Shown: piece after piece, positions 1 to 37,421 of the stretch
Layout of the letters: every line of letters begins with the position of its first letter
How positions within the stretch are numbered: position 1 is the stretch's first letter
IMG/VR virus record: IMGVR_UViG_3300043774_000250
Coordinates: 1 to 37,421 of that record
Origin: a virus
Length of the DNA: 37,421 nucleotides
Direction: 5' to 3' (one strand)
Program-made: the position numbers and the translations under genes
The notes under the pieces: generated by a model
Told to the model about the DNA's origin: nothing
The model's database searches: none
Seen by the model: only the letters and a program-made list of their open reading frames with translations

Positions 1-10
1 GAAAACTAAA

Positions 11-181
11 ATGGAATGTGAAATCTGTGACTACCGTCAGGCACTTGAGGTGCTTCAGTATGACACCGAAATTGCTGAGTTGGAGTTTGTGGCTGTGTGC
101 CAGAACTGCCACGACGCTATCGTGTGCGATAAGTTGGAAACTCAATTCGCTATCGTTGATATCTTCCCGATTGCAGACTAG
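11..181 (+). CDS. Small zinc-ribbon protein (56 aa)
   Basis: Not in a named family. The protein has two CxxC knuckles, C3/C6 and C30/C33, the spacing of a treble-clef or zinc-ribbon fold, and an acidic C-terminal half. The start follows an AAAACTAAA leader like those of other genes here; its promoter lies beyond the left edge. It is a clear paralogue of the 48-aa protein at 1548-1694: both begin M-(P)-ECE-x-C and carry the second CxxC near residue 30. A protein- or nucleic-acid-binding adaptor is possible, but that is inference. Confidence 0.75.
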   Translation: MECEICDYRQALEVLQYDTEIAELEFVAVCQNCHDAIVCDKLETQFAIVDIFPIAD

Positions 182-189
182 GAGAAAAA

Positions 190-321
190 ATGGAACGCTC
201 ACCGCTTTATTATTTTGTCCGTGGCGTGTGTCGGTTTATTGTTCAAATCGGCATAGCCATAGGCGTATTGTTTTCTGCCTATTGGTTCATTCTTCTGTTT
301 TGGGCAACCTTCTACCCCTAG
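190..321 (+). CDS. Single-pass membrane microprotein (43 aa)
   Basis: Begins 8 bases after the previous stop, behind a GGAGAAAAA ribosome site. Residues about 17-40 form one hydrophobic segment rich in I, V, F and W, after a short basic N-terminus (R11, R16). No family recognised. Operon with the upstream zinc ribbon; one of six tiny membrane proteins in the window. Confidence 0.65.
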   Translation: MERSPLYYFVRGVCRFIVQIGIAIGVLFSAYWFILLFWATFYP

Positions 322-373
322 GAAAATGGATCGACCCTATCGGCGTGTCGGCTTGACAAATGTCGGTGGGGGC

Positions 374-457
374 GGCGCCGCCCACCGTTACCTATTTGTT
401 ATTAAGGAATACGAAAAAAATGCCTCAAATGTCAGAGTGGTGTGGTAGGGTTTAGGT
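374..457 (+). promoter_or_regulatory. Long-type promoter cassette, leaderless
   Basis: GGCGCC at 374-379, inside a larger GC-rich palindrome. GTTAC/GTTAT pair at 387-402, 11 bp apart. TGTCAG-type element at 430-440, -10 TAGGGT at 446-451. Six bases then separate the -10 from the ATG at 458, so the transcript probably starts on the start codon. A stray TGTCGGTGG at 361-369 has no -10 behind it. Confidence 0.7.
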
Positions 458-817
458 ATGAAGAAATGCTCGAAGTGCGAACAGACCCTCGCTCACTCCT
501 CGTTCTCTCCCTCCTCTGGTGGGAAGTATCTGCGACCTGAGTGTCGTGACTGTGGTCGCAAGTTGGCTAATGAGCGTCGTGCTTTGCGTAAAGAGTATGG
601 CTACCCCGAATCAGGACACACCTGCCCTATCTGTCTAAAGTCAGAAGATGAACTCAAGGGGACAGGTGGCAACGCTTCCATTTGGGTAGTAGACCACGAC
701 CACGGTACAGGTGCATTCCGTGGACACATCTGCCACAACTGCAACCGTGGCTTGGGTGTGTTCCAAGATGACCTAGACCGTATCGCTAGGGCAATGGAAT
801 ATTTGCAAAACGCCTAG
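458..817 (+). CDS. Recombination endonuclease VII family HNH nuclease
   Basis: 119 aa, resembling the T4 gp49 (endonuclease VII) family, which cleaves Holliday junctions and branched DNA before packaging. C4/C7 and C29/C32 form an N-terminal knuckle. C56/C59 and C92/C95 bind the structural zinc. D79-H80-D81-H82 is the His-Me-finger catalytic motif, followed by the family signature N96-R97-G98-L99-G100. Length is typical of short actinophage and phage homologues. There is no Shine-Dalgarno sequence; the ATG is 6 bases after a -10, so it is probably leaderless. A more general nicking HNH role cannot be excluded. Confidence 0.88.
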
Positions 818-844
818 CCAGGACTTGACAGTTCGCTAGGGATC

Positions 845-922
845 GGCGCCCCCCTTCGTTACCAAAACGTTATTAAGTAAGTTACGAAAAACCTTGTAAA
901 TGTCGGAGGCTCGTGTTAGTCT
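845..922 (+). promoter_or_regulatory. Long-type promoter cassette, leadered
   Basis: GGCGCC 845-850, preceded by GATC. GTTAC/GTTAT pair 858-873, ACGAAA 884-889, TGTCGGAGG 901-909, -10 TAGTCT 917-922. Predicted start near 929. The short leader carries AACGAAAGG before the ATG at 947. Confidence 0.68.
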
Positions 923-946
923 TGTATTACAACGAAAGGATAACTA

Positions 947-1168
947 ATGATTTTTGAGCCTGTCTTCGGTGAAGACTTTGAGATTGTCGCCTACCTTGAC
1001 GACCTCGGCAACGAGTGGACTGTTGAGGAAACCCAGGACTACTGGAATGTTTCTGGCAACTCGCTTGAGTCGCAAGACTATGAGCCTGACGAGTCTTGGT
1101 GGGATGCCGACGCTATTGCCTCTGCTGGCTGGGGAACCGACGAGGACTACGGATACTACGGAGAGTAG
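947..1168 (+). CDS. Acidic hypothetical protein (73 aa)
   Basis: No family recognised. Strongly acidic (about a third D/E) and rich in W and Y, ending in a tyrosine/glycine-rich tail, with no cysteine and no membrane segment. Start chosen from the AACGAAAGGATAACTA leader and the promoter cassette at 845-922. Acidic early phage proteins often bind host proteins or mimic DNA; nothing here proves either. Confidence 0.7.
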   Translation: MIFEPVFGEDFEIVAYLDDLGNEWTVEETQDYWNVSGNSLESQDYEPDESWWDADAIASAGWGTDEDYGYYGE

Positions 1169-1173
1169 GCGAG

Positions 1174-1209
1174 GGCGCCGATCTCGCTGTCGGTGGCTCA
1201 TGTTATAGT
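1174..1209 (+). promoter_or_regulatory. Short-type promoter cassette, leaderless
   Basis: GGCGCC 1174-1179 lies 14 bases before TGTCGGTGG 1188-1196, then extended -10 TGT-TATAGT (1204-1209). Six bases follow to the ATG at 1216. There is no GTWAY pair. The palindrome starts 5 bases after the upstream stop codon. Confidence 0.72.
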
Positions 1210-1215
1210 CATTAT

Positions 1216-1437
1216 ATGAACGAATACGAAACCCTTGAAATCCTGTCCGAATACGAAGCAAAGGCTAACTATGATGCCTTACTAGACGAGTGCTACCCTA
1301 TCGTGTCTATTGGTTACTCAGAGTTTTATCCCTCAACGGTACTCAAAGAGTGTGACCCAATCGCATATCGCTGTGGCTTTGCTGACTATGTAGACTCATT
1401 AGCAGAAGAGGGAACTATGGTCGAGGGCTACTGCTAG
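1216..1437 (+). CDS. Hypothetical protein, leaderless (73 aa)
   Basis: No family recognised. Acidic, with four cysteines (near residues 26, 48, 53 and 73) not arranged as a zinc ribbon. The same frame opens further upstream, but the promoter at 1174-1209 places transcription at this ATG, so the shorter start is preferred. It is a single-gene unit, followed by another promoter cassette. Confidence 0.72.
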   Translation: MNEYETLEILSEYEAKANYDALLDECYPIVSIGYSEFYPSTVLKECDPIAYRCGFADYVDSLAEEGTMVEGYC

Positions 1438-1444
1438 GGGGGGC

Positions 1445-1523
1445 GGCGCCGCCGCTTCGTTACCATTTTGTTATACGAAACGCCCTCTAAATGCCCTAGA
1501 ATGTCGGTGGTCACTGCTACACT
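1445..1523 (+). promoter_or_regulatory. Long-type promoter cassette, leadered
   Basis: GGCGCC 1445-1450 in a GGCGGCGCCGCC palindrome. GTTAC/GTTAT pair 1459-1474, ACGAAA 1475-1480, TGTCGGTGG 1502-1510, -10 TACACT 1518-1523. The leader to the ATG at 1548 contains AACGAAAGG. Confidence 0.7.
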
Positions 1524-1547
1524 GTTTATATAACGAAAGGAAAACTA

Positions 1548-1694
1548 ATGCCAGAATGTGAAGTATGCCAGCACCGTGATTCGGTCTACATGGTAGATGT
1601 TGACTATGGTCGCATTATTCTTGTTTGTGCTACCTGTATCAACATCTTCCCCGATGGAGTAATCGTGGCTGAGGCAGATACCCGACTCATTTGA
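1548..1694 (+). CDS. Small zinc-ribbon protein (48 aa), paralogue of the gene at 11
   Basis: C4/C7 and C27/C30 give two CxxC knuckles separated by a short beta-rich stretch. Shares the ECE-x-C start and second knuckle with the protein at 11-181, so the two are paralogues of a lineage-specific family. SD is AACGAAAGG, 8 bases before the ATG. A new promoter overlaps just past its stop. Confidence 0.72.
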   Translation: MPECEVCQHRDSVYMVDVDYGRIILVCATCINIFPDGVIVAEADTRLI

Positions 1695-1695
1695 G

Positions 1696-1717
1696 TGTCA
1701 GTGGTCACTGCTAAAAT
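1696..1717 (+). promoter_or_regulatory. TGTCRG promoter, leadered, no palindrome
   Basis: TGTCAGTGG 1696-1704 and extended -10 CTG-C-TAAAAT (-10 at 1712-1717), with the same 16-base offset as the other copies. It begins one base after the upstream stop. No GGCGCC or GTWAY pair. The leader before the ATG at 1741 carries AACGAAAGG. Confidence 0.7.
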
Positions 1718-1740
1718 AGAAACATAACGAAAGGAAAACT

Positions 1741-1911
1741 ATGGAATACAAATATGTAACTGTATCAGTCTCACTGCTTGAGAACTTGGTGCGACTGAAT
1801 CGTGAAGACCAGGCACGATGCAAAGAAATGGGTCTTCGTGAAATGGAACAATGGCACGAGGGTCGTGCTATGGCTTTTGAGTTTATTCTCTCTGAGTTTG
1901 CAAACAACTAA
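1741..1911 (+). CDS. Hypothetical helical protein (56 aa)
   Basis: No family recognised. A short beta start (residues 3-12) is followed by a long charged amphipathic helix (about 13-54). Soluble, near-neutral charge, no cysteine pair. SD AACGAAAGG is 5 bases before the ATG. First gene of a three-gene run with 1930 and 2113. Confidence 0.68.
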   Translation: MEYKYVTVSVSLLENLVRLNREDQARCKEMGLREMEQWHEGRAMAFEFILSEFANN

Positions 1912-1929
1912 CGAAAGGCAAGAACTAAA

Positions 1930-2112
1930 ATGATGACACGCAAAGACTATGTATTTACCGCTGATGTAATCAACGATATGTATCACTTTTCACACGCTAC
2001 CGATAAAGAAATTGAGAATATGTCAATCGCTTTTGCTGATTACTTTAGCAATGACAATGAGCGTTTTGACCGTAAGATTTTCTTCAACGCTTGCTACCGA
2101 GAGAAGGACTAA
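1930..2112 (+). CDS. Hypothetical protein (60 aa)
   Basis: No family recognised. Mixed charged, predicted mostly helical, with one lone cysteine near the C-terminus. AACGAAAGGCAAG lies upstream, and either of two adjacent ATGs could start it. Stop is immediately followed by the ATG of the next gene, so translation is probably coupled. Confidence 0.68.
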   Translation: MMTRKDYVFTADVINDMYHFSHATDKEIENMSIAFADYFSNDNERFDRKIFFNACYREKD

Positions 2113-2241
2113 ATGAGTATGCTCCCATTGTTCGCATTTATGTTTGGGGTCATTGTGTTTGACACGGTAGTGATTCTCTACCTGTATGCCAAATACAAGA
2201 ATGCTAAGTATGAGGCATATCTAAACCGACCACCCTTCTAG
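2113..2241 (+). CDS. Single-pass membrane microprotein (42 aa)
   Basis: Residues 4-25 are one hydrophobic helix; the tail (27-42) is basic and tyrosine-rich, so the C-terminus probably stays in the cytoplasm. It starts directly at the stop of the upstream gene and ends 8 bases before a GGCGCC element. No homologue recognised; an inner-membrane targeted host-takeover or exclusion peptide is possible. Confidence 0.62.
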   Translation: MSMLPLFAFMFGVIVFDTVVILYLYAKYKNAKYEAYLNRPPF

Positions 2242-2249
2242 GAGGGGGC

Positions 2250-2327
2250 GGCGCCCCGATCCGTTATCGGAATGTTATTAAGTATCTTACGAAAAATGCC
2301 GTGAATGTCAGTGGTCAATGCTAAGAT
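2250..2327 (+). promoter_or_regulatory. Long-type promoter cassette, leaderless
   Basis: GGCGCC 2250-2255 followed by CCGATC. GTTAT/GTTAT pair 2263-2278, ACGAAA at 2289-2294, TGTCAGTGG 2306-2314, extended -10 TGC-TAAGAT (2322-2327). Six bases precede the ATG at 2334. Confidence 0.72.
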
Positions 2328-2333
2328 TGAGTT

Positions 2334-2495
2334 ATGAAGAAGAAACCAGCACCCAAGAAGATTCAGAACACCGCATACATTATTGCTATGCGAGGTCTGC
2401 GTAGTTCCAATGCGGCTACTACGCACGACAATCGACCTAATCGTCAGAGGACTCGTTCAGCAGTCAAGCAGGTTGCTATTCGGGAGTATGCCTGA
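2334..2495 (+). CDS. Basic small protein, leaderless (53 aa)
   Basis: No family recognised. Highly basic: residues 2-9 are lysine-rich, and a second R/K-rich stretch runs 34-50. A nucleic-acid-binding role is plausible. No SD; the ATG is placed by the promoter 6 bases upstream. It is the first gene of a transcript that would also carry tRNA-Asp 14 bases downstream. Confidence 0.65.
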   Translation: MKKKPAPKKIQNTAYIIAMRGLRSSNAATTHDNRPNRQRTRSAVKQVAIREYA

Positions 2496-2509
2496 TAGAA
2501 TAGGATAAT

Positions 2510-2583
2510 GGCTCTGTAGCTCAGTTGGTTAGAGCACTACCCTGTCACGGTAGGGGTCGCCAGTTCAAGTCTGGTCAGAGTCG
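2510..2583 (+). tRNA. tRNA-Asp (GTC)
   Basis: Full cloverleaf: acceptor GGCTCTG pairs with CAGAGTC (2576-2582), discriminator G2583. The anticodon stem CTACC/GGTAG encloses loop CTGTCAC, giving anticodon GTC. T-loop TTCAAGT. CCA is not encoded. Confidence 0.95.
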
Positions 2584-2593
2584 CAAATCGAAC

Positions 2594-2611
2594 AAAGGAG
2601 TTACTATGTAA
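2594..2611 (+). other. Start-stop minimal ORF between two tRNAs
   Basis: An AAAGGAG Shine-Dalgarno (2594-2600) lies 5 bases before ATG (2606-2608), which is immediately followed by TAA. The same bases form GTTAC-TAT-GTAAC (2600-2612), so the site may instead be a protein-binding inverted repeat. Confidence 0.4.
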
Positions 2612-2680
2612 CAGAGTAAACCAGCCACACTTACCGAAACCTAGGTGTAAAAAAGTAGGGGTGTGGTGTAGTAAATGTTA

Positions 2681-2756
2681 TTCCCCTTTAGCTCAACGGC
2701 AGAGCAACGAGCTGTTAACTCGTAGGTTCTTGGTTCGAATCCAAGAGGGGGAGCCA
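2681..2756 (+). tRNA. tRNA-Asn (GTT)
   Basis: Acceptor TTCCCCT pairs with AGGGGGA (one wobble pair). Anticodon stem CGAG/CTCG with loop containing GTT. T-arm CTTGG-TTCGAAT-CCAAG. CCA encoded at 2754-2756, unlike the tRNA-Asp upstream. The 97 bases between the two tRNAs hold only the start-stop site and a CCACAC/GTGTGG inverted repeat. Confidence 0.95.
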
Positions 2757-2765
2757 GGATCCAAG

Positions 2766-2801
2766 GGCGCCGACCTCACTGTCAGTGGTAGGTGTTACGA
2801 T
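2766..2801 (+). promoter_or_regulatory. Short-type promoter cassette, leadered
   Basis: GGCGCC 2766-2771, 10 bases after the tRNA CCA end, then TGTCAGTGG 2780-2788 at the same 14-base offset as the other short cassettes, and -10 TACGAT 2796-2801 with upstream TGT. Leader with GGAAAGGA before the ATG at 2828. Confidence 0.7.
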
Positions 2802-2827
2802 AGTATTACTTAGGAAAGGAAAAAATC

Positions 2828-3007
2828 ATGGCTTATGTATCTGAGTATGGTAACTATGGTGGTGAGGGAGTAATTGTATTCCCAGACTATCAACTTACCC
2901 CCGAACAATGGGATGAGTTAGATGTTCTGCCAGACAACGACAAAATGTCGTATGTTAAGGGTATACTAGATGAAAACGAACTAGGATATATGGAGTTTAA
3001 CGACTAA
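2828..3007 (+). CDS. Acidic hypothetical protein (59 aa)
   Basis: No family recognised. Acidic, aromatic and glycine-rich; no cysteine or membrane segment. SD AGGAAAGGA about 8 bases upstream. Its TAA overlaps the ATG of the next gene (TAATG), typical translational coupling. First gene of a five-gene operon ending at 3684. Confidence 0.7.
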   Translation: MAYVSEYGNYGGEGVIVFPDYQLTPEQWDELDVLPDNDKMSYVKGILDENELGYMEFND

Positions 3008-3198
3008 TGGGAGAAGCAATGAAGCGTGAATCATACATTCCACCTAAAGGAATGACACAAAAAGAGTTCCTAACTATAGTTGCAAATGACCTAGTAGATA
3101 TGGTAGTCTTGAAACAGGTAGACTTTACCTATGTGCCAAGTGTTCGTGACTTTATTATCAAACATTCTAAATCCCGCCACAGAAAGGTAGCAAAGTGA
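3007..3198 (+). CDS. Hypothetical protein with basic tail (63 aa)
   Basis: No family recognised. Helical, with a lysine/arginine/histidine-rich C-terminus (residues 52-63) that could contact nucleic acid. Start overlaps the previous stop as TAATG; M5 is an alternative. Its TGA overlaps the GTG of the following gene. Confidence 0.66.
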   Translation: MGEAMKRESYIPPKGMTQKEFLTIVANDLVDMVVLKQVDFTYVPSVRDFIIKHSKSRHRKVAK

Positions 3199-3338
3199 AA
3201 AGCAATCCATTTGAGGGAGACGAGCAGGGTATGGAAATTATGGATGCCCTTGACGAATACTATAAGAATCCCCAAGACTACACATTCCGTGACCTTGAGG
3301 AAATCTTCCAAGACCGTGACCCATTCGAGTTTCTCTAA
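3195..3338 (+). CDS. Acidic hypothetical protein, GTG start (47 aa)
   Basis: No family recognised. Acidic and helical, ending in an aromatic D/E/F-rich tail. The GTG start overlaps the previous TGA (GTGA), with GAAAGG about 6 bases upstream as ribosome site. Followed at 8 bases by the next gene behind AAGGAG. Confidence 0.62.
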   Translation: MKSNPFEGDEQGMEIMDALDEYYKNPQDYTFRDLEEIFQDRDPFEFL

Positions 3339-3346
3339 GGAGCAAA

Positions 3347-3559
3347 ATGAAAAAGTATGATATCACTGCTACTGTCAAGCTGTATGACTTTTGTATGCCT
3401 GACGACTTTGACCCTGAGAACAATGACGGTGGAGACATCCTAGTCGCCCTTGATATGTATGTAGATGAAAAGACATATCAAACAGGATGGCGAACATTCG
3501 AAGAGACTATGAAGGTGTCTGGCGATTGGGTTAGTGCTACCTATAAGGTAGTCGAGTAG
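3347..3559 (+). CDS. Hypothetical protein (70 aa)
   Basis: No family recognised. Alternating beta-like segments (residues 3-16, 30-40, 56-69) around an acidic glycine-rich loop. AAGGAG lies upstream. Its TAG overlaps the GTG of the next gene. Confidence 0.7.
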   Translation: MKKYDITATVKLYDFCMPDDFDPENNDGGDILVALDMYVDEKTYQTGWRTFEETMKVSGDWVSATYKVVE

Positions 3560-3684
3560 TGGAGTTTTTCCTACTACTCGTGATATCGGTATTGTTGATA
3601 GGAGTTATTTTGTTAATCATCTCTCCCCTGATTTTTACCGTGCTGTTTATCATTGAGAGTGTTTTGCAGAGACGAAGACACTAG
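3559..3684 (+). CDS. Hydrophobic membrane microprotein, GTG start (41 aa)
   Basis: Almost wholly hydrophobic from residue 3 to 33, with a proline near 23 that could break it into a hairpin of two short helices, then a basic RRRH tail. The start is inferred from the GTG overlapping the upstream TAG. Holin-like in size and character, but no lysis gene is adjacent, so I do not assign that role. Confidence 0.58.
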   Translation: MEFFLLLVISVLLIGVILLIISPLIFTVLFIIESVLQRRRH

Positions 3685-3692
3685 GAAAGATC

Positions 3693-3728
3693 GGCGCCGC
3701 TTTCACTGTCAGTGGGTACTGATACAGT
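3693..3728 (+). promoter_or_regulatory. Short-type promoter cassette, leadered
   Basis: GGCGCC 3693-3698 preceded by GATC, TGTCAGTGG 3707-3715 (14 bases after the palindrome start), -10 TACAGT 3723-3728 with TGA upstream. Leader with AACGAAAGGG to the ATG at 3752. Confidence 0.7.
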
Positions 3729-3751
3729 TGTATTACAACGAAAGGGAAAAA

Positions 3752-3880
3752 ATGCCGAACATGAAACTCACACCAACTAGGGCTGGACTTATTTTTGAGT
3801 GTGTAGACTGTGGCTCAAAGTTTGAGGCACTTGGCACAGAGGCAGACGAACACGAATGTATGACCGTCTTCTCATTCTAA
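3752..3880 (+). CDS. Zinc-finger microprotein (42 aa)
   Basis: C17/C20 with H34 and C36 make a probable C-x2-C-x13-H-x-C zinc site. SD AACGAAAGGG, 7 bases before the ATG. The same frame is open upstream, but the promoter at 3693-3728 lies within that extension, so the short form is chosen. Function unknown. Confidence 0.68.
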   Translation: MPNMKLTPTRAGLIFECVDCGSKFEALGTEADEHECMTVFSF

Positions 3881-3902
3881 TGTCGGTGGCTACTGCTAAA
3901 CT
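3881..3902 (+). promoter_or_regulatory. TGTCRG promoter, leadered
   Basis: TGTCGGTGG 3881-3889 starts on the base after the upstream stop. Extended -10 TGC-TAAACT (3897-3902). No palindrome or GTWAY pair. Leader with TACGAAAGG before the ATG at 3927. Confidence 0.7.
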
Positions 3903-3926
3903 GAAACCCTACGAAAGGAAAAACTA

Positions 3927-4403
3927 ATGGGCTTGGATATGTATCTTGAGGTTCGTCGCACACTTCGTACCTACACTTGGGATGACCAGTTTGAGAAAAT
4001 TGACAACCAGTTTGGGCAGTCTCTTGTTGCTCTTGCTGGTATGGAACACTTGGCTGGTCAAGAAAACTCTAGCGTCAGCATTGAGGTCAATGCAATCTAT
4101 TGGCGTAAGGTAAACTCTGTTCACCAGTGGTTTGTTGATAACATCGGTGGTGGTGTAGACGAGTGTCAGCGTATGTATGTCAAACGCAAAGACCTAGAGG
4201 ACTTGCGTGACTTGGTGAAGGACACTCTCATTCACCGCAACAAGGCTAGCGTTACTCTGCCAACGCAGGGTGGATTCTTCTTTGGCTCAACCGAGTATGA
4301 CGAATACTATTGGGGAGATTTGGAATACACGGCTAAGGAGTTAGACCGTGTGCTTGCCAACGCTAAGGAAAGCGATGACTTCTTCTATCAGGCTTCCTGG
4401 TAG
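3927..4403 (+). CDS. Conserved phage protein beginning MGLDMYL (158 aa)
   Basis: The N-terminal MGLDMYL and the downstream YWRK-x-N-x-VHQWFV region (residues about 58-71) match a hypothetical family found in many phages and some bacteria; I know no function for it. Soluble, mixed alpha/beta, no cysteine pair. Own promoter (3881-3902) and AACGAAAGG-like SD. Followed by a GACCC-TTCG-GGGTC hairpin and a GGCGCC element, so it is probably monocistronic. Confidence 0.8.
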   Translation: MGLDMYLEVRRTLRTYTWDDQFEKIDNQFGQSLVALAGMEHLAGQENSSVSIEVNAIYWRKVNSVHQWFVDNIGGGVDECQRMYVKRKDLEDLRDLVKDTLIHRNKASVTLPTQGGFFFGSTEYDEYYWGDLEYTAKELDRVLANAKESDDFFYQASW

Positions 4404-4433
4404 CAAGACGAGGGGTGCGACTCGATAACGCAT

Positions 4434-4447
4434 GACCCTTCGGGGTC
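4434..4447 (+). terminator. UUCG hairpin before cassette
   Basis: GACCC-TTCG-GGGTC, a 5-bp stem with the stable UUCG tetraloop, directly abutting the GGCGCC at 4448. No T-run follows, so it may act as a processing or partial termination site rather than a strong terminator. Confidence 0.4.
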
Positions 4448-4523
4448 GGCGCCGATCCGTAACCTAATTGTTACTTACGATATGTCTATTAAGACTCTCA
4501 CTGTCGGTGGCTGGTGTTATAGT
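4448..4523 (+). promoter_or_regulatory. Long-type promoter cassette, leaderless
   Basis: GGCGCC 4448-4453 flanked by GTC and GATC. GTAAC/GTTAC pair 4459-4474, TTACGA 4475-4480, TGTCGGTGG 4502-4510, extended -10 TGT-TATAGT (4518-4523). ATG at 4530 follows after six bases. Confidence 0.73.
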
Positions 4524-4529
4524 AAAGGT

Positions 4530-5252
4530 ATGACAAAGTTGATTCGTAGCAAAGACCGTAAAGTAACCAACGCTGTAACGCCTAACGGCAAGCAAGCCAG
4601 TATCGCTAACACTTTTGGTTTGCCTAGCGGAACGGCATTCTCATGTCCAGGTGCTACTAGCGTATGCGAAACTATCTGCTACGCTGGCAAGTTGGAAAAA
4701 GTCTTCAAGGGTGTGCGTATCAACCTCGAACACAACTGGGCATTAGTCAAAGACGCAGACTACCTAACCATGTATAACCTTATCCACGAAATGATTAGCG
4801 ACTTTGTTTCTGATTGCGAGCGTCGTGGTGCAGAGAAACTATTCCGCATTCACTGGGACGGTGACTTCTTCAACGAAGACTACACTATCGCATGGCGTGA
4901 TGTGATTTGTGACTTTCAGGATGTGCAATTCTGGGCATACACACGAAGCGACTTTGCTGTGCCTATCCTGATTGACATTCCTAATCTTGGTTTCTACTTC
5001 TCAACCGATAGTGCTAACAAAGAATTGGCTATCAGTCTCAAAGAGACTCACGGTATCAAGTTGGCTTACCTTGCTCAGACATTCGCTATTGGTAAGGCTG
5101 ACATTCTTGAGATTACTGGTGAGAGTGCTATCCCATGCCCCGAAAATAACAAGAAACTGCCAATGATTAGCGAAAAGGGTAGTGCCTGTGTTACCTGTGG
5201 GCAATGTATCTTCCAACGCAATGACATTCTGTTTTCTGCTACCAAAAAGTAG
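4530..5252 (+). CDS. GP88-family protein, possible Fe-S enzyme
   Basis: 240 aa, matching the phage gene-product-88 family (Pfam GP88) known from actinophages. The N-terminal SCPGATSVC-x3-C motif supplies C39, C46 and C50. A second cluster near the C-terminus has C203, C220, C223 and C226, enough for one or two iron-sulfur centres. The middle contains WDGDFFNEDY (109-118) and FWAYTRSD (134-141), which recall radical-SAM barrel strands, though no CxxxCxxC is present. No function is established. Leaderless: the ATG sits 6 bases after a -10; the same frame extends upstream through the promoter and is rejected. Confidence 0.82.
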   Translation: MTKLIRSKDRKVTNAVTPNGKQASIANTFGLPSGTAFSCPGATSVCETICYAGKLEKVFKGVRINLEHNWALVKDADYLTMYNLIHEMISDFVSDCERRGAEKLFRIHWDGDFFNEDYTIAWRDVICDFQDVQFWAYTRSDFAVPILIDIPNLGFYFSTDSANKELAISLKETHGIKLAYLAQTFAIGKADILEITGESAIPCPENNKKLPMISEKGSACVTCGQCIFQRNDILFSATKK

Positions 5253-5260
5253 CGGAGGGC

Positions 5261-5357
5261 GGCGCCCCCCCGATCCAAATCCCTATGTTACGATTAGGTA
5301 ACAAAAGGCTGAAAAGTGCCATTTGGACTTGCTATTGTCGGTGGTTACTGTCATACT
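5261..5357 (+). promoter_or_regulatory. Long-type promoter cassette, leadered
   Basis: GGCGCC 5261-5266 followed by CCCCCGATCC. GTTAC/GTAAC inverted pair 5287-5302, TGTCGGTGG 5336-5344, -10 CATACT 5352-5357. Here the pair lies 49 rather than 43 bases before TGTC. Predicted start about 5364, giving a leader near 60 bases. Confidence 0.68.
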
Positions 5358-5422
5358 TGATATATCAGCAAGACCGCTGGTAAATAAGTTGGCTGGCTCG
5401 CCAACAGAAAATGAGGAAGCAA

Positions 5423-5563
5423 ATGAATATCGGAGAAACCTTCACCACGCAGAAGTCGGGTGTGACTGGCACGATTGCCGAAGTAATCAAGAACGCAAGC
5501 GGTTCAGTTCGTGTTCTGCTCACCCTGCCTAACGGCGACAGCCGTTGGACTACCGTCAAGTAG
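5423..5563 (+). CDS. Small beta-rich protein (46 aa)
   Basis: No family recognised. Alternating hydrophobic/polar pattern suggesting a small five-strand barrel. GAGGAAG lies 5 bases before this ATG; an in-frame ATG at 5411 would add four residues. Followed by a 72-base gap and a new SD, with no promoter seen, so probably co-transcribed with 5636. Confidence 0.6.
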   Translation: MNIGETFTTQKSGVTGTIAEVIKNASGSVRVLLTLPNGDSRWTTVK

Positions 5564-5635
5564 TCTAACCCATTGTGCTGGGCATCACCCTAAACTGCCC
5601 ACTCCAAATCAAAAGCCAAATGAAAGGAAAACATA

Positions 5636-6085
5636 ATGGCTCGTTCACTCTCTGTGAAGATTCCCACCGCAACGCTTATTGCTGATGTCGAGGCTACGAT
5701 TGCTAAGATTGAGGAAGATGTTGCTAACTACCCTGCCCTGACCGAGAAGTATCGTGCGGACTCTAAGGCTTACAACGACAAGATTGTCCAACTGACGATT
5801 GACGCTATCAAGAAGAAGTCTGACCTTATCGGAACTGACTACGGCTCGCCTATTCGTGTGACCTCTGGCTACCGAGGCAACTCCGTTCAGATTGAGGTAG
5901 ACGGTGACGCTCTTGGATTCCCACAGAAGCCTGACGCACCCTCTAACCCTAATGACCGCACCTACTATGGTCGTGACTACACGACTAAGTTGGACTTGCT
6001 GAAGAAGAACCTCAAGGTTCTCAATATGACCAACCAAGAGGAAGTCAATGCCTCCACCTACAATACGGTAATGGAACTCCTCTAA
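5636..6085 (+). CDS. Hypothetical coiled-coil-start protein (149 aa)
   Basis: No family recognised. Residues 10-60 look helical and heptad-like; the middle (65-90) is beta-like and a proline/aspartate-rich loop follows (91-110). SD GAAAGGAAAAC, 3-4 bases before ATG. Ends 39 bases before a strong intrinsic terminator, so it closes this operon. Confidence 0.72.
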   Translation: MARSLSVKIPTATLIADVEATIAKIEEDVANYPALTEKYRADSKAYNDKIVQLTIDAIKKKSDLIGTDYGSPIRVTSGYRGNSVQIEVDGDALGFPQKPDAPSNPNDRTYYGRDYTTKLDLLKKNLKVLNMTNQEEVNASTYNTVMELL

Positions 6086-6122
6086 TGGAAAATGACCTGA
6101 GTATGTCTAAGTAAACTGCTCA

Positions 6123-6179
6123 AGCCCCCTATGTGAAGCGTCTGGATAGATTGCTGGTAAACATAGGGGGTTTCCTTTT
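6123..6179 (+). terminator. Intrinsic terminator
   Basis: CCCCCTATGT (6125-6134) pairs perfectly with ACATAGGGGG (6161-6170), extended by AAG/TTT. A 26-base loop separates the arms and TTTCCTTTT follows. Ends the transcript from 5352. Confidence 0.82.
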
Positions 6180-6189
6180 GGGCGAGGGC

Positions 6190-6281
6190 GGCGCCCCGAT
6201 CAGTCGCCATGTAACAAACAGGTTACGATGTTACGAAAACAACCCCTAGAGGTTGTAAATGTCAGTGGTTGCTGTCATACT
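6190..6281 (+). promoter_or_regulatory. Long-type promoter cassette, leaderless
   Basis: GGCGCC 6190-6195 then CCGATC. GTAAC/GTTAC pair 6211-6226 plus a third GTTAC at 6230-6234. TGTCAGTGG 6260-6268, -10 CATACT 6276-6281 with TGT upstream. ATG at 6288 after six bases. The pair-to-TGTC offset is 49. Confidence 0.71.
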
Positions 6282-6287
6282 TAGGAT

Positions 6288-6512
6288 ATGGAAAAGAAAA
6301 TGGGAACATACTTCATCGTTAGCGGTGAGTCGTATTATGTGCGAGCCAATTCTGAGGAAGAGGCTGAGGCTGTTTGGAATGTCGGCATGGGATACCTTGA
6401 CGCTTCTAACTACCCAGAATTTGATATTGAAGAAGACCCCTTCGAGCGTATCGAATATGGAGAGGCATACACCACGGTTGAGTCTATCGTAGACTTCAGT
6501 GTCAGTGGCTAG
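6288..6512 (+). CDS. Acidic hypothetical protein, leaderless (74 aa)
   Basis: No named family recognised. Residues 5-35 read as a beta strand followed by an E/A-rich helix, like small phage proteins with a repeated beta-E-E-A helix; compare 8778-8951 and 9050-9211. Very acidic. An alternative start is M5. A promoter for the next gene lies inside its last codons, which encode SVSG. Confidence 0.7.
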   Translation: MEKKMGTYFIVSGESYYVRANSEEEAEAVWNVGMGYLDASNYPEFDIEEDPFERIEYGEAYTTVESIVDFSVSG

Positions 6513-6521
6513 TGTTAGACT
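6500..6521 (+). promoter_or_regulatory. TGTCRG promoter inside gene end
   Basis: TGTCAGTGG 6500-6508 overlaps the last four codons of the upstream gene. Extended -10 TGT-TAGACT (6516-6521). Leader with AACGAAAGGG before ATG 6547. Confidence 0.68.
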
Positions 6522-6546
6522 TAGAATAACAACGAAAGGGAAAAGA

Positions 6547-6804
6547 ATGATTGACAAGGCTTTTGGACTACAAGAGGCAGTGCGTAACGCTGTCTACTCA
6601 GATGGTGTGCGACTGTCGGCACTAAACATTCTTCACGGTCACCAGATGATGAACGAGGAAGAAATGCAAAAGGCACTAATGGAACTTGTCTCAGAATTGG
6701 CAAGTGTGTCGTCCTTCTTCACAGTACAGGTTTTGCTGTCGGAGGATGAACAGAACGAATTGGCAGACACGATTGATATGCTTCAGGGAATGGGGAACAA
6801 CTAA
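6547..6804 (+). CDS. Hypothetical helical protein (85 aa)
   Basis: No family recognised. All-helical and acidic, with a methionine-rich turn near 35-45. SD AACGAAAGGGAAAAG. An upstream extension in frame runs through the promoter and is rejected. Stop overlaps the next start (TAATG). Confidence 0.7.
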   Translation: MIDKAFGLQEAVRNAVYSDGVRLSALNILHGHQMMNEEEMQKALMELVSELASVSSFFTVQVLLSEDEQNELADTIDMLQGMGNN

Positions 6805-7277
6805 TGATGGACTTTGAGAACATAAACATTGAGATGAAAGACCTGCCACCTGTACCTAGTGATGGCGACCTTGGTATCGAGACGGCTCTGGCTAATCGTG
6901 TCAACGACCTGACTAAGGAACTTGAGGTAGTCAAGGCTAGCAATGACGACTGGCGTGAGCGTTTCGGCAAAGAGCAAAACAAGATTTATGAGATTCGTAA
7001 CAACCTTGGGGAACTTCTCAAGACACAGATTGAGCACGAACTAATCACCAACACTGGTGCTAAAGAGATTGCTGAACTGGTCGGTATCGAACTGACCAAG
7101 ACGGTTACCGTCACTGGCTCGGTATCATTCCAAGGAACCATTGAGATTAGTATCTTCGATGACACTGATGAACTTAGTCAGTATGACATTGAGGTAGACC
7201 TGAACGTTAGCCACGACTACGACTCTCTGAACAACTTCGACTATGATGTAGAGTCTATGGAGTTTGAGGAAGAGTAG
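6804..7277 (+). CDS. Hypothetical coiled-coil protein (157 aa)
   Basis: No family recognised. Residues 30-75 form a probable coiled coil; 95-125 are beta-rich, and the C-terminus is very acidic. Start couples to the upstream stop; M2 is the alternative. A hairpin at 7290-7329 follows its stop. Confidence 0.72.
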   Translation: MMDFENINIEMKDLPPVPSDGDLGIETALANRVNDLTKELEVVKASNDDWRERFGKEQNKIYEIRNNLGELLKTQIEHELITNTGAKEIAELVGIELTKTVTVTGSVSFQGTIEISIFDDTDELSQYDIEVDLNVSHDYDSLNNFDYDVESMEFEEE

Positions 7278-7289
7278 GCCATTAAAGCT

Positions 7290-7329
7290 AGGGTGGGACC
7301 TTGTTAATTCCTTTCTTAGCTCCCATCCT
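7290..7329 (+). terminator. Possible terminator hairpin
   Basis: AGGGTGGGA (7290-7298) pairs with TCCCATCCT (7321-7329) with one wobble. The loop contains CCTTTCTT, and only a weak T-rich tract follows, so strength is uncertain. Confidence 0.45.
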
Positions 7330-7379
7330 ATAGACCTGGGCATGTCTTTAAAAGGCCCTTTCTCATACCCTGCGAGGGC

Positions 7380-7469
7380 GGCGCCCCGATCTGCGAATGT
7401 AACGTTTTAATTACGATGATTAAGAAAATGTCCCCAAAGCTTGTAATTGTCGGTGGTCTGTGTCATACT
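7380..7469 (+). promoter_or_regulatory. Long-type promoter cassette, leadered
   Basis: GGCGCC 7380-7385 then CCGATC. GTAAC/ATTAC pair 7399-7414, TTACGA 7411-7416, TGTCGGTGG 7448-7456, -10 CATACT 7464-7469. Leader with AACGAAAGG to ATG 7506. Pair-to-TGTC offset is 49. Confidence 0.7.
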
Positions 7470-7505
7470 TAGATAAGTAAACAAACCGCTAACGAAAGGC
7501 ACGAT

Positions 7506-8528
7506 ATGTCACACGAATTGGAAAAGGGCGAGAACGGCGAGGTTGCTTTCGCATCGTTCCGTGAACCTGCTTGGCATGGTCTTGGGACTGTGTTCGAGGA
7601 AGAAGTAAAGACCGCAGATATGCTGAAGTTGGCACATCTTGACAACTGGAATGTTCGCCTTGAGGAGATTCCTATCCCTGACGGCTTTGTCTCTGACAAG
7701 ACTAACTACTTTGTTGCTCGCACTAACCCATTCAACGACAAGCAGAATGACATTCTCGGTATCGTTGGTGAACGTTACAACACTCTTCAGAACGAGGACT
7801 TGTTCACATTCGGTGACAACCTGCTAGACGGTGGTGGACGCTGGGAGACTGCTGGCTCTATCAAGGGTGGTCGTGTTGTGTTCGGTGCTCTTGCTCTTGA
7901 GCGTGAGACTGTGCTTGACCCTAACGGTGTAGGCGACAAGGTAAACACTTACCTGTTGGTAAACACCTCTCACGACGGTAGCGTATCCATTATGGCTAGC
8001 ATTACCCCTGTGCGTGTCGTGTGTGCCAACACTCTGAACATGGCTATCGGTAGTGGCACAGGTCACTGGCGTAGTGCTAAGCAGTCGTTCAAGATTCGTC
8101 ACACTCAGACTGCTGAGGGTCGTGTTCACGAGGCTCGTGTTGCTCTTGGTCTTGCCAACGAATACATGGACGAGTTTGACAAGATGGCACAGGCTATGAT
8201 TGAGACTGAGGTCAGTAACGACACATTCCAAGATATCATTCGTGAGGTCTACCCCATGCCTGAGAAAGACGCTAAGGGTGCTATGTCCAAGTGGAACACC
8301 AAGCTGGAACTCATTGAGGACATCTACAACGGTCAGTTCAACAACACGATTTCTGGAACGGCTTGGGGTGTGCTCAACGGTATCACCGAGCGTCTTGACT
8401 GGTATCGTGCTGGACGCAAGGGTAACAGCGAGTCTGTCCTTGCCTCTGCCTCTGGCTTTGACCCTGCTATGAACGCTGAGAAGAATCGTATCCTTCGCAT
8501 TGTTCAGAACATGACAATGGCTTCCTAG
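7506..8528 (+). CDS. DUF932 / phage-plasmid-like protein (TIGR03299)
   Basis: 340 aa. The N-terminal PAWHGLGT motif (near 22-29), the central RVVCANTL block and the predominantly alpha/beta make-up match the DUF932 family, TIGR03299 type, common on phages and plasmids; its biochemical role is unsettled, with a DNA-replication or recombination accessory role often suggested. Typical length. SD AACGAAAGGCACGAT. Monocistronic: it ends before a CCTCCC-TTCG-GGGAGG hairpin. Codon use looks more GC-rich than the right half of the window. Confidence 0.88.
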   Translation: MSHELEKGENGEVAFASFREPAWHGLGTVFEEEVKTADMLKLAHLDNWNVRLEEIPIPDGFVSDKTNYFVARTNPFNDKQNDILGIVGERYNTLQNEDLFTFGDNLLDGGGRWETAGSIKGGRVVFGALALERETVLDPNGVGDKVNTYLLVNTSHDGSVSIMASITPVRVVCANTLNMAIGSGTGHWRSAKQSFKIRHTQTAEGRVHEARVALGLANEYMDEFDKMAQAMIETEVSNDTFQDIIREVYPMPEKDAKGAMSKWNTKLELIEDIYNGQFNNTISGTAWGVLNGITERLDWYRAGRKGNSESVLASASGFDPAMNAEKNRILRIVQNMTMAS

Positions 8529-8542
8529 TCGGTCAGTCACTG

Positions 8543-8558
8543 CCTCCCTTCGGGGAGG
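8543..8558 (+). terminator. UUCG hairpin after DUF932 gene
   Basis: CCTCCC-TTCG-GGGAGG, 6-bp stem and UUCG tetraloop, 15 bases after the stop codon and 7 before GGCGCC. No T-tract. Confidence 0.5.
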
Positions 8559-8565
8559 TGGTGGC

Positions 8566-8670
8566 GGCGCCGATCCTTTCTATATATAAATAGAGAAACA
8601 TATAATTACGATTACGATAGTGTAACAAAACTCCTGGGAAGTTTACATTGTCAGTGGCCTATGTCATACT
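8566..8670 (+). promoter_or_regulatory. Long-type promoter cassette, leaderless
   Basis: GGCGCC 8566-8571 with GATC. ATTAC/GTAAC pair 8611-8626, TGTCAGTGG 8649-8657, -10 CATACT 8665-8670. ATG 8677 after six bases. Offset of the pair to TGTC is 38, so this copy differs; the stretch between holds an AT-rich TATATATAAATAG run. Confidence 0.68.
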
Positions 8671-8676
8671 TGAGGT

Positions 8677-8778
8677 ATGAATGAATTTGAGAAGGCTATG
8701 CAGATTGTACTGTCAGAGGCTCTTGCTAGACTAGAGTCAATACCAGATGAAGAAATCGAAAGGTTGTATATATCCTAA
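8677..8778 (+). CDS. Short helical protein, leaderless (33 aa)
   Basis: No family recognised. Acidic amphipathic helix throughout. The promoter fixes the ATG. The stop overlaps the next ATG (TAATG). Another TGTCRG promoter lies inside this gene. Confidence 0.6.
   Translation: MNEFEKAMQIVLSEALARLESIPDEEIERLYIS
8711..8732 (+). promoter_or_regulatory. Intragenic TGTCRG promoter
   Basis: TGTCAGAGG 8711-8719 and extended -10 TGC-TAGACT (8727-8732), exactly the 16-base offset. It would start near 8739 and express 8778 onward without the 33-aa gene. CGAAAGG at 8757-8763 resembles the usual leader SD but is farther from the ATG. Confidence 0.5.
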
Positions 8779-8951
8779 TGGGCATTTACTATGTTAAGAC
8801 TGTTGTAGAGTTTTCTGGTGAGGTTGAGGCTGATACCGCCGAGGAAGCAGAAGCAATGGGCTGGAAGTGGGAAGACGAACTCATGTATGACGGAGTGTAT
8901 TCTATCGATGTAGAGGAATTGGAGTCTGATGAAGATGACGATGAGAGTTAA
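8778..8951 (+). CDS. Acidic hypothetical protein (57 aa)
   Basis: No family recognised. Beta strand then a helix rich in E and A, ending in a run of D/E. Same beta-alpha-beta outline as 6288-6512 and 9050-9211. Start couples to the upstream stop. Confidence 0.68.
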   Translation: MGIYYVKTVVEFSGEVEADTAEEAEAMGWKWEDELMYDGVYSIDVEELESDEDDDES

Positions 8952-9057
8952 GCCTTGTGTTGATTGCAACATAATGATTGACGCAGATGTATGGCAAGAA
9001 GAATTAGGTATGTGTTTAGATTGTTCAAACAAGTATTGGAGTCACGAAGATGAGTAG
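8941..9057 (+). CDS. Zinc-ribbon microprotein (38 aa)
   Basis: C6/C9 and C25/C28 form two CxxC knuckles 15 residues apart, enough for one zinc site. Start overlaps the end of the upstream gene; an in-frame ATG at 8935 would add two residues. Its end overlaps the next start at 9050. Function unknown. Confidence 0.65.
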   Translation: MRVKPCVDCNIMIDADVWQEELGMCLDCSNKYWSHEDE

Positions 9058-9211
9058 TTACCGAGTTAAGGTTGAGCAGACCAGTTACTGTGTTGTAGAT
9101 GTAGAGGCTGAAGATGAGTTTGACGCTGAGTCTGTAGCAATTGAGATGTGGGGCGATGGCGACCTTGATGGATTGTTTCAGCACGATGTTCAGATTATTA
9201 TTGAAGACTAA
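9050..9211 (+). CDS. Acidic hypothetical protein (53 aa)
   Basis: No family recognised. Beta-alpha-beta outline with conserved-looking VEAEDEFDAES before a helix. Overlaps both neighbours by a few bases. Related in pattern to 8778-8951. Confidence 0.66.
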   Translation: MSSYRVKVEQTSYCVVDVEAEDEFDAESVAIEMWGDGDLDGLFQHDVQIIIED

Positions 9212-9408
9212 TGGAAGAGGAATGGAAGCCAGATAAGTTTATGACTTATCAGTATGTCAGTCCTTATTCTGTTATTCAGTTTACCGTTCCAGGAATGGCA
9301 GACTGGTCAGAAGAGCAATGGGATTCTGCTGGGCAGTACGACCTTGAGCAGTATGTAACAGAACCAAAACAGTATCACTTAGATGAATCATGGGAGAACA
9401 ATGAGTAA
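9211..9408 (+). CDS. Hypothetical protein (65 aa)
   Basis: No family recognised. Acidic, W/Y/Q-rich, no cysteine. TAATG coupling at its start; its end overlaps the next gene by 8 bases. Middle of a tightly packed operon from 8677 to at least 9646. Confidence 0.68.
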   Translation: MEEEWKPDKFMTYQYVSPYSVIQFTVPGMADWSEEQWDSAGQYDLEQYVTEPKQYHLDESWENNE

Positions 9409-9646
9409 GCCAAAGGCAAGCGACCAGACGTGGCGACGTATCTATCACTCGCAGGTTGCGGAGGTATTCGAATCAGATACCGAGAACGACTACTACAAGG
9501 TAGTACTAGAGGGACAACGACCTAAGTATTTTTATGGGGAATTGGCTTTCCGAAACTACCAGCATGTTGTACATGAATATGAGATGAAAACTATTTACTC
9601 ACAAGACTACTCGATTAACAAGCTTTATCGGACCGTGGTAGAATAG
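9401..9646 (+). CDS. Hypothetical protein (81 aa)
   Basis: No family recognised. Beta-rich with aromatic residues; slightly acidic. An ATG six codons upstream is open but would overlap further, and the ATG used here sits on the previous gene's final codons. Ends 3 bases before nrdH. Confidence 0.68.
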   Translation: MSKPKASDQTWRRIYHSQVAEVFESDTENDYYKVVLEGQRPKYFYGELAFRNYQHVVHEYEMKTIYSQDYSINKLYRTVVE

Positions 9647-9649
9647 AGT

Positions 9650-9883
9650 ATGACACCTACTATTTATACTAAACCTAACTGTGTACAGTGTGAGGCAACC
9701 AAGCGTTACTTTGATAACAAAGGTGTAGCCTACACTACCGTCGATATTACACAGGATACGGACGCACTCGATCGACTTATTGAAGAAGGATTCCAGGCTG
9801 CACCTGTTGTTAATGCAGGAACAGACTGGTGGAGTGGATTCCAACCAGACAAAATAGATAAGTACATCTCCGACTATTCGTAA
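9650..9883 (+). CDS. nrdH: NrdH-like glutaredoxin
   Basis: 77 aa with the thioredoxin-fold active site C11-V-Q-C14, the CVQC variant typical of NrdH, and the later AAPVVNAG cis-proline region (about 51-58). NrdH is the electron donor for class Ib ribonucleotide reductase, recycled by thioredoxin reductase. Its partner genes nrdI, nrdE and nrdF are about 20 kb away on the other strand, so the set is split. No SD is visible; a TAGAAT at 9639-9644 lies 5 bases before the ATG and could give a leaderless transcript. Confidence 0.88.
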   Translation: MTPTIYTKPNCVQCEATKRYFDNKGVAYTTVDITQDTDALDRLIEEGFQAAPVVNAGTDWWSGFQPDKIDKYISDYS

Positions 9884-9905
9884 TGTCAGACCCTAGTGGT
9901 AAGGT
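9884..9905 (+). promoter_or_regulatory. TGTCRG promoter, leaderless variant
   Basis: TGTCAG 9884-9889, starting on the base after the nrdH stop, and -10 TAAGGT 9900-9905. The 16-base offset is kept although the bases between differ. GGTAAC (six bases) precedes the ATG at 9912. Confidence 0.6.
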
Positions 9906-9911
9906 GGTAAC

Positions 9912-10292
9912 ATGGAAACAATTATTGACCTCACTTATGAGGAATGGATAGAGCAGTACAAGCCACACCTAGATTTTGAGGGTAACCCTATAGCCTATGA
10001 AACCTATGGTGATGACTATGACTACATTGCAGACATCGACAATGAGTATGTTTGGACATGGACAGACGGTGGTGACTACAGTGTAATCACTAATGGTTTT
10101 AGTTATGTTAATCGACTCAACTACTATGTTTGTACCGTGCCGTCAGATATCAATAAGGTTATTCAGATAGACTTATATGAGATGACACTGTGTGATATCG
10201 GTGACCACATCTGGGTAGACCATGAACGATATGATGGTACGCCTGTAATTATTTGTAGCGAATGCGAAATGGATAAGGAAGACAATGACTGA
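9912..10292 (+). CDS. Acidic hypothetical protein (126 aa)
   Basis: No family recognised. Rich in D, E and Y. A C-terminal motif with C95, H99, H104, C115 and C118 could bind zinc. Start placed by the promoter at 9884. Its end overlaps the next start by 8 bases. Confidence 0.72.
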   Translation: METIIDLTYEEWIEQYKPHLDFEGNPIAYETYGDDYDYIADIDNEYVWTWTDGGDYSVITNGFSYVNRLNYYVCTVPSDINKVIQIDLYEMTLCDIGDHIWVDHERYDGTPVIICSECEMDKEDND

Positions 10293-10641
10293 AGCATACC
10301 CTATGGGACCAGAAGCAAACTACGACCTTAACATTTATAACAAGGGAGCAGACGAGTCAACCATCCTTCCACCAGAAGAGTACTACGACGAGTGGTGGCT
10401 CTGCCCATATGAGATTGATAACGTAGGGGACGGATACGGCACAGGCCAAGAGAGAGATGAATTAAACTTTCAGCTCACAGCTGAGGAAGCTAAGGACCTC
10501 ACACTTGGATGGGGACCCGACCTTGGTGGAGACTACACATCCGATGATGACTTCTGGTTAGATAAGAATTCATTCCTAGACATGTACAAAGTCATTCCTC
10601 CGAGGGTAAGGGAGTATCTTGACAACCTGCCCACATACTGA
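10285..10641 (+). CDS. Acidic hypothetical protein (118 aa)
   Basis: No family recognised. Low isoelectric point, W/Y/D-rich, soluble, few basic residues. Overlaps the previous gene and is followed at 9 bases by the next one. Confidence 0.7.
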   Translation: MTEAYPMGPEANYDLNIYNKGADESTILPPEEYYDEWWLCPYEIDNVGDGYGTGQERDELNFQLTAEEAKDLTLGWGPDLGGDYTSDDDFWLDKNSFLDMYKVIPPRVREYLDNLPTY

Positions 10642-10650
10642 TAGACTGGA

Positions 10651-10881
10651 ATGATAATGAGAATAACTCAAGATGAGAGGGTAGCAAAAAGGATTCTAGA
10701 TGCTATCAACGATTATACACTAGACACAAGAATGATTGGTTACTATATCTTCCGCATAGCCCCTATGGATTTGTTTATCAAACTACAGGAGATAATGGTC
10801 GGTATTGACGAAGCAATCGAAGCAGAGAACACGAGAGAGAGGAAGAAGATTGAGCGAGCAAAAGAACACGCCCCCTTCTAG
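10651..10881 (+). CDS. Hypothetical helical protein (76 aa)
   Basis: No family recognised. All-helical; its C-terminal third is a charged K/E/R helix. M3 is an equally good start. The last 32 bases overlap the next gene in another frame. Confidence 0.65.
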   Translation: MIMRITQDERVAKRILDAINDYTLDTRMIGYYIFRIAPMDLFIKLQEIMVGIDEAIEAENTRERKKIERAKEHAPF

Positions 10882-11149
10882 CCAAGCAGAGATTCTGGCA
10901 GAGTTGTGGGTAAACTACAAGAGCGAGCCAGAGTTTGAGGACTTTGTTTCATACAATGACTTGGGTCTGCCACTTGCCTATGCTATCGCTTATGGCATTG
11001 TAGAGCCTACCGAGTTGTCCGAAAAGTTTATTGGCGAGACTTGGGCATTGTTGCTTGAGGCTTATAGCGTTGAGGATACTGGATTTGATAGCCTCGATGA
11101 ACTGTTTGATGTCAAGTCTGCTGACGGATTCAAAGAGACTGAAGAGTAG
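10850..11149 (+). CDS. Conserved small phage protein, TTG start (99 aa)
   Basis: Helical acidic protein with NYKSEPEFEDFVSYNDLGLPLAYAIA, a block I associate with small actinophage proteins of unknown function (shown here in part as residues 20-40). The TTG start at 10850 has GAGAGGAAG about 5 bases upstream; an open extension to 10805 would overlap its neighbour far more. Followed by a hairpin and the last GGCGCC element. Confidence 0.68.
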   Translation: MSEQKNTPPSSQAEILAELWVNYKSEPEFEDFVSYNDLGLPLAYAIAYGIVEPTELSEKFIGETWALLLEAYSVEDTGFDSLDELFDVKSADGFKETEE

Positions 11150-11160
11150 TAGTCACCCTG

Positions 11161-11177
11161 CCTCCCCATGTGGGAGG
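11161..11177 (+). terminator. Hairpin after left gene block
   Basis: CCTCCC and GGGAGG (11161-11166/11172-11177) with a 5-base loop, close to GGCGCC. Same arrangement as at 8543. No T-tract. Confidence 0.45.
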
Positions 11178-11183
11178 TGGGGC

Positions 11184-11237
11184 GGCGCCCACCCCTAGGG
11201 GCATTCCAAATACCAAATAAAATAAATACATTACGAA
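11184..11237 (+). repeat. Last GGCGCC element plus ATTACGA
   Basis: GGCGCC 11184-11189 within GGTGGGGC-GGCGCC-CACCCC, and ATTACGA 11231-11237. No TGTCRG promoter follows, so this copy has lost or never had the promoter part. Confidence 0.6.
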
Positions 11238-11279
11238 GGACCAAAAAAAATCGTGGGACTTTTTGGAAAGGAGGATCAA

Positions 11280-11360
11280 ATGGATGTAGCAGCTATAGTG
11301 TTTATAGTATCATTAGGGATATTTATTACTATTATTAATTTGTGGTTTGGTAAGCGTTAA
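11280..11360 (+). CDS. Membrane microprotein (26 aa)
   Basis: One hydrophobic helix (residues 4-22) and a basic GKR tail. The very strong SD AAAGGAGG, 6-7 bases before the ATG, is the main reason to call it. Followed by a CCCCC-GATTTT-GGGGG hairpin. No family recognised. Confidence 0.58.
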   Translation: MDVAAIVFIVSLGIFITIINLWFGKR

Positions 11361-11365
11361 CAATA

Positions 11366-11382
11366 CCCCCGATTTTGGGGGG
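11366..11382 (+). terminator. CCCCC/GGGGG hairpin
   Basis: CCCCC (11366-11370), loop GATTTT, GGGGGG (11377-11382). Lies just after the last rightward gene, so it probably ends or protects that transcript. No T-run. Confidence 0.45.
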
Positions 11383-11507
11383 ATCCCGAAGGGTATTACG
11401 AAATCCTACAAATATCTCCTATATATAAACAAATACCTATATAACAAATACATTATCTTCCTTTTTGATCCAAAATAGATATGTTTTTATATGATTATTT
11501 GTGGCTA

Positions 11508-11566
11508 TTTGGCTATGAGGATATACCCATTTGGATATTTGGATACCCCTGTTTGGATGTTTGGGG
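11508..11566 (+). repeat. Iteron-like TTTGGATA direct repeats
   Basis: TTTGGCTA 11508, TTTGGATA 11530, TTTGGATA 11538, TTTGGATG 11552 and TTTGGGG 11560, all on one strand, spaced 8, 14 or 22 bases. They resemble initiator-binding iterons. Confidence 0.5.
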
Positions 11567-11689
11567 CTAGATGTGGTGGCTGACACCTTTACGAACCCCC
11601 ATATATAGGTCGCCAATTACTCAAACACTATCCTATCAAACAACTTCCTGTCTGTATTCAAACAATCAGTCAGAAGATATCCCAATATC

Positions 11690-11721
11690 TGTGGATAATA
11701 TGTGGATAAACCTGTGTATAA
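11690..11721 (-). promoter_or_regulatory. Three tandem DnaA boxes
   Basis: TGTGGATAA at 11690-11698 and 11701-11709 are exact complements of the DnaA box TTATCCACA; TGTGTATAA at 11713-11721 is the TTATACACA variant. Spacing of 11 and 12 bases puts them on one face of the helix. Confidence 0.75.
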
Positions 11722-11922
11722 CTATCTACATTTAGTATCAAAAAGGATTACGAAACACTATATATAGTCTTGGAATGTTTGGGGGTATCAGGGTATGCGT
11801 CTGGTGGCTATGTGGATATGTGGCTATCTGAACAAAAGAAAACCCCAGCAGAGTGTTTATGTTCTACTAGGGTTATTCTTATATATAGGTATTACGAACG
11901 CATCGTTTTATACCCTGGAAAT

Positions 11923-12117
11923 TTAGCGATCATAATCATGCTTAAATCCAGTAAGGATCTTGACAGCTGCCCAGAATCCATAATCAAAACCATCTGAAGC
12001 ATTGAGTGGCTCATATGTATTTTCATCTTTTTTCATCTCTTCAAGAAACTTTTCTTTTGCTTCATCAAAGTCTTTTGAATTCTCAGAATTAAGTGCTAAT
12101 AGATCGTGTGTTGCCAT
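11923..12117 (-). CDS. Acidic hypothetical protein (64 aa)
   Basis: No family recognised. Helical, K/E-rich in the middle, with an aromatic FDYGFWAA segment (residues 44-51). SD AAGGAG overlaps the upstream gene's stop, so the two are coupled. Last gene of the leftward operon from 13780. Confidence 0.72.
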   Translation of the reverse strand: MATHDLLALNSENSKDFDEAKEKFLEEMKKDENTYEPLNASDGFDYGFWAAVKILTGFKHDYDR

Positions 12118-12128
12118 GTTATTTCTCC

Positions 12129-12293
12129 TTATTGTGTTATAGAGCCATGTGCTCTAGGTTTATATGAATTGATACTTCGATAGCATTTAGCATGTACCGT
12201 CATATCTGTTCTGTATTTAGGTTTACGATGTTTCCGTCTATAGGTGACAGTCTTATCGTCTTTGTGTATTAGTTTACTACAATACCAGCACAT
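12129..12293 (-). CDS. Basic zinc-finger protein (54 aa)
   Basis: Read from the reverse strand: MCWYCSKLI start with C2/C5, then H35 and C38 (VHAKC), a probable zinc site, in a strongly basic body (residues 18-28 K/R/H-rich). Such small basic fingers usually bind nucleic acid. The upstream AGGGGG about 6 bases before the ATG is a workable SD, and its TAA overlaps the next gene's SD. Confidence 0.66.
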   Translation of the reverse strand: MCWYCSKLIHKDDKTVTYRRKHRKPKYRTDMTVHAKCYRSINSYKPRAHGSITQ

Positions 12294-12316
12294 TACGATA
12301 CCCCCTAAAATTATGG

Positions 12317-12574
12317 TTAGTTATAATACACTTTGCCAAAAGGCTTTGGCTGTCCTGGAGCAACCATGTTATAAAACATGTTGTTTGTATATTGCTGAGC
12401 ATCCTTCATTGTGATTTCCCCTGCTTCCACACGCTTAAGAATATCTAAAAAGGTAAACGCTGCTTCACGAACACCAGTTTTGTATTCTCGTGTCTTTCGT
12501 GTAAGCCTACGAAGTTCCTCTAGTGGCTCCATTACTTCGTACATTTCATTTTCTTCAAGTGTTGATTTTTCCAT
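12317..12574 (-). CDS. Hypothetical helical protein (85 aa)
   Basis: No family recognised. Two charged helices (about 10-35 and 38-65) and a proline-rich end. The SD GAGGG lies upstream. Part of the leftward small-gene operon. Confidence 0.7.
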   Translation of the reverse strand: MEKSTLEENEMYEVMEPLEELRRLTRKTREYKTGVREAAFTFLDILKRVEAGEITMKDAQQYTNNMFYNMVAPGQPKPFGKVYYN

Positions 12575-12586
12575 TGTAATACCCTC

Positions 12587-12805
12587 CTAGAATGGATAGT
12601 TGTCCTTCTTCTTGGACTTCTTAATAGCGTCTTCGATCTCCTGAATAACCTGCTTAGCTTCTGGAATAGTCAACTCAAGAGTGACACGATCTGATCCGCT
12701 ACCAACATAAAGGTTTACAAACCGTGTAGGTTTCTTATCCTTAAATGTATTATAGTGCTGATATCCTTCTGCACCAAATACAGTATATTCTTTTTTGATT
12801 GTCAT
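12587..12805 (-). CDS. Hypothetical beta-alpha protein (72 aa)
   Basis: No family recognised. N-terminal beta strands and a C-terminal K/E helix with a lysine-rich tail (65-69). The ATG overlaps the upstream stop as TAATG with AAAGGA at good distance; an ATG three codons earlier sits too close to that SD. Confidence 0.7.
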   Translation of the reverse strand: MTIKKEYTVFGAEGYQHYNTFKDKKPTRFVNLYVGSGSDRVTLELTIPEAKQVIQEIEDAIKKSKKKDNYPF

Positions 12806-13005
12806 TAGTCCCATCCTTTATTGGTGTTAGTTGTATCTTTTGGTTTTTGGTTGTAGACAACGTCTATTAGTTCGTTACCGCTAATAAAATTGCTACCACC
12901 TGATTTTTGCATTTGCCTAATAGCTTCTGCAATACGCTTACGTTCTAAGTCAATTGACTCTATTGCATCAACGTAGTGTTCCATTTCGTCACATGCTTCA
13001 CACAT
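12805..13005 (-). CDS. Hypothetical protein with CxxC start (66 aa)
   Basis: No family recognised. Begins MCEAC, so one CxxC at residues 2-5, then an acidic amphipathic helix (7-34). A second cysteine pair is missing, so a lone zinc site would need dimerisation. Overlaps the upstream gene by 8 bases. Confidence 0.66.
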   Translation of the reverse strand: MCEACDEMEHYVDAIESIDLERKRIAEAIRQMQKSGGSNFISGNELIDVVYNQKPKDTTNTNKGWD

Positions 13006-13411
13006 TATTAATCCTATCTCTTAGATGTGGGAAAAACATATCAATACGATCACAATCGTCTGAACAATCACACGACTCTTCTTTGATAATATTTAAAATA
13101 CGTTCACGCTCTGCTTCAGCAACTTGTTTCTCAATGAGGGGGATAAGTTCCCCTGCGAGTCCCCAAGTGCCAGAACCGTGCTGATTATTGAGGTACGTCC
13201 AAAGACGCTGCCCAGCATTCGTCTTAATGTTGTAAGGGTTGTCGGGGGTCCAGTCGTCTCCCCTGATAAGTGCAACCATATCTGAACATTTCATTTCAAA
13301 CCATTCCAAATCTAAATCAGAAACATGTGCTTCCAGTAACGCAACAATACGTCCACGCTCTCTAAGTTCTCCAACATGAATCCAGTATGCATTAGTTAAT
13401 GATCTAGGCAT
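12998..13411 (-). CDS. Hypothetical helical protein (137 aa)
   Basis: No family recognised. Has two R/E-rich helices of the form ERGRIVALLEA and ERERILNIIKEE, a pattern common in small phage proteins that repeat a unit, and C113/C117 near the end. Overlaps both neighbours by 8 bases. Confidence 0.72.
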   Translation of the reverse strand: MPRSLTNAYWIHVGELRERGRIVALLEAHVSDLDLEWFEMKCSDMVALIRGDDWTPDNPYNIKTNAGQRLWTYLNNQHGSGTWGLAGELIPLIEKQVAEAERERILNIIKEESCDCSDDCDRIDMFFPHLRDRINNV

Positions 13412-13586
13412 ATGTTTTCTCCAAGTACTTGTCTACTATCTGAAGTGTCTTCTTAGATACCCCAGGAGTTTCCTTCAAGTGCTCATACAAACGTAGTGCT
13501 CCGTTGTACATCATAATTTCTAAAGCAAGGGCTACTTCGTCAGTTGCTGGAGTAATCTCAAACTCCATTCCTTCTGCTAATGGCAT
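13404..13586 (-). CDS. Hypothetical helical protein (60 aa)
   Basis: No family recognised. Acidic helical protein. Its start overlaps the upstream stop by one base; SD AAGGAG lies in that gene's end. Confidence 0.7.
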   Translation of the reverse strand: MPLAEGMEFEITPATDEVALALEIMMYNGALRLYEHLKETPGVSKKTLQIVDKYLEKTYA

Positions 13587-13780
13587 TACTCTTCTCCTTT
13601 AATAAGATTGACAATTGCAAGAACAAAGTCTGCATCATTCTGGCTAAGCAATGAGGCTTCCTCTGTGAGCAAGGTTACAATGCGTTCCAACTCTTCGTCA
13701 GCACCAATTTCTCTTCCATAGTTAAACACATCCTGTGGGTTATCCATAGATGGCTTAAACAAACGCTTTACTCGTGGCAT
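13586..13780 (-). CDS. Hypothetical protein, first gene of leftward operon (64 aa)
   Basis: No family recognised. Basic start then acidic helices; includes DEELERIVTLLTEE (residues 28-41), again the E/R-I-x-x-LL pattern of its downstream neighbour. Promoter at 13882-13910 gives a leader near 95 bases. SD is GGAAGG, 12 bases upstream, weaker than usual here. Confidence 0.7.
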   Translation of the reverse strand: MPRVKRLFKPSMDNPQDVFNYGREIGADEELERIVTLLTEEASLLSQNDADFVLAIVNLIKGEE

Positions 13781-13881
13781 TTACAAATACACCTTCCGAA
13801 ACTAAAGTCAACTGGACATGTAGTGTGGTATCCAGTCATACACCACCCACTAGGGAGCTTCTCACCTTTTCTCATACATCT

Positions 13882-13910
13882 AGTGTACACGAAGACATTA
13901 CGAATGTCAA
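13882..13910 (-). promoter_or_regulatory. Canonical SigA-type promoter for leftward operon
   Basis: On the reverse strand -35 TTGACA (13905-13910), 17-base spacer, -10 TACACT (13882-13887). The spacer begins with TTCGTAAT, the complement of ATTACGA, at 13897-13903. A CGTGCG-TTT-CGCACG inverted repeat lies just upstream (13918-13932). Confidence 0.65.
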
Positions 13911-13917
13911 TATATAT

Positions 13918-13932
13918 CGTGCGTTTCGCACG
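13918..13932. repeat. CGTGCG/CGCACG inverted repeat
   Basis: 6-bp perfect arms with a 3-base centre, 8 bases upstream of the leftward -35 and 37 bases upstream of the rightward -10. A possible operator shared by the divergent promoters. Confidence 0.4.
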
Positions 13933-13968
13933 GAAAACTTCTTACCTGCCGCCGAGCTTTGGGCGTGG

Positions 13969-13974
13969 TATTAT
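13969..13974 (+). promoter_or_regulatory. -10 of leaderless promoter
   Basis: TGG-TATTAT (13969-13974), six bases before ATG 13981. No clear -35. Confidence 0.5.
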
Positions 13975-13980
13975 GGATAT

Positions 13981-14157
13981 ATGTCAAATGTAGATAATAT
14001 TATAGATAAGTATGCATTAGCATTCTTAGACGAGTTCCAGGAGATCTTTGGCTATCTACCGAACGATAAAGAACTTTCACTTTGGAAGTCGGGTTTTATG
14101 GATGGTTGCAATGCGATCAAGGAAGCATTGGAGAACCGTGTACGAGATCTGCGATGA
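13981..14157 (+). CDS. Hypothetical protein, leaderless (58 aa)
   Basis: No family recognised. Helical, F/L/E-rich; the block KSGFMDGCNAIKEALE (residues 37-52) looks like a small conserved phage motif. The frame is open far upstream through the divergent promoter region, but the -10 at 13969 and absence of any other signal favour this start. Confidence 0.66.
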   Translation: MSNVDNIIDKYALAFLDEFQEIFGYLPNDKELSLWKSGFMDGCNAIKEALENRVRDLR

Positions 14158-14196
14158 CTGCAGTGATGACAGATGCAAAGTTTGTCACCCATAAAC

Positions 14197-14225
14197 TTGA
14201 CATTACGATTAGAGTCTGAGACAAT
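14197..14225 (+). promoter_or_regulatory. SigA-type promoter, leaderless
   Basis: -35 TTGACA (14197-14202), 17-base spacer containing ATTACGA (14202-14208), -10 GACAAT (14220-14225), then five bases to ATG 14231. Confidence 0.62.
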
Positions 14226-14230
14226 TAGGT

Positions 14231-14413
14231 ATGGCATTCGATAGAAGCTGGATGTCGTCAGAAGAAGCCCTAGAGGTTGCTGACGAGATTGAAAAAGTAG
14301 GTGGCGTGTATCGCTTAGTTGCCGCCGCAATTAGATATCAGAACAAGGAGAATCACAATGTTCGTAAACCTAAAAGGATTCGACACACAACTAGCACCAA
14401 TGGCAGCAATTGA
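14231..14413 (+). CDS. Hypothetical protein, leaderless (60 aa)
   Basis: No family recognised. Residues 1-36 are a helix pair with SSEEALEVADEIEK; the C-terminus is basic (K/R/H). The last 56 bases overlap the next gene in another frame, unusual even here, so the tail may not be functional. Confidence 0.62.
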   Translation: MAFDRSWMSSEEALEVADEIEKVGGVYRLVAAAIRYQNKENHNVRKPKRIRHTTSTNGSN

Positions 14414-14504
14414 AGAAATTGCTAAAGATTACGAAGGTGAGTTTATCAACGCTAAAATGGCAATGATGTATATCAATGCAATTGTGCATGAGTGGCGACA
14501 GTGA
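14358..14504 (+). CDS. Hypothetical protein (48 aa)
   Basis: No family recognised. AAGGAG lies 6-7 bases before this ATG, inside the upstream gene. Helical and acidic. Its stop overlaps a GTG start (GTGA). Confidence 0.62.
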   Translation: MFVNLKGFDTQLAPMAAIEEIAKDYEGEFINAKMAMMYINAIVHEWRQ

Positions 14505-14602
14505 GCTATAGTAAACGATACGCTACCATTTGTTTTTCGTGTAGCATAAACGCAGGACACTTTATTGAAGAATGTACGGAGGAATCAAATGAATCAGAAT
14601 GA
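14501..14602 (+). CDS. Zinc-knuckle-like microprotein, GTG start (33 aa)
   Basis: C11-x2-C14-x5-H20-x4-C25, one residue longer than the classical CCHC zinc knuckle. Acidic tail. Start overlaps the previous stop; its end overlaps the next ATG. Possible single-stranded nucleic-acid binder, by motif only. Confidence 0.55.
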   Translation: MSYSKRYATICFSCSINAGHFIEECTEESNESE

Positions 14603-14678
14603 TCTTAACTGGGTACGACTGGCTGCATGTATTGTAGACAAGACAACAGAAGAAGTTATTGATAAGGTTAAATCTTGA
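14589..14678 (+). CDS. Hypothetical short peptide (29 aa)
   Basis: No family recognised. GGAGG lies 7-8 bases before the ATG, the main support. Helical. Overlaps its neighbours on both sides. Confidence 0.5.
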   Translation: MNQNDLNWVRLAACIVDKTTEEVIDKVKS

Positions 14679-14752
14679 AAGACTTCGGGAAATATTTTTT
14701 TATAAGTTTTTTCATTACAACCGTTATTTTGTTCATTATTTCTAAGCTGTAG
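14675..14752 (+). CDS. Membrane microprotein, TTG start (25 aa)
   Basis: Basic-aromatic start then one hydrophobic helix (7-23). The TTG overlaps the previous TGA (TTGA). No SD is evident, so this relies on coupling and on the similarity to other tiny membrane proteins here. Confidence 0.42.
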   Translation: MKDFGKYFFISFFITTVILFIISKL

Positions 14753-14755
14753 TGA

Positions 14756-14761
14756 TATAAT
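14756..14761 (+). promoter_or_regulatory. Extended -10, leaderless
   Basis: GTGA-TATAAT (14756-14761). A second ATG of the downstream frame, at 14768, lies exactly six bases after it. Confidence 0.55.
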
Positions 14762-14767
14762 ATGTCT

Positions 14768-14950
14768 ATGGAATATTTATCAGACGCTTGGGAAGCCTTA
14801 ATTCATAGCTATGGACAGGGCGAGCGACGCAAAGAGCTTGACAGGATTCTAGAAAAGCTTGAAGAGATGAAACAAGATTTTGAGGATGCTCATGCCACTC
14901 ACAAAGCTTTAATGTTAGAAGAAGTAATTTATACCTTAAAAGGATTCTAG
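14768..14950 (+). CDS. Hypothetical helical protein, leaderless (60 aa)
   Basis: No family recognised. A strongly helical, K/E-rich protein likely to form a coiled coil (20-45). Another ATG at 14762 abuts the -10, so 14768 is preferred. Its stop overlaps a GTG start. Confidence 0.66.
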   Translation: MEYLSDAWEALIHSYGQGERRKELDRILEKLEEMKQDFEDAHATHKALMLEEVIYTLKGF

Positions 14951-15048
14951 TGGACTATAAAGATCAAAACCTAAAGTCAGCAATTATGACTGCAGGAGTA
15001 ATCATATCAATTGTTATTGCAATTATTATAGGAGTAAATGTTGGATAG
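14950..15048 (+). CDS. Membrane microprotein, GTG start (32 aa)
   Basis: Polar start then one very hydrophobic isoleucine-rich helix (10-30). GTG overlaps the previous stop. The next gene starts inside its end behind GGAG. Confidence 0.55.
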   Translation: MDYKDQNLKSAIMTAGVIISIVIAIIIGVNVG

Positions 15049-15217
15049 GTCTGAGTACCGCAGAAATAAGCGTAAGCTTGACAAGCTTTCTTCCAATGCT
15101 AAACAAGACATGGCTGACTGGGCGACAAAGCTTGAGGGTAAAGTAACTCAAGAAGAGATGTACGCCTGGAAGGATGGATACCTAGCAGGATTTGAAAGAG
15201 GTTCACGAGTTGAGTAG
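15038..15217 (+). CDS. Hypothetical basic-start protein (59 aa)
   Basis: No family recognised. Residues 4-17 are rich in R and K; EEMYAWKDGYLAGFERG (39-55) looks like a conserved phage block. GGAG five bases before the ATG. Overlaps the TTG start of the next gene. Confidence 0.64.
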   Translation: MLDRSEYRRNKRKLDKLSSNAKQDMADWATKLEGKVTQEEMYAWKDGYLAGFERGSRVE

Positions 15218-15392
15218 TCTTCGGTGGCTCTTGATGCGTAGTGACCGTGTTGTTGCTATGCATGACACAGAAAGCAAAGCAGTAAAGTCAGCAATATTCT
15301 TTAATGACCTTTACGAAACAGATAAATACTATGTCAAAAAGATTGACAAGCGTAAAGATGATTATAGATTGTATAACTATGAAGGAGAATAA
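15210..15392 (+). CDS. Hypothetical protein, TTG start (60 aa)
   Basis: No family recognised. GAAAGAGG lies 9 bases upstream of the TTG. ATG 15234 is an alternative giving 52 residues. Beta-rich, basic and Y-rich at the end. Confidence 0.6.
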   Translation: MSSLRWLLMRSDRVVAMHDTESKAVKSAIFFNDLYETDKYYVKKIDKRKDDYRLYNYEGE

Positions 15393-15393
15393 T

Positions 15394-15585
15394 ATGGAAC
15401 CGAATGTATTGCTATCATCAGCAATCGATAAGCTTAATCAATGGAAGATTGATGAGCCAGAAGATATGACAGTTGATCCTATGATTAACATTCTAGAATA
15501 TGCAAGTGTTAGTCTAGATGATCGTAAACAGCCTCATGTTCGTAACGCAATTGCATTAGCGTATGCAATTCTTGGATCGGAGTAA
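15394..15585 (+). CDS. Hypothetical helical protein (63 aa)
   Basis: No family recognised. AAGGAG lies 6 bases before the ATG. All-helical and acidic. Two bases separate it from the next TTG start. Confidence 0.68.
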   Translation: MEPNVLLSSAIDKLNQWKIDEPEDMTVDPMINILEYASVSLDDRKQPHVRNAIALAYAILGSE

Positions 15586-15587
15586 AA

Positions 15588-15890
15588 TTGGTAAACATTG
15601 TTGATAGTAGCAAAGCTACTTATTCTATTCCTTATACTGAAGCAGAGCTTAAACTTCTTACAGTTAAAATGACTGGAGATTCTTATGACACTGAGCTTGA
15701 GTTTGGATTTGATACCGTTCGAATTAAACGAACCAGAAATCCTTTTAAGCGTTGGTGGGGTGGACTTTGTGGAGATATTGCAGGGTGGGCCTTGAGGCAG
15801 AACGACAAGTACGGAGACTATTACCTTATTCTTGATGAAGAATACACAGACAGAAAAATTGCTGAGTTGGAGATGATTGAGCTTGGATAA
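15588..15890 (+). CDS. Hypothetical protein, TTG start (100 aa)
   Basis: No family recognised. Starts behind CGGAG. An N-terminal beta-rich part and a central KRWWGGLCGDIAGWALRQ (residues 52-69) that could be amphipathic or membrane-associated. Overlaps thyX by 14 bases. Confidence 0.66.
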   Translation: MVNIVDSSKATYSIPYTEAELKLLTVKMTGDSYDTELEFGFDTVRIKRTRNPFKRWWGGLCGDIAGWALRQNDKYGDYYLILDEEYTDRKIAELEMIELG

Positions 15891-16569
15891 GATCGATGTT
15901 CTTGACGAAGGCTATGTTCGTCTAGTTGACACTCTTGGTAACGATGCATCAGTAGTGAATGCTGCTCGTGTATCTTACGATAAAGAGATTGAGGTCATGG
16001 ATGATAAAGATGAAAAGCTTATGGTGTGGCTATGGAAGAATGAGCATACCTCTCCTTTCCGTCATGCTGCTATGACCTTTGAAGTCTATGCCCCACTTTT
16101 TGTGGCAAGGCAATGGTGGAAGTATGCGGTAGGTTCTTCTCACGTTGATGATCAAAATGGGTGGAACGAATCCAGTCGTAGATATATTACTGAGAACGAA
16201 CAGTTCTATGTTCCTATGGATGCTGAGTGGCGTAGTAAGCCTGAAAATAGCAAGCAGGGTAGTGGCGAGGCACTAGATGAATCCATTGGTAAGGACCTAA
16301 CAGACAAACTAATTAAAACTATTAGTCTTGGCACTAGTCTTTACCATGAAGCAATGAATGCAGGTGTTGCACCTGAACTTGCTCGACTATTCTTGCCAGC
16401 CTACGGCATGTACGTTCGTTGGCGATGGACTGCATCTCTTCATTCTGTTATGCATTTTGTAAATCAGCGTGTAGAACATGATGCACAATTTGAAATTCAG
16501 GAGTATGCAAAAGCTGTTCGTGAACTAATGGCTTCTGCGTACCCCACAACATTTAAAATATTTATGTAG
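15877..16569 (+). CDS. thyX: Flavin-dependent thymidylate synthase ThyX
   Basis: 230 aa, normal length. Makes dTMP from dUMP with FAD, NADPH and methylene-tetrahydrofolate. Evidence: EHTSPFRHAAMTF (56-68), RQWW (78-81), NESSRRY (97-103) and the RLFLPAYGMYVRWRW stretch near 169-183 that binds nucleotide. The usual RHR of the RHR-x7-S signature reads K-Y-A at 82-84, and the loop to NExS is about 8 residues longer. TTG start behind GGAG, overlapping its neighbour. Complements NrdIEF and the deaminase in dNTP supply. Confidence 0.9.
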   Translation: MSLDKIDVLDEGYVRLVDTLGNDASVVNAARVSYDKEIEVMDDKDEKLMVWLWKNEHTSPFRHAAMTFEVYAPLFVARQWWKYAVGSSHVDDQNGWNESSRRYITENEQFYVPMDAEWRSKPENSKQGSGEALDESIGKDLTDKLIKTISLGTSLYHEAMNAGVAPELARLFLPAYGMYVRWRWTASLHSVMHFVNQRVEHDAQFEIQEYAKAVRELMASAYPTTFKIFM

Positions 16570-16574
16570 GTTTA

Positions 16575-16650
16575 CCCCTGGTATACCCTCATTCTTATAA
16601 AGTGTTGAAAGGTTAACTGGTACATGTGGGTTCAAGCCCCACCCAGGGGA
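16575..16650 (+). tRNA. Atypical tRNA-like element
   Basis: Acceptor arms CCCCTGG (16575-16581) and CCAGGGG (16643-16649), discriminator A, and a perfect T-arm GTGGG-TTCAAGC-CCCAC directly adjacent. The middle does not fold as D and anticodon arms: a 4-bp stem CATT/AGTG around CTTATAA (anticodon would be TAT, Ile) leaves only 8 bases where a D-arm should be. CTA replaces CCA. Degenerate tRNA, D-armless tRNA or tRNA mimic. Confidence 0.5.
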
Positions 16651-16657
16651 CTAGTGA

Positions 16658-16663
16658 TATAAT
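16658..16663 (+). promoter_or_regulatory. Extended -10 before rimK-like gene
   Basis: GTGA-TATAAT (16658-16663); predicted start near 16670 leaves a 7-base leader before the ATG at 16677. Confidence 0.55.
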
Positions 16664-16676
16664 AAAGAAGAACAAA

Positions 16677-17558
16677 ATGATATGGTATCTTACAAAAAAT
16701 AACAAAAACGATTACGAGCTTAATCGTATCTTTGACGAAGCCAAAATACAAAACGTAAATATAAAACAGGTTGAGGTTGACAATTTTGATCTTATTGTTA
16801 CTAGAAGCGACAGAAGAAGTATTAGGCTAGACAATGAAACAGTAGAGCTTCCTTCTGTTGTTATTCCAAGAACTGGTAGTGGAACAAGTTATTATGCAAT
16901 GAGTGTTCTAAGACACTTAGAAAGAATGCACGTTCCAGTTTTAAATACAAGTGATAGTATTGATGCTGCTCAAGATAAAATGTATTCTACTCAGATCTTG
17001 GCTCAACACAATATACCAGTTCCAAAAACAATGTTAGTTAGATTCCCTGTTGATGTATCATTAGTTGAAAAACAAATTGGGTTTCCTTGTGTTATAAAAG
17101 TTTTAAGCGGAAGCTATGGGAACGGTGTTCACTTGGTTCAAGACGCTAAGTCTCTTCAAGAACTAATGGAGTTTGTTAGCAACCTAAACTCTCCTTTAAA
17201 TATTTTAATTCAAGAATACATTAGTGAACAACTAGGAACAGATGTTAGAGTTTTAGTAATTGGCGGTAAGATAATTGGAGCTATGAAAAGATCAAGTACT
17301 GATGGAGGATTTAGGGCAAACATTTCTCGTGGAGGAGTAGGCTCTGTTTATGAAATGAATGAAGAGCTTGAGTCATTAGCTTTAGGCTGTGCAAATGTTT
17401 TAAATTTAGAAATTGCTGGGGTAGATCTTTTAATTGACAAAGATGGATACAAAGTTTGTGAAGTAAATTCTGCACCAGGATTTGAAGGCTTTGAAAAGTT
17501 TTGCAATACAAACGTTGCTAAAGAGTTTGTGGACTATGCAGTCTACAGACAGAACTAA
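16677..17558 (+). CDS. RimK-family ATP-grasp ligase
   Basis: 293 aa, like RimK (about 300), which adds glutamates to ribosomal protein S6, and relatives such as LysX and F420 ligases. Seen: N-terminal preATP-grasp domain; VIPRTG then a SVLRHLE-x7-LN block typical of RimK; ATP-grasp glycine loop in VLSGSYGNGVHLV; DVRVLVIGGKIIGAMKR; GFRANISRGG; and the metal-site end EVNSAPGFEGFE. Substrate cannot be read from sequence. Extended -10 just upstream and GAAG as weak SD. Immediately follows the tRNA-like element; a membrane protein gene follows. Confidence 0.85.
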   Translation: MIWYLTKNNKNDYELNRIFDEAKIQNVNIKQVEVDNFDLIVTRSDRRSIRLDNETVELPSVVIPRTGSGTSYYAMSVLRHLERMHVPVLNTSDSIDAAQDKMYSTQILAQHNIPVPKTMLVRFPVDVSLVEKQIGFPCVIKVLSGSYGNGVHLVQDAKSLQELMEFVSNLNSPLNILIQEYISEQLGTDVRVLVIGGKIIGAMKRSSTDGGFRANISRGGVGSVYEMNEELESLALGCANVLNLEIAGVDLLIDKDGYKVCEVNSAPGFEGFEKFCNTNVAKEFVDYAVYRQN

Positions 17559-17598
17559 AAAAATAAAGTAATAGTTAGCCTTTTTAAGGCACTCATGA

Positions 17599-17604
17599 TA
17601 TAAT
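17599..17604 (+). promoter_or_regulatory. Extended -10 before membrane-protein gene
   Basis: CATGA-TATAAT (17599-17604), five bases before a GTG at 17610. Confidence 0.55.
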
Positions 17605-17609
17605 AAGGG

Positions 17610-18353
17610 GTGGAGGTTAAAGTGGAAATTCCTCACAAGATATTTTATTTTGATTCAGATAAAAACATCATAGAATCAGACACAGAAAAGATAAACTTTT
17701 CAAAAAGCTTTATCGGGAAGGAAGTAAAGAGAGTTATGGAGGCAAATAAAATGGCACAAACTGGTTATGGAACACCTGTTGAGACACCACAGGAAGTTGT
17801 TAAGCCAACTAAAAATCGCAGTCGTGGGGGCCTTACAAATGCCCAGTACGCTGTAAAGAAGCAGAAGATGGATCGCTATTCTGCACAAGAAGCAAAACGA
17901 GCACCAAAGATTCAGATTGATCAAAAAATCGTTCTTGGTACATGGATTACTGGTATCCTAATTGCATTCGTTGCATCAGCAATTGTATCTTTTAATGGTA
18001 TTACTGCTGTTGCAGAATTTGTGGGACTATCAGCAGATTGGATGGCAGGACTATTCTTCTTCTTCGTAGAGTTGATGTACCTACTATTCTTGGTTGCCTA
18101 TCTTGTACTTGCGTCTCGTGTAGATGAGAATGGTCGTCCTGAAAAGACATGGGGTGCAATTATGGGTATGATTGGCTTTGCTGCAATTGCAGTGGCAGCA
18201 AATGCATTTCATACCTTTGATTATTGGAGTTGGGATTGGACTGAGCCTCGTATGTGGGCTGGTGTTATTCTCGCTATCTCTGCACCTATCGCAATTATTA
18301 GTGCATCTAAGATGGCTTCAAGGGTTGTATTCGCTAAGGCTATTAGTCTCTAG
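17610..18353 (+). CDS. Four-helix membrane protein, DUF2637-like
   Basis: 247 aa from a probably leaderless GTG. Residues 1-105 are a charged cytoplasmic region; helices lie near 108-128, 145-168, 182-199 and 214-232. AANAFHTFDYW and the SAPIAIISASKMASR end resemble DUF2637 (SpdB-like) proteins of actinobacterial plasmids, suggested but not proven. GTG 17622 is possible, and ATG 17751 has its own GGAGG (17738-17742), so a 200-aa form may also be made. No enzyme motif. Confidence 0.72.
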   Translation: MEVKVEIPHKIFYFDSDKNIIESDTEKINFSKSFIGKEVKRVMEANKMAQTGYGTPVETPQEVVKPTKNRSRGGLTNAQYAVKKQKMDRYSAQEAKRAPKIQIDQKIVLGTWITGILIAFVASAIVSFNGITAVAEFVGLSADWMAGLFFFFVELMYLLFLVAYLVLASRVDENGRPEKTWGAIMGMIGFAAIAVAANAFHTFDYWSWDWTEPRMWAGVILAISAPIAIISASKMASRVVFAKAISL

Positions 18354-18364
18354 CAATACCCCCA

Positions 18365-18437
18365 ACCTCTGTAGCTCAGTGGACAGAGCGATACCCTTCT
18401 AAGGTATGCGTCGCAGGTTCGATCCCTGCCAGGGGTA
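18365..18437 (+). tRNA. tRNA-Arg (TCT)
   Basis: Acceptor ACCTCTG pairs with CAGGGGT (18430-18436). Anticodon stem ATACC/GGTAT, loop CTTCTAA, anticodon TCT for AGA. T-loop TTCGATC. CCA not encoded. Confidence 0.94.
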
Positions 18438-18447
18438 CAACACATGA

Positions 18448-18453
18448 TATACT
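18448..18453 (+). promoter_or_regulatory. Extended -10, leaderless
   Basis: CATGA-TATACT (18448-18453), six bases before ATG 18460. Confidence 0.6.
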
Positions 18454-18459
18454 TGGTTT

Positions 18460-19131
18460 ATGAGCAATTTTAAACTAGCTATTACTGTACCAACTCGTGG
18501 AAGACCACACAATTTAGAAAGACTGTCTAAAGCAGCAGCACAAACTTGCAAAACTAACTATCACATCCTTGCACGGATTGATGATGATGATAAGTCTGTG
18601 TACCCCGAACTAGATAATGTTACCTACATTAAGGGTCCGAGAATCTTTTTTACAAACTCTCTTAACGAGCTTGCAGAAGTTGCAATGAACGAGGGCTATA
18701 CCCATATTGCTATTTTAGGTGACGATGTTTTGCCAGAAACTGATGGCTGGGATGAAAAGATGATCAGTGCACTATCAGAGCTTGGTGTTGTTTATGGTAG
18801 CGATGGATTAGAGCACTTGCATGGTCCAGATCTTCCAACACATGTGATTGTTCCAACAGAAATGTATCGTAGACTTGGGTGGATTGGTCTTCCAGCATCA
18901 CGACACTTGTTTTGCGATAATGTGTGGAGAGAGCTTGGCAAACTAACTGAGTTTATCTATCTTCCTGATGTAAAGCTTACTCATTTGCATCGTTGGAATG
19001 AAACTGCACCTGACGACAGAACTTATCAAGAAGCAAATGATAAAGTAAAAAGAGATCTAGACAAAGCAGCCTTTGAAAATTGGCGTGACAATGGTGGTCT
19101 TCAAATTGCTAAAAAATCTTTGGGTATATAA
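18460..19131 (+). CDS. GT-A glycosyltransferase (family 2-like)
   Basis: 223 aa. LAITVPTRGRPHNLERL at 6-22, a typical nucleotide-sugar start; ARIDDDDKS (38-46); and an AILGDDVLPETDGWDEKM block (83-100) supplying the DxD-like metal site. Soluble, shorter than many GT2 enzymes, so probably only the catalytic domain. Leaderless promoter. Stop overlaps the FkbM gene's ATG, making a three-gene glycan cluster. Donor and acceptor unknown. Confidence 0.82.
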   Translation: MSNFKLAITVPTRGRPHNLERLSKAAAQTCKTNYHILARIDDDDKSVYPELDNVTYIKGPRIFFTNSLNELAEVAMNEGYTHIAILGDDVLPETDGWDEKMISALSELGVVYGSDGLEHLHGPDLPTHVIVPTEMYRRLGWIGLPASRHLFCDNVWRELGKLTEFIYLPDVKLTHLHRWNETAPDDRTYQEANDKVKRDLDKAAFENWRDNGGLQIAKKSLGI

Positions 19132-19793
19132 TGAATGAAGATGAGTGGCTCCAAGTAATTGTTAACACATATCAAAAATATTTTGATGGTAAAGTTGCCA
19201 GAGTTGTTGATGCTGGTTCTCGTGATGGAGACAGTGCTTATTGGCTTATTAAAAAGTTTGATGCAGAAGATTATTGTCAAGTTGTTTGCATAGATGCAAG
19301 AAAAGAAGCTGCAGAACTAATTAAAGAAAAATATCCTAACTTTATAGTATTTGATACAGCAATCTCTGACTTTGTGGGTGAGGCAGATTTTGTTAATTTT
19401 AAAAACAAAGAGTTTTTAGGTTCTTCGTCTCTTGTACTAGAAAGAGCAAAAGCATATGCTGCTGAAAGTTTTGTAATTAAGGTTCCAGTAACTAGACTAG
19501 ACATGATTCTTGAACCAGGTGATATTGACATATTAAAAATAGATGTTGAGGGACACTCTGTTCCAGTTATTTTGGGAATGGGAAATAGAATGAGCGATGT
19601 TCTTGTTGCCCATATTGAGACTGAAACACCAGAAAGATCTGCATGGGGAGAAAAAGCCAATAATTTAGAAGTAATGCAAATTATGCAAGATCTAGGATTC
19701 TCATTAATTAGTATAAGCTATCAATGGGGATTAAGCATTCAAGATCAAACCTGGATTAATACTAAACATGTTAGGTATAATGGTAATAGCTAA
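19131..19793 (+). CDS. FkbM-family SAM methyltransferase
   Basis: 220 aa. VVDAGSRDGDSAYWL (residues 25-39) is the SAM-binding glycine loop; IDAR ends the next strand; DILKIDVEGHS (133-143) is the FkbM hallmark. Members O-methylate sugars, often capping or decorating glycans, which fits the flanking glycosyltransferases. Overlaps both neighbours by one base. Confidence 0.88.
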   Translation: MNEDEWLQVIVNTYQKYFDGKVARVVDAGSRDGDSAYWLIKKFDAEDYCQVVCIDARKEAAELIKEKYPNFIVFDTAISDFVGEADFVNFKNKEFLGSSSLVLERAKAYAAESFVIKVPVTRLDMILEPGDIDILKIDVEGHSVPVILGMGNRMSDVLVAHIETETPERSAWGEKANNLEVMQIMQDLGFSLISISYQWGLSIQDQTWINTKHVRYNGNS

Positions 19794-20851
19794 TGAAAAT
19801 TGTTGCCCTCTCACATGGATACCCTCCCTTTTGGAATATGGGTGGGGAAGTTTCTCTTCATAGAACACTGACTGCTCTAAATGGAGAAAAACATGTTTTA
19901 ACAAAAACAGATGAACCTTATGTCTTTGAGGGAATAAATGTTGAACAAATAAATCTTCAGAATGTTTTAAGGATAAACATAAACCATAGACCAGTTTCAC
20001 ACCAGTTAAGAAAAATGAAAGCTGATGTAGTTATTGGACAAAGCGAACTATCCTTGGTTGCTGTTAATGCTGCCTATGACGCTAATGCAGTTTCTGTAGT
20101 TAATGTACATGCTCCACCAAGATTTGGTCAGAGCATTGCGCAAGCTGTTACTCTTGCAGATTATGCTATTTACAATACTCAAGAGTCTGCAAATCTTTGG
20201 GGAGAGCCAAATGCTTTTGTTCTTCACCCACCAATTAGCCCACTACCAGAAAAAATTAGTAACAAGGGAGATGCCTACACAGTACTTTCTTCTTTAAAAA
20301 ATAAAGGTGTTGAAGTTGTTCTTTATCTTGCAAAGCTTTATCCAGATAAAAGATTTATTATTGTTAGATCTCCAGCAGAGCCAACACACGGCCTACCTGA
20401 TCTTGAAGAACGTGCTGCACAACTACCAAATGTTGAACTACACCCCAGGGTTCCACCAGAAGAGGTTTATAAATATTTAGAACAAACAAGAATTCTTTTA
20501 GTGCCATCAATGTATGAGACATATGGCATGTCTGCCATTGAGGCTGCTGGATATGGCATCCCCTGTGTTCATGTTGATAATGCACATGTAAGAGAAGGTA
20601 TTGGAGATGCTGCAGTACTTGTTAGCCCTTTAAGTGTAGATGAAACATACAATGGTATAAAAACTATTGAAGAAAACTATGAAGAGTTTAGCAAAAAAGC
20701 TAGAGAAAGAGCAGAGTGGCTTTATGATCGACAGCTTACCGAATTACAGAATTTAAAAGAGTTTATTGATAACCTAAAGAAAAATAAAAATAGAAGGCTT
20801 AGAATAAACGCTGTTAATGCTGCTGTTAAAAAAAATAAAAATGTATACTAA
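19793..20851 (+). CDS. GT-B glycosyltransferase, GT4 type
   Basis: 352 aa, full length. Start MKIVALSHGYPPFWNMGGE is the usual GT4 opening; the C-terminal domain has VPSMYETYGMSAIEA with the E-x7-E motif (about 243-251) and an AAGYGIPCVHVD acceptor strand. No membrane helix. Ends facing and overlapping the oppositely oriented gene by 4 bases. Lysine/arginine-rich tail may contact membrane. Confidence 0.87.
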   Translation: MKIVALSHGYPPFWNMGGEVSLHRTLTALNGEKHVLTKTDEPYVFEGINVEQINLQNVLRININHRPVSHQLRKMKADVVIGQSELSLVAVNAAYDANAVSVVNVHAPPRFGQSIAQAVTLADYAIYNTQESANLWGEPNAFVLHPPISPLPEKISNKGDAYTVLSSLKNKGVEVVLYLAKLYPDKRFIIVRSPAEPTHGLPDLEERAAQLPNVELHPRVPPEEVYKYLEQTRILLVPSMYETYGMSAIEAAGYGIPCVHVDNAHVREGIGDAAVLVSPLSVDETYNGIKTIEENYEEFSKKARERAEWLYDRQLTELQNLKEFIDNLKKNKNRRLRINAVNAAVKKNKNVY

Positions 20852-21528
20852 TGCTCAAATTTTGATGGCTTTGAAAACTTTTCATTAAACCATTCTTTAT
20901 GATCTTGAAAAGCTTTATCTTCAGTAGACAAATAACTTGAATTAATATCAACAAAATTATTACTTAGTACATGATCCTTGTTATAAATTTTTACGTCTTT
21001 AAACTCTTCTCCACCGACCTTATAGATGTTTCCATACATAGACCTCCAGAGGCCTTGTGAGCCGATTACAGACGATAACTTTTCCTTTTCAAACATCATT
21101 GGCACATGCAATTCATAATCAAGTGGTTGTTTTATTTTTGATCTTTGATAAAGCTCTGAGTATGTTTTAATCAACATCCTTGTATACAAGTCTCCTGGGT
21201 TCTGCCTTTCTCTTCTTTGTATTTTATCTAAAAGTAATCCAGAATACATATACGGAAGATCTTTTACTGGATTCATTACAAAGAAATCGTCATTCATCAG
21301 TATAAAGGTGTCAGATATTTCATCTGAGTGAAGAATTTTTCTTATGTTGCCCTTGGCATTTAAGAAATATGATTTGTCTTGTACTGTTGGTATGTATGGT
21401 CCCTTGTACCAATCTGGCTTACCCCCGACTACCCACAAATTATCGTGCGGAAGATTTTTGATTGCTGATCTAATAGAGTATCTTAACTCTTCGTTATCAC
21501 CTTCACGGCAAATATAAACAATGTCCAC
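20848..21528 (-). CDS. Sugar transferase, Stealth/GT-A-like
   Basis: 226 aa. Begins MDIVYICREGDNEELRYSIRS and has LWVVGGKPDW (31-40) and FILMNDDFFVM (74-84), the layout of Stealth-type sugar-phosphotransferases and related phage glycosyltransferases (NDD as metal site). GTG start: TATAAT (21534-21539 reverse) lies five bases before it, so leaderless. Convergent with the GT4 gene, thus probably a separate transcription unit modifying the same glycan. Family assignment is tentative. Confidence 0.68.
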   Translation of the reverse strand: MDIVYICREGDNEELRYSIRSAIKNLPHDNLWVVGGKPDWYKGPYIPTVQDKSYFLNAKGNIRKILHSDEISDTFILMNDDFFVMNPVKDLPYMYSGLLLDKIQRRERQNPGDLYTRMLIKTYSELYQRSKIKQPLDYELHVPMMFEKEKLSSVIGSQGLWRSMYGNIYKVGGEEFKDVKIYNKDHVLSNNFVDINSSYLSTEDKAFQDHKEWFNEKFSKPSKFEH

Positions 21529-21533
21529 ACTCT

Positions 21534-21555
21534 ATTATAACAGGTGCGGTATAAT
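21534..21555. promoter_or_regulatory. Divergent overlapping -10 pair
   Basis: Leftward TATAAT at 21534-21539 and rightward TATAAT at 21550-21555 are ten bases apart and drive genes beginning at 21528 and 21563. The two promoters must share upstream DNA. Confidence 0.6.
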
Positions 21556-21562
21556 AGTATTA

Positions 21563-21826
21563 ATGTCACCAGGATTTTACCTACCAGCATTTCGTCAATA
21601 TAAAGAGGACGTAGGATGCACTGACTGCGGAAAGTATTATCCACATTACATGTTAGAGTTTGATCATCTACCTGGATCAAAAAAGGTTGACAATGTATAT
21701 CGTGTTCTCAAGAAGTATGGGGTTGAGTCTGCTTGGCAAGAGGTTGCTAAGTGCGAGGTAGTTTGTGCAAACTGTCACAAGCGACGTACATACGAACGTG
21801 AACAAGATGATATACTAGAATCATAA
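21563..21826 (+). CDS. HNH endonuclease-like protein
   Basis: 87 aa. C19/C22 and C68/C71 bind zinc; EFDHL (32-36) supplies the catalytic histidine; CANCHKRRTYER (68-79) is the HNH end. Small HNH proteins of this size occur as free-standing homing or nicking nucleases and near packaging genes. Probably leaderless or with a one-base leader from TATAAT 21550. The upstream frame extension runs into the divergent promoter and is rejected. Confidence 0.84.
   Translation: MSPGFYLPAFRQYKEDVGCTDCGKYYPHYMLEFDHLPGSKKVDNVYRVLKKYGVESAWQEVAKCEVVCANCHKRRTYEREQDDILES
21811..21816 (+). promoter_or_regulatory. Extended -10 for tmRNA
   Basis: GATGA-TATACT (21811-21816) inside the HNH gene's end, 23 bases before the mature tmRNA 5' end. 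A short 5' extension would be removed by RNase P. Confidence 0.45.
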
Positions 21827-21839
21827 CTAAATAGTGTAA

Positions 21840-22159
21840 GGGAGTGAAAGGTTTCGACTGATCACTGAGTATCTGGAGAAGCATGTATTGACGGCTACAA
21901 ACAATTAAATTGTAGCAGGGTATAAGTGCAAACGATAAAACCAAATACGCTCTAGCAGCTTAGGTTGTCTGTAATGAGCACCTTGTCAGCAGTGGTCACA
22001 CTGAGCAACAAGTTCTTTAAATAATGTGATGTTTCTTAGGATGGTATAGTTGGACAGAGTGTTGTTAGTTCCATCTCTGTCTGTTTAATAAAACTAACTA
22101 AACATGTAGAAGTACAGACACTCTAGATTAGGACCTGGGTTCGATTCCCAGCACTTCCA
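21840..22159 (+). ncRNA. ssrA: Transfer-messenger RNA (tmRNA)
   Basis: 320 nt. The 5' GGGAGTG pairs with 3' CACTTCC (22152-22158) as the tRNA-like acceptor, discriminator A22159. AAAGGTTTCGACTG follows the 5' end, as in known tmRNAs, and the T-arm is CTGGG-TTCGATT-CCCAG. The mRNA part resumes at GCA 21928 and encodes ANDKTKYALAA, then TAG 21961-21963. It rescues stalled ribosomes with SmpB and marks products for ClpXP. CCA not encoded. A TTTATCTTTTT tract follows. Confidence 0.95.
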
Positions 22160-22161
22160 CT

Positions 22162-22995
22162 TTATCTTTTTGAAGAACACATGTAGCAAGCAAGATCCAT
22201 ACAGGCTACGCTATCAGGACTACATGCCATGCTCTTTGATCCAAATGCAGAGCCTTGCCAGAACTTCTTTTCACGTTCTACAATTGCACGACTCCAAGCA
22301 AACCCTGCATTGCCACCCCAGGCATCCCACATAATGCGACCATTGCTAGGATTAGCAGTGTTGTTAAAGTCTTTGCCCTTCTTGTCTACCTCATGACGAG
22401 AGAAGAATGAGTACATACGCTTTACTGTAGATAGAGACATTGATCGTCCTGCTACGATATCTGTTGCTCTACCCCAGCCAACAGGCGTACCAGCACCAGT
22501 AGCTTTGCCCTGTTCTTTCCACTTGAGAGCACGACGAGCAGCAGACTTCATACCAGCATTAGGGCTATAGTTATCTGCCTTAGTAACTGCTTCATGATAT
22601 TTCTTTACTGGAACACAGTTTGGAACCATTGCTCCACCTTTACCTGGCTTCATGCCACGCATAACGTAGCCTTCCCAGCAAGGAGATGCCTTGGCAAGTC
22701 TTTCTAGTTCTTCAATGTCGTCTTCTTCTTCAACGCCAATTTCAATATCCATTGGCTTAGAGTTGCTTGCAAGCATACCAATAGAATAAGCTGTGGGATA
22801 CCAAAGACCGTCTTCTTCTTCATAAACTCTTACAGCCATAGCTGGATCTTCTGGATTAGAGTCAATTGCATACTCTGTTCCAGGAACGCCATAGGTTCCA
22901 CCTTCAAGCATTACATGCTCAACACGACCTACGACCATGCCCTCAGTTGTCATTCCAACTACTGTGTCTCCCTCTTTGGGAATTACGTTATCCAA
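22162..22995 (-). CDS. Conserved phage protein, possible head-associated (277 aa)
   Basis: Two recognisable blocks: CWEGYVMRGMKPGKGGAMVP (residues 106-125) and a later segment with MYSFFSRHEVDKKG and GRIMWDAWGGNAGFAW. These recur in phage proteins of unknown function near structural or maturation genes. The C-terminus has five cysteines in the last 22 residues, possibly a zinc site. Overlaps the upstream gene by 8 bases; it ends two bases from the tmRNA 3' end, convergently. Confidence 0.7.
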   Translation of the reverse strand: MDNVIPKEGDTVVGMTTEGMVVGRVEHVMLEGGTYGVPGTEYAIDSNPEDPAMAVRVYEEEDGLWYPTAYSIGMLASNSKPMDIEIGVEEEDDIEELERLAKASPCWEGYVMRGMKPGKGGAMVPNCVPVKKYHEAVTKADNYSPNAGMKSAARRALKWKEQGKATGAGTPVGWGRATDIVAGRSMSLSTVKRMYSFFSRHEVDKKGKDFNNTANPSNGRIMWDAWGGNAGFAWSRAIVEREKKFWQGSAFGSKSMACSPDSVACMDLACYMCSSKR

Positions 22996-23350
22996 TTGAT
23001 CCTCCTGAACCGCCAGAACTTATAGCACCTTGTGCTGCGTCCTGTGCATCACTGTGACGACCCCAACGCTTCTTGCGTGGGTCCTTTCCATACTTAGGCT
23101 TAGTAAAACTTCCTGTCTTGCCACCAGCACGACCCTGCTCTGGACGCTTAGTTCCAACACTAGGATACTTAGGGTCAACAGTAATTGACATATCCTTCTT
23201 TGCGTCCTCTACGTTGGCATACAGAGCCTTTATGTGGTTCTCTGCAGCCATTCTAGTTGGGTGACAACCAACAACCTTTCCAGCATCGTCCTGTACAGCG
23301 TATCCCTTACAGCCAATACCATCACCCTTGCCGCTAATCTTATAAGGCAT
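22988..23350 (-). CDS. Conserved phage protein with GYAV...GCH motif (120 aa)
   Basis: Residues 1-45 (MPYKISGKGDGIGCKGYAV, then VVGCHPTRMAAENHIKALYA) form a small alpha/beta module seen at the ends of many phage structural proteins; the rest is a basic, glycine-rich and disordered tail. Start overlaps the dps stop as TAATG, with GGAGGAAG upstream. The frame is open further upstream but would overlap dps. Confidence 0.7.
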   Translation of the reverse strand: MPYKISGKGDGIGCKGYAVQDDAGKVVGCHPTRMAAENHIKALYANVEDAKKDMSITVDPKYPSVGTKRPEQGRAGGKTGSFTKPKYGKDPRKKRWGRHSDAQDAAQGAISSGGSGGSIG

Positions 23351-23799
23351 TAGTCTTCCTCCATCTCCATTGATGCACGAATCTGCCAACAGAATTTCTG
23401 AGAAGCTGTCTGTCGGTCTGCAAAGAAGTTGGCAAGGCCATATTCTTTTGCATCATTGGCAAGATCACTTCCAACAATAAGATCATCAATGTGCTTTTCA
23501 ATTGACATGTATAGATCCTCAAGCATTGGCTCAGGGTCACCAACAATTACAGGCTCGCTAACAGTAGACATGTCAAAGAAGTCTGTTAGTCTGTATGGAG
23601 CATATGCCTTAAGCATACGAAGCCACTCTGCATATTCGTCTGTAGCATCATCATAGTTTTCATAGATGTCACTAAAAAAATCATGGAACTGTTTAAAATC
23701 ATCTGACTCAACATTCCAGTGGTATCCATGTGCCTTGAACTTTAGGGCAATATTATCTGCTAGAAGCATTCTTAGTTGTGCAATCAGTTGTTCATCCAT
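23350..23799 (-). CDS. dps: Dps-like ferritin
   Basis: 149 aa. AHGYHWNVESDDFKQFHDFF with H27 and H39, then D54 and E58 in DEYAEWL, match the inter-subunit ferroxidase ligands of Dps. Dps oxidises and stores iron with peroxide and coats DNA in a dodecamer. No lysine-rich N-terminal tail, so DNA binding may be weak. Leaderless: TATAAT (23806-23811 reverse) is six bases from the ATG. Confidence 0.85.
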   Translation of the reverse strand: MDEQLIAQLRMLLADNIALKFKAHGYHWNVESDDFKQFHDFFSDIYENYDDATDEYAEWLRMLKAYAPYRLTDFFDMSTVSEPVIVGDPEPMLEDLYMSIEKHIDDLIVGSDLANDAKEYGLANFFADRQTASQKFCWQIRASMEMEED

Positions 23800-23805
23800 G
23801 TTCTA

Positions 23806-23811
23806 ATTATA
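23806..23811 (-). promoter_or_regulatory. -10 of leaderless dps promoter
   Basis: Reverse-strand TGT-TATAAT, then TAGAAC and ATG 23799. Confidence 0.6.
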
Positions 23812-23854
23812 ACATATAAGAATGGACAGTTTTAAGTCGTGTCCAGGACTTTTG

Positions 23855-24223
23855 TTATTTTGTTTTATCTGGCAAGAACTCTAGAACTCTTTTGTATGCC
23901 TCGTTATATTGTGTTCGGTCTGAGCGTGGTGTTTCAGATAGAACCTGAATTGCTTTTTGAACATCCTCAATATATTCAAATGCCCAATCTCGTGACTGAG
24001 AGATAAACTTGACAAACCCATCAGTCTCCTCAATGGCCTTAACGCTCTGATCATTAACAAACTCTTCAAACTTCTTAAGAAGCTCTTCTTTGTCCATTAG
24101 TGATTGAACTAATAGTGCCATAGTCTTTTTATACCTTACCGTCAACTTGATATAAAAAACCACAAGAAATGCAACGATAATAATATAAGCAATAAAAACA
24201 GAAAGATTAACAGGATCAATCAT
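23855..24223 (-). CDS. N-anchored membrane protein (122 aa)
   Basis: One transmembrane helix (8-28), then a long charged helical domain likely forming a coiled coil (35-105). No enzyme motif or signal-peptide cleavage site. Overlaps the next gene upstream by 4 bases. Function unknown. Confidence 0.7.
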   Translation of the reverse strand: MIDPVNLSVFIAYIIIVAFLVVFYIKLTVRYKKTMALLVQSLMDKEELLKKFEEFVNDQSVKAIEETDGFVKFISQSRDWAFEYIEDVQKAIQVLSETPRSDRTQYNEAYKRVLEFLPDKTK

Positions 24224-24465
24224 TGCTCTTCCTTTCCACCTTCTCGTACTAACAAAACAATTGCTCCGTTATCTTCAAGTGCCTTTTTGGCCCTAATCAT
24301 ATACTCAACAGCAATACGTTTATCTTCGTCTCTTAAAGACATGAACTCTTTCTCACTTGCTTTAACCGTAAGAAAATTTTCATTGTCAATAATGGTTAGT
24401 TTAAATCCTTTTGGACAGTAGTAGTCAATTGATTTAAAAGCTTTTCTCATTTCATTTGTATACAT
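24220..24465 (-). CDS. Hypothetical protein (81 aa)
   Basis: No family recognised. Alpha/beta, slightly basic. Start overlaps the whiB stop by one base, suggesting they are translated together. Confidence 0.7.
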   Translation of the reverse strand: MYTNEMRKAFKSIDYYCPKGFKLTIIDNENFLTVKASEKEFMSLRDEDKRIAVEYMIRAKKALEDNGAIVLLVREGGKEEQ

Positions 24466-24749
24466 TATTTATCCATTGTTAGATATGTCCAGGTTTTAGC
24501 CCAGTCTTCTTTTGTTCTGTGCTTGTTGAATTCTCTAGAGATCTTTCCGTTCTCTAAATAAATTCCTCCCCATACACCCCACTCTTTTTGTGATACCCCT
24601 ACTGCAAAACAGTGCTTTGCCATTGGACAAGTAGAGCATAAGTTATCTACTGCTAAACGAAGATCTTGATCTTCTTCATATTTATCAAAGAAAAAGTTGG
24701 TGTCAAAATCTTTGCACTTTCCCTCTTCTTTCCAAGAGTGTTGGTCCAT
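24465..24749 (-). CDS. WhiB-like [4Fe-4S] transcription factor
   Basis: 94 aa. C12, C38, C41 and C47 give the Wbl cysteine pattern with C-x2-C-x5-C, followed by the G58-V-W-G-G62 turn. The C-terminal K/R-containing segment (70-87) is the probable DNA-binding tail. Wbl proteins occur only in actinobacteria and their phages, where they act with SigA region 4 on promoters; phage members can redirect host transcription. A role at the non-canonical promoters of the left block is possible but only inferred. Confidence 0.9.
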   Translation of the reverse strand: MDQHSWKEEGKCKDFDTNFFFDKYEEDQDLRLAVDNLCSTCPMAKHCFAVGVSQKEWGVWGGIYLENGKISREFNKHRTKEDWAKTWTYLTMDK

Positions 24750-24750
24750 G

Positions 24751-24960
24751 TCATTTCACAAGCCGATCTGGGATGGTCCAACCGTTTTCGTTTGGCTCAT
24801 ACCGATTAACACGATGCCACTTATTGTTGATGAATGCTGCATTTACTTTCATCCATGCAGCGTCTTCAGCCTTTGATTCAAGAACTGTCCAACCATCCCA
24901 ACTAAGTGACTTGTTTGTTGTTACAATCTCTTCCATCTTATCTAATGATGAAACATTCAT
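24751..24960 (-). CDS. Hypothetical protein, W-rich (69 aa)
   Basis: No family recognised. Beta-rich with six tryptophans and a FINNKWHRVNRYEPNENGW block (residues 44-62). Ends one base before whiB; begins 5 bases after the deaminase stop, behind GAAGG. Confidence 0.68.
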   Translation of the reverse strand: MNVSSLDKMEEIVTTNKSLSWDGWTVLESKAEDAAWMKVNAAFINNKWHRVNRYEPNENGWTIPDRLVK

Positions 24961-24964
24961 TGTT

Positions 24965-25321
24965 CTAACCTTCTGTGTAGATTACTTTTTTTATTTGTAC
25001 CGATTCAATAAATGCCTCGCAATATCTGCATGGCTTACTGTTTAGGTCCTTACCTTGCTTGTTTAACCTAGCAACGTAAAGTATTGCACCCTTTACATTC
25101 CAGTTTGCATCTCTCATTGCCTCTACTTCTGCGTGGCGACTACAGTGCGTTTTGATATGTTCTGGGGAAACCTGATTTGGGTGATTAGTATCTTTATTAA
25201 ACCCAGTTCCAATCACCCTGCCTGACTTAACAATAACAGCTCCGTGCTTTTGTCTAGCCAAAGATTTTTTAGACATATACCTGGCAACGGAAAGAAAAGA
25301 CTCTTCGCTGCGACTAAGCAT
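24965..25321 (-). CDS. Cytidine/deoxycytidylate deaminase-family protein
   Basis: 118 aa. H63-A64-E65 and P97-C98-x2-C101 form the zinc-hydrolase site. The insertion of conserved HPNQVSPEH before HAE and the short C-terminus suit the dCMP deaminase branch rather than tRNA editing enzymes. It would make dUMP for ThyX. Overlaps the upstream gene by 8 bases. Confidence 0.87.
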   Translation of the reverse strand: MLSRSEESFLSVARYMSKKSLARQKHGAVIVKSGRVIGTGFNKDTNHPNQVSPEHIKTHCSRHAEVEAMRDANWNVKGAILYVARLNKQGKDLNSKPCRYCEAFIESVQIKKVIYTEG

Positions 25322-25658
25322 ATCTGTAAATACCTACCTCAATATCCTTATCCTGAGCTTCACGAACTAAGTCTGATTCTGACTCTTTCGGAAGGCTAAA
25401 GTAAACAAAGTAGTCTAGGTCTGAAATGCGTTCCTTAAGTGCTACTGGTGGCATTTTTACTACCTTTGCTTTGATACCCCTGGATTTCCAATTTGAAACA
25501 TTAATAAACTCTAAAGCCATTTCGTTAACTCTATATGGTCCAGCAGAAATAATCGTAAACTCTTCATCTCCATCAAGATCGTGTAGTGCTGTACCCATTG
25601 CACGAAGAAAAACGGTATAGTCATTAAAATTTCGACTGCCCTGAATCCCAACTATCAT
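25314..25658 (-). CDS. SLOG/DUF2493-like Rossmann protein (114 aa)
   Basis: MIVGIQGSRNFNDY (1-14) and IISAGPYRVNEMALEF resemble the SLOG superfamily (DUF2493/YspA), which binds nucleotide derivatives such as those in host defence and NAD-related pathways. AAGGG lies 8 bases before this ATG, inside the upstream gene; a longer frame of nine more codons is open but lacks SD. Ligand unknown. Confidence 0.72.
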   Translation of the reverse strand: MIVGIQGSRNFNDYTVFLRAMGTALHDLDGDEEFTIISAGPYRVNEMALEFINVSNWKSRGIKAKVVKMPPVALKERISDLDYFVYFSLPKESESDLVREAQDKDIEVGIYRYA

Positions 25659-26049
25659 TTGGCATCCCTTCTCGTAGTTGTTCAACGATATAAATCATCT
25701 TCTCTAATTGTACCTTATCCATAGACATGATGTCAACTTGTTTTGCTGAGCTTAAGTCTATTCCATCATCAAACATATCTGCTACATAAAATGTATTTTC
25801 ATCAATCCAATATGCATTGTTTTCAAGAACAAAAACTTTTTTGCTTTGTTTGTTGTGATAGCTCAAAGATTGAGTTAGTATCATTGGCTCAGGTTCTGTT
25901 AAATATTCTACGAAGCCTACTATTAATTGAAAAGCATTTGATTGACTATGCCTTATTTTTTTTATTGGCGTGACAACTTTTGCCTTTAGGTATTTGTTAG
26001 CTAATATAACTACTACAATAGTAATTAATGATCCCAAGAAGTATTCCAT
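25624..26049 (-). CDS. N-anchored membrane protein (141 aa)
   Basis: One helix at 5-20, then a soluble alpha/beta domain (45-125). No family recognised. Its own -10 (TATAAT, 26065-26070 reverse) and AAGGAG precede the ATG. Its 3' end overlaps the next gene by 35 bases. Confidence 0.7.
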   Translation of the reverse strand: MEYFLGSLITIVVVILANKYLKAKVVTPIKKIRHSQSNAFQLIVGFVEYLTEPEPMILTQSLSYHNKQSKKVFVLENNAYWIDENTFYVADMFDDGIDLSSAKQVDIMSMDKVQLEKMIYIVEQLREGMPNDSWDSGQSKF

Positions 26050-26064
26050 ATTGCTCCTTAGTCA

Positions 26065-26070
26065 ATTATA
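26065..26070 (-). promoter_or_regulatory. -10 box
   Basis: Reverse-strand AAG-TATAAT, predicted start near 26058; the short leader is mostly the AAGGAG SD for 26049. Confidence 0.5.
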
Positions 26071-26072
26071 CT

Positions 26073-26396
26073 TTATTCTTCATAAAGATATTGCTTTAAG
26101 TTATTAAGAATTGCCTTTTCCATATAATTAAGCTTTTCTATCTCAAAGCTGTCAAGTCCTTTTTCTGTAATGCTAATAATTGGATCTTCGTCTTCCATGT
26201 TACCATTTACAAAACCTTTTTCCCAAAGAATCATTACAGTTCCATGAAACAAATTGTTAATATGATTACTTAATTGTGGATCAAGCTTGTCTAGGTTAGG
26301 ACTAAAGCCATAAAGAAGTTCTCCAGTGTCTTTGTGAACTCCGCTTACTTCAACTACCCCAGCTAAAATCATTTCGTCAATAATTTTTGAATCCAT
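26073..26396 (-). CDS. Hypothetical protein, winged-helix-like (107 aa)
   Basis: No family certain. The pattern of short helices, a LLYGFSP strand and PIISITEKGLDSF (residues 72-84) resembles small winged-helix DNA-binding proteins. Acidic overall. Stop-start overlap of one base with the upstream DUF7455-like gene. Confidence 0.68.
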   Translation of the reverse strand: MDSKIIDEMILAGVVEVSGVHKDTGELLYGFSPNLDKLDPQLSNHINNLFHGTVMILWEKGFVNGNMEDEDPIISITEKGLDSFEIEKLNYMEKAILNNLKQYLYEE

Positions 26397-26647
26397 TACA
26401 GCTCTCCCTTAGCTCGGTTTTCTCCCATAAGAAATGGTCGTTCATCAAGAACATCAAATGCAAAGGCCTTCATGTTTTTAGTATTTTCAAACTCAGTATA
26501 GTGGTGTCCACAAAAGAAAAGCTCTCCAGTTACACCTGTTACTTTTACATATGCTCCTGCGTTACAAGCATCACATCGATCATTAAGTGTCAGTTGACGC
26601 TCAGTGCTTTCCTCTGCTACCGTTTCAGTTTCCATCGTTGTTGTCAT
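26396..26647 (-). CDS. DUF7455-like zinc protein (83 aa)
   Basis: LTLNDRCDACNAGAYVKV and ELFFCGHHYTEFE match the actinobacterial DUF7455 type: CxxC and C-x-HH bind one zinc. Role unknown. Preceded by AAGAGG 7 bases before the ATG; a longer frame upstream is not supported. Its occurrence supports an actinobacterial host. Confidence 0.8.
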   Translation of the reverse strand: MTTTMETETVAEESTERQLTLNDRCDACNAGAYVKVTGVTGELFFCGHHYTEFENTKNMKAFAFDVLDERPFLMGENRAKGEL

Positions 26648-26657
26648 TGTACACCTC

Positions 26658-26834
26658 TTACTTCTCAGTTGAATAAAAACCATTGCCCTTAAAGGCAATG
26701 CCTATACTAGAGTATAGCCGTTTTCTGGGAGTATTGCAAGTCTGACAGATAGATTCTTTGCCACTATCTTCAGGACTTCTTACTTCAGTTAATATTTCAT
26801 CACATGTCTTACACAAAAATTCATATAGTGGCAT
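26658..26834 (-). CDS. FmdB-like zinc-ribbon protein (58 aa)
   Basis: [14 protein letters not shown] then CQTCN: C8/C11 and C31/C34 of the FmdB regulatory-domain ribbon (PF09723-like). Similar ribbon in the adjacent PaaA-like protein. SD AAGGA 8-9 bases upstream; overlaps the upstream gene by 14 bases. Confidence 0.82.
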
Positions 26835-27825
26835 TAGTTTTTTCCTTATAAATCTTATCTGAGTAAACACGAGCAGCATCTCTAACCCATGCACCATCTT
26901 CGTGAGCTTCTTTGCGTCGTGCAAGACGAATTGTGTTAGCTGCACCATGACCAGCCAGGACTTGATGAAACTCTGTCCAGTCTAACTCTCCAAAATCAAA
27001 GTGTCCTCGTTCTTCATTCCACTTAATGTCAGGGTCAGGCAAGGTGACACCTAGTATCTTAGCTTGCGGAACGAGCATGTCTACAAAACGTTGACGAAGT
27101 TCGTCATTACTAAAACGTTTTATTTTCCAGTCCATGCTTTGTTGAGAATTAGGAGAGTTGTCGTCTGGTGGTCCGAACATCATGAGTGCAGGAGCGTACC
27201 AACGATTTACTGATTCTTGTGCCATTTTTTTCTGTGCATCTGTGCCTCGCATAAGGTGCAGTAATATCTCAAACCCTTGACGCTGATGGAACGACTCTTC
27301 TTTACAGATACGAACCATTGCTCGTCCGTATGGACCATATGATGCACGACACAGCGGCACTTGATTGCAAATAGCAGCACCATCAACCAGCCAGCCGATG
27401 GATCCCATATCTGCCCAGGTCGGGGTGGGGTAGTTGAAGATTGACGAATACTTAGCTGTTCCAGTAATAAGCTGATCAAACATTGTTTCTCGATCAGTAC
27501 CTAGAGTCTGTGCTGCGGAGTATAAGTAAAGACCGTGACCTGCTTCATCCTGAACCTTAGCCATTAAAATTGCTTTGCGTTTTAAGCTAGGTGCTCTGCT
27601 AATCCAGTTTGCCTCTGGTTGCATACCAATAATCTCGGAGTGCGCGTGTTGAGAAATCTGACGAATGAGCGTCTTTCGATACCCCTCGGGCATCCAGTCT
27701 GTCGGCTCGACCCTCTGTTCGTTAGCTAGTAACTTATCAAAAAACTTTACATTACAATTTTGACAAACAGATTCTTGATCAGTTGTTTCATTGCAAGTCT
27801 TGCATATAAATTCAGATGTCATCAT
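26821..27825 (-). CDS. paaA: PaaA-like di-iron monooxygenase subunit with N-terminal zinc ribbon
   Basis: 334 aa. Residues 40-334 closely follow PaaA, the catalytic subunit of 1,2-phenylacetyl-CoA epoxidase. Probable di-iron ligands are E64 ([10 protein letters not shown]), E94/H97 (EAGH) and E177/H180 (ESFH) in ferritin-like helices; [16 protein letters not shown] and [11 protein letters not shown] are also typical. Residues 1-30 add a ribbon with C8/C11 and C21/C24, which known PaaA lacks. PaaB, C, D or E is not in the window, so it may act on host partners or another substrate. AAGGA SD; M2 also possible. Confidence 0.88.
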
Positions 27826-28006
27826 TGTCTTTTTCCTTCTGTCTTTCGAAAACTACTACTCTTCCTGGGGCAACATCGTCATAAAGATGTCTCCACTGCG
27901 ACATGTCCCATCGTTGTTTTGTTGCATAATTTGCAGCCATAGCATAGTCATTGCAATAAATAATATATCTTGCTCTTGTGTTTTCACCATGATATGTTTG
28001 AGTCAT
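27812..28006 (-). CDS. Hypothetical protein, leaderless (64 aa)
   Basis: No family recognised. Beta-rich with aromatic residues, basic then acidic tail. TATAAT (28012-28017 reverse) is five bases upstream of the ATG. Stop overlaps the start of the PaaA-like gene by 14 bases, so both come from this promoter. Confidence 0.68.
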
Positions 28007-28011
28007 GTTTA

Positions 28012-28017
28012 ATTATA
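28012..28017 (-). promoter_or_regulatory. -10 of leaderless promoter
   Basis: Reverse-strand TGG-TATAAT, then TAAAC and ATG 28006. The tRNA-Gly ends just upstream. Confidence 0.58.
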
Positions 28018-28024
28018 CCATTAG

Positions 28025-28095
28025 AGGGAATGGAGAGAATCGAACTCTCACCGTCAGTTTGGAAGACTGAGGCACTACCATTATGCAACATTCCC
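28025..28095 (-). tRNA. tRNA-Gly (TCC)
   Basis: Reverse strand: acceptor GGGAATG/CATTCCC, discriminator T. Anticodon stem TCAGT/ACTGA with loop CTTCCAA, anticodon TCC (GGA). T-arm GAGAG-TTCGATT-CTCTC. CCA not encoded. Confidence 0.93.
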
Positions 28096-28098
28096 AAG

Positions 28099-28147
28099 CC
28101 CTGCTCCAGTGAATGGTTCTTATGAGTCATGCTAGGAGCAGGGAGTT
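28099..28147 (+). terminator. Hairpin with T-run on the non-coding strand
   Basis: CCCTGCTCC (28099-28107) pairs perfectly with GGAGCAGGG (28135-28143), loop 27, then AGTTTTTA on the + strand. All neighbours are leftward, so as a terminator it would block antisense transcription. It may also form part of tRNA-Gly 5' processing. Confidence 0.5.
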
Positions 28148-28154
28148 TTTAATA

Positions 28155-28877
28155 TTACTTAAAACTTTTTTTATAGCGATGATTTTTAACATAGTTATTA
28201 ATTAGTGTACGAGAAAAACCACGATCAACATCAATATCAAAATCATCAGACTCCATCATGTCAACCTGCATTTCCCAACTCTCCCTTTTAAATGGAAATA
28301 TTTGTGCAATTGGTGTGCCTTTTTCTATCACACCAGAAACATCTTTTTTAAGCCATACTGGAACATTGGTGTCAATAACGCTACTGTCAGTATCAATAAT
28401 TGCTGTCAACGGCATGAATGGCAAATCATAGTATCCTCCTGGAGGTTTTACTAGGATAGAATATCCTGGAGGCGTTGATACTCTAAAGTTTGTTAGATAT
28501 TTTAAAACCGCAGTGTTGTATCCTGGGGGTCCAGCAATTAGGGATGCGGATGGTCCATGTTCAGCAAAAACAGCATCTTTGGTTCTCCAAGAAACCTGTT
28601 GCTCTCCAGTTTCATTTTTTTCAATCCAAACATCGGTCCATAAAGAAACTGTGTAACCACCAGTAATAGCATCAAGCATTGGCGTACACTTTTTTGCTGT
28701 TGCTGTACTCGCTCCGTTTCTAATTTCAAACTTCTTGCCATCTGGGTTAGTTTCCGTTGAACGATACGATTGCATATCTGAAAACCAATCTGGCAATTGC
28801 TGTGCCGATGGCTTGGGATGGTCATGAACTTTATAAGGATACTTTCCAATATAAGTAAACTTGATTTTATTTGTCAT
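28155..28877 (-). CDS. DUF6065-like protein (240 aa)
   Basis: CTPMLDAITGGYTV (64-77), TPPGYSILV (134-142), IIDTDSSV and KGTPIAQIFPFKRESW match the DUF6065 family, found in bacteria and phages. Beta-rich, cupin-like appearance; no known activity. A lysine-rich C-terminus. One-base overlap with the upstream gene. Confidence 0.75.
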   Translation of the reverse strand: MTNKIKFTYIGKYPYKVHDHPKPSAQQLPDWFSDMQSYRSTETNPDGKKFEIRNGASTATAKKCTPMLDAITGGYTVSLWTDVWIEKNETGEQQVSWRTKDAVFAEHGPSASLIAGPPGYNTAVLKYLTNFRVSTPPGYSILVKPPGGYYDLPFMPLTAIIDTDSSVIDTNVPVWLKKDVSGVIEKGTPIAQIFPFKRESWEMQVDMMESDDFDIDVDRGFSRTLINNYVKNHRYKKSFK

Positions 28878-29046
28878 TAAACTAATACCTTAAATACGGG
28901 GCAGCAGGGATCGCCACCATCTTCCCAATCTTGTGCTTCTTCTTCTGTCATATAAGGGTCGCCTTCATGTGTGAAACAAAATCCAGGACTAATCCATCCT
29001 TGATCAATTCCAATTTCAATCCAATCTTCCATTTCCATCTTAGCCA

Positions 29047-29047
<1 letters not shown>
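28877..29047 (-). CDS. Acidic hypothetical protein (56 aa)
   Basis: No family recognised. Acidic, with paired cysteines near 48-49. TAATG overlap with nrdF's stop sets the start; a four-residue longer frame overlaps nrdF more. Cotranscribed with nrdF. Confidence 0.66.
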
Positions 29048-32109
<3,062 letters not shown>

Positions 32110-32123
<14 letters not shown>

Positions 32124-32499
32124 TAAATATCTCCAACCTTTCCTTAATCTCTATTACGTCTTCGGGAGTGCCGAATAGCTCTACCCTGCCTAAAATAGGA
32201 ACACCAAATTTCTTAGCAATTATTTCTGCTGCTTTGCAATATGTTTTTCCAAAGTTTGTATTCCCAAATCCTACAACTCCACAAAGATGATCTGCATTAG
32301 TTTTAATAGATAGGAAAGTTTTTACTGCTTTTGGTACATGATGTCCATCATTACCTGCACCATATGTTGGCACAAATAACACATAATCTCTTGATGCTAC
32401 TGCAATATCATATACGCTATATGTATTTGCAATTTCTAGTTTTTGTGCAAATCGTTTTGTGTTTCCGCTACGGTTTGAGTAATAGACTATATCTAACAT
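32110..32499 (-). CDS. nrdI: NrdI flavodoxin
   Basis: 129 aa. [15 protein letters not shown] is the FMN phosphate loop; [15 protein letters not shown] and [14 protein letters not shown] contact flavin. NrdI supplies oxidant for building the Mn(III)2-Tyr cofactor of NrdF, so the phage carries the full activation set. AAGGGG SD. First of nrdI-nrdE-nrdF. Confidence 0.94.
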
Positions 32500-32507
32500 T
32501 ATACCCC

Positions 32508-34298
32508 TTACATTAAATTCATGCTGTCAAACCATTGAGGTAATTCAACTTTGTGTGGTTCATAGCTTATCACATTTTCCCCTGGTGGGTCAAGTTCGTC
32601 TCTCTTTTTCTTGTCACCAGAAAACTGGTGAATCTCAACTACTGGGTTAAGACTTTTTGGGGTATGAGAGATAGCACCAAAGATTGCACCACACACAGCA
32701 TCTGCAAGGTCTTTAGAAGATTTACGAGGGTGGTCAACACGGTTCTGCTTTACGATCTTAAGCTCTGTAAGCTCTTCAAATAAAAGATCAATAGCTGGCA
32801 TAGCAAGTCGGTCTTCATAGATAAGCATAGCCATATCCTCATAGTGTTTCTTGGCAACAGATACAGTCTCAGTTCTCATGCCTACCTGCTTTAGCTCATT
32901 CTGAATATCAAATGACTGCCAGCGGTCAAAGCTAACCATTCCTATATTGAATCCTAAGCGTCTAAGATTTTGAATCCAATGTTTTACCTCAGACAAATTT
33001 ACAGGACCCTCTACCTTTGGCTCCCACCACGCTACTGCGTCTACTACAACAATTGGGGCTACCTGTTGGTAGTCCTTAATTACCTGAATGTTTACCCATT
33101 TATCTACATGTGCAATTGCTACAGCACATTTATCATGTCTCTGTGCAAGGTCAGCATGTACAAAATAAATCTTATCTGGATCTGGAATAAACGTTTCATC
33201 AAACCTACGGAATGTATCTAGTGGATTGCGAAGTGTCATTGCTGCACGAACCTTGTCCTGCTGCTTAAAGAATGCATCGGAGCTAAAAGTAGGCACACAG
33301 GCAAAACGTTGCATCGCATCGCCAATATCTGTGTAGAAAGCAAGCTTGAAGTCGTCAACCTGTCGTGTAGGATTTACTACCCATGTAGGACGCTTTAGTG
33401 CAAACACTCCTGGATACTTATAGTTAAGAATAGTATCTTCGTCCCATTCAATTTCTAATGCGTTACCCTCAGAATCTTCTGGTAGGTCTGGATTCATAAT
33501 AAACTTATGATGCTTTGTAACCACTTCTTTGTCAGCAATAACATCGTCATATCGTTGAGAGATAAAGTCTCCTGGGTATCGAGGGAACGATAGCAGGGCT
33601 ACCTTACCAACATCTGGAAAACGTGAGTCTACAGAAGCACGGAATGCTTTATAGATGTTATCGGCAGTTTTACCCTGATCATTACCTGTATTAACATCTT
33701 GAGCGAACCCAGAGATCTCGTCAAGGACGGCTAGGATAAGGTTTAGGCCCTCGTGAGATTCTCGCTCAGAGTGACCAGAGTAAACTGTGATAGCGTGGTC
33801 AAATTCAACTGAGTCTGCCTTAGCATAAAACTTTCCAGCAAACCAAGGAGATCTTTCAATCTTAGTTTTAAAACCTTTAAAGAATACGTTCTTAGCTTGT
33901 TGTGCGTTAATAGCTACGTTAATAATATCAATAGCGTCACCAGATGGCTTGCCAAAGTATCGTGCTGGATCTTTAAGACATAGAAGCTTGTATACGATAT
34001 ATGCACATGCTACTGTAGACACAAAGTCTTTTCCGCTACCCTTGCCAAGTTGTAGGATAACTTCATTCTTAGTATACTTTTTGTAGTAGGCTGTACCCTC
34101 AGCCGTACCCTTAAGGTCCTGAAGCTCTGGAAGCTTGTACACCTGACTCATTGCTTCTACAATGTCATACTGGACCTGTGACAATGGAGGCTGTCCAAGA
34201 TAGTCTTCGCCCTCAACAAATGCTTTAACATCTACAGGAGTTTCTGCAAATGGATTATCTTTTAGAACCTCAATAAATTCATCAAACATCCCTGACAA
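32508..34298 (-). CDS. terL: Terminase large subunit
   Basis: 596 aa. Walker A LGKGSGKD (84-91) and Walker B AVLDEIS (190-196) drive DNA translocation; the C-terminal RNase-H-fold nuclease has HADLAQRHDK and a final SKDLADAVCGA with metal-binding aspartates. It packages DNA into the prohead. Length and motifs fit headful or cos types alike. Overlaps the small-subunit candidate by 17 bases. Confidence 0.94.
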   Translation of the reverse strand: MSGMFDEFIEVLKDNPFAETPVDVKAFVEGEDYLGQPPLSQVQYDIVEAMSQVYKLPELQDLKGTAEGTAYYKKYTKNEVILQLGKGSGKDFVSTVACAYIVYKLLCLKDPARYFGKPSGDAIDIINVAINAQQAKNVFFKGFKTKIERSPWFAGKFYAKADSVEFDHAITVYSGHSERESHEGLNLILAVLDEISGFAQDVNTGNDQGKTADNIYKAFRASVDSRFPDVGKVALLSFPRYPGDFISQRYDDVIADKEVVTKHHKFIMNPDLPEDSEGNALEIEWDEDTILNYKYPGVFALKRPTWVVNPTRQVDDFKLAFYTDIGDAMQRFACVPTFSSDAFFKQQDKVRAAMTLRNPLDTFRRFDETFIPDPDKIYFVHADLAQRHDKCAVAIAHVDKWVNIQVIKDYQQVAPIVVVDAVAWWEPKVEGPVNLSEVKHWIQNLRRLGFNIGMVSFDRWQSFDIQNELKQVGMRTETVSVAKKHYEDMAMLIYEDRLAMPAIDLLFEELTELKIVKQNRVDHPRKSSKDLADAVCGAIFGAISHTPKSLNPVVEIHQFSGDKKKRDELDPPGENVISYEPHKVELPQWFDSMNLM

Positions 34299-34815
34299 TT
34301 GTAATCACCTCTTCGTTCTTAGAGGCATCAGAGAGACGACGCATAATCTTGTCACGAATCTCTGGATGTTCTGATGCAATGTCTTTTAGAATATTCATTA
34401 GAATATCTTGACGCTTTTCGATTGCAAGCATTTCTTCTGCAAGTTCTTTGTTCTCAAGAAGACCAGCCTTCTGCAACATATCAATACGACGAGACTCAAT
34501 ATCAAGAACCAACTTAATAGCTGTAGTCTTTGCACTAAGGTTAGCTGTAGTAGTTGCATCATCAATAACTTCATAAGTTTGCTGAATTAACTTATTATAG
34601 TGAGTATCAGCAGCAACAAGAGCTTCTCGTGCTCGCTCACGAATTGCAGCATTGTTAGATGCCATAATCTTCCACTCTTCTAGATAGGCAACTACCTTTG
34701 TTCGTGGAAGTGAAAGTTCTTTAGAGATTTTTGTTGGATCGCTACCCTCAAGATATTTAGCAACAACCTTATTCATCTGGTCTAGATGTTCAACTATTGG
34801 ATTTTCATTTGACAC
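34282..34815 (-). CDS. Terminase small subunit candidate
   Basis: 177 aa. Residues 15-45 (KYLEGSDPTKISKELSLPRTKV...) form a helix-turn-helix, then long helices suited to oligomerisation (60-150). Position directly before terL and overlapping it supports DNA recognition for packaging. No direct family match recognised, so confidence is from context. Confidence 0.74.
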   Translation of the reverse strand: MSNENPIVEHLDQMNKVVAKYLEGSDPTKISKELSLPRTKVVAYLEEWKIMASNNAAIRERAREALVAADTHYNKLIQQTYEVIDDATTTANLSAKTTAIKLVLDIESRRIDMLQKAGLLENKELAEEMLAIEKRQDILMNILKDIASEHPEIRDKIMRRLSDASKNEEVITIVRDV

Positions 34816-35101
34816 GTTTCTTCCTCCTTACAGGCAACTTCTTTACACGCTCAATATAGAAGGCACGAAACGCAGCAATTTGACCTTTATAAAGTTCACG
34901 ACATTCAATCCAGGAGACTCCTGTTTCTACATTTGTTGTAAGAGAGTCAAATCTAAAAGTAGTTCCGTACTCACCCATAATCTTAATAATCTCGCCAGCT
35001 ACAATTGTTTTACCATTTGGTAGAACAGCCTCATACTCACGACTAAATTCAACTGGAGGCTTTGTTGGCTTTCCAAGAACAACCTTACGACGACGGCCCA
35101 T
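34805..35101 (-). CDS. Basic hypothetical protein (98 aa)
   Basis: No family certain. Basic ends (MGRRRK... and PVRRKKRVK), beta-rich centre resembling a small nucleic-acid barrel. Overlaps the terS candidate by 11 bases. Confidence 0.7.
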   Translation of the reverse strand: MGRRRKVVLGKPTKPPVEFSREYEAVLPNGKTIVAGEIIKIMGEYGTTFRFDSLTTNVETGVSWIECRELYKGQIAAFRAFYIERVKKLPVRRKKRVK

Positions 35102-35394
35102 TACTGTCCTGCCAATCTTTTAATTTCATCATTTATATAAAACACTGCCTTTTGAAGATCTTCAATCTGCTTTTGCTTCATGCTTTTGTTTGCGTCTTCC
35201 TTAAGCCCTGCTCGCCAAAGATACTTAATTGCATTACCTACATTAAAGTTACGATGTCTTGTAATATCAATACACTCTACCCCCGAAGGATCAGAGGTGT
35301 AGTGTTTAGGATGATTAACCATATCAATCTCTTGATTATAAGCATTAGCCATATCGTAGTATTCTACGAATCGTTCTTCGTTTGATATTCCCAT
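35101..35394 (-). CDS. DUF3310-family protein (97 aa)
   Basis: The block VNHPKHYTSDPSGVECID followed by NFNVGNAIKYLWRAGLK (residues about 25-66) is the phage DUF3310 (SaV-type) signature; a nucleotide-kinase-like label is sometimes applied but unproven. Start overlaps the small HTH gene's stop as TAATG. Confidence 0.86.
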   Translation of the reverse strand: MGISNEERFVEYYDMANAYNQEIDMVNHPKHYTSDPSGVECIDITRHRNFNVGNAIKYLWRAGLKEDANKSMKQKQIEDLQKAVFYINDEIKRLAGQ

Positions 35395-35549
35395 TATCGT
35401 TTTGATTTCCTTAATCCAAATTTAGCAAGGTAGACGTAGATTGTTTCAACAGATACCCCACACTCTTTCGCAATATCTTCAGGACTCTTGCGATCAAGGT
35501 GAAACCTCTTGCGAAGCCACATCTCATTACTATACAGTTTACCAGCCAT
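35394..35549 (-). CDS. Small helix-turn-helix protein (51 aa)
   Basis: SPEDIAKECGVSVETIYVYLAKFG (residues about 22-45) is a clear HTH resembling resolvase or homeodomain-like regulators; basic throughout. GGAGC lies 4-8 bases before the ATG. Too short to hold another domain, so it may regulate or assist DNA recognition. Confidence 0.72.
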   Translation of the reverse strand: MAGKLYSNEMWLRKRFHLDRKSPEDIAKECGVSVETIYVYLAKFGLRKSKR

Positions 35550-35560
35550 CGTGCTCCTTG

Positions 35561-36121
35561 TCAACCATTCACTGCCCAGTGTCCAATTCCAATAGCATCT
35601 GCTACGTCATTGTCCTTAATATTTTTATCGTAAATAGTATTTACAAATCTAATTGTACGTTGTTTTCTAACTTCTCGTTCATGTGTCTTTAACCATGAAG
35701 CAGACTTGCCTGGATTGTTAGCAACGATCTCAAGCTTTTCAACACTAGTCAAACGCTTATTGCCAATAAAGTTTTGCCATGTCATAGGAGAAACGGAGGA
35801 AATAGAAGCACTGCTAGAAGCTGCAATTCCTCCGAGGATTGCCCCCTGAACCAGAGCCAAGTCAGCAGCAGTTTTAGGACTGTTAATAAAAACAGTATGT
35901 TCAATAACGACAGCATCAAAATCACTAAGAACATCGAAAAAACTTTTTGTTTTGCGTCCAGCGTCTGCGACTTTTTCATATACATCCTTACCAGTAAAGT
36001 TTATTTTTCCACAATATTTTAAATCGTCACCATAAAAGATAGCAAAGGCTAGGCTATTAGTACTTGCATCAATGCTACAGACTCTGAAAGGCTTATCATT
36101 CAGTCTCTTTAAATTTACCAT
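35561..36121 (-). CDS. RuvC-like Holliday junction resolvase
   Basis: 186 aa, RNase H-fold. CSIDASTNSLAFAIF (15-29) gives D18; VVIEHTVF gives E74; DNDVADAIGIGHW (170-182) gives D172 and D175. These acidic residues match RuvC catalysis. It would resolve branched DNA before packaging; endonuclease VII homologue at 458 may share this job. Overlaps the zinc protein gene by 26 bases. Confidence 0.86.
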   Translation of the reverse strand: MVNLKRLNDKPFRVCSIDASTNSLAFAIFYGDDLKYCGKINFTGKDVYEKVADAGRKTKSFFDVLSDFDAVVIEHTVFINSPKTAADLALVQGAILGGIAASSSASISSVSPMTWQNFIGNKRLTSVEKLEIVANNPGKSASWLKTHEREVRKQRTIRFVNTIYDKNIKDNDVADAIGIGHWAVNG

Positions 36122-36392
36122 TAGCTCTTCCCTTGATTTCTTTTAGTGTTTTAGATACGTCTATTGGATTTACCAAACATAAAGTACACAACTCATCATC
36201 ATTATAAACGGAGAGTGCAGAGCCACATGCTTTGCACTCCCTCTTTTTAGACATCAGTTTATTGCGTCTTGCAATAGCATATTTCTGTGCTATCTTTTCT
36301 TTAGTTGCCGCTTCACGGCATTCATCAGAACAATATATTTGATAAGATACTTTGGGAGTAAACCCAGCATCACACCATTGACATGTTTTCAT
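36096..36392 (-). CDS. Zinc-finger protein, two fingers (98 aa)
   Basis: C4/C7 with C21/C25 (CSDECREAA), then C53/C56 with C69/C72 (CTLC). The first resembles a recombination-nuclease or DNA-binding ribbon often next to phage recombination genes. Overlaps both neighbours, so coupled to RuvC and the nuclease. Confidence 0.74.
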   Translation of the reverse strand: MKTCQWCDAGFTPKVSYQIYCSDECREAATKEKIAQKYAIARRNKLMSKKRECKACGSALSVYNDDELCTLCLVNPIDVSKTLKEIKGRANGKFKETE

Positions 36393-37179
36393 CTATTGGC
36401 TCCAGGCGATCTATTTTAATATCTCCCTTGCCAGCATCTGCACAGACCTTTGATAAAGGACAGTTCTTGCAAATTTTTGAATTTGATCGATAGTTCTTTT
36501 CTGGTAAGGTCTTGTTCTCCCATGCCTTACGAACCGTTCGCATCCATTCAAATGTCTGGTTAACCCACTTAATATAATAATCATTTATCTCAACAGGAAG
36601 AACCAATAGTTCATGGTTGTTCTTGTTTTCATAAATGAGAACTGCTTTCTTCTTTTGAAGAATCTTCATATAAATCAAAAGCTGAATAAGATGTCCCGAT
36701 TTTGGCTTACGATTAATTTTACGATACTCAAAACCTTCGTTCATCATAGTCTTAATCTCACCAAGAAGGGGTTCGCCTTCCCAGTCAAGCATAACGTCAC
36801 CATATCCAAAGATAGGTGGGTCATTGTTTATAATCTTAAACTCTGAATCAATGAGGAATCCTGCATCTTCCATTGCTTGCTGGATACGCTCATGGCTCTT
36901 AGTACCATTAGTCATATTAGCACCTGCAAAGGCATCTGCATTGTCTTCAAATGTACCGCCGTTAAAAGCCAGGAACCAGTAGCGAGCACACTCGCCATGT
37001 CCATATGCAATTGTTGATGGGGCAAATGTCTTCTTCTGCTGGTGTCGTGGTCCACGATTAGCTGTATAGCCAGACTTAATCTTTTCAACAAGAGCCTGTG
37101 GGTCGATACCTGCAACAACAGTGCCTTGTGCATCTGCTGACTTTTCCATTACCTGAGTTAATAAATTTTTCATAATCAT
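36370..37179 (-). CDS. Cas4/RecB-like PD-(D/E)XK exonuclease
   Basis: 269 aa. H96, D128, E141-I-K143 and Q166/Y170 make the nuclease motifs I-III; C64 (ECARYW) with C237, C240 and C246 matches the four-cysteine [4Fe-4S] cluster of Cas4-type enzymes. Likely a 5'-3' single-strand exonuclease in recombination. No CRISPR array or Cas1 seen. M3 is an alternative start. Confidence 0.87.
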   Translation of the reverse strand: MIMKNLLTQVMEKSADAQGTVVAGIDPQALVEKIKSGYTANRGPRHQQKKTFAPSTIAYGHGECARYWFLAFNGGTFEDNADAFAGANMTNGTKSHERIQQAMEDAGFLIDSEFKIINNDPPIFGYGDVMLDWEGEPLLGEIKTMMNEGFEYRKINRKPKSGHLIQLLIYMKILQKKKAVLIYENKNNHELLVLPVEINDYYIKWVNQTFEWMRTVRKAWENKTLPEKNYRSNSKICKNCPLSKVCADAGKGDIKIDRLEPIDENMSMV

Positions 37180-37181
37180 AC

Positions 37182-37421
37182 TTAGCGAGTAATATACTTC
37201 AGTGCGGAAACCAAATTGTTAATTGATTCGGCTGCAGTATAATAGATATTCTTCTTCGCTCTGTCTCCTTTGTCTACGTTGGTAAGCCAAGTTGCACGGA
37301 ATTGCATCTTGGCAGCAATTGCTTGTAACCGAACGATTTCGATTGTAGCAACAGCCAGAGGAATATCTGGTTTGATAATTAATTTTGCGATCATAGTAAG
37401 GGCCTCTGTGAGTTCCTTGTC
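37182..37421 (-). CDS. Hypothetical protein, possibly cut by window edge
   Basis: From ATG 37394 it reads 70 aa: beta then long helical region with KKNIYYTAAESINNLVSALKY near the end. The frame stays open to the right edge, adding at least DKELTEALT, so the real start could be outside. AGAGG lies 8 bases before ATG 37394. No family recognised. Confidence 0.64.
   Translation of the reverse strand, partial: DKELTEALTMIAKLIIKPDIPLAVATIEIVRLQAIAAKMQFRATWLTNVDKGDRAKKNIYYTAAESINNLVSALKYITR

Follow-up and report, generated by a model that had tools for sequence, protein, structure and literature searches.

Which protein reads the paired GTWAY element that precedes early promoters in an environmental virus? 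The window, i.e. the whole stretch of DNA analysed here, is the 37.4-kb IMG/VR virus record IMGVR_UViG_3300043774_000250 (positions 1 to 37,421). It holds only 12 RTWAY-N6-RTWAY pairs, nine of which had been singled out in a preliminary description; all nine are present (Table 1), and they start 43 (five cases), 49 (three) or 38 (one) bases before TGTC, just as had been claimed. Upstream of the 16 TGTC promoters in the window, the N6 spacing was seen 10 times against the 0.13 expected from dinucleotide shuffles, with none of the other spacings from N0 to N20 being enriched, and at 79 non-redundant promoters of relatives it was seen 22 times against 0.59 expected. A tenth pair (2794-2809) shares bases with a -10 hexamer. 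The promoters aligned with it in two relatives (L009 and L010) lack the pair, which was set aside as probably due to chance.

Table 1. GlnR-type boxes and the promoters beside them in the window; L numbers designate related phage records.
Feature	Position	Strand	Sequence	TGTC position	Remarks
GlnR-type box	387..402	+	GTTACCTATTTGTTAT		forward; -10 hexamer 59 bp downstream; predicted centre ~-61.5
Promoter	430..451	+	TGTCAGAG-N8-TAGGGT	430	
GlnR-type box	858..873	+	GTTACCAAAACGTTAT		forward; third half-site GTTAC at 881
Promoter	894..922	+	-35 TTGTAA, 17-bp spacer holding TGTCGGAG, -10 TAGTCT	901	
GlnR-type box	1459..1474	+	GTTACCATTTTGTTAT		forward
Promoter	1502..1523	+	TGTCGGTG-N8-TACACT	1502	
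GlnR-type box	2263..2278	+	GTTATCGGAATGTTAT		forward; box also in same gap of L010, L009, L015
Promoter	2306..2327	+	TGTCAGTG-N8-TAAGAT	2306	
GlnR-type box	4459..4474	+	GTAACCTAATTGTTAC		forward; among top matches of host-derived matrix
Promoter	4502..4523	+	TGTCGGTG-N8-TATAGT	4502	
GlnR-type box	5287..5302	-	GTTACCTAATCGTAAC (reverse complement)		reverse; -10 65 bp downstream
Promoter	5329..5357	+	-35 TTGCTA, 17-bp spacer with TGTCGGTG, -10 CATACT	5336	
GlnR-type box	6211..6226	-	GTAACCTGTTTGTTAC (reverse complement)		reverse; top match of host-derived matrix
Promoter	6253..6281	+	-35 TTGTAA, 17-bp spacer with TGTCAGTG, -10 CATACT	6260	
GlnR-type box	7399..7414	-	GTAACGTTTTAATTAC		reverse-like; half-sites kept, N6 variable in L008, L010, L011
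DUF932 gene promoter	7441..7469	+	-35 TTGTAA, 17-bp spacer with TGTCGGTG, -10 CATACT	7448	
GlnR-type box	8611..8626	-	ATTACGATAGTGTAAC		orientation ambiguous by sequence, phase of reverse class; half-sites kept in L008, L010, L011, L015
Promoter	8642..8670	+	-35 TTTACA, 17-bp spacer with TGTCAGTG, -10 CATACT	8649	

The element had been thought to have no described counterpart, which proved wrong. It is the actinobacterial GlnR box, given for S. venezuelae as the 16-bp GTnAC-n6-GTnAC (PMC3087709, PMC10704036), and is nearly identical to the MtrA site, so that a new kind of site is ruled out. Three of the nine boxes (4459, 5287 and 6211) fit GTnAC-n6-GTnAC without mismatch, and the other six carry T at a final Y or A at a first R. 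Half-sites, 6-bp gap, 16-bp length and 11-bp repeat are shared with the GlnR boxes of S. venezuelae and S. coelicolor (gTnAc-n6-GaAAc in the latter). GlnR boxes come singly, the form met most often in vivo in S. venezuelae, or as a-b-a-b sites forming a 22-bp tandem repeat; the boxes in the window are single, without a 22-bp repeat, and tandem boxes exactly 22 bp apart are found in four relatives (L021, L027, L028 and L029). The phage boxes nevertheless differ from known GlnR boxes in standing at early promoters rather than at nitrogen genes, in a second half-site that is often GTTAT, and in the use of two orientations with matched distances. In addition, the solved GlnR complex comprises four sites and a GlnR tetramer, whereas most phage promoters have one box.

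The nine box-bearing early promoters are of the sigma-70 type. In the DUF932 gap of three relatives (L009, L013 and L015), TGTCRGTG is absent while the box and the -35/-10 hexamers are kept, which ties the box to the -35/-10 promoter and not to TGTC. Because several relatives without TGTC keep both box and promoter, TGTC was replaced by the -10 hexamer as the reference for distances.

The halves had been described as direct or inverted repeats, with a binder that may tolerate either orientation. As a pattern, RTWAY is its own reverse complement, so the two arrangements cannot be told apart from the half-sites; orientation is instead given by the flanking bases (GTWAYC-N4-YGTWAY), by which the 43 class is forward and the 49 class reverse. 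The proposal holds insofar as both orientations are used, also in relatives and in an independent phage set, but the site is asymmetric, and a flip is accompanied by a distance change of 6 bp (or -4 bp), by which the bound protein would stay in phase with the promoter. Box-to-promoter distances at 113 related phage loci, 80 of them making up the independent set, form a comb of ~10.5 bp separately for each orientation, and a single 2-bp centre offset merges the two combs at about -51, -61.5, -72 and -82.5, the start sites behind these predicted centres being derived from the -10. The oriented comb is supported by label permutation (p < 1/4000) and was replicated in the 80 new loci, for which the 2-bp offset had been set in advance (coherence 0.92 versus 0.25 without the offset); no comparable comb was obtained with 14 column-shuffled motifs or with the N5 and N7 spacings. 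An opposite centre shift of ~3 bp fits almost equally well, and the direction of the offset is thus not settled. The placement at class I activator positions, suggested in the preliminary description, is borne out by the helical comb in relatives and independent phages alike: with start sites predicted from the -10, the centres lie in helical phase at about -61.5, -71.5 and -82.5, sharing the positions of CRP in class I activation.

The element is kept in relatives; its loss there would, as stated at the outset, have refuted the proposal. Across orthologous gaps, the half-sites are conserved, the N6 is variable and orientation switches between some; in the orthologous gaps of the 5287 box, distant phages have boxes in forward orientation, at distances that differ but remain in phase. 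A box is lacking at some phage promoters and in many distant relatives, and it is largely missing near promoters of isolated Streptomyces and mycobacterial relatives, with none near promoters in Streptomyces phages Riptide and Samisti12 or mycobacteriophages KingCyrus and Jobu08. Samisti12 has one exact box (L041:5496), after which no promoter is recognised, and the remaining matches in Yaboi, DekoNeimoidia and others are mostly GTGAC-type pairs, some of them intragenic.

The candidate host, presumably a family of small-genome actinobacteria, is suggested by a single phage contig of 4.7 kb, which had been binned into a MAG of this family (that of L042). A full GlnR match is present in 50 of the 61 host-family genomes and was not found in the incomplete MAG linking phage and family; a host GlnR is closest to the solved GlnR chains (8hih). 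RTWAY-N6-RTWAY precedes amt at 11 of 30 host-family loci; 37 kb of amt coding sequence contain no copy, and the regions before mtrA, glnR and recA are likewise free of it. Many host-family genomes, the linking MAG included, have the same form of the motif in front of glnA. Each host genome contains the strict motif 1-5 times overall, and the intergenic matches are mostly before amt and transporter genes, as a GlnR regulon would predict. Moreover, the phage elements are recovered by a matrix derived solely from host sites: 8 of its 10 top matches in 12 kb lie upstream of phage promoters, compared to a mean of 0.86 and a maximum of 4 for shuffled matrices. GTTAT half-sites are frequent in the phage and rarer in the host amt boxes.

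A GlnR-box sequence at an activator position suggests that the phage probably borrows the nitrogen-stress switch of its host. In our view, host GlnR probably activates the early promoters via the element, with MtrA being a less likely reader. The two GTWAY half-sites 11 bp apart would be bound head-to-tail by this OmpR-family nitrogen regulator, one box per promoter at nine early promoters, and from the class I position (with centres predicted close to -61.5 or -71.5) GlnR would contact RNA polymerase from upstream. The asymmetric box would work either way round, the distance being adjusted so as to keep the protein on one helix face. Early phage transcription would then likely rise under nitrogen shortage, which environmental hosts often experience, or when nitrogen is drained by the infection itself. 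We infer the host assignment, GlnR as the reader, activation rather than repression, and nitrogen as the signal.

A second host system may be involved. The RecA-NDp (PafBC) promoter consensus, which Gamulin is said to have given in 2004 as tTGTCRgtg-N8-TAnnnT, is fitted by the window promoters by sequence, with CANNNT in place of TANNNT in several. Upstream of recA, TTGTCAGTGGCGCCTGCTACCTT or a close variant is present at 3 of 30 host-family loci, and all 61 host-family genomes encode WYL-domain proteins. It is a tentative and rather doubtful possibility that the early promoters are wired to two host stress systems, GlnR through the upstream box (nitrogen shortage) and PafBC through the TGTCRGTG in the spacer (DNA damage), early expression being set by the nitrogen and damage state of the host, and that this strategy is shared by a large phage group infecting small-genome freshwater actinobacteria.

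The element could also be read by host MtrA, the OmpR-family regulator of MtrAB, in which case the phage would respond to the state of the cell envelope or of growth and not to nitrogen. MtrA is present in 52 of the 61 host-family genomes, about as widespread as GlnR, and is a known binder of GlnR boxes, at which it competes with GlnR; its Streptomyces site (GtnAcC-n5-GTnAcn) is closely fitted by the forward class (GTTACC-N5-GTTAY), and among the reverse class its consensus matches on the other strand at 5287 and 6211 and poorly at 7399 and 8611. Still, we regard MtrA as an unlikely reader, given that the host-family motif stands at amt, glnA and transporter genes, a target list resembling the GlnR regulon, and that 22-bp tandem boxes are a GlnR pattern. 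The motif is absent from the 350 nt upstream of mtrA in all 30 host-family loci (0/30), where mtrA transcription may start further upstream. Repression, by which the regulator would keep early genes low until the nitrogen status shifts, has precedents in GlnR, which represses ald when bound over its start site, and in MtrA, which represses nitrogen genes; it is improbable here, all nine window boxes preceding the -35, at distances typical of class I sites, and none (0/9) lying across the start site.

A phage-encoded DNA-binding protein, operating a private early-gene switch and resembling GlnR in its site by mimicry or convergence, would agree with the concentration of boxes in phage gaps (~100 times denser than in host genomes), and the phage records are incomplete. 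Yet no match to an OmpR-type regulator (Trans_reg_C, PF00486) was found in 11 related, partial phage records, the same oriented motif stands at the host's own nitrogen genes, and early promoters must fire before phage proteins build up, all of which makes such a protein very improbable. That the elements are by-products of promoter-cassette duplication, kept by recombination and not by function, is scarcely credible even though the gaps share a GC-rich palindrome, TTACGA, the promoter and the Shine-Dalgarno: the spacers diverge while half-sites stay, and the orientation switches between orthologous gaps, together with the same helical comb in independent loci from unrelated gaps of distant phages, largely refute it.

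Activation by host GlnR would have parallels in cyanophages. T4-like cyanophages carry 1-16 NtcA boxes per genome (PMC3037559), likewise several phage-promoter boxes for a host nitrogen-stress regulator, although NtcA is a CRP-family protein of cyanobacteria reading GTA-N8-TAC, and GlnR is an actinobacterial member of the OmpR family. Control of cyanophage genes by host PhoBR, likewise exerted by an OmpR/PhoB-family response regulator, was shown by gel shift (PMC10976474); there, the signal is phosphate and the genes are scattered, while here it would be nitrogen, at many early promoters with a phased box. In a published cyanophage test, predicted Pho boxes were not always bound. We found no report of GlnR-type control of phage promoters for actinophages, and the GlnR question could be answered by using short DNA probes together with purified GlnR. 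The sites, being oriented and phased, would amount to many natural variants showing the placement rules for an asymmetric OmpR-family activator site. If GlnR is indeed the activator, a large group of environmental actinobacterial phages would tie the first wave of expression to the nitrogen regulator of the host, an actinobacterial counterpart of the cyanophage NtcA and Pho boxes that would link nutrient state to infection in probably very abundant freshwater bacteria.

The nine RTWAY-N6-RTWAY pairs of the early promoters, which the preliminary description placed 43 (five), 49 (three) or 38 bp (one) before the TGTC of the promoter spacer, were all confirmed on the window sequence, as were their distances. 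Its statement that no such site had been described does not hold, as the pattern is the published GlnR box (PMC3087709, PMC10704036): GTnAC-n6-GTnAC, as defined by ChIP-chip in S. venezuelae (PMC3087709; tabulated in PMC10704036). In that species the box most often occurs as a single copy (PMC3087709). GlnR sites have been described as 11-nt direct repeats (PMC5826061), and the tandem boxes found exactly 22 bp apart in several relatives of the phage resemble the published a-b-a-b pattern of GlnR. N6 is the sole enriched spacing in the promoter-upstream regions of the window (10 versus 0.13 in dinucleotide shuffles) and by far the strongest in 79 non-redundant promoters of relatives (22 versus 0.59), with a lesser excess at N3, N7 and N14; in 80 GP88 loci, GTWAY-N6-GTWAY occurs 215 times and any other spacing 6-43 times. 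A tenth window pair overlaps a -10 hexamer, a position from which a bound regulator would act as a repressor; it is absent from relatives L009 and L010. Streptomyces phage Samisti12 (L041) carries a single exact GTTACCTAATTGTTAC at a gene end, with no recognised promoter downstream.

The window, a viral contig of 37.4 kb, is incomplete; its first 11 kb hold short genes with a separate promoter before each set. Its gene layout resembles that of the Samisti12/Riptide-group Streptomyces phages, also the nearest isolates for its DUF932 protein (52-54% identity). Its tmRNA gene encodes the tag ANDKTKYALAA (ADKSSYALAA in L010). Relatives were sampled via DUF932 (33) and GP88 (a further 80 loci). Relatives L008, L010 and L011 all retain the half-sites GTAAC and ATTAC in the DUF932 gap, the six bases between them reading AATCTA, ATTTCA and AATTGA. 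In the 5287 gap, the window box is reverse, and distant phages (proteins ~55% identical) have it forward, at other in-phase distances. Ahead of the DUF932 gene, relatives L017-L023, L028, L031, L032 and L034-L036 lack the GTWAY pair and have, in roughly its place, TTTACGA/TTTAAGA repeats at a spacing of 11-12 bp, which are possibly a box for another regulator.

The box is asymmetric through its flanking bases (RTWAYC-N4-YRTWAY). Forward boxes lie 48-49, 59-60 and 69-71 bp from the -10 hexamer, and reverse boxes 45, 55, 65-67 and 76 bp. Taken alone, each set shows coherence at a period of 10.5 bp (0.87 and 0.86, respectively), and exchanging orientation labels matched the observed coherence in 0 of 4000 trials. 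A single offset, with the binding centre 2 bp from the midpoint of the 16-mer, brings the two orientations together, raising coherence from 0.32 to 0.86, for sites that come from related phages and are not fully independent (near-duplicates, with <=25 of 85 positions different, were dropped). With this offset fixed beforehand, coherence at independent loci was 0.92, and 0.25 without it. The real motif yields 35 and 23 promoter-associated sites per strand, compared with 0-4 for 14 motifs with shuffled columns and for variants with N5 or N7 spacing. Taking the -10 hexamer start as -12, the predicted binding centres fall at about -51, -61.5, -72 and -82.5.

One Actinomycetota MAG (L042, 1.3 Mb) has among its binned contigs one of 4.7 kb that carries a DUF932 relative (65% identity); the family of this MAG (61 genomes, 0.9-2.2 Mb) served as the candidate host set. 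There, RTWAY-N6-RTWAY precedes the ammonium transporter gene amt at 11 of 30 loci, often as GTAACC-N4-YGTAAC, and is absent from amt coding sequences and upstream of mtrA, glnR and recA; GTAAC-N6-GTTAT is present upstream of glnA in many cases. In its strict oriented form the motif is rare (1-5 per genome), and its intergenic copies mostly precede amt and transporter genes, many for solute-binding proteins, in keeping with the sugar and nitrogen transporters known to belong to the GlnR regulon. A matrix built solely from host amt and glnA sites placed 8 of its 10 top window matches upstream of phage promoters in the first 12 kb (column-shuffled matrices: mean 0.86, maximum 4). MtrA, like GlnR an OmpR-family regulator, is a less likely reader of the box. 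Its Streptomyces site is GtnAcC-n5-GTnAcn (PMC13189361), the two proteins compete (PMC9045223), and the family encodes MtrA in 52 and GlnR in 50 of its 61 genomes. The nearest solved chains to one host-family GlnR are 8hih, 8hig and 8hml, with MtrA (2gwr) far behind.

The promoter spacer also holds TGTCRGTG-N8-YANNNT, which has the pattern of the RecA-NDp element recognised by PafBC. Three host-family genomes have a matching sequence upstream of recA, and all 61 encode WYL-domain proteins (for PafBC biology, see PMC6789036, PMC8223512). This element is separable from the GlnR-type box because relatives retain one without the other. Window promoters with TGTCRGTG and no box mostly lie close behind the preceding gene. 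The palindrome GGCGCC, often followed by CGATC, is confined to gaps within the initial 11.2 kb, with none in the remaining 26 kb; 12 of the 13 copies are upstream of a promoter, exactly 14 bp (three) or 54-83 bp before TGTC. Its place is taken by GGCCGGGCC in L009 and L015 (another relative) and by GGCCGCCCCGGCC in Streptomyces phages. TTACGA(A) recurs in the AT-rich, gene-poor stretch beyond, with no TGTC promoters nearby.

Positions of individual features (window coordinates except the last line)
Feature	Position
DUF932 protein	7506-8528
tmRNA gene	21840-22160
Tenth RTWAY-N6-RTWAY	2794-2809
TGTC of box-less TGTCRGTG promoters	1188, 1696, 2780, 3707, 3881, 6500
GGCGCC	374, 845, 1174, 1445, 2250, 2766, 3693, 4448, 5261, 6190, 7380, 8566, 11184 (span 374-11189)
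TTACGA(A)	11231, 11396, 11589, 11748, 11892
GTTACCTAATTGTTAC in L041	5496-5511

Starting from the motif, its use in the host family, its phasing and its conservation, all established here, we propose that host GlnR would bind the upstream box in a class I position and contact RNA polymerase, which would increase early phage transcription in nitrogen-poor cells; the identity of the host, GlnR rather than MtrA, activation and nitrogen dependence are the steps we infer. No OmpR-type gene was found in the phage records tested. Known parallels to the predicted boxes are the NtcA sites of cyanophages (1-16 per genome; PMC3037559) and the control of cyanophage genes by host PhoBR (PMC10976474), and our search, which covered the open-access literature, turned up no paper describing GlnR boxes in phages. 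We therefore regard the finding as a variation on a known strategy, one with unusually strict geometry.
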